In this document: piece after piece, positions 1 through 41,961 of the stretch
Numbering within the stretch: the stretch's first letter is position 1
Layout: each line of letters opens with the position of its first letter
Virus record (IMG/VR): IMGVR_UViG_3300037137_001220
Coordinates: 1 to 41,961 of that record
DNA length: 41,961 bases
Reading direction: 5' to 3' (one strand)
Origin: a virus
The notes under the pieces: model-generated
What the model saw: only the letters and a program-made list of their open reading frames with translations
Databases searched by the model: none
Told to the model about the DNA's origin: nothing
Translations under genes and position numbers: made by a program

Positions 1-146
1 ACCAGTCCGTCTCCGACATGCGCCATGCCGGACGTATATGGGATGTTCGGTCCGACGAGCATGGTGTCCGTGGCAAGATCGTAATACAGGATTCTATGTG
101 TGGCGTCTTTCTGCAACCAGATGCGGCCGCTTTTAGGATCGTAGCT
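1..146. repeat. Terminal overlap, left copy (pairs with 41816..41961)
   Basis: Bases 1..126 are identical to 41816..41941. The next 20 bases differ at three positions (127, 129, 145). The overlap is best read as a circular assembly closing on itself, since one gene continues in frame across it. The mismatches change residues in the propeller protein (SYDPKSGR here, IYDPKRDR at the other end), so they may be population variants. Confidence 0.85.
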
Positions 147-875
147 GGCGCTTGTGCCAGTCGTAAATGTCTCTGAAGACGGTACATACGTTAAGGCCGC
201 TGTCCAACTATTTGTAGAAATTGTATATTTACGAAGCGTGCCACTTACGCCCCCATTTACTAAAAATAGGATGTCTGGACTTGTGGCGTATGTCCAGTGC
301 AGAGAACAGCCGGCGCCTACTGCCGTTGGCAGGTTGGCGATTGATGTAGGCGAGGCGACCCAGGAATTGCCTGCGATTGAATATCTATACCATGTCGTTG
401 ACACACCAGCGGAAATGAGATAAATAAAATCATCATTTCCGGCCACATTATACGTGGAACATGTATGCGCCATCGCTGCGTCTGTATTGATTATGGCGGC
501 AAGGTTGGTTATTGATCGCGCCGTCCAGACATTTGTCGCAATGTCATAATAGCCGAATCCGCATTGCGTCGTGTAACCGTTCAGCAGCCATATTCTTCCT
601 GCGGCTCCTTGACTCGGATCGAAAACCATGCATGACCCCGCTCCCCACGTGCCCGATCCGCCCAAGGCGCCGGGACTGGCCAGCAACTGATAATTGTCCG
701 TGACCGTGTCATACCGATAAAAAGCCGCCGTCCCCAATAACATATAAATATATCTGCCCGTACCGCGTTCGTCGGTGCACATGCACATGCCGGCAGCCGT
801 CATAACGGGAGAAAAACGAAGCCATTGCCATATCGGCAGGTCAATGCCAAGCTTCAAGTTGTGTGCAAACGCCAT
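1..875 (-). CDS. Kelch-like beta-propeller tail protein, 5' part (continues across circle junction)
   Basis: Reads from ATG at 875 down to base 1 and continues in frame from 41815 to a stop at 41728. The joined gene is 963 nt (320 aa), an exact multiple of three, which supports circular closure. The protein repeats a block of aromatic strand, FDP/YDP turn, GRIW and YYDIATN, as in Kelch/beta-propeller repeats. It lies one base after the 110-aa gene in the tail-fibre cluster, so a role in the tail tip or host recognition is inferred from fold and place. No signal peptide is seen. The exact receptor role is unknown. Confidence 0.75.
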   Translation of the reverse strand, partial: MAFAHNLKLGIDLPIWQWLRFSPVMTAAGMCMCTDERGTGRYIYMLLGTAAFYRYDTVTDNYQLLASPGALGGSGTWGAGSCMVFDPSQGAAGRIWLLNGYTTQCGFGYYDIATNVWTARSITNLAAIINTDAAMAHTCSTYNVAGNDDFIYLISAGVSTTWYRYSIAGNSWVASPTSIANLPTAVGAGCSLHWTYATSPDILFLVNGGVSGTLRKYTISTNSWTAALTYVPSSETFTTGTSASYDPKSGRIWLQKDATHRILYYDLATDTMLVGPNIPYTSGMAHVGDGL

Positions 876-876
876 T

Positions 877-1209
877 TTATGTCTCCATGCTTTGTATGTC
901 ACCCTTGGCGATTTTATTGACTATTTCGCAGGATAACTGTTCTATGGTTACCTTTAACTCGCCATTTTCCTGCCGCAATCTCTCAACCTCCCGTTCCAGG
1001 TTGTCGTGTGGGGACAATTCGTCAATCTCTCCCGCGTCCGTGTGCCTTTGTGCGATATCTCGATCAGCCAGGGCCGACGCCTCGTCCAGGGTCATCGCAG
1101 CATAACCGTCCATCCCCGGTGCATATTCCTGCACCACACAGACAGATCCGTTCTCGTATAACCGATATCCAAACCCATCCTTCGTCTCGAAAATCTCTTT
1201 TGCAAACAT
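877..1209 (-). CDS. Small tail-region protein, unknown function (110 aa)
   Basis: Not recognised as a named family. The N-terminal half (about residues 1-45) looks globular, with a GFGYRLYENG strand pair. Residues about 65-105 form a heptad-rich helix (LEREVERLRQENGELKVTIE) typical of a coiled coil. It sits between two tail-tip genes, 7 bases after the upstream gene and 1 base before the propeller gene, so it is probably translated with the tail fibres. A chaperone or trimerisation helper for a fibre is possible but only inferred. Confidence 0.7.
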   Translation of the reverse strand: MFAKEIFETKDGFGYRLYENGSVCVVQEYAPGMDGYAAMTLDEASALADRDIAQRHTDAGEIDELSPHDNLEREVERLRQENGELKVTIEQLSCEIVNKIAKGDIQSMET

Positions 1210-1216
1210 ATCTACC

Positions 1217-1525
1217 TCAGAAAGTGAAATTTGCCCTCTGGGCGACGGAAAATTCTTGGTTTGATCGCTGAATCATCTCCCACCGTTGATCCACAGGTCC
1301 TACCCAGCAGGGATAATACTGCTGAGAACTTATGACGGGAGCCCCGGCTGTAGGACCATTCCCTCCGCTCGTTACGGCGACGAGGCCGCTGGGATACATG
1401 TCCTGATACACTTTCAGTCGGCCGAACGCGTCTATGGCCAGCCTGCCGATTGCCGATTGCACAAATTGCTGCAAAATTGCCAGCAGCGTCGGTTCGCCAC
1501 CCTGTGCTATGCTACGTATCATCAT
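1217..1525 (-). CDS. Small tail-region protein, unknown function (102 aa)
   Basis: Two adjacent ATGs (1525 and 1522) follow an AGGA ribosome site about 7 bases upstream, so I start here. The frame stays open to a GTG at 1618, but that stretch also reads as a decayed end of the upstream fibre gene in another frame. The protein begins MMIRSIAQGGEP, has a helix with LLAILQQFVQ, and a C-terminal half rich in Gly, Pro and aromatic residues (QQYYPCWVGP). No known domain recognised; a small structural tail protein by position. Confidence 0.65.
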   Translation of the reverse strand: MMIRSIAQGGEPTLLAILQQFVQSAIGRLAIDAFGRLKVYQDMYPSGLVAVTSGGNGPTAGAPVISSQQYYPCWVGPVDQRWEMIQRSNQEFSVAQRANFTF

Positions 1526-1548
1526 GCTCTGATCCTTTGTTTTGACTA

Positions 1549-1665
1549 CTACTCTTTTGGGTGGTACTCCTCGATATGGCGCATGATCCCAGGGTCCTCG
1601 AACTCCAGATCTCACCACCCTTTGCCAAACTATTTGACATCGTCAAGAAAAACCGGTTGGCCTTA
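1549..1665 (-). pseudogene. Possible decayed C-terminal extension of the tail fibre gene
   Basis: After the fibre gene's TAA (1663..1665) the same frame continues with protein-like sequence: GQPVFLDDVK, TAG, FGKGW, TGA, then DLEFEDPGIMRHIEEYHPKE and two TAG stops. Each internal stop is one C-to-T change from CAA, CAG or CGA. The next gene's ribosome site and ATG follow directly after the final stops. This suggests the fibre once ended near 1549 and lost about 38 codons. It could also be chance. Confidence 0.45.
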
Positions 1666-2808
1666 TTTCCATTTTGCCGCCACTGTTAGCACTCCCGCCG
1701 GTCCCTTCCTATTGAGTGGCTCGTTGCCTACGGCCAAATACTTGCGACATAGTCCTGCCACCGATTCATCCGATTCCCCCATATCCATGTGCAGCAAGGA
1801 CAAGTCGTATACGAGATCTGATACGGCATCTATCAGAATTATCACATCATCCCCTAAATCATTGCCTATAAATGGGTGTGGTATCAACGGCATGTCCTTG
1901 TTTTTATATGCTGCATCTATTAGGTCGAATTGAATATCTCCATCCCATGGATCTCTGATTTGCGCCAGTTTCCTTTGCCATAATTCTGCCGATTGAAGAC
2001 CTTTCTCAAGTTTCAGCCGTGTTTTCCATCCCCGGCCCAGCGCATCCACATAATCCGGGCAAATATTCGTAGGGCCATTGTTTGCCCATGGCGGATCTGG
2101 GGCCACATATAGCGATTTAATCTCGCCTAGTTTTGACATGCGAGCGAAGATGAAAAGCGGGATTTCTCCATCACCAAGATCATACGGTGGGGAAGATTGA
2201 ATATATTGTTGTTTGGCATAATATCGGTAATTCAGAAGACCTACAAATCCACCGTATGTTTGTGGGTAGAATCCATACAAGCCCCCTGGCAAAATTGCAT
2301 TTTCAGTACATACCCCTATATTCGTTACATAGACCTCGTCCCAAACCATTACCTCTGCCAGTATCACCATAGGATAACCGGACTGTTTTGAAAAAGATAC
2401 TGTGCCATATGTACTTTTTAGCCATGACTGGGCGACCACTCCTATATGAGTATGATCGCCTGCTGCCGCTGCAACGGCTCCGGTACCCAAAGTTCTAAGG
2501 CCCGCCGTGCCAGCCGCTGGATCAGCGCAGGAAGACGCCATCATCGCCAATGTTATCTCGGCGCTAAGATTGGCGATAAAAGGTTTATTATTCGCAAAGT
2601 TCCATACAGACTGCCAAGTACTGTTTGCCTCATTGCGCAATTTTAGAATATTTGCTGTTGTATCAAACCACCACATCCCTGCTACCAAATTAGAAGGCTC
2701 TGTAGGGGAACTTTCACAACATCGTAAAGCAATCAAATTGTCGTGTATTGCTGTTATGTCAGCAAGAGCTTCATTGTCTATTGCTGGCTTATTAGGATTG
2801 AATGCCAT
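1663..2808 (-). CDS. Tail fibre-like protein (381 aa)
   Basis: The N-terminus (MAFNPNKPAIDNEALADIT) and the following WWFDTTANILKLRNEANSTW block resemble the shaft-start modules of phage tail fibres. A TGAVAAAAGDHTH turn near residue 120 is the linker seen before many fibre tip domains. The C-terminal part (about 250-381) is a separate globular region rich in charged and aromatic residues. It is 11 bases downstream of the 135-aa gene and belongs to the tail-tip cluster. Host recognition is inferred. The 3' end appears shortened by nonsense changes (see 1549..1665). Confidence 0.75.
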   Translation of the reverse strand: MAFNPNKPAIDNEALADITAIHDNLIALRCCESSPTEPSNLVAGMWWFDTTANILKLRNEANSTWQSVWNFANNKPFIANLSAEITLAMMASSCADPAAGTAGLRTLGTGAVAAAAGDHTHIGVVAQSWLKSTYGTVSFSKQSGYPMVILAEVMVWDEVYVTNIGVCTENAILPGGLYGFYPQTYGGFVGLLNYRYYAKQQYIQSSPPYDLGDGEIPLFIFARMSKLGEIKSLYVAPDPPWANNGPTNICPDYVDALGRGWKTRLKLEKGLQSAELWQRKLAQIRDPWDGDIQFDLIDAAYKNKDMPLIPHPFIGNDLGDDVIILIDAVSDLVYDLSLLHMDMGESDESVAGLCRKYLAVGNEPLNRKGPAGVLTVAAKWK

Positions 2809-2819
2809 ATCGTTTCTCC

Positions 2820-3227
2820 TTATACATTAGCTGTATATACTGCTACGTCTAAATCTTCAATACCGATTGAATGTTCAAGATCTGTGTTGGTAATATAGAT
2901 ATGCAGTCTATAAAAACGTAGTCGTATCTCTGCCATAAATATCTGAAAATTATCTACTTCCTTCCAGGTCGTAGGGGTCTCTTCTTCACTATACTGGAGC
3001 ACTATGCGAAGATCTCCACAGGGCGTGGCACCCAGTAATTCTATCCAGGTCTGGCCAGCCGAGAAGTGCTCCGCCCAAGTCTCTACGCCATTAAATATCG
3101 TATCCCAAGTAGTGCCGCTACCATAAAAATGGATCACCAAATTCTCTATCCAAAGTCGTCGCACAGCCACTGATCCAAGATCTGTTGCTGTACTAATATA
3201 ATCACCTGATAATGTAGCTGTAGGCAT
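2820..3227 (-). CDS. Small tail-region protein, unknown function (135 aa)
   Basis: The stop of the large J-like gene (3228) abuts this ATG, so translation is probably coupled. The sequence is beta-rich with many aromatics (TWIELLG, IRLRFYRLHIYI) and no membrane segment or signal peptide, as expected for a small structural component of the tail tip. No family recognised. An adaptor between the central tip protein and fibres is inferred from position only. Confidence 0.7.
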   Translation of the reverse strand: MPTATLSGDYISTATDLGSVAVRRLWIENLVIHFYGSGTTWDTIFNGVETWAEHFSAGQTWIELLGATPCGDLRIVLQYSEEETPTTWKEVDNFQIFMAEIRLRFYRLHIYITNTDLEHSIGIEDLDVAVYTANV

Positions 3228-6200
3228 TTATGGCCTCGTTGTCATGGTATAAATCCCCGAAATCCAGATTATGGCTGACGCTGCCGAATCATTTTGCACT
3301 GCAATGGTATAGTTTCCAGCGCTTGCTGTGGTGAAATCCTTTGAAACATGTTCCCAGGTGGCATTTTCTGCATCATAATGATTCGGAATTGCGAACCAGT
3401 GCGACACGGCGTTCCAAGACCCGTCCGCTTGCAGATATTTTGCATCTGTCTCGCTATAGATGTAATATTTCGCTGTTGCCGTTCCATTCGATTCCTGGTG
3501 ATGAACAAACAATGTCGATGGTTGCGTAGCCGCGAAATCTGTGACACTTTGGCTTAGCTTTGCTTGGCTGTTGGAGGCATCAATATCAAGAACTGTTGCA
3601 TGGTCTGACAATTCGTAATACGAAAAATACTCCGAACACATGGGGCATTCAGTTCCTTTTCTGTAGATGGTCGATGTTCCTGCCGTAGTTTTGGTCCAAT
3701 GAGTTAAACCATTCGTGAATCCCGGATTTTTTGTACTTCCAGTCGTGGCATAGATTTTTATGCTGTCCACATACAGAGTAGCAATGCTCCCTACAAGTTC
3801 CAAATAATTCCCAATATCGACCACCCAAAGAGAGCCAACGCAAGCTGAAGGTACCATGATTTCTGTGGTGGCCCATTCAGTGGTACTCGCTATTTCTTGT
3901 TGTGTACTGGTAGCCGAACACACTATATATCCACCGCCCCAATCAGATGCGTAAAAAGTGAATTTATTATCAGCGGAGGACTTGTGTGTTAATGTGACCT
4001 TAATTGCTCCTGGCCCTACAGTTAATGAATCTATGGGGCCGCTGGACGCCATAGAGATGTAACCCAAAGTTCCTTCTCCATAACCGAACTTACAACTATA
4101 CGCCCCTTCATTTTTTATTGTCGATTCTTTTTGTACATATTGGGCATCTGGCCATAATGCGGGAGATGTGTCTGTTATCCAATTTTCAAATCCTCCATTT
4201 AGCCCATACGCCACCATCATATCCGTTGTTGCCCAGCCAGTTGCATAGGCGTTGGCTTCAGCCGAGATTTCCCCCTCTGCCACATTCTTTAACGCCGTGA
4301 CAACATAGTAATATTTTGTGGTATTGGTACGACCAGTATGGACAAAATACGTTCCTGTAGTCCCTTCTATCTTGGTCCCCGTTTCTTTCGTCACGCCAGG
4401 AGAAGTTGCCCAGTAAATATTGTATGATGTTACACCAGATTTTCCTATCCATTGAATATAGACAGTCTCGTCATAACCAGATGCCCAGACGTTTTCTGGT
4501 ACAAATCCTGTTATTGCGGAAACCTCATCTGATTCTTCGCTTTCTTCTTCATTGTTTTCTGCTGTGACAACATAGTAATAAGGGGTGCCATTCGTTCGGT
4601 CAGTATGTGCGCGGGGACTTGTTACCCCTCCTATCTTGGTCCCTGTTCCTTTCGTCACTCCAGGAGATGTTGACCAGTAGATATTGTATGATGTGGCGCC
4701 GACAACCGAATCCCACGAAATAGTGATTGTTGTGCCACTTATTTCTGCAAGAATATTATTCGGTGCAAGAATGCCTTGTATACCAGTCATTAACAAACGG
4801 CCATATAAAGGATCGTCATACCAATAGGTCTGATTGTGCGTGCCGCTGTCATAATCTTCATTGTGTGGGCTGCCCGCTTCCTCCGTATAGGCCACAGGCA
4901 CATACGTAGTCACGGACACCGTAGCCGGCAGCGCCGAATATATGCCTGCCGTGTTCTTGGCCTTAATCAGGAACGTATGCACCGCGGGCCGTATGGAATT
5001 GATGCTGTACATGGTGGCCTTGGTACTGGTCAGCAATATGGATTGCGACCAGCTCATTCCATATCGCAGCTCATACAATAGCAGGTCCCTGTCACTCACG
5101 GCCGTCCACTTAAAGTTCACGTCCTGCCGGGCGCACACCGCCTGGAATCCGCCCACATTGGACGGAGGGTCCTCAAGCCCGAGGACTGTGATGTCAATCG
5201 CCGATACAGAGTCGATCGGCTGGGCAACATCATGGTTGGATACGGTGCACAATTTGACCTTGAAGGCTTGTCCCTCGCGCAGATTCTCAATGGTGAATCC
5301 GGTATCCACTTTGCCGAGAGACCGGTAGTTCGCGCCGTTATCCCATGATACATAGGCGGTTACGTGTTTGAAAAATGGATAATATGGAGGCGGATCAAAG
5401 GTGACGATGACGCGGTAATAGGTATTGTCGCCCTGTAGGTAGGATTCCTCGTCATGATCGATATTGACTACGCTCGGCGGCACGGCCAATGGGTCAAAAA
5501 GCGTGGTAGTGAAGATCTCATGGCTGCTGATGTTGATCGAGTCATCATAAATCAACGGATCTTCTTTCCATAGCGTCAGCCCGACCGTATGGTCAGATGC
5601 AGGGGCCGTGGCTGCCACGCGGCACACCTGGTCCGCGAACCCGAACGCGCTGGATGTTACCGTCACCATGTCCCCGGCTTCAAGCGCCTTCAGGCGCGGC
5701 CGGCAGGAAACGAGATATTGGCGATTCATGCGCGACCGATCGATCTTGTAGGCCCCTAGTTTCATGGCCTGGGATACGGCAGTAGTCCCTATCAGAGTCG
5801 TTGCCAGCGTCTTTGTCTGCCCATCATCTTCTACCGCTGTCTGGTCGCTCATGGGCAGCGGTTCGCTCACATATCCCTGGGCAGCATTCACAAAGGTGAT
5901 TTGGGCGGCGTTATAAGTCTCTTTCGTGCATGGCGCGGCGGCACGTTCGCTGTCTTCTATGATGTCGTCATCCCCGATGGTCATTACCGGGGAGTCATAA
6001 TCCAGAATCTTGATCCTAAGCTTGTCGTCAGACCAGATGCGCACGGCGCGGAAGTTTTCCAGAACCCGGTCGAATAGATCGAGGGCCGCCCCACGCTGCT
6101 GTAGGCATCCGTCCCAGTAATATTCATTGGTATCGCACCAGGTGGCCGCGACCGAAATCGCATCATCGTCTATGTAGTCCGTCGGGATTCCCACGCCGGA

Positions 6201-6815
6201 ACGGTTTGTGGCCAAGTCGCGGGCCACAAGGGCGCCGTTTCGGGACCAGGTCGTGGTCTCCGTGCGCGGGTCGTACAGCAGTCGGCCCTTCAGCGTGACC
6301 GTGATTTCCCCCAACCCGGTGAACTTGTCGGGATTGTAATGCAGCATTAGCCTGATATAGGCTGTCCCGCGCATGGCATCCACCCACCGCTCGTCATAGC
6401 CATGCAGTGTGGCATCATAATCCTGGTCGATAGCGCCATTGTGATAGGAATATTCGGCGTCCCCGCCATATTCCGCTATCAGCTTATCCGCGATTCGGAC
6501 CTCTTCCACATCCCCGCACGGACCTTTTCCGAGGATGCCGACCACATGCAGGGTGTCATTATGCAGACCCGTGGTATGCAGGTAGCATTGGTTTATGCCG
6601 AACCTGACTCTTCCATAGGCGAGGGCCACGGGTTGGTCCGAACTCCGGGTGTTGATCATCGTCCCGCGGGCATCCGGCACGCCCGGCGCCGTGGATGCAC
6701 CAATCAATCCCTGGAGCAGCATGGACCCGCCGGCCAGCATCATATAGGTGCCAGTCGTCCCGCCCAGAATTGCGCCGGCAGCGAGGAGACTCCCACCCAT
6801 GACTACGGGAGGCAT
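3228..6815 (-). CDS. Tail tip / host-specificity protein, lambda J-like (1195 aa)
   Basis: This is the central tail-tip protein. The N-terminus has a Gly/Ala-rich hydrophobic stretch (about 1-40) followed by DQPVALAYGRVRFG, a typical start of J-like tip proteins. The hub region extends to about residue 450. FN3-type domains follow, including two tandem copies with SYNIYW and TPYYYVVTA motifs near 690-830. The C-terminal third looks like carbohydrate-binding-type beta-sandwiches and contains a CPMC...H cluster that may bind a metal. It follows the L- and K-like genes, the lambda order L-K-J. Its tip specificity is inferred. Confidence 0.85.
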   Translation of the reverse strand: MPPVVMGGSLLAAGAILGGTTGTYMMLAGGSMLLQGLIGASTAPGVPDARGTMINTRSSDQPVALAYGRVRFGINQCYLHTTGLHNDTLHVVGILGKGPCGDVEEVRIADKLIAEYGGDAEYSYHNGAIDQDYDATLHGYDERWVDAMRGTAYIRLMLHYNPDKFTGLGEITVTLKGRLLYDPRTETTTWSRNGALVARDLATNRSGVGIPTDYIDDDAISVAATWCDTNEYYWDGCLQQRGAALDLFDRVLENFRAVRIWSDDKLRIKILDYDSPVMTIGDDDIIEDSERAAAPCTKETYNAAQITFVNAAQGYVSEPLPMSDQTAVEDDGQTKTLATTLIGTTAVSQAMKLGAYKIDRSRMNRQYLVSCRPRLKALEAGDMVTVTSSAFGFADQVCRVAATAPASDHTVGLTLWKEDPLIYDDSINISSHEIFTTTLFDPLAVPPSVVNIDHDEESYLQGDNTYYRVIVTFDPPPYYPFFKHVTAYVSWDNGANYRSLGKVDTGFTIENLREGQAFKVKLCTVSNHDVAQPIDSVSAIDITVLGLEDPPSNVGGFQAVCARQDVNFKWTAVSDRDLLLYELRYGMSWSQSILLTSTKATMYSINSIRPAVHTFLIKAKNTAGIYSALPATVSVTTYVPVAYTEEAGSPHNEDYDSGTHNQTYWYDDPLYGRLLMTGIQGILAPNNILAEISGTTITISWDSVVGATSYNIYWSTSPGVTKGTGTKIGGVTSPRAHTDRTNGTPYYYVVTAENNEEESEESDEVSAITGFVPENVWASGYDETVYIQWIGKSGVTSYNIYWATSPGVTKETGTKIEGTTGTYFVHTGRTNTTKYYYVVTALKNVAEGEISAEANAYATGWATTDMMVAYGLNGGFENWITDTSPALWPDAQYVQKESTIKNEGAYSCKFGYGEGTLGYISMASSGPIDSLTVGPGAIKVTLTHKSSADNKFTFYASDWGGGYIVCSATSTQQEIASTTEWATTEIMVPSACVGSLWVVDIGNYLELVGSIATLYVDSIKIYATTGSTKNPGFTNGLTHWTKTTAGTSTIYRKGTECPMCSEYFSYYELSDHATVLDIDASNSQAKLSQSVTDFAATQPSTLFVHHQESNGTATAKYYIYSETDAKYLQADGSWNAVSHWFAIPNHYDAENATWEHVSKDFTTASAGNYTIAVQNDSAASAIIWISGIYTMTTRP
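4280..4710 (-). repeat. Two tandem FN3-coding repeats inside the tip gene
   Basis: About 140 bases near 4297..4436 are repeated near 4561..4700 with many matches, including TATTGTATGATGT and GGAGATGTTG/GGAGAAGTTG variants. They encode two successive FN3 domains sharing SYNIYW.TSPGVTK and YYYVVTA. A recent in-frame domain duplication fits. Confidence 0.7.
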
Positions 6816-7393
6816 CTGCGCATCTCCATTACCCAGGGCTGGAGGAGTCTAAAGGGACAGGCCCCCACCCTCATAGTCTCACCATTTACCAGTGTGCAAA
6901 TTTCATTTCCCATATACATCGAAATCATCCATTGCCCGCCTTCTAGATGGCAAAGAATAAGGTCTCCCGCTTGCCTGAACCGGGGATTGATCTCTTCCCC
7001 CAGGGTAGCAAACCAGACTGGAAGCATTTCCAGGTCATAATTGTCCGCATAATTGGTGATGTCCAGATCCCCGGCGCGGCGCACCTGGCGGCCGGCCAGA
7101 TATTGCGCATGGGGCGCAAAAAAAGGCGGAATGTCGCAATCCAATGCCCATAGAAGGGTCAAAATCGAGCTCAGGCAGTCATATCCATATTTCCGACTCA
7201 TCTCCCCGAGCCGGTAGGGCGCATCGAGATAATCCTCGCGCCAGATGTCCGCCAGCCTTTGGTGGATGGTTTTTTTGCCCTGGCGTGGTATCAAGTCTGC
7301 GCCGTCCTTCCCCACCAGATTTGTGGGGCCTTCATAAGATCTGATATCCAGCGGTATCCCCGAAAGTTCACCTCGTTTCCCAGGGCCACGCAT
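6803..7393 (-). CDS. NlpC/P60-like tail assembly protein, lambda K-like, catalytic His apparently lost
   Basis: Follows the L-like gene and overlaps the tip gene by 13 bases, the position of lambda K. Cys73 in KYGYDCLSS matches the nucleophile region of NlpC/P60 peptidases, and GDLILCHLEGGQW (about 143-155) matches the strand before the catalytic His. The expected GH.GIY is here QWMISMYMG, so the His is not visible and the enzyme may be inactive. The longest frame overlaps the L-like gene by about 100 bases. A GTG or TTG start near 7300, after GGGGAAGGA, is more likely. Confidence 0.7.
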   Translation of the reverse strand: MRGPGKRGELSGIPLDIRSYEGPTNLVGKDGADLIPRQGKKTIHQRLADIWREDYLDAPYRLGEMSRKYGYDCLSSILTLLWALDCDIPPFFAPHAQYLAGRQVRRAGDLDITNYADNYDLEMLPVWFATLGEEINPRFRQAGDLILCHLEGGQWMISMYMGNEICTLVNGETMRVGACPFRLLQPWVMEMRRCLP

Positions 7394-7932
7394 CTATCCC
7401 ATGACCGGTCGCACCAGGCCCCGGCCCCGGAATAGGCGCATTCAGCATCCTTAAAGGCCTCTGCCTGGCATGATGGGCCGCATTGCTCGCGCGGTACCTG
7501 CCGTTGCCACCGGGTGGCGAAGATGTTCCTGATCGTGATCTGGGCCTGACGCCGGGTATATTCATATGAGTCAACCACGCCCAAGAAGGCAATGGCTGAT
7601 CCCACTACGGCGCCCAAGTCACTCAAGGCGGCCTCCCTCACCTCGCACCATTTGTCTCTAATCTCTTGCCCCTCCACGATGGCCGTGATCTCCTGGTCGG
7701 CGTTGTCCAGTTCAACAGTGCAAGTATCAATATTCATGTTCAGGCCGCATTGCGCCGGGGAGATCTCCATGCCGCGAGCCTGGTGCTGGTGGCCGGCTGT
7801 CCAAACGTCAACGTCGCAATTGGTATAGTAATAGGTCGATGAGAATTGAAACTTAACGAGATAGACCAGGCGTTGCTCATAGGCATCCAGCACGGCTTGA
7901 AGGGGAACTTCAATGGTCCTCATTCCGGGCAC
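7291..7932 (-). CDS. Minor tail protein, lambda L-like / DUF2163-like (213 aa)
   Basis: The N-terminal half begins EVPLQAVLDAYEQRLVYLV and contains the GMEISPAQ strand typical of tail-tip distal proteins. The C-terminal part has clustered cysteines (EQCGPSC, ECAYSGAGAWCD, WDRC) followed by NEVNFRGYRW, which resembles lambda gpL, whose equivalent region binds an iron-sulphur cluster. It lies between a DUF2460-type gene (13-base overlap) and the K-like gene, matching the usual M-L-K-J tail order. Metal binding here is inferred from the cysteines. Confidence 0.75.
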   Translation of the reverse strand: MPGMRTIEVPLQAVLDAYEQRLVYLVKFQFSSTYYYTNCDVDVWTAGHQHQARGMEISPAQCGLNMNIDTCTVELDNADQEITAIVEGQEIRDKWCEVREAALSDLGAVVGSAIAFLGVVDSYEYTRRQAQITIRNIFATRWQRQVPREQCGPSCQAEAFKDAECAYSGAGAWCDRSWDRCVALGNEVNFRGYRWISDLMKAPQIWWGRTAQT

Positions 7933-8489
7933 CCCACGAAGGTAATCGCACCATATTCATAGAGCAAATAGGCGCGCAAATCCTGGCCCAACTGATCCTC
8001 GAACCGTACTCGCGGCGCCCAGCGGCCTATGAACGATACCGTAATCATGGCCCCCGATCCTGGGGCAGTGGAAAACTCTATCTGATCCAATCCGTCCGCC
8101 CCGGATGCCGCGTGGAAGGTCTTCGTGGTCTGAACATTATTGATATAGGCCGTCGTGGTCACCGATGCCCCGCCGATGCATGGTATGGTAAAGAGGGTCT
8201 CGGCATTATCCCCCCGCGCGACATATTCCTTGACCCAGGTCTCGGCGACTGGCCACGCATAGCGGAAGGCGCTTAGTGCTCCCCTCGCCGTGCCGTTAAA
8301 AAAAGCAAGGACGGAGGCCGCATCCGCCTCAGATAGGTTCATATATTTCAGGGTGATCGTATATCGCGGAAAGATCATGGCCTGGGAACGGTTCTCACGC
8401 CCGGATCTCATGGTAGAGATAATCGTATTCCAGGTCGGACTACGCCGGACTGGATAAGTCAGCCCGGATATCGCCGGGAAAAGGGCCAT
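7920..8489 (-). CDS. DUF2460-family tail protein (189 aa)
   Basis: The N-terminus has the family pattern FPAISGLTYPVRRSPTWNT followed by GRENRSQAM and PRYTITLKYMNLSEADAASV. The end is a short hydrophobic patch (AYLLYEYGAITF). DUF2460 proteins are encoded just after the tape measure and form part of the distal tail in phages and gene transfer agents. Its ATG overlaps the tape-measure stop by one base, so the two are translationally coupled. Confidence 0.8.
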   Translation of the reverse strand: MALFPAISGLTYPVRRSPTWNTIISTMRSGRENRSQAMIFPRYTITLKYMNLSEADAASVLAFFNGTARGALSAFRYAWPVAETWVKEYVARGDNAETLFTIPCIGGASVTTTAYINNVQTTKTFHAASGADGLDQIEFSTAPGSGAMITVSFIGRWAPRVRFEDQLGQDLRAYLLYEYGAITFVGCPE

Positions 8490-11233
8490 TATCGCAAGGC
8501 CTCGATAATGGATGATCGGAAGGCGCCTCCCATTTTTAGATCGCGAATGAGGACGCTTGTGACCGAGGCCCCATTTCTGGTAACCGCCTCATGAAAACTC
8601 TGACTATCCGTGGCCGAGATGTTGTTGATGATCACTACAATGCCCTTTTCGCCCTGTCCCGCATTACCCGCATTACCCGCATTACCCGCATTACCCGCAC
8701 TACCGGCATTAATGCGGTCCAGGGCGGCCACGCCCTGTCGGCTGACTACATATTCGCCACGTTGAAGAATGGCGGGCACCTCGTCGGCCATGAGGCCTCC
8801 CCAATGCATCCGGTATATCGGTCCGCCCCTGTGCATGACGACTCCGCCACCATGAAATTGTCCCGGTGAGAATTCGTTCCACGAGGTGCTGAGCGATGCC
8901 CTTATTCCTCCCATTGCCTGCCCAAATCCTCCCATGATGGTGGGAATAATGGAGGTTACCACTTGTTGAGCGAAGGCCTGGGCAATCGCCCGCTGCATGG
9001 ATTGCAGAAAGCTTGTGAGATAATCCCCGAGGCTCTTCAGCTTCCCTTGCATCACATCGAAAAAGAAATCAGAAAAGGCCGACTCCATGCCCTGGGCCGC
9101 CGCCTTGGCCAGATCCACGCCATTCTGAAAGGTGGTGCGGACATGGTCCATATAGTCGCGCAATCCCTCTTTCCATCCGGCGCCGAGTGAACCCGCCTGC
9201 TCTTTTTGCAATTGCCCCAGTTCCAGGAGCTGTCGCCGTGTGGCTTCGATCGCCTGGGCCTGGGCGTAATACCCGGCCGGGTCTTTGTCCTTTGACTGGG
9301 TAAGCTGGGCGGTCTCCTGAAGGGCGAGCAACCGGCGAAATAAGCTGACACGTTCTTCTATTGCCATATTCTTGCTGATTTCCCGGTTTTGTTCGGCCGT
9401 GTCGATGAGGGACAGTCCCTTCTTGATCTCTGCCTCGGCCTGCTCGGCCGCATATTTCTTCTTGATCTCCTCTGTCATCTGGGAGGCGGTGGCCGCTATC
9501 CGCGTCCGTTCGTTGTCCCGCGCCTCGCCTTCGAGGCCGGTTTTCTTGAGCAGTTCGGTCTGCTCATGCTCGAATGCCTTGACCGCCAGGAGTCTTTTGG
9601 CAAGTTCCGCGCCCTGGGCCTTTGTGAACCCCTCTTCCAGCTTCTCGCGGTTCTGCGCCTGGTTTTTCGCGAGCTTTTCAAGTTCCGCATATTCAAGAGC
9701 GACAAGTAAGGCGGTATCCGCGCCCTTTTTGCGATAGGCGTCTTGTTCCTTCTGTATAGACAGCCTGGTCAGGCCTTCCTCGTTTGTCAGGCCCTGGACG
9801 CGGAGTTCTATTTCCTGATCGGCCTGGTCCTTGCTTTCCGCTCTGCGCTCGTGCGCGGCCGCTTGGCGTTCCGTCTTTCGCGCCGCCGCTTCCGCCTTTC
9901 GAGCGGCAGCCTCGGCCTTTCGTTTTTCCCGCTCAGATATGCCCGGAGTATTCTGCTGATAGGTATAGTCCGATGCGACCTGCTCCGGGACATAGAAATA
10001 TTCCAGATCTGTTTCCGGGTCAGTCGCGATCTGCCTTTGAGCGGCCACCTTCTTCCGCGTTTCCGGGGACTCCTTGTTTAATCTGGCGATAATCTGGTCG
10101 GACAAAGGGGAAAACCCTGACTCTTTCATACCCATATCCAGCAACGCCTTGCTGGATTTAGTCTGTCGTTTGGCAAAAATGTCCATCCAGTACCGGGCCG
10201 CCTCTCCTGTCTTTCCGGGTATCCATTGCACGGCTATGACGAGGGAATAGCCTACCTTGTCTATCAACATGCCCAGGCGATAGAATTCCGCAATGACAGT
10301 CCTTATGGCGCCTGTGAACGTCTGGATGCCTTTCAAAAACTCGGGATTCCATTTAATGGTCGTGGTCTTTTCATCTATGGTCAGGAGATTATCGGCGATA
10401 TCCTTCAGCTCATACTTGATGCCCTCGAACAGAGGCTGGAAAGACATGCCGCCTACCTGCTGCGCGATATCTTTGATGTTCGACAAGAGGCCGGCCCAGG
10501 TGTTTTGCGATTCCATCCCGGCGACGCGAAACGCCGCCAGTTTGTCCATGAGAAAGCTGAAAAGCGACTGCGCGTTTTGCGAATGCTTTTGGATATCCTC
10601 ATTGGTGAGCCCCAGGACGGTAGCGATGCGCGAGGTGCGGGGATTGATGGTCCCGACCAATACCGAGCGGGTTTCTTCTCCAAGTTGATCCAATGAGAGG
10701 CCGATGGCACCGGCCGCCTGCACCATTGCCACCGTAAAATTCTTGACTTGCTGTTTATCCATGCCCTTAGACATAGCCACGGGCAGTGTCTCTTGATAGG
10801 CCCGCACCAACTGATCAAGTGTGGCAATGGTCTGAAAGTTCGCCACCTGGAGTTGGGACATCATGTCTCGTGCATCGACCTGCGCCGCGCGTAGTGCCTT
10901 TTCCGCGTCCAGGGTCTTGCCGGTTTGCGCATCGGCATATTTGCCGTTCGCCATAAAGGCGGCGGCAATGCCCAGGGCGGCAGTTTCAAGCTGTCCCAGG
11001 TAGGCTAATGAGTCTCCGACCACCATCTTGACCGCAAAGGCAGACAAGATCTCCGCGCCCAACCGTCGAAAGGATTGCATGAGGCCGCCTACTCCGGAAT
11101 CCAAATCCCTGCACCCGCCGCGCAGATCGCCGATCTTTGCTCCAGCCCCTTTTAGGTCTTCCTCCAACCCGCTGAAGGCCTCCTTGGTCTTATTCAGGGC
11201 CTCAATGATTACTTGGATTCTATTGTCTGGCAT
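8489..11233 (-). CDS. Tail tape measure protein (914 aa)
   Basis: The largest late gene after the tip protein, starting just after the frameshifted chaperone as tape measures do. Long helical and coiled-coil regions dominate, including a Lys/Glu/Ala-rich segment near 440-600. A hydrophobic block (about 770-800) and the C-terminus (GGVVMHRGGPIYRMHWGGLM and REYVVSRQGVAALD-like turn) match lambda-type tape measure C-termini. It sets tail length and passes through the tail during DNA injection. The 914 residues suggest a tail of medium length, by the usual length rule. Confidence 0.9.
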   Translation of the reverse strand: MPDNRIQVIIEALNKTKEAFSGLEEDLKGAGAKIGDLRGGCRDLDSGVGGLMQSFRRLGAEILSAFAVKMVVGDSLAYLGQLETAALGIAAAFMANGKYADAQTGKTLDAEKALRAAQVDARDMMSQLQVANFQTIATLDQLVRAYQETLPVAMSKGMDKQQVKNFTVAMVQAAGAIGLSLDQLGEETRSVLVGTINPRTSRIATVLGLTNEDIQKHSQNAQSLFSFLMDKLAAFRVAGMESQNTWAGLLSNIKDIAQQVGGMSFQPLFEGIKYELKDIADNLLTIDEKTTTIKWNPEFLKGIQTFTGAIRTVIAEFYRLGMLIDKVGYSLVIAVQWIPGKTGEAARYWMDIFAKRQTKSSKALLDMGMKESGFSPLSDQIIARLNKESPETRKKVAAQRQIATDPETDLEYFYVPEQVASDYTYQQNTPGISEREKRKAEAAARKAEAAARKTERQAAAHERRAESKDQADQEIELRVQGLTNEEGLTRLSIQKEQDAYRKKGADTALLVALEYAELEKLAKNQAQNREKLEEGFTKAQGAELAKRLLAVKAFEHEQTELLKKTGLEGEARDNERTRIAATASQMTEEIKKKYAAEQAEAEIKKGLSLIDTAEQNREISKNMAIEERVSLFRRLLALQETAQLTQSKDKDPAGYYAQAQAIEATRRQLLELGQLQKEQAGSLGAGWKEGLRDYMDHVRTTFQNGVDLAKAAAQGMESAFSDFFFDVMQGKLKSLGDYLTSFLQSMQRAIAQAFAQQVVTSIIPTIMGGFGQAMGGIRASLSTSWNEFSPGQFHGGGVVMHRGGPIYRMHWGGLMADEVPAILQRGEYVVSRQGVAALDRINAGSAGNAGNAGNAGNAGQGEKGIVVIINNISATDSQSFHEAVTRNGASVTSVLIRDLKMGGAFRSSIIEALR
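8658..8711 (-). repeat. 9-bp tandem repeat in the tape-measure gene
   Basis: Four perfect copies of CCCGCATTA and two near copies (CCCGCACTA, CCGGCATTA). They encode a Gly-Asn-Ala run (AGNAGNAGNAGNAG). Copy number could vary by slippage without breaking frame, making a flexible linker before the C-terminal domain. Confidence 0.85.
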
Positions 11234-11863
11234 ATTTCTCGCAGTTTTTGCATGCCCAGTCTAGGAATTCGCCGAATTCCATCCGGCAGCGCTCTTTCTG
11301 GTTTTGGTTGCAGCCTTTCTCGGCCTCAGTTCCACCAAAAAAGGCGATTACTTGTTCGCGGAATCGAACCTCTCGGACTCGGTATTTGATATAGGGGTTG
11401 CATTCTCCGAGGGTGAATCCCCAGAGGATGGCGTCTCGTTTGGTAATGTCTCCCCCGGCGAGGAGGGCGCAGATGTCGTCAACCCAGTCGGCTTTATTCC
11501 TGTCTGTATCTGTGTGGCCATCCCGCTTAGCTTCGACAAAAGAGAAGCTATCGGGTTGCAGACGAAAAAATCCTCTATCACCTGCAATATGGTCTCATGT
11601 GTGATGGAATATTCCAATTCAAGCGCCAAGGCATCGAGGTCCTTGTCTCTCAGGGCGGCGCCCTTTTCAGTCAAGACTATCGCCAGCGCCCCCGGAATCC
11701 TGTCTCCCAGCAGTCCAATCAGCTCCAGGACATCAATCTCTCCGGGTATTTCGAGATCCTGCGTCCTGCTGATAAGTTGCTTGATTTGCGCCAACACCAG
11801 GGGCTTCTGAATATATTTCTTGCCCCCGACTTCATACTTGAACTCCATAAACACTCCTTTCAA
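11220..11863 (-). CDS. Tail assembly chaperone, -1 frameshift product (G-T type, 214 aa)
   Basis: Starts at the ATG of the 171-aa chaperone and shifts to the -1 frame at T TTT TTC (11570..11564), giving 100 + 114 residues. The -1 frame stays open to TAG at 11220..11222, 14 bases inside the tape-measure start. The added domain reads as natural protein (ADWVDDICALLAGGDITKR, WGFTLGE, paired cysteines CKNCEKYARQ). In lambda and many siphoviruses this fused form binds the tape measure and recruits tube subunits. Layout and slippery site fit closely; efficiency is unknown. Confidence 0.88.
11348..11863 (-). CDS. Tail assembly chaperone, unshifted form (171 aa)
   Basis: Starts MKGVFMEFKYEVGGKKYIQK, has a helical middle (LVLAQIKQLISRTQDLEIP, LELIGLLGDRIPGAL), and ends in a low-complexity Ser/Pro/Thr tail (TTSAPSSPGETLPNETPSSG) read in frame 0 past the slip site. 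It lies between the tail tube and tape measure, where phages encode the G protein. The disordered tail suggests that the conserved information in this stretch is in the -1 frame. The two frames overlap for about 215 bases. Confidence 0.85.
   Translation of the reverse strand: MKGVFMEFKYEVGGKKYIQKPLVLAQIKQLISRTQDLEIPGEIDVLELIGLLGDRIPGALAIVLTEKGAALRDKDLDALALELEYSITHETILQVIEDFFVCNPIASLLSKLSGMATQIQTGIKPTGLTTSAPSSPGETLPNETPSSGDSPSENATPISNTESERFDSANK
11528..11570 (-). promoter_or_regulatory. Programmed -1 frameshift signal (slippery heptamer plus stem-loop)
   Basis: On the minus strand the heptamer T TTT TTC (11570..11564) lies in phase with the GAT TTT TTC codons of the chaperone. A 7-bp stem with a 9-base loop (11528..11550, TAGCTTC/GAAGCTA) begins 13 bases downstream. 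Purine-rich AGAGGA lies just upstream and could act as an internal Shine-Dalgarno stimulator. This is the standard arrangement for the tail chaperone shift. Confidence 0.85.
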
Positions 11864-11875
11864 TGGGACTGGATC

Positions 11876-13375
11876 TTATGCCGCATAGGCCGCGACCTTA
11901 TTTCCTATCTGGACCTGGATGGATCCATATGTATCGTCCTCGAGGATTATCAGGTCCCCTGCCTCGGCCAGGATCTTTCCATTTACCGAGATCGGGGCCT
12001 TGAGAACGGCGCATCGCGGGAATACCATCTCGACATAATAGTTCTTTCCGGCTTCAAACTCCGCCCCGGTGGCCTTCATATAGACAGCGAAATACTCATT
12101 GTCCGCAATTCTCTGCTGTAGGATGTAATCACGGGCCTGCCGATTGATGGCGAGCGTTTGCATGCGCCCCTGGCGAATGGCATAGTTCGCATAAGATCCC
12201 GTCCCCCCGGGCCTGGATTCGATCATCATCTGATTATTGAGGGTATGTTCGATGGATTCGATCTCGTCAGACATGGCATGTCCGCCCAGGATCGCCGTGC
12301 CGTTCCATTTCCCACCCAATACCACGATCAAGTCAGTCACACGCAGCGGCGGTTCCGTCTCCCGGCTGGGGAATGTACACCAGGCCGCTTCTTCCGGGAC
12401 ATAGAGTATTTCATAGGTCGTCTCTGTCGCCTCTTGTATCATGCCGGGGTCCGTCGTCGGGTTGTAAACCGCCTCGATTGCCGATGTATCCACGGGGATC
12501 GAAAATGAGTCAATGCCGATCTTGGTAATCTCATGCGTGGCATTGAGCACTGTCCAGTCGACCTGGGTAATCCCAGCTATCGTTACCTCATCATCCGTTT
12601 CCAGCCCGTGCCCGGCCCATGATACTACGCAGGATGCGGCCTTGGAAAGGCCGGCTATGGCCACTGCCGTCGCCGGGGCCGTGATCGCAAGAACGGCCAG
12701 TCCGGCATCGGAGACCGCCGTTACTGTTACGTCTTCATATTCGCCGGTGTTCGGGACCAGCACGCGAACCTGGTGGACATTATCCAGCCGGGCCGAGGGC
12801 GTCGCTCCCTCCACGGCATTGGCCGCCAGGGTGAGCTCATCCGCATTGTAGGCGGCCGTCACCGTCTCGCTGTATATATTGTTCCCGTTCTTCCCCGTGC
12901 CCTTCGCATCCATATTCACCTTCGCCCATGAGTCCTTGGCAAACGTAGCCTTGACGCTATCCGCATGCAACGAAGCGAATCGGCGTTTGAGGATTGTGCT
13001 TCCAAGCTGCATGCCAGCCGTAAAAGAAGGAAGGATCATGTCGCTCACCGGCATGATCGTATGCTTATAGCCCGTGCCCCAAGCGGCCGGGGAGGAGCTC
13101 CCTAATCCAAAGGCATAGGCGAAGGCAAAATGTTGAGCCTGGGCCTTTGGAAACTCCAATGTCACATTCGACAGGGAGCCCAGATCATATACCGTGTCGG
13201 GCTCCTCTTTCCCTGTAAGCTCGTCGCCGTTATGTTCCCGTCTGGGTTCCAATTGGATTACGGTTGACTTCGCGACCAGCATGGAGGTATCCAATGTCTG
13301 CTCGGTATTCAATGCTGTTTCCGCCACGTTCGCGGAAACAGCGATCTGATCATAGTCGGCTAGATAATTGCGCAT
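11876..13375 (-). CDS. Tail tube (major tail) protein with inserted beta domain (499 aa)
   Basis: Located between the tail terminator and the chaperone, the usual place for the major tail protein. The N-terminal 200 residues and the C-terminal 130 (IESIEHTLNNQMMIESRPGG, YVEMVFPRCAVL) are probably the tube fold. The middle contains VSWAGHGLETDDEVTIAG and NATHEITKIGIDSFSIPV (about 240-310), a pattern seen in small FCCH-like beta domains that decorate phage proteins. At 499 aa it is long for a plain tube protein, consistent with surface domains. No sheath gene is seen, so the tail is non-contractile. Confidence 0.8.
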   Translation of the reverse strand: MRNYLADYDQIAVSANVAETALNTEQTLDTSMLVAKSTVIQLEPRREHNGDELTGKEEPDTVYDLGSLSNVTLEFPKAQAQHFAFAYAFGLGSSSPAAWGTGYKHTIMPVSDMILPSFTAGMQLGSTILKRRFASLHADSVKATFAKDSWAKVNMDAKGTGKNGNNIYSETVTAAYNADELTLAANAVEGATPSARLDNVHQVRVLVPNTGEYEDVTVTAVSDAGLAVLAITAPATAVAIAGLSKAASCVVSWAGHGLETDDEVTIAGITQVDWTVLNATHEITKIGIDSFSIPVDTSAIEAVYNPTTDPGMIQEATETTYEILYVPEEAAWCTFPSRETEPPLRVTDLIVVLGGKWNGTAILGGHAMSDEIESIEHTLNNQMMIESRPGGTGSYANYAIRQGRMQTLAINRQARDYILQQRIADNEYFAVYMKATGAEFEAGKNYYVEMVFPRCAVLKAPISVNGKILAEAGDLIILEDDTYGSIQVQIGNKVAAYAA

Positions 13376-13386
13376 TGCTCATCTCC

Positions 13387-13848
13387 TTATGATAATGACC
13401 GGATTGCTAATATTTGCACATCCTTAACTAAGAAATAGACGGGATGGTAAGATCCTTCGTCGTTTTCAGCCGGGCCGGGGTCAATATCAAGGATTCCGGC
13501 CGGCAAGTCTCCCCCTCCCGATTGCTTATACTCGAGGACCACATCCTCGATTAGCTCCTCGAATTCGACCAGTTGATCCTGCGCCAGGCTTAAATCCTCC
13601 TGATGGAACCCACAATATAGCCGGACACGATGCTCGCGTTCGATTTCACCGATGGTCCATTCTCTTGGATCCACGCGCGGCGCCGTGATCATAATCAACG
13701 GCAATTCGTCCAGGCTGACCGCTATGCGCTTCTTATACACCTTCCTGACTGTGAGCGAATTCCCCCATTGCTCCATGCAAAACGCCATCAATGCGGCGTT
13801 TGTTTCGAGTTTGGTTTTGAGATCATCTATGACGTCCGTAAAGCTCAT
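13387..13848 (-). CDS. Tail terminator / completion protein (153 aa)
   Basis: Begins MSFTDVIDDLKTKLETNAAL, has a strand-rich middle (LPLIMITAPRVDPREW, EREHRVRLYCGFHQ) and ends with DIDPGPAENDEGSYHPVYFL. The size and alpha-beta pattern match tail terminator proteins that cap the tube and join it to the head. It is immediately upstream of the tube gene (11 bases) and overlaps the holin gene by 4 bases, so a lysis block separates it from the other connector genes. Confidence 0.65.
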   Translation of the reverse strand: MSFTDVIDDLKTKLETNAALMAFCMEQWGNSLTVRKVYKKRIAVSLDELPLIMITAPRVDPREWTIGEIEREHRVRLYCGFHQEDLSLAQDQLVEFEELIEDVVLEYKQSGGGDLPAGILDIDPGPAENDEGSYHPVYFLVKDVQILAIRSLS

Positions 13849-14408
13849 TGCTTCCTGTTCGCCAAAATCTCGGTCTTTTCGGCACTGCTCTTGGAGGACC
13901 CGAAGAAATAGCCCAATACTTGCCCAAAACCCGTAGCCAGGGATCCAAACAGCATGAAGGTGACACCGCTCGAGTCCGCCGGCAATGTAGTTTGGGTCAA
14001 TAATGTCACCAGGGCGAAAAATCCTATGACTATGACCCAGGCGAGAATGTAGAGGTTGACATCCCGCTTGCCGGTAGCGGCGGTGATAGTCATTTCTCTC
14101 TTGCGAGCATCGCCTACATCGGCGAGCTCGGCCCGCTCTCTTTCCACTTGCAGTCTGGCGGCATCAAGGGAAAGTTGCCGCAATTGAACCTCATGGTTCA
14201 GTTCCAATTCTTTGAGCTTCAGGAGCGATTCGGGGTTCGCTGTTATGGCGGCTTCAATCGCTTCAGGGGTATCCTCTACGCCGAGGGCGGATGCAATCAA
14301 TTTGATTGCAGTCCCGGTCGCCGTCCCGCCCGGTCCAAGCAGGCTCCCGAGAAGAGGCGCGGCCGATGCTATTTTTCCGCCTAATGCCTTGATTTTTTCC
14401 CAGTTCAT
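13845..14408 (-). CDS. Holin-like protein with two membrane segments (187 aa)
   Basis: The N-terminal region has Gly/Ala-rich amphipathic helices (about 1-45). A long charged helix (60-105) follows, then two clear membrane segments near residues 119-138 and 149-170, and a basic tail. This matches the holin family found in gene transfer agents and related phages (GTA_holin_3TM type), which permeabilise the inner membrane for the endolysin. The M15 peptidase gene ends 7 bases before its start, supporting a lysis role. Confidence 0.7.
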   Translation of the reverse strand: MNWEKIKALGGKIASAAPLLGSLLGPGGTATGTAIKLIASALGVEDTPEAIEAAITANPESLLKLKELELNHEVQLRQLSLDAARLQVERERAELADVGDARKREMTITAATGKRDVNLYILAWVIVIGFFALVTLLTQTTLPADSSGVTFMLFGSLATGFGQVLGYFFGSSKSSAEKTEILANRKQ

Positions 14409-14415
14409 TCTTGCC

Positions 14416-14763
14416 TCAATAGAACCAGACTATATTCTGTGGATTTGTTGGATGAGTGTCCACATGAATGAACTCCTTGGCTAAACCGATACGGTTGAAA
14501 TGCTGGCCAAATACCTTGAGAAGGATATAGCGGGCGCCAGGATTGTCACAGGCAATGTCAGCCGCGTGGCCCGTCAAGTGCGCTGAAGATGACGCGCCCC
14601 CTACGGCATGATTGTGCTTCTCGCAACGATAGCCGGAGGTGATAAACATCGGTTGCCCATATTCCTCCCGACATTTCTCCAGGAGCTCCATTAACCGTGG
14701 ATCTACCTGGCACCCTTGGCATCCGCAACGACAACGAAATTCAGCGGGATGAAAATAGATCAT
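14416..14763 (-). CDS. Endolysin, M15-family peptidase (115 aa)
   Basis: A zinc D-Ala-D-Ala-type carboxypeptidase that cuts cell-wall cross-links. The zinc-site motif SAHLTGHAAD (60-69, S-x-H-x-x-G-x-A-x-D) and FIHVDTH with His100 are intact. The N-terminal cysteine cluster (CRCGCQGCQ) is common in phage Peptidase_M15_3 proteins. There is no signal peptide, so export needs the holin. It lies between the XhlA-like and holin genes, forming a compact lysis block inside the head-tail region. Confidence 0.9.
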   Translation of the reverse strand: MIYFHPAEFRCRCGCQGCQVDPRLMELLEKCREEYGQPMFITSGYRCEKHNHAVGGASSSAHLTGHAADIACDNPGARYILLKVFGQHFNRIGLAKEFIHVDTHPTNPQNIVWFY

Positions 14764-14808
14764 TCTGCTCCTCGGTTTCTATTGATCCGGCCGGCGCAAA
14801 ATGCCGTT

Positions 14809-15096
14809 TCATTTGCTGCCCTCAAATGTCCGGCCTGAACTAATCTGCTCAGACATCCTCTCCATTTTGGCCAATATATGATCAATGTCGCGGTAAATCA
14901 TGCTCTGCATCAATATCATCAGGCTGAACATACCACCCATGATCCAGAAAAATACCTGGTAATGGACTTTCTTTTTTGTCTCATTCCACAGCCTCTCCAC
15001 ACTACCTTCTGGTCCTCGCAATATCTTTTGGGCATCCTCAACCCGTTCAAGACGTGATTCAATCCCGGAATGATTTGGACAGACAGGCGGAGTCAT
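14809..15096 (-). CDS. XhlA-like small membrane protein (95 aa)
   Basis: An N-terminal region with CPNHSGIESRLERVEDAQ and a helical stretch precedes one membrane segment (about residues 47-67) and a short helical tail. This coil-then-membrane layout resembles XhlA/hemolysin-type accessory lysis proteins. It overlaps the gp10-like gene by 4 bases and is followed by the endolysin and holin genes, so a part in lysis is likely but not proven. Confidence 0.6.
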   Translation of the reverse strand: MTPPVCPNHSGIESRLERVEDAQKILRGPEGSVERLWNETKKKVHYQVFFWIMGGMFSLMILMQSMIYRDIDHILAKMERMSEQISSGRTFEGSK

Positions 15097-15638
15097 GCTA
15101 TTGTCATCTCCCTGTTGATTTCTTCGTTCAGAATCCCCGCGATCCGCCCCCCGGAATTGAATCGTTCCAAGGCATCGGTCAGATATGGCCGAGGACCATG
15201 GACCTCATTGGAGAATTTGCCTTCATGCACTGTGACCGCGTATTCCGCCGAATCGAAAACAATTGCCTCATTAAATCCGGCCGTAAACGTCCCCACTGCC
15301 CCGCTCTTCGTTTCCCCCGGTTTTAGCCAGTCCAATTGCTGCCGCAGATGTCCGGAAATCACCGGCACGGGATAACTGCCTGGTTTCGCCCCCAGCCAAT
15401 CGGACTGACCCCGCAGGCGCGTCTTGCGCCTGACGATATTGCCTTTTTCATCAGTGGCATCCCTTATGCGCATCGGACTGCGGCCGGGGCCGGACAGAAG
15501 CGCCATTGCTTCGCGGTGGACGCCTTTGGCCACCCGTTCCAGCCCGCGATTGACAGCGCCGGGTATCCGGCCGGCCACCCGGTCCAGCCCGTCGATTACC
15601 ACCCTCTCGCCTTTGATTTCCACCCTGATATCAAGCAT
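15093..15638 (-). CDS. HK97 gp10-like head-tail joining protein (181 aa)
   Basis: Begins with a DIRVEIKGERVVIDGLDRVA strand and helix, then GRSPMRIRD and SGHLRQQLDW, and ends HEGKFSNEVHGPRPYLTDAL with the R/P-x-P-x-L pattern typical of gp10-like proteins (residues about 150-165). These proteins sit at the neck and help join the tail. It is downstream of the connector gene with a 45-base gap. The family call is from the motif pattern. Confidence 0.7.
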   Translation of the reverse strand: MLDIRVEIKGERVVIDGLDRVAGRIPGAVNRGLERVAKGVHREAMALLSGPGRSPMRIRDATDEKGNIVRRKTRLRGQSDWLGAKPGSYPVPVISGHLRQQLDWLKPGETKSGAVGTFTAGFNEAIVFDSAEYAVTVHEGKFSNEVHGPRPYLTDALERFNSGGRIAGILNEEINREMTIA

Positions 15639-15683
15639 TGAAAACGAATCCGGTTATCGGGTCAGCGGTCTCTCTTCATGATT

Positions 15684-16115
15684 TCAACCAATTTCAAGAC
15701 CGGCGAAGGTGGAGCCATCGTCAAAGTGAGTCGTCGTTAAGACCCCTGTGGCAAAATCATCGAATGTCAATCCCCCGATAAGCTCGCGGGCCTCACATAA
15801 ATACGCCTGCTTTTGCTTTAATAGCTCGACATTGCTAATTTCTTTTCCTTCGCCATCCACATGCCCGAGTCGGATGTTGATCCGGATGCCAAGCAGGTCC
15901 GCCATGACGAGACATTTTTCGGCCCGTTTCAGATAATCAAACGTCGGGGGCGAGGTGGAGTCATACATGGAAGACCCCACCTTCCCCTGGAGGATGGCGC
16001 TACGTTCCGCGATAACGGCATCGATGGACGTTTCGAGTTCCGCGCTGGAGGCCTTGCCGAACATCTGATATGTCAGGCCGAGATTCATTATCTCGGCCGC
16101 GGTTACTTTTGCCAT
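15684..16115 (-). CDS. Head-tail connector / adaptor-like protein (143 aa)
   Basis: A mostly helical small protein starting MAKVTAAEIMNLGLTYQMFG with a central helix (YLKRAEKCLVMADLLGIRI) and a C-terminal strand region. The size, helical content and position directly after the major capsid gene match head-completion adaptors of the gp6 or DUF1320 type that bind the portal after packaging. No catalytic motif. Identity rests mainly on gene order. Confidence 0.6.
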   Translation of the reverse strand: MAKVTAAEIMNLGLTYQMFGKASSAELETSIDAVIAERSAILQGKVGSSMYDSTSPPTFDYLKRAEKCLVMADLLGIRINIRLGHVDGEGKEISNVELLKQKQAYLCEARELIGGLTFDDFATGVLTTTHFDDGSTFAGLEIG

Positions 16116-16141
16116 TGCTCTATGCCCTTAGCTCCCGGCTC

Positions 16142-17110
16142 TTAGGTCAACGCGCACCGCTTGAACTGCTTCACTTCCGCGATCGCGCCATTATAGGAAC
16201 CCGTCCAGATATAGTCAGCGCCGAGAACCAGCTCGTTTCGCTTCGGTTCCCGGGCATTCAGATCTTCCCATTCTCCGCGCTTGCTCTTGCCGCCGGGAAG
16301 CACGACATAATATGTGGTGTTCGCGACCTTCGTTGTATTTATGATGCCGCGTACATTCCAGACGATCTGGCTATTGTTCGTATTCGGCATCAGGAAGTTT
16401 GAGGCCAGGGCCTTGGCCAGGCGTCCCTTCAAGGTCGGATGACATACGATCCAGAACTCCGGATTTTCAGCCACCGCATAGCCGGCGGCGGCCAGGTCAA
16501 CCTGTATCCCCGCGCAGGCATTATTGATCGTCGTTATGTCGTCCGTGGCAAAGGCCTGGTTGATGCCGGCGCCCAGGGCGCTGATCAATGCATAGAAGAT
16601 CGTCGCCTTATTGTCCCACCATCGAAGGATCGTGTCGCTCGTGAGCTCGTCGATCTTGTAATACTGATTGAATCTCAGCCAGTCGTCGAGGATCGGGAAT
16701 CCACCCGTGAACCTCAAATGACTGACATCCGTCTTCCCCGTGGTCGGTAGTTTTGAAAGCTTGGCCTCCGTGCCGGCATCATGCTGGTAGAAAGTGACCC
16801 CGCCCGTTACATCCAGGATCTCGAAATTAGGACTTGTGCTTTGCCGCAGATCCACCTCATCAAAGAGGATCTCATACCCCCGATCCGGACTCTTCAGCGT
16901 ATCGCTCATCACCATCACGACCGGGGCCACGCCCTGAAGGTTCGTGTCATGACCCTGGACCTTGATATTTTCGATCCCCATCGGCAAGGCCGCTTTTGCC
17001 ATCTTCTTCATGAAATGGACTATGGCGCCGATGATCACTCCTTTTCGCTTCTCCAGAGGGATGCTACCAATCCCGTCCCACTCGATTACCTTTTGGCCGA
17101 ATATTCTCAT
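16142..17110 (-). CDS. Major capsid protein (322 aa)
   Basis: Located after the protease/scaffold and decoration genes. Starts MRIFGQKVIEWDGIGSIPLE. The pattern FTGGFPILDDWLRFNQYYK, then WIVCHPTLKGRLAKAL and YYVVLPGGKSKRGEWEDL, and the end GSYNGAIAEVKQFKRCAL are consistent with an HK97-fold coat protein. The length is typical, and no N-terminal delta domain is obvious because the scaffold is encoded separately within the protease gene. Coat function is inferred from order and length rather than a signature motif. Confidence 0.75.
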   Translation of the reverse strand: MRIFGQKVIEWDGIGSIPLEKRKGVIIGAIVHFMKKMAKAALPMGIENIKVQGHDTNLQGVAPVVMVMSDTLKSPDRGYEILFDEVDLRQSTSPNFEILDVTGGVTFYQHDAGTEAKLSKLPTTGKTDVSHLRFTGGFPILDDWLRFNQYYKIDELTSDTILRWWDNKATIFYALISALGAGINQAFATDDITTINNACAGIQVDLAAAGYAVAENPEFWIVCHPTLKGRLAKALASNFLMPNTNNSQIVWNVRGIINTTKVANTTYYVVLPGGKSKRGEWEDLNAREPKRNELVLGADYIWTGSYNGAIAEVKQFKRCALT

Positions 17111-17162
17111 TTCCCTATCCCCCCATGCATTGATTCAAACTGCTATGATATAGAGCCCGGTC

Positions 17163-18233
17163 TTACTGAAGACCGACTTCCCATTCTTTCAGGATTACGG
17201 CGCCGGTTTGCGCGGCGTTGGCCTGGAGCATGAAAAAGAACGGCACCACCGTATCCCCATTATCCCAACTGAATGCCGCGGTCACACTCGGAGCAATGCC
17301 ATCGATCTTATAAGTGACCGCCCGGGCCGCGGACACATAAATCTCAAATGTATGCGTTTCGCCATCCGCCCAATTGTCCGTGGTATCTGTCGTGGTGGTG
17401 GCCGCATTGTCGTCGATCGTCTCGATCTTGATATCCCCGCTGATCACATTCAGCACGGCCATATTGTTATAGTCATCGAGGTTCGCCTGATACGCCTCCG
17501 CGGTCCTGAAACCGAATGCGCAATCGTCCGTGCCAGCCACGGTCGTGATCAAGAACTTGCATTTGGCATAGAATGCATCGGTGCCGATTAAAAAAGCCGC
17601 GCGCGACTTGGCGGTGATGCCCTGCGAGATCTCCACCCCGTCATTATCCGCCTGATCCATGCCGACATCTAGTCCGGCGGCGGCCGCTGACGGCGCCACA
17701 ATCGTCTGTGTGCCCTTTACATGATATTCGAAGATGTTCTCCTCAAGCATCATGATATTCGTGGTCCCCGTGGTCCCGGCGGAGGCGCCGCCCGCCAGTT
17801 TGGATGTGACCGGATTGCTCTCGAATTCCTCGAAGATGAAACGACGATCAAGCGAGGTTTGCCGGATTGAATCCGCCGCGGTATCCGTGGCAATCAAGTT
17901 CGGTATCATCATCATCAGGACGCTGGTGTCCGCCAGGGCGGCGGCTTCGATGCAGAATCCAACAGCCGTGTTCCCTGCCCCGGTCTTGTTCACATATTCA
18001 TTGGTTGCATCCCAATATCCAAGTTCTCCAACGTCAATCGCCACGCCGGCCTGCTTGGTAAAAGAAACCTTGCCCATATAGACATAGGCATTGTCCGCGG
18101 CCGCATCTGTCGCGTTAACCGCAATCAGCGCCCGCCCATTTACCACAATGATATCGCCGCCGGCCACGGCCGCCGCGTTAGCATATTGCAAGGTTCGGAG
18201 ATTGGTAATGCTATCTCTTATTTCAATGCTCAT
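17163..18233 (-). CDS. Capsid decoration protein: DUF2190-like domain fused to a beta-sandwich (356 aa)
   Basis: Residues 1-110 match DUF2190 (capsid cement) proteins: short strands, VAGGDIIVVNGRALIAVN and YWDATNEYVNKTGAGNTAVG. Residues about 120-356 are a second domain rich in Asp, Thr and aromatics (AFGFRTAEAY, NWADGETHTFEIYV, WDNGDTVVPFFFML) that looks like a lectin-type jelly-roll. Usual DUF2190 proteins are only about 110 aa, so this is a fusion. It lies between the scaffold and the coat gene. Surface display of the second domain is inferred. Confidence 0.65.
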   Translation of the reverse strand: MSIEIRDSITNLRTLQYANAAAVAGGDIIVVNGRALIAVNATDAAADNAYVYMGKVSFTKQAGVAIDVGELGYWDATNEYVNKTGAGNTAVGFCIEAAALADTSVLMMMIPNLIATDTAADSIRQTSLDRRFIFEEFESNPVTSKLAGGASAGTTGTTNIMMLEENIFEYHVKGTQTIVAPSAAAAGLDVGMDQADNDGVEISQGITAKSRAAFLIGTDAFYAKCKFLITTVAGTDDCAFGFRTAEAYQANLDDYNNMAVLNVISGDIKIETIDDNAATTTTDTTDNWADGETHTFEIYVSAARAVTYKIDGIAPSVTAAFSWDNGDTVVPFFFMLQANAAQTGAVILKEWEVGLQ

Positions 18234-18271
18234 CTGAAGTTACCTCCTGTCGTCTCATTTGGGATTGCTGT

Positions 18272-18679
18272 CTATTTCGGAATCAGCGGATTGTCTTCTT
18301 CCCCACCCTTGGCGCCATCCGCGGATTTGTCCCGCCGCATATCGCCCGCGAGCTGACCCTCGGCCGGGAACTTCTCCTGAACTCGTTTCTCCAGGACCAG
18401 GACTTCGGTCTTCAGGAAATCGAGCGGATAGCCGGCCGCGACAGCCTTAACCGGGATTTGCGCTTCAGGGGTCTCGCCGATATCCCCAAGCTTCGCCTTG
18501 AGCGCGACATAGTTCTTGACCAGATCCTCTCGATAAGCCTTGCCATCCATGGCCAAGGGCTCGAGTTCCTTAATCCGCGCATCCTTCTCATCCATCAGCG
18601 CCTTAAGCTCACTGAATACACCATCGGCGGTGAATGCCTTACCGAACATCTCTTTCAGCCGTTTCAAAAACTGTTCCAT
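18272..18679 (-). other. Likely internal start producing free scaffold (135 aa)
   Basis: An in-frame ATG at 18679 (MEQFLKRLKEMFGKAF) is preceded by an AAGGGGG Shine-Dalgarno about 10 bases away, inside the protease gene. It falls exactly at the border between the protease domain and the helical scaffold, like lambda C/Nu3. Translation from it would give extra scaffold copies. The ribosome site is seen; its use is inferred. Confidence 0.55.
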
Positions 18680-19312
18680 AGCGTTAAGTCCCCCTTTGTG
18701 ATCTTCCTTATATTGTTTCTGGACCGTGGCCCCCGGCTGTGCCCCCAGCCAGACGAGAGATCCCTCGGTCGCCTCGCCAGGCGCCTTGTATTCCCAGTAA
18801 AGGATCTCGTCAAATTGACCCTTAATGGGTAATAAATCGGCGGCACGAAATCCAATCGAGACATGACGATAGATTCCGGCATCCAGATTCTGCAGCGTGT
18901 ATTTATTCCCAGGATTCTTCACCATATAGAAGGATCCCCAGAGGATCTTCACCATGGCGACACCATCCGACAGCCGGGCTTCCTCGCCGGTTAAAATCTT
19001 GAACTGTTCCGGAGATATCTCCTCTGTATTCGCCGCGAAGAATAGACCAAACCCTGGACCTGGGCGTTCATGGCCCCAAAGCACGGATTTCCCTGGAAGC
19101 GTGCGGGCGAAGTCATCCAGCAATATTTCGGGAAACCGCTCGCGGTCCCGGTCCACCGCATTATGGGCAAGAAGGACTTTGCGGACATAGACCTCTTCGG
19201 CGTTGAGCGCCTTGAGGGCATACTGGTTGATTTGAGCTAATATTTCCGGAGTAATCTCCGCGCCGGCCGATTTAAGGCCAAATTGCTTAATGAATGCCTT
19301 AAGAACATTCAT
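18272..19312 (-). CDS. Prohead protease fused to scaffold, XkdF-like (346 aa)
   Basis: The N-terminal half (about 35-200) has VRKVLLAHNAVDRDRERFP, His81 in WGHERPG and Ser152 in RHVSIGFR, the pair expected for the S78/U35-type prohead protease fold. The C-terminal half (about 212-346) is a long Lys/Glu-rich helical scaffold with a disordered acidic tail. The protease matures the procapsid and the scaffold guides coat assembly. Its ATG overlaps the 54-aa gene stop (ATGA). An internal start (18679) could make scaffold alone. Confidence 0.75.
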   Translation of the reverse strand: MNVLKAFIKQFGLKSAGAEITPEILAQINQYALKALNAEEVYVRKVLLAHNAVDRDRERFPEILLDDFARTLPGKSVLWGHERPGPGFGLFFAANTEEISPEQFKILTGEEARLSDGVAMVKILWGSFYMVKNPGNKYTLQNLDAGIYRHVSIGFRAADLLPIKGQFDEILYWEYKAPGEATEGSLVWLGAQPGATVQKQYKEDHKGGLNAMEQFLKRLKEMFGKAFTADGVFSELKALMDEKDARIKELEPLAMDGKAYREDLVKNYVALKAKLGDIGETPEAQIPVKAVAAGYPLDFLKTEVLVLEKRVQEKFPAEGQLAGDMRRDKSADGAKGGEEDNPLIPK

Positions 19313-19473
19313 ATCCTAACTCCCTTCTCACGCAGAATCTTAATGACATCCTCCCCTGTAATGATCGTCTTCTCCGCCTTCTCCCCCTCTATGGGATAGG
19401 TCGGATCGGCAAAGTCTCTCTTTACGCCGGAAATCTTCTTGGTGATTGTCTTGACAGATCCCTGCTTTGCCAT
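19309..19473 (-). CDS. Small basic late protein (54 aa)
   Basis: ATG at 19473, stop TGA at 19309..19311 overlapping the protease ATG. The peptide begins MAKQGSVKTITKKISGVKRD and ends TGEDVIKILREKGVRI, with a Lys-rich N-terminus. There is no clear Shine-Dalgarno; the putative promoter's -10 lies only about 10 bases upstream, so the message may be nearly leaderless. No family is recognised. The tight coupling to the protease suggests a head-assembly role. Confidence 0.65.
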   Translation of the reverse strand: MAKQGSVKTITKKISGVKRDFADPTYPIEGEKAEKTIITGEDVIKILREKGVRI

Positions 19474-19484
19474 ATGCACGGAGA

Positions 19485-19530
19485 CATAGCAGAAAAAAGG
19501 AACATTATCAGGCAGAGGATGTTAGTTTTT
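19485..19530 (-). promoter_or_regulatory. Putative activator-dependent late promoter, copy A
   Basis: A 46-bp block shared without gaps with 24556..24601 (37 of 46 identical). On the minus strand it reads AACAT, spacer with CTGCCTGA, ATGTT, a T-run, then TGCTATG (extended -10). The inverted AACAT/ATGTT ends are spaced like a dimeric activator site centred near -40. It lies in a non-coding gap before the 54-aa gene. The alternative is a weak terminator (short stem plus T6). Confidence 0.5.
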
Positions 19531-19562
19531 GAAAAAAGAAAGATATTCTCTTGGCAATCGGA

Positions 19563-21665
19563 TCAAGCCCGGTCTACCTCGCTTTTCCCCGGTCTGGTAG
19601 AACATCGGCAACGCGGATGTGTATCTCTCCCTGGGCATGGACATTGGGCTATCTCATACTCTCCGGCTAGGGACTGACAGAAGGCACAGCCATCCGGAGC
19701 CGGGACAAACTCCACTTTCGAGACCTTCCAGGCTTCCCATTCCGAAAGCTTGGCGGCCTCGGCCGCGGCCGTCATCTCTGTGCGCGCCAGGCGTTCCCAA
19801 TCGCTGTTCTGCTCTCCGAAGAGTTTATGCAGGCGTGAACCTATATGCTTCGGGTTTGTGCCGGCCAGGACCTGGGCCTCGATCTCCGGTAGGATCTTGT
19901 TTATGATCGCCTTCGTGGCGTTATCCTTGACGAGCTGAAATCCTTCCTTACAGATCTGGTCATAGGTCTTCTGGTTCGCAATCAAGTTCAGAATCGGTTT
20001 GTCTTTCCCAATCATGTATGCGGCGGAGAAATACCCCTCCGAAAGTGCCTGGCCATAATACCATCGGACAGCCGAGTCTCTGTCCCTTAAGTCATATTCC
20101 CCAATGAATCGCTTAAGGGCCTGCTGGATAGCTGACCGTTGTTCGTCGCTCCAGGTGAATTGATCGACCAGCGGGACCCCGGCGGGCAGATCGGACTTCG
20201 CCCCCTTCTGATCGGACAATTTCAGGATAGTCAGGACTCTATCAGACAATTCCGACCATTTACCCTTAAGATCATCTTCATAGCCCTTTTCGAGTTGATC
20301 GATTTCCGGCCAGTCAAATGGCCGGCGAAGTTCCTTGGCGCCGCAATCGCACCCGGGCCCGTGGATCTGGTGTGCCATCTTGAACTTAATCTCTTTTGTC
20401 GGGTCTTTTGTCCCTTTTCCGATCGCCAGATCCTCAATACTGATTGTGATCCCGGCCGCCGCTGCATTCTGCAGATAGTACATGTCCGCCTGGGCATTCA
20501 GGAATCTGGCTTGGGCCTGGGCTACCAGGTCGTGCAGGTTTACCTGCCCCCATTCTAGCCACCAGTCTCCTTTGCGCCAGGTGCGGCCCTGGAGAAGGAG
20601 CCTGGTTTTGATGACATTTTCGAAGATCGGCAGCTTGGCCGACTGGCGCGTCTGAACATCGGCGAGAAGAACCTCCACCTCGGCATTTGACAGGCGTTCG
20701 GTCGTGGACCAGTGCATGCCGAGCATCCAGGCCGGAAGTCCGGTTTTTGCCACGATCTGCTCCAATACATGCCGCGCCGGGGCCTCAATCTCCAATATCT
20801 GTCCGTCCGCGCCGATGATTTTTATTTCAATGTCTGAACCGATATCAATCGCACGCACGAAGTCAGCCGATTTCCCTTCTCGTTTCGCGCGTATTGCGGT
20901 GTTGAATTCGGTCTCAAGCATTTGCCGCCTGGCCGCCAGTTCCCCCCCATCCTTTTTCGAGGTCTTGTAAACAATTGAAAATGAAGGATCTCCGAAACGT
21001 TCCCAATTGTTGAGGAGAGAATTGTGCATGGTGGCCAGAATTTTGGCCACGAACTCGCAGGACCGCATGAGGGGCGTCCCATATGGGTTCTGATTCTCAT
21101 TATTGATGCTGAAATAGAGGATGTTGGCCGGATTAAGCAGCCGATAGTCGCTGTCTCCATCGGCCTTTTGATAGATCTCCAGGGTGGACCCGTTCCTTTT
21201 GAATCTGATATATTTGGAATCGGCAACCCGCAGGCCGACAATATCGCTTCTCTTCTTGTCCGTAACATATTCTCCCAGTCCAAAACCCTGCTCAAAACCC
21301 TCATTGCTCAGATTCTGATGAAACGACTGCATACCCTTCTGGATATCATTCACGGCCACGGATTTCATCCAGTCCTCGATATCCGAGACCAGGGCCTCAT
21401 TCTTTCCCTTTACGATTATGTGCCCGTCAAGACTGACCAGCCGTGTTATGGCCGCATCGATGATTGGGATCGCCTCCCGGAGGAACTCGTAAAAGGAGGC
21501 CTCTACCTTCCGTGGCACATAGTTCTGAAAATATTGAGTGAAGATCCCCTGGCCATCATTGGGACGCAACTGCCATCCGGAGGTGGACTGCTGCCCTGGC
21601 GCCTTGGATGCCGCGGCATGCCTCAGAAACCGTCGCGCTTTACCGAATATATCCGCTATCTGCAT
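19563..21665 (-). CDS. Portal protein (DUF935-like) fused to MuF head-morphogenesis domain (700 aa)
   Basis: Residues 1-400 match Mu gp29/DUF935 portals (NYVPRKVEASFYEFLREAIP, NPYGTPLMRSCEFVAKIL, TTERLSNAEVEVLLADVQTR). Residues about 520-690 form the MuF/SPP1 gp7 domain: DWERLARTEMTAAAEAAKLS, then DGCAFCQSLAGEYE and HPRCRC. Normally these are two genes; here they are one chain with a linker containing GPGCDCG (about 435). The portal is the DNA gateway and packaging-motor anchor. It has a GGAG ribosome site 6 bases before its ATG. Confidence 0.85.
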   Translation of the reverse strand: MQIADIFGKARRFLRHAAASKAPGQQSTSGWQLRPNDGQGIFTQYFQNYVPRKVEASFYEFLREAIPIIDAAITRLVSLDGHIIVKGKNEALVSDIEDWMKSVAVNDIQKGMQSFHQNLSNEGFEQGFGLGEYVTDKKRSDIVGLRVADSKYIRFKRNGSTLEIYQKADGDSDYRLLNPANILYFSINNENQNPYGTPLMRSCEFVAKILATMHNSLLNNWERFGDPSFSIVYKTSKKDGGELAARRQMLETEFNTAIRAKREGKSADFVRAIDIGSDIEIKIIGADGQILEIEAPARHVLEQIVAKTGLPAWMLGMHWSTTERLSNAEVEVLLADVQTRQSAKLPIFENVIKTRLLLQGRTWRKGDWWLEWGQVNLHDLVAQAQARFLNAQADMYYLQNAAAAGITISIEDLAIGKGTKDPTKEIKFKMAHQIHGPGCDCGAKELRRPFDWPEIDQLEKGYEDDLKGKWSELSDRVLTILKLSDQKGAKSDLPAGVPLVDQFTWSDEQRSAIQQALKRFIGEYDLRDRDSAVRWYYGQALSEGYFSAAYMIGKDKPILNLIANQKTYDQICKEGFQLVKDNATKAIINKILPEIEAQVLAGTNPKHIGSRLHKLFGEQNSDWERLARTEMTAAAEAAKLSEWEAWKVSKVEFVPAPDGCAFCQSLAGEYEIAQCPCPGRDTHPRCRCSTRPGKSEVDRA

Positions 21666-21786
21666 TTAGGACTCCGCAATTTTGTGTTACTGGTATTTCT
21701 CTGGTCGTAAAAAATATCACGTCCCATCAAAGGCGTGTTTCATCCTGTGACCTGGCGGGAGGCCTTCGCCGGCGGAGACATTCGTG
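21666..21786. other. Short gap between terminase and portal genes
   Basis: About 120 bases with the portal's GGAG ribosome site at its low end. It holds only very short frames (13 aa or less); I see no terminator or gene. Confidence 0.5.
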
Positions 21787-23622
21787 CTACGCGAAAAGAT
21801 CCTCAACCGCTTCCGCCAGGAGCTTCGCCAAAATCTGCACCCGGTCCGCATCTATCAAGTGATCATCCTCTTTCTTATAGATTCGATGTTTTCCGCCTGA
21901 ACGCACGGTATGGTTCGGGTAGAAGAGGGCGATATCCGGGTCTGGAGGATACTCGAGTTCGGCCCTCTGCATCTTCTTGACCAAGATATCCGTCGCCAGT
22001 TCCTTCAGGGTGATCTTGGCCGGCTTCCCGGTTTTGGCGTCGATTACCGGGTTCCCATCCTCATCCACATTATCATGCGTGGACTCGAACATATACCCCC
22101 GCAGCCGGTCGGCATATGCCTTTTTCTCATAGATCTCCAATCCCTGTAAGTCATGAGCCACGGCGGACCCGGCATTCCCGAAATCCGTTCCCCAGACAAT
22201 GGAGTCCATGGGTCCATAGACGTCATCCATGGCATTTAGCGCCTGGCACTGTTGATCATAGGTGACATGTTTGAGTTGCAGCCGGGCTATCATTCTTTCT
22301 TTCTTTCCGATGATATTCTTCACCAGCATCTCGGTGGGGTCCCCGCTGAACCCCAGGTCTGCGCCGGCGCGCTTCGCCCCGGGCACGGCCACAAAAAAGC
22401 TCTTGATCAACCGGGTAAACTCCGATTCATCAGAGGCATCAAAATCGAAAAAGCCCGCCTGGCGGAATGCCGTGTCCATCAAGAGCACCCTTCGCGGCAT
22501 TGGTCCATTTTCGTTGACCACATATTCACACTTGTATCCAGTGACCATCACTTCGCGGCTGGCGGATTCCACCAGGATCTTCAGACACCGGTATTCAGGA
22601 ATATCCCGGATGCAGATTTTGAACTGATGCCATGGGAAGACAGTATTCTCTGGATCCCCGTCTTCGCCGAGTACGTTGTGTTTGTATTCTGGAGAATCTT
22701 CCCCACCATACTGGTCGATATAGAAACGCCGTCGCTCATCTGACCAGTAAGGAGTGGGCATAAGGGGCTTAGCCCATTGGAAGAGTCTGAACTTAAGAGC
22801 CTGTATATGCTTGGGAACATCGTTGTGGGATTCAATTTGCACCTCCTCATGCCTTTTTTTAATCCGAGCCCGCTCGCCCAGCTTATAGAACTCACAGGAT
22901 CGATCGCCATCCGGGACCGAATAGATCTTCGCCACGCATCCGGGTTTCATGGCCCGCCAGAATTCAGACCATTGCCGCTTGTTCTTGTCTTTGGCCGCCT
23001 CATCCTTTATGGCGAACGTCCGGACATGCACGCCGCGATAGGCCTCTCCATCATATCCGGAGGGACGGAAGTCTATCTTGAAACCATTGGTGAAATAGAA
23101 AGCATGATGCGGATGCTTCTTCCATTTTTTGAGTGAACTCAATAGATCCTTATTCCAAAGCATCTGCTCATACATGCCTTCAATGATTTCTTCCAGATGC
23201 GTCTGTTGCGGGGCGCCGATCAAACCGGACCCGCCCATTATGGTAAAACCCTTGTAAAGGGCATAGGCTATGATCTCGCGAGTCTTACCTACTTCAGCGC
23301 CACACTTATGCACCGTGCTGCCTTCATGGCAAAGGGAATCCATCTGATAATCCCAGAAGGTATATGGATCCAGGTGATCCGGGTCTTCCGGTTCCCTGAG
23401 GAACGTATTACACCACAAATAGGGATCCGCGCAAATGCAGGCTATCTGAAACTCATCTATCGAACTGAAGGGCCTTGGGAACTCATGACGCGCGAGCTGA
23501 TGATAGGTCCAGTCAAACTTCTCCATCCAGGATTCAAAATCTTTCCTCGGCACCAGAATGGCCTTTTTGAAATCCGCCAGGCCGGCCGGCTCAGAATGAT
23601 CAATCATTGCCTGCATCATCAT
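21787..23622 (-). CDS. terL: Terminase large subunit (611 aa)
   Basis: The ATPase-nuclease that packages DNA into the procapsid. Walker A is CGAEVGKT (about residue 110) and Walker B is FAIKDEAA (about 205). The C-terminal RNase H-like nuclease has acidic residues in GADLGFSGD (about 424), WGTDFGN (about 480) and DDHLIDADR (about 590). Length and domain order are typical of Terminase_6-type proteins. Its start overlaps the small subunit gene by 23 bases. All catalytic positions appear intact. Confidence 0.92.
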   Translation of the reverse strand: MMMQAMIDHSEPAGLADFKKAILVPRKDFESWMEKFDWTYHQLARHEFPRPFSSIDEFQIACICADPYLWCNTFLREPEDPDHLDPYTFWDYQMDSLCHEGSTVHKCGAEVGKTREIIAYALYKGFTIMGGSGLIGAPQQTHLEEIIEGMYEQMLWNKDLLSSLKKWKKHPHHAFYFTNGFKIDFRPSGYDGEAYRGVHVRTFAIKDEAAKDKNKRQWSEFWRAMKPGCVAKIYSVPDGDRSCEFYKLGERARIKKRHEEVQIESHNDVPKHIQALKFRLFQWAKPLMPTPYWSDERRRFYIDQYGGEDSPEYKHNVLGEDGDPENTVFPWHQFKICIRDIPEYRCLKILVESASREVMVTGYKCEYVVNENGPMPRRVLLMDTAFRQAGFFDFDASDESEFTRLIKSFFVAVPGAKRAGADLGFSGDPTEMLVKNIIGKKERMIARLQLKHVTYDQQCQALNAMDDVYGPMDSIVWGTDFGNAGSAVAHDLQGLEIYEKKAYADRLRGYMFESTHDNVDEDGNPVIDAKTGKPAKITLKELATDILVKKMQRAELEYPPDPDIALFYPNHTVRSGGKHRIYKKEDDHLIDADRVQILAKLLAEAVEDLFA

Positions 23623-24289
23623 TCTTGGTTTGCTGCTTTTCCTTGATGTTTTGCCCTACTCTACTCATAAGCTCTGAAAGGGTCTTAATGCCCTCCTCTT
23701 CCGTATCCTTCTTCGCTATCGCCTTCGGAGTGATCATCATCTCAGATGGAGTGAGACCGAGCTCGGCGATCATTTTGGGAAGAGCCAGAAGGGCAGGGTG
23801 TGGCTTGATTTCATAGCCTAATAAGCATCCTTCCTTGTCCCATTTCTCGGATTTCACTATGGTGCCATCACGCATAATGTCTTCAATCAGATTTCCCACT
23901 ACCTGCATGGCGCCCGCGATCTTAAGAGCCGCGATCTCCTGAAAATCATCATAATCCTTGTTCTTGATAGCCTTCATTATGGCCATGAATGCATGAACAA
24001 TCTCAGCTTTATCGAGGCAATCACCGCCTGGTTTTGTCGCCCCTTCATCCACCAGGTCGCAGGGATATTGCGGACAGGTGGATCGGCAGGGTTTGATCTT
24101 GTTAATGATGAATCCCTGGGCATACTCTCCATGCTTCCAGGCATTCCTGTTCCCAATCATCCCGGGCTTCGGCAGCTTGGAAATAGCCTGACGTTGAGCC
24201 AGGGCCGACGGAGAAAGAGTATATTGACGCTTGATTCTTAAATTTTCCGGTATCCCTATCTCATTATGCTCCTCATCCATCCTGATCAC
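23600..24289 (-). CDS. terS: Terminase small subunit-like protein (229 aa)
   Basis: The gene just upstream of and overlapping the large subunit. It has the GNRNAWKHGEYA motif (about 46-57) seen in many small-terminase and terminase-associated proteins, a cysteine group (CRSTCPQYPC) and a helical central region (about 95-140) that could oligomerise. The C-terminal helix is charged. It probably selects viral DNA for packaging. The recognition site is expected nearby but is not identified. Confidence 0.75.
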   Translation of the reverse strand: MIRMDEEHNEIGIPENLRIKRQYTLSPSALAQRQAISKLPKPGMIGNRNAWKHGEYAQGFIINKIKPCRSTCPQYPCDLVDEGATKPGGDCLDKAEIVHAFMAIMKAIKNKDYDDFQEIAALKIAGAMQVVGNLIEDIMRDGTIVKSEKWDKEGCLLGYEIKPHPALLALPKMIAELGLTPSEMMITPKAIAKKDTEEEGIKTLSELMSRVGQNIKEKQQTKNDDAGND

Positions 24290-24555
24290 CCGCCTTTATG
24301 TGTCCCTTGAAAAACAATATACGATGAATTTTCCAACCAATAGTCCTATATTTCAGTGGGACAAAGCTAAATAACTCCCCGCCTTTCCGATCCATCCATA
24401 GGGCATGGAACCCAGCCCATCTCCGCGATCGGCGCAGTCAGAGATAACCTCCTGTCGAGGCTACTTTCCTGATCGCCCAGAATAGACAATTACTTCTCCA
24501 CGATGAATTAGCCAATAAAAAAGCCCTCTGATCCGATAATGGACCTTTGAGCTTT
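24290..24555. other. Leader between late promoter and terminase gene, possible packaging region
   Basis: About 265 bases without a convincing gene (a 17-codon frame with GCGGAG upstream exists but is weak). It is the usual location of cos or pac sites, upstream of terS. GC-rich short palindromes such as CCGATCGCGG occur near 24425..24435. No site can be proved from one sequence. Confidence 0.35.
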
Positions 24556-24601
24556 CATATCAAAAAAAACTAACATTTTCAGGCAGTAGGTGTTAATTTT
24601 T
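24556..24601 (-). promoter_or_regulatory. Putative activator-dependent late promoter, copy B
   Basis: Second copy of the 46-bp element at 19485..19530. On the minus strand: TAACA, spacer with CTGCCTGA, TGTTA, T8, then TGATATG as extended -10, in the same spacing as copy A. It overlaps the last bases of the 68-aa membrane gene and drives toward the terminase genes. The Mor-like activator encoded about 200 bases upstream is the natural candidate to bind it. Confidence 0.55.
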
Positions 24602-24799
24602 TCCCCACTTGATCAATCCCCATAATGATAAGCTCATGTAAACGAAAAATAACGTAGCCTGCGCGTAATTCTTCCCAATAAGATTTAGAGCTACAAATCC
24701 ACAATTACTCAAGATCCAGATCAGGAAACCGATTCTTTTCTGGAAGATATTGAACATGGCCCCGGCGATTCCACAAATAACAAGCATCCAATTCAGCAT
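24593..24799 (-). CDS. Small three-segment membrane protein, PnuC-like (68 aa)
   Basis: Almost entirely hydrophobic with about three membrane segments (residues 1-20, 23-43, 46-65) and loops FNIFQKRIGF and NLIGKNYAQ. This arrangement resembles short PnuC-like proteins sometimes encoded by phages. PnuC transports nicotinamide riboside, but this copy is far too short for a full transporter. The TAA of the Mor-like gene abuts its ATG, with GAGGA 8 bases upstream. Its role is unknown; a lysis-related membrane role is also possible. Confidence 0.6.
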   Translation of the reverse strand: MLNWMLVICGIAGAMFNIFQKRIGFLIWILSNCGFVALNLIGKNYAQATLFFVYMSLSLWGLIKWGKN

Positions 24800-25078
24800 T
24801 TATCCGATCCTCTTAACAATTCTCCGCACTTGCATTTCTGACAATCCAAACCTGATCCCCAGCTCTCTACAGTTGAATCCTGTGAATTTACAGCGAATCA
24901 ATCGGTTGCGATGCTCGCATTCACGTTGTTTCCGTGTTGGTATCGTTATCCTGCATCCGCCAAGCTCGTCAATTATCATGCTGATAATTGATGTCGCTGA
25001 TGTTTCCCCTATTTCTCTATCTAATCTTTTAAAAAGATTATTGACCAAATCTCTATTATTTCCGTTTAGAATTGTCAT
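24800..25078 (-). CDS. Mor-family transcription activator (92 aa)
   Basis: LGGCRITIPTRKQRECEHRN followed by a helix-turn-helix (NCRELGIRFGLSEMQVRRIV) is the signature of the Mor/C activators of phage Mu. The N-terminal part (residues 1-40) is the dimer region. I start at ATG 25078, inside the 3' end of the recombinase gene (23-base overlap); a longer frame upstream is not protein-like. Mor-type proteins turn on middle or late genes, and two candidate late promoters share a dyad element (19485, 24556). No Mu transposase is present. Confidence 0.8.
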   Translation of the reverse strand: MTILNGNNRDLVNNLFKRLDREIGETSATSIISMIIDELGGCRITIPTRKQRECEHRNRLIRCKFTGFNCRELGIRFGLSEMQVRRIVKRIG

Positions 25079-26036
25079 TTGCCTTGTCCCTCCATAGATA
25101 AATAAATTCAGACCAATAAGCAGAAAGACTCGGGTAAATCCTATGTATGCGGCCCCTGGCTGGTAGATAACGATCAGTGGTCGAAATATTGCTATGCCCC
25201 AGTCGCTCGGCAATTGCAGCTATATCATAGCCCTTTATAGCCCTCAGATCGGAGGCATGAGTCGCCCGAAACATATGCATGTTTAACCGTGGTTTTTTTA
25301 TTTTTGCCTTGTCCGCATATCTTCTCAATATTGTCCCCAATATTCCCGCGGCCAGACGGCCTCCACTCAGTTTGCGGGTCTTTCGGTCATAGCTCATAAA
25401 AAGTGGATCCATCTCTTTTGCCCCTTGGGTAATCCTGATTATGATCAGACGACGGATACACTCCGCCGGAGCCTTCCATAGATATACCACGCGCGTCTTC
25501 TGAAACTTTCCGGTAACCGCCACATCCAGGGACCTGCCATCATCTATGATGTCCCCCAGGGTAATCCCTGTGATCTCAGCAATCCGTAATCCGCAGAAAG
25601 CAGCCAGGATCAAAATGCAAATATCACGGATACCCTTCTCGGAGGTTATATCCACTGCGGACATGAGCTTTAAGACTTCATCCTTGCAAAATTTCTGCAC
25701 GCACTTTTTATGGATCTTGGGTCGCGGAATCATAGCCGCTAAATCTTCCTTTATTACCCCTTCATAGACCAGGTAAGTGAAGAATCGTCGCAAGGCGCCC
25801 AGCTTCGTCTTCCGTGTCGCATTTGTATTCCCCTTGTAATAAGCCCATTCCAGATACCCCTCCAAATCCTTCCTGGTAATATCCTCGACCCTTTCGGAGA
25901 GACTGTTGTTCTCCAACCATTCGAAAAAGACCTCCACGAACCTGGTATATGCGGATATGCTCTTGGGATCCAATCCATGCAGAATTCGCAGGTTCCTCTG
26001 AAATCCCGAGAGATATGCAGGCAATCCTTGGATCAT
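25056..26036 (-). CDS. Tyrosine recombinase, XerC/D-like (326 aa)
   Basis: A full-length recombinase: N-terminal SAM-like core-binding domain (about 5-100) and catalytic domain with Arg151 (CGLRIAE), Lys177 (TGKFQ), His254-x-x-Arg257 (HMFR), His281 (LGHSN) and Tyr290 (TTDRYLP). It lacks an N-terminal arm-binding domain, unlike the integrase at 38812, so it is more Xer-like. GGGAGG precedes its ATG. It overlaps the Mor-like gene, forming a small operon. Possible jobs are genome multimer resolution or inversion of a DNA segment; neither is shown. Confidence 0.85.
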   Translation of the reverse strand: MIQGLPAYLSGFQRNLRILHGLDPKSISAYTRFVEVFFEWLENNSLSERVEDITRKDLEGYLEWAYYKGNTNATRKTKLGALRRFFTYLVYEGVIKEDLAAMIPRPKIHKKCVQKFCKDEVLKLMSAVDITSEKGIRDICILILAAFCGLRIAEITGITLGDIIDDGRSLDVAVTGKFQKTRVVYLWKAPAECIRRLIIIRITQGAKEMDPLFMSYDRKTRKLSGGRLAAGILGTILRRYADKAKIKKPRLNMHMFRATHASDLRAIKGYDIAAIAERLGHSNISTTDRYLPARGRIHRIYPSLSAYWSEFIYLWRDKANDNSKRK

Positions 26037-26182
26037 GTCATATCCTCCCCCCGCGCCCCCCGGAAATGTTGCAAAATTTGAACAAAATCAACCTCAAACA
26101 TGAAAACTCCTTTCCAAAACTACTCAAATCTATAGCTTCCAATAGGTGAATTGGGGGGCCTGTCGACCAGAATCTTTCCCCA

Positions 26183-26202
26183 GGGGGGGGTCCCCCCCCC
26201 CC
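26183..26202. repeat. G8-T-C11 homopolymer palindrome
   Basis: Eight G, one T and eleven C in a row, with TTTCCCCA just before. It could fold as a tight hairpin or slip. Such runs are error-prone, so the exact length is uncertain. Confidence 0.7.
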
Positions 26203-26307
26203 TGTCTGACTCTCCATATCTTCTACTCAATCCATATCTGACCGCACTCTTCATCATTACCAAAGACCAAAACTCCTTGAATTCCCTGACTATCAAACCA
26301 CCTTAAT

Positions 26308-26330
26308 CGCACTTTTTATAATTATGTGCG
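26308..26330. other. Palindrome CGCAC...GTGCG, possible recombinase or regulator site
   Basis: Five-base inverted arms separated by 13 AT-rich bases, lying about 270 bases upstream of the Xer-like gene. The layout is dif-like (GC arms, AT centre) but no dif consensus is matched. A regulator site is equally possible. Confidence 0.3.
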
Positions 26331-26547
26331 GTATATTTCGTCTATTAATTCGACTGTTCGAAACCCTTTTTCGACCATCCTTCAACATAGACCTGCCACA
26401 GGTATTCAATAAGCAAACAAGAAACAAACATATATGACCTCATATACCAAAACCAAAATAAGAATAGAGAATGTGTGCTAAAGAAGATCTTCTGTTTGAA
26501 GGATTCTCATGCGGACGCCTTCAGGTATTCTATGGGCAATCTTTACC

Positions 26548-26928
26548 ACAGCACCAGAGCACCACTTTTGCTAATTGCGGTGAAAGTACGTCATAAATTC
26601 GTGGTGCTGTGCTCTTTAATATGCCGACCACAGCACCACCACAGCACCACCACAGCACCACCACAGCACCACCACAGCACCACAACTAACTAACTAAAAC
26701 TATTATAAAAAAGGTGAAAGTGGTGCTGTGGTGCTGTGGTTTTGAAAAAAGCATCCGAAACTTTCCCTGAAAAGGGACAAAAAAAGCCAAAAACCAACAA
26801 AAACTGGAACAAAATCGCAATGTTAAACACAAAAAATGCGCGACAAAACATCAGCGGGTTTACTCCTCCCTTTAGTTGGTTCCTCCGGCCTTCGGCAAAG
26901 ACATTTTGACCATAGCACCACCACAGCC
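26548..26928. other. Iteron array, likely replication origin
   Basis: Five perfect head-to-tail copies of CACAGCACCAC occupy 26629..26683. Exact inverted copies lie at 26601..26611 and, overlapping, at 26720..26730 and 26728..26738. Degenerate copies occur near 26548 and 26914. An AT-rich stretch (26684..26712, TAACTAACTAAAAC and TATTATAAAAAA) adjoins the array like a DNA-unwinding element. The primase-helicase gene ends at 26929. The initiator is not certain; the HTH protein at 29900 is a candidate. Confidence 0.75.
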
Positions 26929-29907
26929 TTATCTCACGATCACCTTCCGGAATTTGTAAAACCTGGTGCCGCGCACAATGCGGTAGAACGGCCCCAGTCC
27001 CTCCTTGGTGATCAATTCCCAGCCACTCTTCTGCAATAAGTGCCTGTCGTTCTTAAAACGCTCCCTGAACACACTGGCATTATGGTATGGATTTCTCAGT
27101 CCATTGTTCTTGCAATAGCGGTCAAATGCCGCCACACAGTCCGCAGATGTCGCTACGAACTCCATGAATGATTGGGAGTAGGATTCCCCGTTTTCATCCC
27201 GTATGGTCTCGGCCTTGGTCTTGACGATCTCCAGGCCATACTCTGGATGCTGGTAGGCAAAAACATCGACGTCATAGCCGGCATAGGGTTCCGCCTTCAA
27301 GTCCTTCATTTTTAGTAGGTACTCGCGCACCAGTCCGTCCAACAGCTTGATGATGTTGTTAGACGATACCTCGGTTTCCTTGGCGCGCGCGTCCTGATAC
27401 TCGATCCATGCCTTCCTGATCTCCCGCTCCCCGAACTCAACCCCGTATAGGAAGTCTTCCTCACCATAGTATTCGATGTATTTTAGGATCCTCTCCAGGA
27501 TGAGCATTAAAATGGCGAGATACTCATCAGTTCGATTTTTGGCATGTCCCTTGTATTCTTTCTTCAAGATGGCGATGTAGTCCTTGCGCCGGGCCAAATT
27601 GGGCAATATCTCTCGCTGTATGAGTTTCAGGATGGATGAAAGGATAAGATCACGATTCTTTACCAAAGCCCTGATAGCCTCATCCTCAATAAAGTCGTCA
27701 GACTTGTTCTTGCTCAAAAACTCCACTTCATAGGCGCGGTTAATCAGCTCGGACTTTGGGAAGGGCTCGATGGCCGTCACGAGCACCAGTCCGCGAGGCT
27801 TTTCCTCCATGGTGTCTGTGTCTGATCCTTGGATCCTCTTTTCCTTCTGCCCGCCGGTGGCTGACAGCAGAAGGAATTTCAACATGGATTTGGTAATATC
27901 GTCTGATTCAAGGTTGTCGATGATCAGCATGGGATTCTGGCTAGCTACAGCATACGCGGCGGCAGTGGAAGGATCTCCGAGGTGCTCATTCCCAAAAACA
28001 AGGATGGAAAGCATCCTAGCCGCCGTGGTCTTTCCCGACGCCGTGGAGCCCGAGAACTTCATTATTGCCATACAGTTTACGAAATCGACCAGGAACGCGG
28101 AAATAAACCAACAAAGCACCAGATATTTCTGTTCCTTATCACAGGTCATATTGTTAAAAATCAGGTCTTTGAGAAACTTCATGCCATCGCGGATGTCTGC
28201 ATCCGGTAAGAAGTTGAACGGCATGATCTTCTTGGAAGATTTCAGCAGGACGCCCTCCTTGTTCAGTCCGTTCGGGATCGCTTCCATGCTATCCTTCGAG
28301 ATCTTCAAAATCATATTATTATGTGAATTCAGGTTGACATAAATGGTGTCTGTAGCGCGGTCCGTGAAAATCCAGGATGCAAGATCAATCTGTTTGCCGG
28401 AATTGAATGCATCGGATGCCAATGCCTCCCATACGGATCGACCCGGCTCCTTAGTGGGCAGCAAATGCGTGGATCTCTTTATCAGCGCATTAAAGGGCCG
28501 ATTATTGCCGATTTCATATATATGGTGATGATAGAGCAAATACACGTGATTGAGCCGATCCCTGAAAAAGCGGCCATTATTTGTAAAATGCTTGTGAATG
28601 ATGGTTGCTATCGTAGAAGGATCAGCATCTCTTCGGTTCGGAAGAACCTCGAGGTACATCGAAATTTCTCGCAACAGGTCGCTGCTCGCTTCGACTTCTT
28701 CCTCAATGGCCTTGCGAGACAGCCCCAGTTCTTCCAACTTCTTCACGTAGACCAGTTTTTCAACTTCCACGAGCCCGGAGATCGCGGAGAACACCTTTCG
28801 CTCCCTGAGGGCCGCAACCTGTTTATCGAGCCCGATCAGTTTCGCTACCTGCCCGATCTCCCAGGTAAGATAGTCCACCGCGTCGACCTGCAGACGTTTT
28901 AGCTCTTTCCGCCGGTCGCCCGAAAACCCCCGCAGATATTCGTCAGGATCCTTCCATGTGTCAGAATAGATGAGGATCCTCACATTGTATCCCGGCCCCT
29001 GCAAGGCCGTCGCTATCCGCCTGGTATAGGTCTCTCCGGCCGAATCGTTATCGAAGAAAAGGTAAAGGTGCTTGTTGATGCAGTGGGTCTTAAGCGACGC
29101 GATCTGGTAGTCAGCCGGCTGTCCGATCAGACCAATCACATGCTTTACGCCGGCGTCCAGTACGCTGAGGGTATCATTTTCCCCTTCGACCAGGATTACT
29201 TCACCGTATTTATGCAGGGCGTTCTGGTTGTAAAAACGCCAGGCTTTGAAGCGGAATTCGTTTGGCAGTTGGTAGGCCACCTGCTTGGCAGGATCCTTCA
29301 TGGTGAAGTGAATCACCTTTTCCCCCTCGTAATGGGGGAAAATAGCCAAATCTTTCCCGAAAAAGTCTGCGAGCACGGCCGCGTCCTTGGTCTTTCTCAT
29401 CTTGCCGAGACCGGACGCCTTGATCTCCTCGTCGGAAAAATTCTTGGATTTCAGGTGATCCACCAGGGCGCCGTCCGACCATCCCACGCGCATCTGACGG
29501 AGCATCTCTTCATCGTGCCCGCGCTTTTCGACGAGATATGAGCGGCCGCCATTCTTCAGAAAGTCCATATGATAATGCGTGGCTGCCTCAATGAAGATCC
29601 TTTCCCGTGTAGTAAGCGATTGATCGCGCTTCTTACGGTCGACCAGCGGGATACCTGCGAGTTCTGCCGCTCGCTTAAGGGATTCGCCCTTTTCGATCTT
29701 GAGATAATGTTCGAGAAAGGTAAATACGTCGCCGGATTCGTCGCATTGAAAGCATTTGTAATGAGAATCCTTGAGGGAAAAGCATTCATGCCCGCTACAA
29801 AAGGGGCACTCTGAAAGGTGCGGACCTTTCATGGTCAGTCCGGTTTCCCGATTGATCACGGAAAGGAGATCCAGACGCTCCTTGATTTCTGAGAAGTCAT
29901 TATTCAT
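26929..29907 (-). CDS. Primase-helicase (992 aa)
   Basis: Phage DNA replication protein. A zinc-binding N-terminus (Cys34, Cys37, Cys52, Cys55 in ECPFC and KCFQC), a DnaG-like TOPRIM region (VEGENDTLS near 239 and FFDNDSAGE near 286), and a C-terminal ATPase with Walker A GSTASGKTT (about 620) and LIIDN as Walker B. It probably primes and unwinds DNA near the iterons directly downstream of its 3' end. Its ATG overlaps the stop of the HTH gene by 8 bases. All key motifs are intact. Confidence 0.9.
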   Translation of the reverse strand: MNNDFSEIKERLDLLSVINRETGLTMKGPHLSECPFCSGHECFSLKDSHYKCFQCDESGDVFTFLEHYLKIEKGESLKRAAELAGIPLVDRKKRDQSLTTRERIFIEAATHYHMDFLKNGGRSYLVEKRGHDEEMLRQMRVGWSDGALVDHLKSKNFSDEEIKASGLGKMRKTKDAAVLADFFGKDLAIFPHYEGEKVIHFTMKDPAKQVAYQLPNEFRFKAWRFYNQNALHKYGEVILVEGENDTLSVLDAGVKHVIGLIGQPADYQIASLKTHCINKHLYLFFDNDSAGETYTRRIATALQGPGYNVRILIYSDTWKDPDEYLRGFSGDRRKELKRLQVDAVDYLTWEIGQVAKLIGLDKQVAALRERKVFSAISGLVEVEKLVYVKKLEELGLSRKAIEEEVEASSDLLREISMYLEVLPNRRDADPSTIATIIHKHFTNNGRFFRDRLNHVYLLYHHHIYEIGNNRPFNALIKRSTHLLPTKEPGRSVWEALASDAFNSGKQIDLASWIFTDRATDTIYVNLNSHNNMILKISKDSMEAIPNGLNKEGVLLKSSKKIMPFNFLPDADIRDGMKFLKDLIFNNMTCDKEQKYLVLCWFISAFLVDFVNCMAIMKFSGSTASGKTTAARMLSILVFGNEHLGDPSTAAAYAVASQNPMLIIDNLESDDITKSMLKFLLLSATGGQKEKRIQGSDTDTMEEKPRGLVLVTAIEPFPKSELINRAYEVEFLSKNKSDDFIEDEAIRALVKNRDLILSSILKLIQREILPNLARRKDYIAILKKEYKGHAKNRTDEYLAILMLILERILKYIEYYGEEDFLYGVEFGEREIRKAWIEYQDARAKETEVSSNNIIKLLDGLVREYLLKMKDLKAEPYAGYDVDVFAYQHPEYGLEIVKTKAETIRDENGESYSQSFMEFVATSADCVAAFDRYCKNNGLRNPYHNASVFRERFKNDRHLLQKSGWELITKEGLGPFYRIVRGTRFYKFRKVIVR

Positions 29908-30502
29908 TGAGGCTTATGCCTGCAAGGATGTCTACGAACCAAAACTTATCAACCTTTCTGATATCTATGAGCCCTATGTTATGGATTATGAATTCCCGGA
30001 TATACTTGTCCTTGATATAGAAAATATCGCCTCCCTGTTGCTCAGTCCGAAGCGTTTCTCGCTTCCCTGCTTTGAGCAGACCCAGGTGGATCCAACGCGT
30101 TACTGTTTTCACACACCCGACTCCAAACCCTTCTGCTACTTGGGATGCGGAATATCCATCCAAGTTCCGCAAGAATCGCATCCGTCTCCGCTTCAAGATG
30201 ATACCGGTCGCGCTACGACGAAAACCTTTTTCCTTCAACCGGCGCTGAATCACTTCCGGCTGCCGGTGAGCGTTCCGCTCCAAAATTAGCAATTCCCCTT
30301 GCGACCATTCCGGTTCCTTTATCCGTGGCTCGTAAGCCCCGATTTCCCGGGCCCGGCGAGAAACCTTCCACCGCGGCAGATGGATCTTCATTGCCAGATC
30401 GCGAACCTGCCCCCTTCCTGTTCCGCCCTCCCGATAAACGCGTCGGATCAATTCATCCATTTTTGGTGTGAAAGAGTATTTCTTCTTCATCATACTTCCC
30501 AT
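29900..30502 (-). CDS. Helix-turn-helix DNA-binding protein, replication region (200 aa)
   Basis: Basic N-terminus (MGSMMKKKYSFTPKMDELI) with a first helical DNA-binding-like region (QVRDLAMKIHLPRWKVSRRA), a linker, and a second HTH around 118-148 (SASQVAEGFGVGCVKTVTRW followed by GLLKAG). Two HTH units fit a protein binding repeated sites. It is coupled to the primase gene, so an origin-binding initiator or loader is plausible but unproven. ATGs at residues 1, 4 and 5 are all possible starts; GGGAAG favours the internal ones. Confidence 0.7.
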   Translation of the reverse strand: MGSMMKKKYSFTPKMDELIRRVYREGGTGRGQVRDLAMKIHLPRWKVSRRAREIGAYEPRIKEPEWSQGELLILERNAHRQPEVIQRRLKEKGFRRSATGIILKRRRMRFLRNLDGYSASQVAEGFGVGCVKTVTRWIHLGLLKAGKRETLRTEQQGGDIFYIKDKYIREFIIHNIGLIDIRKVDKFWFVDILAGISLNE

Positions 30503-30525
30503 CTTCGATCGACTGGAGTGATGGA

Positions 30526-30750
30526 TTAGGGATTACTGAGAATATTGCGCAACTTCCGCCCAATATCACTCTTACCAGGTTGATATCCCTGATGATCCGG
30601 TTCGTGCCAAGGCAACCAAGTACTTGCTTCTTCAACAGCTGCTCGCATTTCTGTTAATTCTTCCGCCATCCGAGCAATATCATCTCGGGTGGCAGCGTCC
30701 GGATTGATTTGCAACATATTAAGTCGTTCTCTCCAAGGTAAGGGCACCAT
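30526..30750 (-). CDS. Small early protein, unknown function (74 aa)
   Basis: ATG 30750 follows GAGGTG at 6 bases. The longer frame upstream runs through an attC site and is not used here. The protein is helical: VPLPWRERLNMLQINPDAAT, then DIARMAEELTEMRAAVEEA, then WLPWHEPDHQGYQPG. No family is recognised. It is probably the native neighbour of the 115-aa gene, separated by the cassette insertion: deleting the array leaves only 32 bases between them. Confidence 0.7.
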   Translation of the reverse strand: MVPLPWRERLNMLQINPDAATRDDIARMAEELTEMRAAVEEASTWLPWHEPDHQGYQPGKSDIGRKLRNILSNP

Positions 30751-30757
30751 AATCTTC

Positions 30758-30846
30758 ACCTCACGTAGAGTTGACCGGCTACGGCCTGGGGAATTCCAGA
30801 AAATCAACCCCGTTTCACGGAGTCCGGTCCAATGAAGGGTTAGCCC
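30758..30846 (-). other. attC site e, closes cassette 5 (last of array)
   Basis: Minus-strand inverse core GGGCTAAC (30846..30839) is complementary to the GTTAGCCC core that starts cassette 5 (31059). The interior shares the CGTTTCACGGAGTCCGGTC half with attC a. The 3' core is degenerate: G then TGAGGTG instead of TTRRRY, as expected if the array joins native phage DNA at a secondary site. Total about 89 bp. Confidence 0.8.
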
Positions 30847-31042
30847 TATAGCCATGCCGCAATCGCCTGATAAGCTTGGCATCAAGTAACTCTTGCACCA
30901 CGCCCCTCAAATCTCGCGTAAGATAGAAATGAGAACATATGCTATTCCATGACGTCAGCTTTCCCTGACGATTATTGCGCAGCCAGTGCAATAGAATCTC
31001 TGCGGGCGTTATCTCATGTCCCTTTACTCTTCGTGGCATCAT
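30815..31042 (-). CDS. Cassette 5 protein, small winged-helix-like (75 aa)
   Basis: ATG 31042 follows CTGGAGAG just downstream of the core site. The core of the protein, VKGHEITPAEILLHWLRNNR then VVQELLDAKLIRRLRHGY, looks like a small DNA-binding winged helix: the last strand pair RRLRHGYRANP is typical. The reading frame runs on into attC e and ends NPSLDRTP, as cassette ORFs often do. Regulation of other genes is possible; no target is known. Confidence 0.7.
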   Translation of the reverse strand: MMPRRVKGHEITPAEILLHWLRNNRQGKLTSWNSICSHFYLTRDLRGVVQELLDAKLIRRLRHGYRANPSLDRTP

Positions 31043-31051
31043 TTCTCTCCA

Positions 31052-31143
31052 GGGCTAACGATAGAATTAAGCGTCGGGCACCTGAGCGGCCCAGATAAAT
31101 CGACACGGCTATTCGCCCGTCCGCTTCGATGAATTGTTAGATC
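31052..31143 (-). other. attC site d, closes cassette 4
   Basis: Inverse core GATCTAAC (31143..31136), paired arm AATTCATCGAAGCG / CGCTTAATTCTATC, and core GTTAGCC(C) at the 31052 end, 92 bp. Its interior is nearly the same as attC c (GCCCGTCCGCTTCGATGAAT shared), so cassettes 3 and 4 carry related attC sites. The stop codon TGA of the cassette ORF overlaps the inverse core. Confidence 0.85.
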
Positions 31144-31324
31144 ATCCTGACGCACTAAATACCGGGCATTCCGATTCGTCAAAACTACTGACTTCTGTGA
31201 GGCTGAATGTGCCATCCTCATTATCTTTCCATCCATATACACAACAGATAATAATTACTTGCCCGGTTGCATCAGATTTGAATTTCTCCACATGAATGCA
31301 ACGGCGACAATCCTTTTGGGACAT
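31142..31324 (-). CDS. Cassette 4 protein, cysteine-rich (60 aa)
   Basis: ATG 31324 is preceded by AAAGGA at about 8 bases, 15-20 bases after the core GTTAGATC. The peptide has CRRC (6-9), CCVYGW (about 27-32) and SECPVF (about 52-57), a pattern of five cysteines that could hold a metal. Its TGA sits in the attC inverse core, the usual cassette layout. No family identified. A small adaptor or redox protein is only a guess. Confidence 0.6.
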   Translation of the reverse strand: MSQKDCRRCIHVEKFKSDATGQVIIICCVYGWKDNEDGTFSLTEVSSFDESECPVFSASG

Positions 31325-31338
31325 TTTTTCATTCCTTT

Positions 31339-31430
31339 GATCTAACTGGTTGGATTAAGCGGCGGGCACCTTGGCGGCCCAAAAAAATCGACATGGCTAT
31401 TCGCCCGTCCGCTTCGATGAATTGTTATCT
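31339..31430 (-). other. attC site c, closes cassette 3
   Basis: Inverse core AGATAAC (31430..31424), complementary to the GTTATCT that starts cassette 3 at 31783. Stem arm AATTCATCGAAGCG pairs with CGCTTAATCC. Core GTTAGATC is at the 31346 end. Length about 92 bp. Very similar to attC d, differing mainly at the core edges as expected for recombined sites. Confidence 0.85.
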
Positions 31431-31765
31431 GAAACCCACGCTAAAAGTCTCGACAAGACATCTTTCGATGTATGCCCGTCACACCAGGGAGCACACTCCC
31501 TGGTACGAGTGCCGCCACCGTCTAACAGTTTCCATAGAGGGAGGGGGAGATGATACGTGATGGAACCGGATGGTAAATCAATACCGGCCAAAAACCAACC
31601 GGGATAGCTTGTGCCATCGTTGTGTTTTGGGGCCCTCCATGTATATCCGGGCATTTGTCTCATTAAGGCGATAAATAACACACATCTATGTTCATATAAT
31701 TCATCGAATGTATGATATCCGTCTGACACCTTCCCGGTCTCACACTCCACGGTCAACGTTCCCAT
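31397..31765 (-). CDS. Cassette 3 protein, resembles a recurrent phage hypothetical family (122 aa)
   Basis: ATG 31765 shortly after core GTTATCT with GGAGAAA upstream. Motifs SDGYHTFDELYEHRCVLFIA, TWRAPKHNDG, GWFLAGIDLP, ITYHLPLPLWKLLD and WCDGHTSKDVL recur, as I remember them, in uncharacterised proteins of many tailed phages. Function is unknown. The frame continues into attC c, ending NNSSKRTGE. A phage-type gene in an integron cassette is notable: it suggests exchange between phage genomes and cassette pools. Confidence 0.75.
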   Translation of the reverse strand: MGTLTVECETGKVSDGYHTFDELYEHRCVLFIALMRQMPGYTWRAPKHNDGTSYPGWFLAGIDLPSGSITYHLPLPLWKLLDGGGTRTRECAPWCDGHTSKDVLSRLLAWVSDNNSSKRTGE

Positions 31766-31776
31766 TAAGTTTCTCC

Positions 31777-31868
31777 AGATAACGGTTTGCGAATCAGCCG
31801 CGCCGCCACCGACGATCCAAGAAAATCAAACCCCATTCCTCGGCGTCGGTTGCATTCGCTGGTTAGGC
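31777..31868 (-). other. attC site b, closes cassette 2
   Basis: Inverse core GCCTAAC (31868..31862), complement of core GTTAGGC at the cassette 2 start (32135). Arms CAGCGAATGCAACCG and CGGCTGATTCGCAAACC pair through GCGAAT/ATTCGC. The core is GTTATCT at 31777..31783. Its centre is unlike the other two attC groups. The TAA of the ORF overlaps the inverse core. Confidence 0.85.
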
Positions 31869-32105
31869 TTCCTCAAACTGCTTCAGCTCTGCCGTAATTG
31901 CCTCCCGCAACGCTTCCAATGCCGCCCTTTGCGCATGCGGATGCGTGCATCCTCCGCCGTTTCTGACAAACACGCATTCATCGTCTTCAGCGGGCGGCTC
32001 GACATAAAATCGTGCGAGCGTACAGTGCTCGCCAACACAGTCATAACCAGCAAAAAAATCCCCATCATAAAGGGTGGCGTTGATGTTGGCAGTCCTCCTT
32101 GCCAT
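31863..32105 (-). CDS. Cassette 2 protein, unknown function (80 aa)
   Basis: I choose ATG 32105, five bases after a strong AAAGGAGG; the longer frame to 32189 runs through attC a. The protein starts MARRTANINATLYDGDFFAG, includes GEHCTLARFYVEPPAEDDEC and GGGCTHPHAQRAALEALRE and ends in a helix. Cysteines and histidines (DCVGEHC, GGGCTHPH) could bind a metal. No family is recognised. The stop TAA lies in the attC inverse core. Confidence 0.7.
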   Translation of the reverse strand: MARRTANINATLYDGDFFAGYDCVGEHCTLARFYVEPPAEDDECVFVRNGGGCTHPHAQRAALEALREAITAELKQFEEA

Positions 32106-32128
32106 CACATCCTCCTTTCCGTCTCTCT

Positions 32129-32217
32129 GCCTAACGGTTGAATTGACCGGCTCCGGCCCGTGACGACCGCAAAACCGACATCGTTTCACGGAGTCCGGTC
32201 TAATGAATTGTTAGGAC
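32129..32217 (-). other. attC site a, closes cassette 1
   Basis: Inverse core GTCCTAAC (32217..32210), exact complement of GTTAGGAC at the array's 5' edge. Arms AATTCATTAGACCGG / CCGGTCAATTCAACC pair, with an inner GACTCCGTGA against TCACGGGCCGGAG. Core GTTAGGC is at 32135..32129. About 89 bp, closely related to attC e. Confidence 0.88.
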
Positions 32218-32416
32218 GCTTTTGATAAACTCCCTCATCTATTGCTTGCGTTCTATCCTGTCTGCAATGCTCCGCGCAACAATATCCACCATTGTGACTC
32301 GTAATCTCATTGCACCCCGGCAGCGAACATTTGCGTTTTGGTTTTTCTCGGAAATACTTGCCTGGAATGGTTACTCCCAATCCAGCCATTATGCTCCACA
32401 ATGAAAGAGTGCTCAT
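32186..32416 (-). CDS. Cassette 1 protein, zinc-binding motif (76 aa)
   Basis: ATG 32416 lies seven bases after the core GTTAGGAC, in an A-rich run (AAAAAAA) with no clear Shine-Dalgarno. The central motif CSLPGCNEITSHNGGYCC followed by AEHCR is a compact Cys/His cluster typical of small zinc-binding phage or cassette proteins. Residues 1-28 (MSTLSLWSIMAGLGVTIPG) are partly hydrophobic. The frame runs into attC a and ends NNSLDRTP. Function unknown. Confidence 0.65.
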   Translation of the reverse strand: MSTLSLWSIMAGLGVTIPGKYFREKPKRKCSLPGCNEITSHNGGYCCAEHCRQDRTQAIDEGVYQKRPNNSLDRTP

Positions 32417-32439
32417 TTTTTTGTCCTAACACATACTAG

Positions 32440-32473
32440 GCAGAAGAATCATATCCCAATATGATTCTTCTGC
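32440..32473. other. Perfect 15-bp stem with 4-base loop at the array edge
   Basis: GCAGAAGAATCATAT and its perfect complement flank CCCA. It covers the last codons and the TGA (32449) of the 115-aa gene and lies ten bases before the cassette array's 5' core. No T-run follows on either strand, so it is unlikely to be an intrinsic terminator. It may be an RNA stability element or a structure that helped cassette insertion. Confidence 0.75.
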
Positions 32474-32796
32474 GCCTTCGCGTGGAAACCCACTTCCACT
32501 TGCTGGGGACCGGCCGCGATCGTGGCTGCATATTGATCTATGGCCCAACGCATGGCATCGACCTCCACCTTCTGTGCCGCCTTGAATTCCACCAAGCTCT
32601 TGGCGTCCATCTTGCCCCACAGCACATGCAATCGATCGAGGGCTTCAGACACTTTCTGAAATAGTTCAGGATGCCTTTCTTGAAACCAGACCCAGACGTC
32701 GACCAGGTCATGCTTTTTAGCTTTGGCCTCAAGACACAGAACGATCATTTCATCCAGCGCCTTGCTCCTGACTTGGTCATGCCACGTTTCATTCAT
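32449..32796 (-). CDS. Small early protein, unknown function (115 aa)
   Basis: ATG 32796 gives MNETWHDQVRSKALDEM. The frame stays open upstream with protein-like sequence (YYPEGESAATAVQEVRPG) but no normal start codon, so this start is the safest. The protein is mostly helical (VWVWFQERHPELFQKVSEAL, MRWAIDQYAATIAAG) with no signature motif. It lies downstream of the OB-fold-like gene in the early operon. Its stop is inside a perfect hairpin (32440..32473). Confidence 0.7.
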   Translation of the reverse strand: MNETWHDQVRSKALDEMIVLCLEAKAKKHDLVDVWVWFQERHPELFQKVSEALDRLHVLWGKMDAKSLVEFKAAQKVEVDAMRWAIDQYAATIAAGPQQVEVGFHAKAQKNHIGI

Positions 32797-32879
32797 CAGG
32801 TGGTTTTTTAAAAGTGCGGTAATCCCAGGACGAACTTCCTGTACAGCCGTAGCGGCACTTTCTCCCTCTGGGTAATAGT

Positions 32880-33488
32880 TTATACGCCCGGCATCCGGAG
32901 CTTCATTGCATAGGGCTTTATCTCGTTTCCTGAGTCACCATAGAAGGAATCCCCCTCCGAAATCCTGAGACAACCTTTTGCTTCCAATAAGCTGCCAACC
33001 TTGAGCGACGAAATCGTTTTGTCCTCAAAAGTCCAGATCTCAAAGAATTCATCGATAACCTGCCCATCTTCCTGGACCCGATTCAGGAATAGGCCAATCT
33101 TCCCTTCCCCGTCCACGGCCTGGAGCTCCGTGATCTCTCCCAGCAGAATGAATGCCGCCCTGACAACGTTTATCGCCGGAGTGGCCACATTCCAATCAAA
33201 AAAGAAGTAATTGCTGAACCGCTTCCCCTTTTCCTCATTGTCGTATTGTCCGAACATGCCACGGAAATGTAGCAGTAGTTCCCGTGGGTCTGAATCGCAA
33301 TACTGACGCAATTGGTCAATCTTCTTTTGTCCCCAGAGTCGACCGTAGGTCCGAACCTTCCCGAGCGTTTCGTTTGCGCAGTCAATCTCTAAATTGAGAT
33401 AAGGCGTCCCCTTCACCGATTCCTCAAGTTTCAGCTTCTTGACCTTTCCCCAGACATTACCGGCATTGAAGTGTTTGTACTCTTTCAA
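32880..33488 (-). CDS. Likely OB-fold single-strand DNA-binding protein (202 aa)
   Basis: Starts at TTG 33488 after AAAGGAGA, an unusual start codon fixed by this strong ribosome site; the upstream ATG frame is absent. The N-terminal half reads as a beta-barrel (WGKVKKLKLEESVKGTPYLN, LEIDCANETLGKVRTYGRLW), as in SSB-like proteins, and the second half repeats the strand pattern (GQVIDEFFEIWTFEDKTISS). It lies in the replication/early operon. Binding of single-stranded DNA during replication is inferred. Confidence 0.6.
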   Translation of the reverse strand: MKEYKHFNAGNVWGKVKKLKLEESVKGTPYLNLEIDCANETLGKVRTYGRLWGQKKIDQLRQYCDSDPRELLLHFRGMFGQYDNEEKGKRFSNYFFFDWNVATPAINVVRAAFILLGEITELQAVDGEGKIGLFLNRVQEDGQVIDEFFEIWTFEDKTISSLKVGSLLEAKGCLRISEGDSFYGDSGNEIKPYAMKLRMPGV

Positions 33489-34014
33489 TCTTGTCTCCTT
33501 TCAGCATATTCGCGCCGGCAGCCTGTGTCTCGCCGGCGCTTCCCATGCTGCAGTAGATAGTTTTCTGCTCTCGCGGGTAGAAAATCGCCACCGCCATGGC
33601 GAAGGGGGACCGCCCGATCTTTCCCGGCAGCTCGCAACGAAGTCGCCCGCGCAGGAATCTAACCTCTCCGGCCTTATCCATAATGTCTTCATGCCACCAG
33701 ACAGTATCCGTCTTGGCCGGCACCAAACAAACCACGGTGGATCCTAACAAACGGGTTTCCTGCCGCGCCTTCTGCAGCCATAGAAATGCACTCTTTCGTC
33801 CGTGCGGAGGGTTGCACCACACGACTCCGGGCCAGGGCAGATTCAGGGCGTTATCACTGTAAAACTGGTCGCACTTGCAATTAACCGGGTTTGCGCATAC
33901 GTCCAGGGTGAAACTGAATTCCCTGTCGAGCGCCTCGAACAACTTCCAGGGCACCTCCCAATCACCGCTCATGTGGACCCTGCTATTCGCATCTTTTTCC
34001 CCTCCATTTGCCAT
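33457..34014 (-). CDS. Dam-type DNA N6-adenine methylase, phage family (185 aa)
   Basis: Matches phage Dam (PF05869-type) proteins: SGDWEVPWKLFEALDREFSF, TLDVCANPVNCKCDQFYSDN, and the catalytic motif as WCNPPHGR (family CNPPYGR). The later strand VVCLVPAKTDTVWWHEDIM is also typical. It transfers methyl groups to adenine, probably to protect phage DNA or time replication. The first M is at 34014; ATG 33972, in ATGA overlap with the previous stop and with AGGG upstream, is an equally good start. The His in place of Tyr in NPPH should be noted. Confidence 0.8.
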   Translation of the reverse strand: MANGGEKDANSRVHMSGDWEVPWKLFEALDREFSFTLDVCANPVNCKCDQFYSDNALNLPWPGVVWCNPPHGRKSAFLWLQKARQETRLLGSTVVCLVPAKTDTVWWHEDIMDKAGEVRFLRGRLRCELPGKIGRSPFAMAVAIFYPREQKTIYCSMGSAGETQAAGANMLKGDKIERVQTLQCR

Positions 34015-34211
34015 ATTTCGCGCCCTTCCTGGACGCCGGAGAAAAAGGCGTCGGCCTCCGCCGTGCCGATTCGATATGGATTTTCCACGTGAACGATAAC
34101 CCCGTAACGAAATTCAAGCTCCGACAATACGCCCTTTCTGTAGGCCTGGCTCCGGGGAGTGCGTAGGCTGTCGGAAGCAAAGGCGACTTCAAACAATTCT
34201 TGTGCGCGCAT
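33969..34211 (-). CDS. Small early protein, unknown function (80 aa)
   Basis: ATG 34211 is preceded by AAGAGGAG at 3-5 bases; a longer frame to an ATG overlapping the recombinase stop (34259) is possible. Motifs RSQAYRKGVLSELEFRYG, ENPYRIGTAEADAFFSGVQE and GREIWQMEGKK recall small hypothetical proteins of many phages (from memory). It overlaps the methylase gene. Function unknown. Confidence 0.65.
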   Translation of the reverse strand: MRAQELFEVAFASDSLRTPRSQAYRKGVLSELEFRYGVIVHVENPYRIGTAEADAFFSGVQEGREIWQMEGKKMRIAGST

Positions 34212-34255
34212 GGTCTCCTCTTGTCTCTGTGGCTCGATAATCCGTTCTTGGCGCC

Positions 34256-34873
34256 TCATATCTCCGCCACCCGCTGCATCTCTTCCTTGCTGGGCAGCGT
34301 GTAGACCATGGTGCTGTTCAGGCTCTTGTGCCTCAACTGCTTGCTTGCGAAAAGGAGGGCCTTTTGCCTTTCCTCGTCGGATAGATGACGGCAGTCGGAC
34401 ATGATTCTCTGGGCCTTGGTATGCCTCAGGGCATGGGGAGTGTAGCGCGGTATCCCGGCTGCCGCGCACCACTTATCCATCAGATCGTTGAAGGAACGGA
34501 GGGCGAGCCTCTGGCCCTTCTTGCTTACGAAGAGCGGAGCGTCATCATCCAGGTCCTCTCTCCATTTCCGTTTCAGCTTCCGAAAGCGCAGCAGGATCTC
34601 TTGCATCTCCACCGGGAGATATATGTCGCCAGTGGCGCCCTTCTCGGCGATCCGTGCATTGACAGTGATCTTCTCTTTATCGAGGACGTCCCCGAGGTTC
34701 AGGGCCAGGGCCTCTCCCCTCCGCAGCCCCGTGGCCCGGCACAGCTTCAAAAGGACAAAGTCCCGTTCCGCCTGTCGGTCCTTTTGGTTCTTTAGAAATG
34801 AGAACAGCTTCTTTTCCTCCGCCTCGGTCAGGTAATTGACCCCCGCGTTTGTCTTCATCGTCCCGTTTGTCAT
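34256..34873 (-). CDS. Short tyrosine recombinase, catalytic domain only (205 aa)
   Basis: Carries the complete active-site set: Arg51 (TGLRRGE), Lys78 (AEKGA), His147-x-x-Arg150 (HALR), His182 (LRHKS) and Tyr191 (MVYT). It has almost no N-terminal core-binding domain, unlike XerC/D or integron integrases, and is closer in size to FimB/FimE-type recombinases. GGAGG stands 6 bases before ATG 34873. It is in the early operon between the Lar-like and methylase genes. Substrate unknown. It lacks the extra motif of IntI, so I do not call it an integron integrase. Confidence 0.8.
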   Translation of the reverse strand: MTNGTMKTNAGVNYLTEAEEKKLFSFLKNQKDRQAERDFVLLKLCRATGLRRGEALALNLGDVLDKEKITVNARIAEKGATGDIYLPVEMQEILLRFRKLKRKWREDLDDDAPLFVSKKGQRLALRSFNDLMDKWCAAAGIPRYTPHALRHTKAQRIMSDCRHLSDEERQKALLFASKQLRHKSLNSTMVYTLPSKEEMQRVAEI

Positions 34874-34969
34874 GATATGCCTCCGCTATCATGGGCCCCA
34901 GAAAGTCGCGGGGAAGGCCGGGGCATTAGCCTTGTCGGGTTGCAATCCCTATCCCCGCGACATCTTGCT

Positions 34970-35470
34970 TTATTCCACAGAGACCGGTTGCGCCTCGCAG
35001 AGAAGTATCACCCGACTGGCGATGTAGTTTATCGCCCCCAGGAGTTCATTCTTGGCCGCCTCGATCTCCCCTTGCCTCTCCATCCGCAGACTCTCGACGA
35101 TCTTCTTCACCGCCTGACCCCGGTTGAAGTCCAATCCCAGCCGGCCTATCTGGCAGATAAGTTGATTACCAAACCGTTCACCGGCATTCGCGTGCCGCCG
35201 CTTTCCCTTACCCGATTCCGCCTGATCCAAGGCCATTCCAAGCGTCATCCCCAATTCTTCATACTCAGGGGCGCATCCGGGCAGTGAGAACGTCAAACCG
35301 GTATTCCAATATTTCACGGCTTCGGAAGGCATCTTTCCGCTGACCCCTGTCCTTTCGCATTCGAGACAGCGTACAAACGGGTCAAAATAGATCTCCGCAT
35401 CTTCGTCCGCCTCGATTAAATGCGCTTCCCCTCCACACGGACATTGTTTTATGACTGCCAAGTCTATCAT
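34970..35470 (-). CDS. Lar-like zinc-ribbon protein fused to helical domain (166 aa)
   Basis: The first 55 residues are a zinc ribbon: CPCGG (9-13), VRCLECERTG (about 33-42), and A..YWNTG, as in Lar/restriction-alleviation family proteins. The rest (60-166) is helical with FNRGQAVKKIVESLRMERQ and a C-terminal amphipathic helix. Lar-type proteins modulate host restriction enzymes; here that role is inferred. ATG overlaps the preceding stop (TAAATGA). Confidence 0.6.
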   Translation of the reverse strand: MIDLAVIKQCPCGGEAHLIEADEDAEIYFDPFVRCLECERTGVSGKMPSEAVKYWNTGLTFSLPGCAPEYEELGMTLGMALDQAESGKGKRRHANAGERFGNQLICQIGRLGLDFNRGQAVKKIVESLRMERQGEIEAAKNELLGAINYIASRVILLCEAQPVSVE

Positions 35471-35676
35471 TTAGGTATTTTCCCCCCCATTCTTTTCAGT
35501 ATCTTGTCTAGTTCTCGGCGATCTCCCGCCGCGAACTTCTTCATTGCCAGTTTATATTCCCCAAGTCCCACGGTCGATATTGAAGGCTTTTCCCTCTTAT
35601 GTACAAGTTGCACCAGGAACTCGCGGATTTCCACTAGAGCTTTTTCGATATTCTCAAGGCGTTCGTGCAGGTTCAT
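35467..35676 (-). CDS. Small coiled-coil protein (69 aa)
   Basis: Heptad pattern from the start: MNLHERLENIEKALVEIREF, then LVQLVHKREKP, a short linker, and a basic C-terminal helix (KKFAAGDRRELDKILKRMGG). AAGG stands near the ATG but very close. Stop overlaps the Lar-like start. No family recognised; an oligomeric accessory protein of the early operon is likely. Confidence 0.6.
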   Translation of the reverse strand: MNLHERLENIEKALVEIREFLVQLVHKREKPSISTVGLGEYKLAMKKFAAGDRRELDKILKRMGGKIPK

Positions 35677-35699
35677 CCCTTATCCAGATCTCCGCCCGT

Positions 35700-36137
35700 T
35701 CACACTTTCGCTTGCAGTGTATGCAGATTGCGCATTGAGTCGGCTTGTGAGGCCTTTTCAGACACAGCACAGGCACCCATCGCGTCTTGCATCTTTTGGC
35801 AGCCTTCATAATCGCATTCCGTGTTCATTATTGTGCACAACCTGCAAATCGCATAAGGATGACCGGCGCCCTTGGTGCATTCAACCTTGATTTCTTCAAA
35901 TAAACGACGCAGCACCTTTTCATTGTACCGCGAGATCCTGGCCTTCATATCCTCGAATCGGTCCCAAAGGTTCATATATTCGTTCATTTCTCGCCAACCC
36001 GGCGCGTCCTTGGAGATTGCCTGAGGCTGTCGGCCGCATACTTCGGCCAATTGTCGCCAGTCTCTCATCTCGGCCTTCATTCGTTTCATCTTGCGGCTGG
36101 TATTCCATCTTTCACGCAGTTTTCTTAATGTTTTCAT
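35700..36137 (-). CDS. Early protein, helical with cysteine cluster (145 aa)
   Basis: ATG 36137 overlaps the previous stop (ATGA) and follows GGAGG at 8 bases; the frame's earlier ATG (36158) lies inside the upstream gene. Basic helical N-terminus (MKTLRKLRERWNTSRKMKRM), then WDRFEDMKARISRYNEKV, and a C-terminal cluster (ICRLCTIMNTECDYEGCQ) that looks metal-binding. Not assigned to a family. Possibly nucleic-acid binding. Confidence 0.6.
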   Translation of the reverse strand: MKTLRKLRERWNTSRKMKRMKAEMRDWRQLAEVCGRQPQAISKDAPGWREMNEYMNLWDRFEDMKARISRYNEKVLRRLFEEIKVECTKGAGHPYAICRLCTIMNTECDYEGCQKMQDAMGACAVSEKASQADSMRNLHTLQAKV

Positions 36138-36619
36138 CAAAGATTCCTCCCAAGCCATTCTTCAATTTGTGTGCTCCCGATCTCCCAGGAGTCGTCTTGA
36201 ATAATTGCAATGAGGTCCCATTTGAACTGCTGATACAATGTCCCAGCGTTCAAATCCGGGCAGAAATCGCGCAAAATCGCAATCGCCAGGTCGGCGGGCC
36301 CACTTCCGCCATATCCCCAGTCAAACCCTTCTGAGGAATGCTTGCGTGGGTACTTAAGCGGGTTGCCGTTAACCATGACCATGGTGGAACCGGCTGGAGT
36401 CCGATATCCCCTGTAGATTTTTGATTGCTTTTTGGATGGGGTCTTACTAAGATGGGCTTGTTCATTCGCTCCATCCTTAGAGGGCCGAGTCGTTCTCAGC
36501 GATTCGGCCTTTTTCTTTTGTTTCGGTTCCTTCTTTCGCGCCGGTCTAAACACATCTTCGATTGCCACGGCTGCTTTCACTTCTCTCACCCCCTCTCTAT
36601 CTTGTGTGTCCTGCGTCAT
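36137..36619 (-). CDS. DUF6166-like protein (160 aa)
   Basis: The C-terminal half contains YRGYRTPAGSTMVMVNGNPL then GFDWGYGGSGPADLAIAIL, the pattern of DUF6166 proteins. The N-terminal 60 residues are basic and disordered (KKEPKQKKKAESLRTTRP), suggesting nucleic-acid contact. Function of the domain is unknown. It overlaps the 167-aa gene by 23 bases; a start at an internal GTG, with GAGGGGG upstream, is also possible. Confidence 0.6.
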   Translation of the reverse strand: MTQDTQDREGVREVKAAVAIEDVFRPARKKEPKQKKKAESLRTTRPSKDGANEQAHLSKTPSKKQSKIYRGYRTPAGSTMVMVNGNPLKYPRKHSSEGFDWGYGGSGPADLAIAILRDFCPDLNAGTLYQQFKWDLIAIIQDDSWEIGSTQIEEWLGRNL

Positions 36620-37100
36620 TCCTCTCTACGGATAGCATGTAGCTCGCAAATGTCTCGTCCAGCTCTCCCTTGGCTTCCTGCCAAAGTCGTCTAACCACCT
36701 CCTTTTCATCTTCTCTGCGGATAGCGTCATGGAACCTGACCAGGACCGGATAATCATCCAGACATTCATCATCCAGCGTGCAATCCGGCACGGGCAGGTC
36801 GATTACTCGGAGTTCACACCCGGTTTTCTGCGCCAGCATTTCCACCCCGGCCCGGGCAATATCCATGCGCCCGATTTCCGCCAAGGCCTCAATAACGATT
36901 CCAAGATTGTCCATGGGATTTTTTGCCACGGACGACGCGTACCGGGGATCAGCGGACCATCTCTGCAACTGCCGATCAGTCAGCTCCCGTCCCTCGCCGC
37001 GGAGGAATGTCTTTCGTAAAAAGCTATCGCCCATAATTCGCCGGCATGCTGACCAAAATTGCCAGCTTTTAAGGGGCGGCAGTGTCGCTTGTTCAACCAT
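36597..37100 (-). CDS. Early regulator-position protein, unknown function (167 aa)
   Basis: The first gene after the Cro-like gene, the place of cII in lambda-type phages. ATG 37100 follows AGG at 5 bases. Motif ELTDRQLQRWSADPRYASSV and NPMDNLGIVIEALAEIG (about 40-75) resemble helix-based proteins seen near phage regulatory regions. A later acidic helical part (EDEKEVVRRLWQEAKGELDE) completes it. A role like CII is suggested only by position. Confidence 0.5.
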   Translation of the reverse strand: MVEQATLPPLKSWQFWSACRRIMGDSFLRKTFLRGEGRELTDRQLQRWSADPRYASSVAKNPMDNLGIVIEALAEIGRMDIARAGVEMLAQKTGCELRVIDLPVPDCTLDDECLDDYPVLVRFHDAIRREDEKEVVRRLWQEAKGELDETFASYMLSVERNDAGHTR

Positions 37101-37168
37101 TTCGACCTCGCTTCAGATGGCGCAACGGGGTATTTGTGATGCTATGCTCTAAAACTATCGAAAATATG

Positions 37169-37196
37169 TTGACGGTGTTGCAACTTCTGTTATATG
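37169..37196 (+). promoter_or_regulatory. Putative rightward promoter between cro and the cII-position gene (PRE-like)
   Basis: TTGACG (37169..37174), 16 bases, TATATG (37191..37196) on the plus strand. It would run antisense through the Cro-like gene toward the repressor, the geometry of lambda PRE. The spacer also has GTTGCAAC. Activator dependence is not shown. Confidence 0.4.
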
Positions 37197-37219
37197 AAAG
37201 GTGCGATTGTAAACCGTGT

Positions 37220-37510
37220 TCAAGGACGGTGACTTTGATCCGATAATGATGTGATTGCGATATCCGGCGCCGAGGCCTTTGCTTTTTCTTTGTCCGTCTC
37301 CATCCACACGTCCTCGTATGACATCCCGAGGACCTCGCAGATAGCGAGACGGAGCGTGCGTTTCTTCTTGGTGATCAGCTTGTGTTTGCCGGTGATGGTC
37401 CGCCATATGGTTGTGCGATCAATTCCTGTCCGGCGGGAGATCTCGCAGACTCGGACATCCTTGTCGATGAACCATTTTCGAATGCGTTTGTTACGTTCTA
37501 CTTGCAACAT
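37220..37510 (-). CDS. Cro-like HTH regulator (96 aa)
   Basis: HTH pattern near residues 20-45: VCEISRRTGIDRTTIWRTI then a basic wing (TGKHKLITKKKRTLRLA). It is divergently placed to the CI-type repressor, sharing the operator region 37519..37549. Without a clear ribosome site (ATG is about 11 bases past the -10), the message is close to leaderless. By position it opens the early operon and should repress the repressor gene. Confidence 0.75.
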   Translation of the reverse strand: MLQVERNKRIRKWFIDKDVRVCEISRRTGIDRTTIWRTITGKHKLITKKKRTLRLAICEVLGMSYEDVWMETDKEKAKASAPDIAITSLSDQSHRP

Positions 37511-37518
37511 AGTAAATA

Positions 37519-37549
37519 TGCTTATAAAGCAACACTTTCATGAAGTCAA
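37519..37549. promoter_or_regulatory. Divergent early promoter and operator
   Basis: Leftward promoter on the minus strand: TTGACT (37549..37544), 17 bases, TATAAG (37526..37521). The palindrome TGCTTATAAAGCA (37519..37531) covers the -10 and is a candidate operator. A weaker rightward -10 TATAAA (37523..37528) overlaps it. Repressor and Cro-like protein would compete here. Confidence 0.6.
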
Positions 37550-38094
37550 GCGTAAATTTCATTATGGCTCTAGAAATTTCACAAATAGTTGAAAGAATGA
37601 AACGAAAATCCGAAGCCAAAACGGATTCCGATTTGGCCAGGATTCTCGAAATTACGCCTCAGGCGATATCCGGATTCCGAAAGCGCGGCGAAATTCCGTC
37701 CGATCTCGTAATTGAGTTCGGTCGAAATTTTAAGGTATCGCTGGATTGGTTGATTGATGGCGAAGGATACCCCGAAATAGACCGTCCCCCTCCGTCCGCT
37801 ATGGATATTGCGCTTCCTTATGGATTGATTGAAGGGCGGATTTCCGATCTTATCACGAAAACGGTGCAGATCCTGGAATCTGAAACTATTTACCGCACTG
37901 CTTTAACCGCGAACATCAATGCCTTCCACCAGGCCATCAATACAGAACAGGAGATCATTCAGATCAGGAAAGAAGCTAAACAACAACAAGGGGAGATGGA
38001 GCTTATGAAAATGCGCCTGATCGCACTTGAAGAGAAGTTCATAAAGCCGGGCGCAGACCCTGCCGAGGCTATTATAGCCGGCAAGGAAATGTGA
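37540..38094 (+). CDS. CI-type phage repressor without visible protease domain
   Basis: Matches the phage CI repressor HTH family: TDSDLARILEITPQAISGFR and SLDWLIDGEGYP. The rest is a helical region (95-175, QEIIQIRKEAKQQQGEMELM) likely used for oligomerisation. No LexA/S24 catalytic Ser-Lys region is visible, so classic RecA-driven self-cleavage is not expected. ATG 37540 or 37564 (MALEISQIVERM) may be the start; neither has a Shine-Dalgarno, so initiation may be leaderless. It keeps the lysogenic state. Confidence 0.8.
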   Translation: MKSSVNFIMALEISQIVERMKRKSEAKTDSDLARILEITPQAISGFRKRGEIPSDLVIEFGRNFKVSLDWLIDGEGYPEIDRPPPSAMDIALPYGLIEGRISDLITKTVQILESETIYRTALTANINAFHQAINTEQEIIQIRKEAKQQQGEMELMKMRLIALEEKFIKPGADPAEAIIAGKEM

Positions 38095-38167
38095 TGTTCG
38101 TGACATTCTAGAGACATGATCCCTGGAGTGCCCTGGCCGGCCAGGATTAGAGGAACGTTTCCGTAAA

Positions 38168-38632
38168 ATGCGCGCCATCATTAGAACGATCATGATTGCC
38201 TGTGTGATGATTCTCACGGCCTGCCCATCCTATGCCAGGCGCCTAAAACCAGAGAAATATTACCAGGAAATCTGGTGCGCCGAGCACAAAGGAAGACTTG
38301 AATATGTGCTTGAGGACAGAACTCGTGTCGACTGCCTGACTTGTGAATATGCTGTTGAGGTGGAATTTGCTGATAAGTGGGCGGAGGCTGTTGGTCAGGC
38401 CCTCTATTATGCCATGATCACAAATAAGAAACCTGGGATCGTGATCATCATAGAAAAGCCAGAAGAAAGGAGATTCTTGATTCGTCTGGCAAAACTAGCG
38501 AAGAAGTTCAACATAACAGTCTGGGAGGTAGATGTAGATGGATGGATTCGGTCAATTGACGGGATTACTTGTTTTGATGTTGATTGTTCTTTCGATTCTC
38601 ATTCCCTTCTTCATCCTGCGAATACGCAATGA
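38168..38632 (+). CDS. Lipoprotein with PD-(D/E)xK-like features (154 aa)
   Basis: Signal peptide MRAIIRTIMIACVMILTAC with lipobox LTAC (16-19), so lipidated Cys19 is expected in the periplasm. The body WCAEHKGRLEYVLEDRTRVD then AVEVEFADKWAEAVGQALYY fits a PD-(D/E)xK-like core: Asp55, Glu64/Glu66, Lys70, then a helix. The 3' end (about 30 codons) overlaps the next gene in another frame. It is expressed in the lysogeny operon, so it may alter the host surface or exclude other phages; this is inferred. Confidence 0.65.
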   Translation: MRAIIRTIMIACVMILTACPSYARRLKPEKYYQEIWCAEHKGRLEYVLEDRTRVDCLTCEYAVEVEFADKWAEAVGQALYYAMITNKKPGIVIIIEKPEERRFLIRLAKLAKKFNITVWEVDVDGWIRSIDGITCFDVDCSFDSHSLLHPANTQ

Positions 38633-38795
38633 AGTCATTTCAATGAACAAGAAAATGTCTCAAATTATCATCATTATGGGTGGGCAAGAATCCTTAAGGC
38701 AAGCAAAGGGCATAACCATCAAAATTTGCCCACATTGCGGATCTCAGAATAGAACCGTAGACCTTCAATGTTTCGCTTGCAGCAAATTCATGTAA
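38538..38795 (+). CDS. Small membrane protein with zinc ribbon (85 aa)
   Basis: One membrane segment (residues 8-28), a helical linker, and a zinc ribbon CPHC (64-67) and CFAC (78-81). GGAGG is 9 bases before the ATG, so it is probably translated although it overlaps the lipoprotein gene by 95 bases. The topology suggests a membrane-anchored zinc module. No family is recognised. It shares the operon with the repressor and integrase. Confidence 0.65.
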   Translation: MDGFGQLTGLLVLMLIVLSILIPFFILRIRNEVISMNKKMSQIIIIMGGQESLRQAKGITIKICPHCGSQNRTVDLQCFACSKFM

Positions 38796-38811
38796 ATAGG
38801 CAAAATCAATC

Positions 38812-39957
38812 ATGTCGGTCCGAATACGCAACGGAAAATTCGTAATCGATTATTACCCTCATGGCCGGCATGGGAAGCGGGTGAGAGTCAGTCTGTCGGA
38901 TTCCGTCACTGACATCGAAGATGCCCTGACTATCGAGCGGGATCTGAAGGCAATCCTTAAGAGTGATCCCACGGAATCCCTATCGGTCCATTCCACTATC
39001 GCGGATCTCGCTCCGGAGTATCTGGATTATATCGACATGCATCGGCAGCCGGCCACCTACCAGGACATAAAGGGTGTTTTCCTGAACCATATCAGTCGGA
39101 TATTGGGGAAGGTGAAAATTGACGAAGTCTGCCTGAACCATATCAATATCTATAAGCGGCTCCGAAAAACGGAAAAGACCCTCAATCAAAAGAAGGCTCA
39201 TCTGGCCCGGCCGGTATCGAATCGCACCATCAGCAAGGAACTCGTCTATCTTTCCGGCTTCTTGCGGTGGTGCGAAAAGAACGGCATCGCTAAACAGCGG
39301 CAATTCAGGATCGAAAAACTACCCTATTGCCGGCCGATCCCGACCGTTCTCACCCCAGACGAGGCCGTCGCGCTCATACAGAACGCCGCCCCCCCTTATC
39401 GGGTATTCCTCCTACTTCTCTATAGCACCGGCATCCGTTTCAACGAGGGCCGCCGGCTGAAATGGTCGGATGTCGATTTCCCAAATCGGATCTTCAAAAT
39501 CATCGGCAAGGGAAACAAACCGAACCTGCTGCCGATGTCGGATTGGCTCTATGACGAACTGAGTGACCTGTATAAGGCCAGCTCATCGCCCTGGGTATTC
39601 CCGTCCTCGACTGACAAACAGAAGCCTCTCTGTGACGTCAGGAAGGCCATAGCCAGGGCAAAAGCCGGGGCCGGCATCACCAAGCGCGTCTATCCGCACC
39701 TGTTGCGCCACAGCCTGGCCACGCATCTCCTGGAGCGAGGAAACGACATCCGCATCATCCAGGAGATCTTGAACCACTCGGACATCAGCACGACCGAATT
39801 CTACACCCACGTAGCCACCGCCAATAAGAAACAGGCCCTCAATACCCTCGACCTGGAGGCCCTGAGATATCCGGTGACTACAAAAACAGGTGATAAATCA
39901 AAGGCTATGACCACTGACGAATCCACAGAACCAAAGCCCAAGCATGTTTCCTCATGA
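38812..39957 (+). CDS. int: Phage integrase, tyrosine recombinase (381 aa)
   Basis: Full phage integrase: N-terminal arm-binding part (MSVRIRNGKFVIDYYPHGRH), core-binding domain (about 60-170) and catalytic domain with Arg209 (STGIRFNE), Lys233 (GKGNK), His296-x-x-Arg299, His322 (LNHSD) and Tyr331 (EFYTH). It is last in the rightward operon, and its TGA touches the attP core (39956..40002), the normal int-attP layout. It integrates the phage at a tRNA-Arg(UCG) gene. Confidence 0.92.
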   Translation: MSVRIRNGKFVIDYYPHGRHGKRVRVSLSDSVTDIEDALTIERDLKAILKSDPTESLSVHSTIADLAPEYLDYIDMHRQPATYQDIKGVFLNHISRILGKVKIDEVCLNHINIYKRLRKTEKTLNQKKAHLARPVSNRTISKELVYLSGFLRWCEKNGIAKQRQFRIEKLPYCRPIPTVLTPDEAVALIQNAAPPYRVFLLLLYSTGIRFNEGRRLKWSDVDFPNRIFKIIGKGNKPNLLPMSDWLYDELSDLYKASSSPWVFPSSTDKQKPLCDVRKAIARAKAGAGITKRVYPHLLRHSLATHLLERGNDIRIIQEILNHSDISTTEFYTHVATANKKQALNTLDLEALRYPVTTKTGDKSKAMTTDESTEPKPKHVSS

Positions 39958-40072
39958 CTTCGAATCCGTAGGTCGCCCGTTCGAGTCGGGCCGGGCGCAC
40001 CAGTAATAACAGGGGTTATGCGGCATTTCATGGGCCCTTGTGCTGATCCTCTGGTGACTACGCAGTGACTAC
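39873..40072 (+). promoter_or_regulatory. Possible integrase arm-type sites flanking attP
   Basis: GGTGACTAC occurs at 39873..39881 and 40053..40061, and AGTGACTAC at 40064..40072, all direct. One lies 74 bases before and two 50-61 bases after the attP core, like P and P' arm sites. The first is inside the integrase gene. Other phage integrases are known to need such repeats; these are not tested. Confidence 0.45.
39956..40002 (+). other. attP core: 3' end of tRNA-Arg(UCG)
   Basis: Contains anticodon loop CTTCGAA (anticodon TCG), T-arm GCCCG-TTCGAGT-CGGGC, acceptor strand CGGGCGC, then A and CCA. The phage carries only this 3' part, as expected when attB is the 3' end of a host tRNA-Arg gene. 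On integration the tRNA would be rebuilt. Only an attP is seen, so the window is the excised circle. Confidence 0.85.
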
Positions 40073-40080
40073 AATATAGT
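40003..40080. other. Convergent gap between attP and late-gene end
   Basis: Holds two of the GTGACTAC repeats and no gene. No intrinsic terminator is evident on either strand. Confidence 0.5.
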
Positions 40081-40413
40081 TTAACTCGTCACCGCCGCCA
40101 GGACCTTGAATTTTATGTCCGCCGATTTGTTGATGTTGTCCGATGCAAATGATAGCTTCAGCTCGGCAATATAATCTCCGGGGACCAAATCGAGATCATC
40201 CCTGGAAAGATTGACGCGCAATATTCCTGCCACGGCCTCCGTCTTATCAAATGACGAATCAAGTTTCTCTATCGCGAATGCCATATCAGACTTACGCTGT
40301 TTAAGTGCGAGTAGACATGTGGCGGTCGAGACATCGAGCGCCGCCCCTGCGGCCGTGATGGTAAGCCGAATCAATTTTGCCTCTTTTTGTTTGACGCTAA
40401 TCTCAAGGGCCAT
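40081..40413 (-). CDS. Baseplate-upper-like (BppU N-domain type) protein (110 aa)
   Basis: Short beta-sandwich pattern: MALEISVKQKEAKLIRLTIT, then ALDVSTATCLLALKQR and LVPGDYIAELKLSFASD, which matches the Ig-like N-terminal domain of baseplate upper proteins. Last gene of the wrapped tail cluster; its ATG overlaps the previous stop (TAATG). It probably forms part of the fibre-adhesion device. Confidence 0.65.
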   Translation of the reverse strand: MALEISVKQKEAKLIRLTITAAGAALDVSTATCLLALKQRKSDMAFAIEKLDSSFDKTEAVAGILRVNLSRDDLDLVPGDYIAELKLSFASDNINKSADIKFKVLAAVTS

Positions 40414-40553
40414 TATTCTACCTCCACCGCGATGGTAATCTCTTGCACCACGTCACAGGCAATCTGCACATCTCCGACCTCAACCTCTAATGCCAGGGGC
40501 TCCTGGATCAGTATCAGGTCGCCCGCCTCGCCCAGGCCCCGCGTGATAATCAT
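40413..40553 (-). CDS. Very small tail-region protein (46 aa)
   Basis: ATG 40553 overlaps the fibre gene stop (ATGA) and TAA 40413..40415 overlaps the next ATG. The peptide MIITRGLGEAGDLILIQEPL continues acidic and hydrophobic to VEVE. The double overlap argues that it is truly translated. No family recognised. Confidence 0.6.
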   Translation of the reverse strand: MIITRGLGEAGDLILIQEPLALEVEVGDVQIACDVVQEITIAVEVE

Positions 40554-41719
40554 ACCCGTCTCCGTTCAAAGACATTTCTGAATGCCGGGTCTCCAAGGCC
40601 GTCAAAGAGATCGAACCGGGCTATTTCCGTGACGTTATCCGCCTTGTACAAAATCATCTGATTCGTCGCATCGAGCTTCCACCTCCCGCCCTCGACGTCC
40701 GCCAGAAATGCCACGTCCGACTGGATGGCCGCAATCCCTGCGTTGTCCGGGGCCTCGTAATCGGCGTCGGCCAGGCGACTCGATACGGCCGCATCCAGAT
40801 TGCCCAAATCGGAGACCTTCGCCAGCACGGCCGATCCCTCGATCTCCGCAAGCGAAATGCTACTGATCCCGGCAATGGCCGCCTCAATCGCGGACTCATC
40901 CGCCGGGTCCGCCGGCAGGCGGGCGTCAATCGCTGCGATGGTCGCATTATCGGGAGAGATATAGTCCGCGGCGGCCAGACGGCTGGACACGGCGACATCC
41001 AGGTTGCCAAGGTCTGACACCTTGGCCAGCACTGTGGAGGCCTCTATCTCGCCCAGCGTCGGATGGCTCTGCATCTCGGCCAGGATGGACTGGGCTGTGC
41101 CCTCCAACGCCACCGCGCCGGTGGATAGGTTATCCAGATACCCGGCCCTATCTGCCGTAAGTCGTCCCTCCAACGTGCCAATGCCGGCGTTGTCCGGAGC
41201 GACATAGTCTGCCGCCGCCAGCCGGGTTGTGATTGTCTCCTGTGTCGCCATAAAGGCCAAGGCGATATTGGATGCGTCGGCAGGATCAGAAGGAAGCCGA
41301 CCGTCAATCGCCGCAATCCCGGAGTTATCCGGCGCAACATAGGCGGACGCGGCGAGTCTGGATGATACGGAGGCATCCAAATCAGTGGCGACATGCTCCT
41401 CGATTATCTTCCCGGCCTCTATGAGAAATTCCGCCCCGCCGGCGGCTTTGGGGTAGACATTGTAATTCGTGAATAAGTGGTACCACCCATCGTTCCACCC
41501 GGATTCATCCACGCTGCGGGCGTAATGGCCCGCCAAATTGACGGCGTCTATTTCGGTCATTGCAATCGCATTGGTAGTCCATGCAGCAGCTTTGAAGGTG
41601 CTGTCGGACCAATCATACAAATATCCGTCCGCGCCGCGCCGGATAATCAAGGACGTATTCGCGCTGACCCCGGCAATCGCTTCCCCATCATTGTTAAAGA
41701 TTGACCAGATCAGTTCCAT
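40550..41719 (-). CDS. Tail fibre / adhesin with four repeat units (389 aa)
   Basis: N-terminal Ig-like part (FNNDGEAIAGVSANTSLIIR), then repeats of VSSRLAAADYVAPDN and GIAAIDGRLP (about four, residues 115-340) that likely form a trimeric shaft. The C-terminus RWKLDATNQMILYKADNVTE then ARFDLFDGLGDPA resembles a conserved fibre terminus. DNA repeats (for example 40741..40861 against 40949..41055) underlie this. It lies 8 bases after the propeller gene. Confidence 0.75.
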   Translation of the reverse strand: MELIWSIFNNDGEAIAGVSANTSLIIRRGADGYLYDWSDSTFKAAAWTTNAIAMTEIDAVNLAGHYARSVDESGWNDGWYHLFTNYNVYPKAAGGAEFLIEAGKIIEEHVATDLDASVSSRLAASAYVAPDNSGIAAIDGRLPSDPADASNIALAFMATQETITTRLAAADYVAPDNAGIGTLEGRLTADRAGYLDNLSTGAVALEGTAQSILAEMQSHPTLGEIEASTVLAKVSDLGNLDVAVSSRLAAADYISPDNATIAAIDARLPADPADESAIEAAIAGISSISLAEIEGSAVLAKVSDLGNLDAAVSSRLADADYEAPDNAGIAAIQSDVAFLADVEGGRWKLDATNQMILYKADNVTEIARFDLFDGLGDPAFRNVFERRRV

Positions 41720-41727
41720 GAATACCC

Positions 41728-41961
41728 CTAAAAGAAGATCAGCGTGCGCCAGAATTCCGTCCCTACCTGGCGGCGATAATATAGATATTCTGCCTCATCC
41801 GCAGTTTTTATATAAACCAGTCCGTCTCCGACATGCGCCATGCCGGACGTATATGGGATGTTCGGTCCGACGAGCATGGTGTCCGTGGCAAGATCGTAAT
41901 ACAGGATTCTATGTGTGGCGTCTTTCTGCAACCAGATGCGGTCTCTTTTAGGATCGTAGAT
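41728..41961 (-). CDS. Kelch-like beta-propeller tail protein, 3' part (continues from base 1)
   Basis: The C-terminal end of the gene begun at 875: from 41815 it continues VYIKTADEAEYLYYRRQVG to the stop at 41728. Bases 41816..41961 duplicate 1..146 and so are part of the same gene counted twice. An alternative short start (MQKDATHRILYY) inside the overlap is not needed. A WRTLIFF tail ends the protein. Confidence 0.75.
   Translation of the reverse strand: MYDPKRDRIWLQKDATHRILYYDLATDTMLVGPNIPYTSGMAHVGDGLVYIKTADEAEYLYYRRQVGTEFWRTLIFF
41816..41961. repeat. Terminal overlap, right copy (pairs with 1..146)
   Basis: Same sequence as 1..146 with three mismatches in its last 20 bases (41942, 41944, 41960). 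Consistent with a circle read slightly more than once round, with a variant or error at the end. Confidence 0.85.

Follow-up and report, generated by a model that had tools for sequence, protein, structure and literature searches.

The locus studied here raises the question of how a block of integron gene cassettes came to stand within the early operon of a phage. The window, i.e. the whole stretch of viral DNA that was analysed (41,961 nt), carries on its minus strand a block of 1666 nt made of five such cassettes, inserted between a native gene for a 115-aa protein and a gene for a 74-aa protein. We consider it probable that an integron integrase (IntI) supplied in trans placed the five cassettes in this operon of a temperate-type phage, at a site which is not an attI. 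The anatomy of the insertion is confirmed and this mechanism is likely, while the empty site is unproven. The features of the locus, in the direction of the minus strand, are the following.

32449..32796, minus strand: native phage gene (115 aa), with homologues in L009, L022, L025, L027, L048 and L050
32440..32473: hairpin with a perfect 15-bp stem and a 4-nt loop, 9 nt to the left of the junction
32430..32448, minus strand: native left flank, from the stop of the 115-aa gene to the junction, 19 nt
30764..32429, minus strand: inserted cassette array, five cassettes, 1666 nt
32135..32429, minus strand: cassette 1, ORF 32186-32416 (76 aa; weak match to the HNH-like phrog_144, E 3.8e-5)
32129..32216, minus strand: attC1, R'' TCCTAAC, R' GTTAGGC
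31783..32134, minus strand: cassette 2, ORF 31863-32105 (80 aa)
31777..31868, minus strand: attC2, R'' GCCTAAC, R' GTTATCT
31346..31782, minus strand: cassette 3, ORF 31397-31765 (122 aa; WDGH domain PF25311, E 7e-32)
31340..31430, minus strand: attC3, R'' AGATAAC, R' GTTAGAT
31059..31345, minus strand: cassette 4, ORF 31142-31324 (60 aa)
31053..31142, minus strand: attC4, R'' ATCTAAC, R' GTTAGCC; 85% identical to attC3
30764..31058, minus strand: cassette 5, ORF 30815-31042 (75 aa)
30758..30845, minus strand: attC5, R'' GGCTAAC, R' GTGAGGT; degenerate on the native side only
30751..30763, minus strand: native right flank TGAGGTGAAGATT with a ribosome site, before the 74-aa gene, 13 nt
30526..30750, minus strand: 74-aa gene, with a single homologue detected, in L022 (54% across residues 4-36)

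We observed that both ends of the array are precise. Read along the minus strand, the stop of the 115-aa gene (32449) and the ATG of the 74-aa gene (30750) enclose 19 nt, then the block running from 32429 to 30764, then 13 nt. The G of the first core (32430) marks the left end of the array, whose right end lies directly 3' of the G of the last R' box (30764). A first-pass annotation of this DNA had stated that deletion of 30764..32429 joins TATGTG to TGAGGTG and leaves 32 bases between this stop and this ATG; both statements proved exact to the base, the flanks joined in silico giving the 32-nt spacer TTCTTCTGCCTAGTATGTG followed by TGAGGTGAAGATT. As the letters G and T are common to both junctions, the crossover can be moved one base each way and the joined product is unchanged. 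The annotation had also stressed that the GAGGTG ribosome site remains intact. This is true, but the site lies wholly to the right of the junction, like the ATG, so that neither would be affected by the presence or absence of the array, and they give no evidence for insertion.

The perfect hairpin at 32440-32473 straddles the stop of the 115-aa gene. At the 3' end of the L048 homologue of this gene (6757) there is a different palindrome of 28 nt, unrelated to this hairpin, with a second copy at 11238. Elsewhere in the window, direct and inverted repeats of the GGTGCTGTGGT type are found at 26600-26740, between the primase and a XerC-like gene; near 26190 there is also a palindrome of the G-run/C-run type.

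The cassettes, which measure 295, 352, 437, 287 and 295 nt from the first to the fifth, all open at a G/TT core (G/TTRRRY-like; the slash marks the crossover point). In all five, the start of the cassette is the exact reverse complement of its own R'' (35 of 35 letters), as is predicted by excision and closure of the circle at the G/TT point. Only one of 120 pairings reaches 35 letters, the runner-up reaching 33, and the R' boxes that come next in the linear order match in only 6, 4, 5, 5 and 4 of 7 letters. The core of the last attC had been described as degenerate only on the native side, and indeed its R'' (GGCTAAC) is good and its R' (GTGAGGT) is native sequence. It has been proposed for other phage CALINs, according to the accessible text of Qi et al. 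2023 (PMC9892861), that such arrays are gained from a host integron through recombination, either homologous or illegitimate. For the present array we hold this to be very improbable, since random ends would not both fall exactly at the G/TT crossover point.

R'' and R' are reverse complementary in the circular cassette, with variation in the R/Y end letters, and the inner arms fold as a long hairpin. Folded with DNA parameters, attC1 to attC5 gave -18.1, -18.2, -16.0, -13.6 and -14.6 kcal/mol in their circular form and -17.6, -14.0, -14.1, -12.2 and -10.9 kcal/mol in their linear form. The energies of the top strands were similar; the bottom strand was not favoured, and a strand preference was not seen. 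The window had no Rfam match, and all five sites escaped a strict RYYYAAC...GTTRRRY scan, which returned no pair. Two models were built, R2 from the five attCs of the window and R3 from those of L022 and L053, the window being excluded. R3 found four of the five window attCs (E 3.9e-9, 8.3e-8, 0.0065 and 0.039; attC4 was missed), with matches on the opposite strand, as near-palindromes allow. The published phage attC in TJE1 was recognised by R2 (E 3.3e-5), a likeness with the phage CALINs of Qi et al. 2023. R2 detected no further attC elsewhere in the window and, at E up to 1, none in L004, L005, L008, L009, L012 and L013. A model-free cassette detector, which found one of the five window cassettes and gave at most one match per shuffle, was dropped as too strict.

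The proteins of cassettes 2, 4 and 5 gave no family match. The protein of cassette 2 has relatives in two viral contigs, L012 (3001-3228, 60%) and L013 (613-837, 43%), in which the R2 search found no attC; phages and cassettes thus share genes, in some direction. When compared with phages, the array DNA gave a single match, at the place of the WDGH cassette and amid the tail genes of a Dolichospermum phage; it gave no match with plasmids, and the DNA of the window no close match with phage records. The five cassettes are co-directional with phage transcription, and four of the five ORFs are preceded by a ribosome-site-like sequence (judged by eye), which suggests that the cassettes are probably transcribed from the phage early promoter.

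Three tyrosine recombinases, of 326, 381 and 205 aa, are encoded in the window. Compared with the curated IntI cut-off of 265 bits, the first scored 57.8 bits and the second 129.3 bits, and the third was unlisted, i.e. no IntI over the cut-off is present anywhere in the window. The XerC-like 326-aa recombinase was considered as the IntI of the array and ruled out (57.8 vs 265 bits); it is native, with homologues in the relatives. As for the 205-aa recombinase (34256-34873), it lacks an N-terminal domain and is 61-71% identical in L009, L025, L052 and L053; it is a conserved early phage gene.

The array has five attC sites, where a CALIN has at least two, and no integron integrase nearby, in a record that may be incomplete; an intI beside the array at an attI, as in a classical integron, is not seen. 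Since no recombinase of the window passes the IntI cut-off, the array is a CALIN, and IntI would have acted in trans or have since been lost. It is of a known kind, phage CALINs being already published: among 10,705 phage genomes, the accessible text of Qi et al. 2023 (PMC9892861) counts 17 CALINs, 3 complete integrons and one In0. Like the CALINs described there in virulent and temperate phages, the array combines clustered attC sites and small co-directional cassettes with no IntI. For those CALINs the authors leave open the route by which they enter phages; the present array ends on both sides at the IntI crossover point.

At what kind of site, then, would IntI have acted? The crossover would have occurred between G and T at the attG-like secondary site TATGTG/TGAGGTG, a single insertion site to which later cassettes would have been added by attC x attC or by repeated attC x attG events. 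The native box GTGAGGT matches GTTRRRY in 6 of 7 letters. An equally good fit is found at 312 of the 11896 minus-strand positions of the window that begin with G (2.6%) and at 200 of the 1706 that begin with GT (11.7%), so that the fit gives modest support to the insertion site. Cassettes at secondary sites were reportedly described by Recchia and Hall in 1995, and precise insertion of cassettes at attG sites, outside attI, is said to have been described by Loot in 2024. The insertion in the window is like these in being precise and outside attI, and unlike them in its target, a phage early operon, and in its GTG core.

The first-pass annotation had spoken of a GTG secondary site rather than an attI. 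That it is not an attI holds, with no IntI over the cut-off in the window, and the crossover point follows a G where neither attI nor attC is present, as at attG and secondary sites. However, GTG departs from the GNT core, a rule reported for IntI1 in the accessible text of PMC10127599; the IntI of this lineage may differ. The site is best termed attG-like, not attG. It could be a GTT-type site that mutated later. Secondary and attG sites are treated, in their accessible parts, in PMC12901181, PMC12444791, PMC11023631 and PMC10127599.

It had further been claimed that removal of the array restores an intact operon. The former adjacency of the two genes is something that we only infer, since no empty site was found and since the flanking genes lie 887 bp apart in L022. 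The empty site was sought via the 115-aa gene, the 74-aa gene, the fused spacer and an alignment of the two 74-aa homologues. The two checks proposed by the annotation gave nothing: the fused 32-base spacer had no match, and an array-free relative with a compact 115-aa/74-aa pair was found nowhere. L022 is the sole relative with both flanking genes, and native small genes and one cassette lie between them. In L048, L022 and L009, the 115-aa homologue has its stop overlapped (ATGA) by the next gene, which is not the 74-aa gene; these relatives are distant, their primases being 58-60% identical, and they neither refute nor confirm the adjacency. In the joined flanks, an ATG overlapping the stop of the 115-aa gene (ATGA) opens a frame of 12 codons into the 74-aa frame. 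We estimate the chance of such an open overlapping frame at about 1 in 5, and the overlap, which is like that in the relatives, is only a hint that the two genes were once neighbours.

Several small genes which follow the 115-aa homologue in L048 and L022 are absent from the window. They would fit a history with two sites: the cassettes would have entered at one, and IntI or another type of recombination would later have deleted the native genes separating the array from the other, so that the flanks were never neighbours. We regard this as quite unlikely, since a single event is simpler and a spacer of 32 nt is ordinary among the gene gaps of the window operon (-32 to 241 nt).

The right end was also considered as not being the original edge of the array. 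The 74-aa gene would then be the gene of a sixth cassette of the platform, whose attC has decayed. Indeed, GTGAGGTG is GTTGAGGTG minus one T, in L022 a truncated attC immediately precedes the 74-aa homologue, which lies in a region flanked on either side by integron cassettes, and no relative without cassettes carries the gene; weak matches to it in G087 (E 0.0013, two stops) and G093 (E 0.008) were dropped. As the other 74-aa homologue also follows an attC, we keep open the membership of this gene in the cassette platform. However, no closing R''-like sequence (ACCTCAC, CCTCAAC and variants) occurs from 30763 to 26929, an interval whose single CTCAC is at 30270, and the next gene starts 23 nt after the 74-aa gene, with the spacing of an ordinary operon. 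A sixth cassette is in our opinion unlikely, and we keep as the preferred reading the insertion of five cassettes by an IntI acting in trans.

We observed a complete integron in one of the relatives, the L022 prophage. It is co-directional and extends from 3756 to 11499, with an IntI at 3756-4811 (373.5 bits vs the cut-off of 265), seven cassettes chained immediately upstream of this IntI, all with exact own-start pairs, and an additional cassette with a truncated attC (GTTCAAC at 11499, GTTGAAC at 11138). Nineteen pairs were listed for L022, of which seven are the counted chain and 12 were dropped as off-chain or due to chance; the eighth cassette (11499/11138) fell outside the pair filter and was found separately. 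The R2 matches in L022 are on the wrong strand, the true orientation being settled by the own-start pairs. In some bacteria, intI can be co-oriented with its cassettes. The L022 IntI gene shares the strand of the cassettes, and about 60 nt separate its end from the primase; judging from this position, it may be read together with the early genes. Like the complete integron of a Shewanella prophage (PMC9892861, Table 1), L022 has intI and cassettes within a prophage; unlike it, as that source describes it in its accessible part, IntI is on the cassette strand and adjoins the phage primase. The attCs of L022 are at most 63% identical to those of the window and of another sequence type, so the two loci do not hold one inherited array. 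In the eight viral records, no IntI over the cut-off was found.

Relatives of the phage were reached via the primase (26929-29907) and then via the 202-aa gene (32880-33488), in viral contigs and bacterial genomes; their primases are 34-62% identical, and the native genes on both sides of the array are syntenic in them. The stretch between the 202-aa gene and the primase can be read in eight loci (the window, L004, L009, L022, L025, L027, L048 and L053), and three of these, the window, L022 and L053, have cassette sites within this interval. The sites counted for L022 and L053 include those in R3; the L022 sites 9915-10004, 10267-10352 and 8157-8255 are not in R3. When loci truncated at one side, excluded from the eight, are included, R3 sites are present in four of 17 loci. 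The fourth is L005, with one site after its primase; this site closes a methyltransferase-like cassette (GTTAAATC at 6435, GATTTAAC at 7219), the 8-mer GATTTAAC being found 4 times in the L005 locus. Both L053 (10179-10770) and L005 (6435-7267) have a single cassette with attC and an ORF that is methyltransferase-like from reading of the sequence (no family search), and the sequence flanking these cassettes appears repeated on both sides. A literature search returned no work that links this phage family with integrons, such a listing being no proof of absence. What would be new is that cassettes recur within a single interval of this family, in one case together with IntI.

The L009 genome is a MAG (record title Deferribacteres bacterium), and its class was covered by a set of 230 genomes. 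The primase is found in 8 of the 230 at E <= 1e-30. IntI over the cut-off is present in 74 of the 230 and in none of 14 control genomes, and 78 of the 230 have sites resembling attC by R2 (E <= 0.01), i.e. the class of the nearest prophages has integrons. The best single R2 site is in G151, a genome in which part of a phage of this kind (58% primase) is also present; this site is only 64-68% identical to the window attCs. From these sequence comparisons, a host integron of this class is a plausible source of the cassettes, the host class of the window phage being deduced from its relatives. The IntI would have been supplied in trans either by a host chromosomal integron or by a co-resident phage relative bearing IntI. 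Against such an insertion we counted that there is no relative with an empty site, that the core is GTG and not GNT, that there is no strand preference and no Rfam match, that the flanking genes are not neighbours in L022 and that the host class comes only from relatives.

We put forward, as a speculative possibility, that the early operon of this family, from the 202-aa gene to the primase, may be a standing landing zone for cassettes. Some members would carry their own IntI, transcribed along with the early genes, and supply it to their kin in trans, and small accessory genes would pass between phages and host integrons in the course of infection. The family offers a natural series for testing, with members having no cassettes, cassettes or a full integron. 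How CALINs enter phages is an open matter; in this locus the two ends are legible to the base and point to IntI acting at a non-attI site. If this is upheld, phages would be a vehicle of integrons and also their workplace.

Follow-up and report, generated by a model that had tools for sequence, protein, structure and literature searches.

A cassette array lacking an integron integrase in an uncultured temperate phage whose relatives encode integron integrases

Parts of integrons carried by phages are known from approximately 20 phages, as scattered cases. An array of at least two attC sites that lacks an integrase is a CALIN in the IntegronFinder definition (PMC9024848). Phage CALINs were described by Qi et al. 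(2023, PMC9892861) in TJE1, P12002L, PH101 and others, and five of the six phage attC sites assayed there worked with IntI1. The array reported here is found in the window, i.e. the whole 41,961-nucleotide stretch of DNA that was analysed. As in the published phage CALINs, it groups several attC sites and their small cassettes in a phage genome without IntI. It differs in having five cassettes in an uncultured temperate phage whose relatives display IntI and arrays at two recurring loci. Five of these relatives (L079, L083, L094, L163 and L068) are similar to Vibrio phage Va_90-11-286_p16 and Shewanella prophage M16-3 (PMC9892861), where IntI and an array are present in a temperate phage. However, the Va_90-11-286_p16 array is a subset of the chromosomal array of its host, whereas IntI in this clade is situated at two phage loci.

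The window sites share the box spacing, the AATTC spacer and the extrahelical base position of the class 1 aadA-type attC, but have longer loops (sites of 88–92 bp), and the array carries no resistance genes, with neither IntI nor attI seen. Cassette insertion at attG (Loot et al. 2024, as cited in PMC12444791) would account for an isolated array within phage DNA whose last R′ box is degenerate, but no empty site was found. Phage CALINs and complete phage integrons are already published (PMC9892861), and the window array alone is a further example. In the literature searched, no phage lineage was found in which IntI and arrays recur at fixed loci. The new part is the recurrence of integrons across a phage lineage at two loci, with capture being inferred.

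The window phage and its cassette array

The window is a linear metagenomic IMG/VR record without a completeness estimate. It carries a temperate siphophage with J fibre, tape measure, portal, TerL, Dam-type methylase, repressor, integrase and DnaG-like primase. The criteria for a temperate phage (Caudoviricetes) are met, with structural, packaging, repressor and integrase genes as well as synteny with relatives. Both flanks of the array are syntenic with related phages, which rules out an assembly chimera. The features are as follows; CM denotes the covariance model described below.

32441-32473, strand not given: perfect 14-bp hairpin without a T-run, just outside the 5′ edge of the array, read from the sequence
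30764-32429, minus strand: five-cassette array (CALIN) whose attC polarity and cassette genes share this strand, which is also that of the phage early genes
32186-32416, minus strand: cassette 1 gene, 76 aa, weak HNH-family match (PHROG_144, E-value = 3.8e-5), the ORF ending inside attC1
32129-32216, minus strand: attC1, R″ TCCTAAC, R′ GTTAGGC; CM 40.6 bits, E-value = 3e-7
31863-32105, minus strand: cassette 2 gene, 80 aa from ATG, unknown
31777-31868, minus strand: attC2, R″ GCCTAAC, R′ GTTATCT; stem, extrahelical base and edge chain, missed by the CM
31397-31765, minus strand: cassette 3 gene, 122 aa, WDGH-domain protein (PF25311, E-value = 7e-32)
31340-31430, minus strand: attC3, R″ AGATAAC, R′ GTTAGAT; CM 20.3 bits, E-value = 0.02
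31142-31324, minus strand: cassette 4 gene, 60 aa, unknown
31053-31142, minus strand: attC4, R″ ATCTAAC, R′ GTTAGCC; CM 25.9 bits, E-value = 9e-4
30815-31042, minus strand: cassette 5 gene, 75 aa, unknown
30758-30845, minus strand: attC5, R″ GGCTAAC, degenerate R′ GTGAGGT; L″/L′ arms as in attC1, extrahelical base, 9-nt own-edge pairing
30526-30750, minus strand: phage gene of approximately 74 aa directly after the array, whose GAGGTGAAG ribosome site abuts the array end
26929-29907, minus strand: DnaG-like primase, a clade marker; relatives have IntI one to three genes before the primase
25056-26036, minus strand: Xer-like tyrosine recombinase, not IntI, frequent in the clade (48–52% identity in four relatives, 28–34% in three)

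The array thus consists of five small minus-strand ORFs, each followed by an attC-like site, and is separated from the primase by two small genes. The WDGH-domain protein of cassette 3 is widespread among phages (156 phage records). None of the five window cassette genes gives a PADLOC match. TJE1 displays a terminator at the same place as the hairpin of the window, according to Qi et al. (PMC9892861).

Other observations concern the remainder of the window. A 389-aa ORF at the right end (40550-41719) shows no Pfam or PHROG match above threshold. Iteron-like direct repeats are situated between the primase and the Xer-like recombinase in the window (26545-26740), in L010 (5199-5426) and in L079 (6438-6547); the period is 11 nt in the window and L010, and the sequence varies among phages (ACCACAGCACC, TGGGTGCAAGT). 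These repeats may represent a replication origin.

Three tyrosine recombinases are encoded in the window, the phage integrase (38812-39957), the Xer-like protein and a short catalytic-only protein (34256-34873), and all three are of Xer/phage type. A search of the window with TIGR02249 gave a best score of 78 bits per stretch, below the cut-off of 265, and tblastn with the phage IntI sequences matched only the three known tyrosine recombinases, with no IntI remnant. The 381-aa recombinase was considered as an IntI and rejected (78 bits per stretch; XerA-like and phage integrase). Relatives G006 and G012 likewise have three tyrosine recombinases.

The array qualifies as a CALIN: anatomy and edge pairing identify five attC sites and the CM three, where two are enough, and no TIGR02249 match exceeds the cut-off. 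It does not qualify as a complete integron, in the absence of IntI from the window. The carrier of this CALIN is a real temperate phage. A preliminary description, made from the sequence alone, had claimed that the window lacks an integron integrase, which held, and that the array is a phage-borne CALIN, which is supported. An IntI on a missing end of the linear record remains possible, though both positions at which IntI is found in the clade are covered.

The attC sites

All five sites show R″/R′ boxes, an L″/L′ stem and an extrahelical base in the class 1 (aadA) layout, and in each the extrahelical base sits in the left arm of an imperfect L″/L′ stem. The R″ box of each cassette pairs with the 5′ edge of that same cassette: GTTAGGAC with GTCCTAAC, GTTAGGC with GCCTAAC, GTTATCTG with CAGATAAC, GTTAGATC with GATCTAAC and GTTAGCCC with GGGCTAAC. 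The own-edge match extends over 8, 7, 8, 9 and 9 nt for cassettes 1–5, against 4–7 nt for edges of different cassettes, and the true pairing is the unique best among 120 permutations. Three consecutive chained attC-like pairs are found in the window, whereas dinucleotide shuffles give none (33 of 40) or one (7 of 40). The same scan of lambda, Mu, HK97 and MACPNOA1 gave 0–2 single pairs. Since lambda, Mu and HK97 yield one or two chained pairs, a lone pair is weak evidence and was rejected as proof of an attC site.

The R′ box of attC5 reads G/TGAGGTGAAG and runs on into GAGGTGAAG, where the following phage gene has its ribosome site. The sequence past the G is probably phage DNA, a degenerate R′ box being expected at an outer junction. 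Without the cassettes, the outer junction (30764/32429) would read CTAGTATGTG joined to TGAGGTGAAG. Similar attC sites come as two pairs, sites 3 and 4 and sites 1 and 5.

A covariance model (R1) was trained on 22 attC sites from class 1 integrons and from Shewanella, Vibrio and Tetrasphaera (TJE1) phages, none from the window. Its three best matches in the window are sites 1, 4 and 3 (40.6, 25.9 and 20.3 bits), and at E-value ≤ 10 it gave no match in the control phages lambda, Mu, HK97 and MACPNOA1 (167 kb together). Sites 2 and 5 were missed by R1 and are supported by anatomy and edge pairing. A covariance model search of a small region with the filters off did not recover full sites, and an Rfam scan of the window gave no match. 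Single-strand folding energies of the sites are not lower than those of shuffles, and thus folding alone is not evidence for attC. Exact attC patterns gave no match in viral and genome contigs, nor did a 2-mismatch pattern of the type of sites 3 and 4 in 247 genomes of the host phylum; thus the donor is not identified.

The five sites are genuine attC sites as shown by anatomy and own-edge pairing; that IntI recombined them is inferred, without an assay. The preliminary description had claimed five minus-strand attC-like sites, own-edge core pairing in all five, and that chance does not easily explain five. These claims held, the first with sites of 88–92 bp (anatomy and edge pairing in 5/5, CM in 3/5), the second with pairing over 7–9 nt, and the third by the shuffles and control phages, with the correction that the fifth R′ box is degenerate (GTGAGGT). 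It would have been refuted if attC models scored none of the sites or if related phages showed these genes without the core pairing. Neither is the case: R1 scores sites 1, 3 and 4, and the arrays of related phages share the core pairing. The folding check it proposed was run and does not discriminate.

Integrases and arrays in related phages

Relatives were gathered by TerL and primase from viral contigs and genomes, and all clade records are metagenomic. Most of the genome bins in which a related prophage is present are sulfate reducers of Desulfobacterota type (Desulfobacteraceae, Desulfobulbaceae, Desulforapulum), and single bins are labelled Nitrospirota and Deferribacteres. The host of the window phage is inferred, from these relatives only, to be of the same kind. 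The conserved gene order of the clade is short recombinase, SSB-like gene, primase, Xer-like recombinase, Mor-like activator, TerS, TerL and portal.

Cassette-like arrays are found at two loci. Locus 1, upstream of the primase, is occupied in the window, L079, L094, L163 and L083/G028. Locus 2, from the Mor-like gene to TerS, is occupied in L010, L083/G028 and L068, with weaker cases in L007/L008, L014 and L078. The attC arrays of related phages show the same core pairing and some of these phages also have IntI, although several arrays are supported by one chained pair and context only. Because L010, L083, L163 and others bear differing arrays at the two loci, capture appears to be recurrent. 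The search for a close relative sharing these flanks, with the site either empty or otherwise occupied, found none.

IntI with the IntI insert region is encoded in seven clade phages (L068, L069, L079, L083, L094, L163 and L170), a feature of the clade missed by the preliminary description. TIGR02249 scores over the cut-off of 265 are 425 bits (L079/G025), 397 (L083/G028), 312 (L068), 304 (L069) and 301 (L094/G035); L163 (435 bits) and L170 (437 bits) were scored by a locally built IntI HMM only. All seven have the catalytic R, HxxR, H and Y, and the insert motif is matched in 6/7, L170 being one residue off (ALARKYQ). Coordinates of IntI genes, and of arrays whose attC polarity is opposite to the cassette ORFs, are given by relative:

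L079: IntI 735-1703
L116: IntI 11610-12674, minus strand; array 13158-13652
L094: IntI 1149-2231; array 117-868
L163: IntI 5707-6753; array 4995-5381
L170: IntI 1874-2938
L068: IntI 7461-8453; array 6744-7208
L069: IntI 7935-8999
L083: array 6024-7473
L010: array 7449-9239
L175: array 12019-12962

IntI lies one to three genes before the primase, in the neighbourhood of the window array, in L079, L083/G028, L094, L163 and L170, and before TerS in L068 and L069. The intervening genes, read in four of the five former phages, give the orders IntI-primase (G028), IntI-ASCH-primase (L079), IntI-ASCH-small gene-primase (L094) and IntI-small gene-primase (L163). A first IntI tree with Xer outgroups gave long-branch warnings and was rebuilt without them. 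In the rebuilt tree L068, L069 and L094 form one group (100/100) and L163 and L170 another (100/100), both phage-only within the sample, while L079 and L083 are unresolved among bacterial IntI sequences. A wider IMG/VR search with the L068/L069/L094 group gave L094 and one weak match only. Among host-phylum genomes, 87/247 show IntI over the cut-off, and host MAGs of clade prophages contain further IntI copies.

Strand choice at attC is determined by extrahelical bases (Bouvier et al. 2009, PMC2727003). Polarity was measured here by a position-specific score, correct in 22/22 leave-one-out tests. It is forward relative to the genes in window sites 1–4, L078 and TJE1, and weakly so in L014. The score prefers the strand opposite the genes in the IntI-bearing L079, L163, L094, L083/G028 and L068, and also in L175 and two of the three L010 sites; the third L010 site is forward by score with the extrahelical base reversed, and in L007 the two measures disagree. 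The cassette ORFs read in the reversed-polarity phages run in the same direction as the phage genes. Relative to IntI, the layout would be the classical divergent one, with cassette genes flipped to follow phage transcription, as inferred from sequence asymmetry.

Further observations were made on individual contigs. L014 carries a run of larger genes with an attC-like site after each (2721-8958). Two of these cassette-like genes weakly resemble defence proteins, one encoding a Trypsin_2/LmuA-like protease and the other giving a TIR-effector match, and they may be defence genes carried as phage cassettes. A cassette-like gene of L007 weakly resembles another defence protein, the HEPN-like Ymh protein. 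L184, an 83-kb viral contig that has only the HTH protein in common with the window, displays three similar attC-like palindromes (1636-1690, 2263-2316 and 2541-2596) with no evident edge pairing.

Origin of the array and its meaning

The G/TT core pairing indicates that an integron integrase produced the five cassettes and linked them together. In the reading considered likely, the window array is a phage CALIN whose cassettes were inserted by IntI acting in trans. The source of IntI would be the integron of a sulfate-reducing host or a co-resident related phage, and the cassettes would have been added one by one. They would have landed at an ordinary, non-classical (attG-type) site ahead of an early gene of the phage, where they would be read within its early transcript. 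This reading starts from what is observed, namely the attC anatomy, the own-edge pairing, the lack of IntI in the window, the synteny, and the presence of IntI in seven related phages and in the host phylum; insertion in trans itself, the attG-type landing, expression and a benefit to the phage are inferred.

The main rival, which remains possible, is that a complete phage integron once sat before the primase and lost its IntI, or had it replaced, leaving the array behind. The five clade phages with IntI one to three genes before the primase, in the same neighbourhood as the window array, favour it. Against it, the window has no IntI remnant, and its forward attC polarity relative to the genes contrasts with the reversed polarity of most IntI-linked arrays; thus the window array is not simply the same array minus IntI.

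It is less probable that a single event of illegitimate recombination brought in the whole five-cassette block from an integron of a host chromosome. A similar capture has been described for Vibrio phages (Qi et al. 2023, PMC9892861), and the similar pairs of sites 3/4 and 1/5 are as in chromosomal arrays. However, such attC sites are absent from the 247 host-phylum genomes, and block capture fits less well because both outer edges lie exactly at cassette boundaries (GTTAGGAC and G/TGAGG), where a random event would cut through a cassette.

Movement of the cassettes by the Xer-like recombinase of the phage instead of IntI is very improbable. This protein recurs in the clade, adjoins the array in L010 and is near it in L007, but it has no IntI insert and its scores are those of XerC/XerD, and L014 has attC-like sites with no tyrosine recombinase in its record. 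No enzyme other than IntI is known to recombine attC. That the sites are ordinary terminators or hairpins resembling attC by chance, as the folding energies no better than shuffles might suggest, is practically excluded by the CM scores, the five own-edge pairings, the extrahelical base in the same arm in 5/5 sites and the negative controls.

Beyond trans insertion into the window phage, a bolder reading, which could as readily prove wrong as right, is that integrons reside in this phage lineage as one of its modules. IntI would sit in the early operon just before the primase and cassettes, some of them defence-like, would be exchanged as accessory genes, the genes of the IntI-bearing members being opposite to the usual attC polarity for the sake of phage transcription. 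The suggestion in the preliminary description that a phage carrier moves cassettes between hosts by infection is plausible and is not shown. The clade supplies concrete genomes for testing the exchange of cassettes between integrons of phages and those of bacteria. Cassettes are reported to carry anti-phage defence genes (reports cited in PMC12444791); phages would then draw on the same cassette pool as these genes, which fits those reports. If the bolder reading is true, the arrays and integrases at two fixed places would mean that these phages operate integrons to their own ends and are able to bring cassettes from one host to another by infection.
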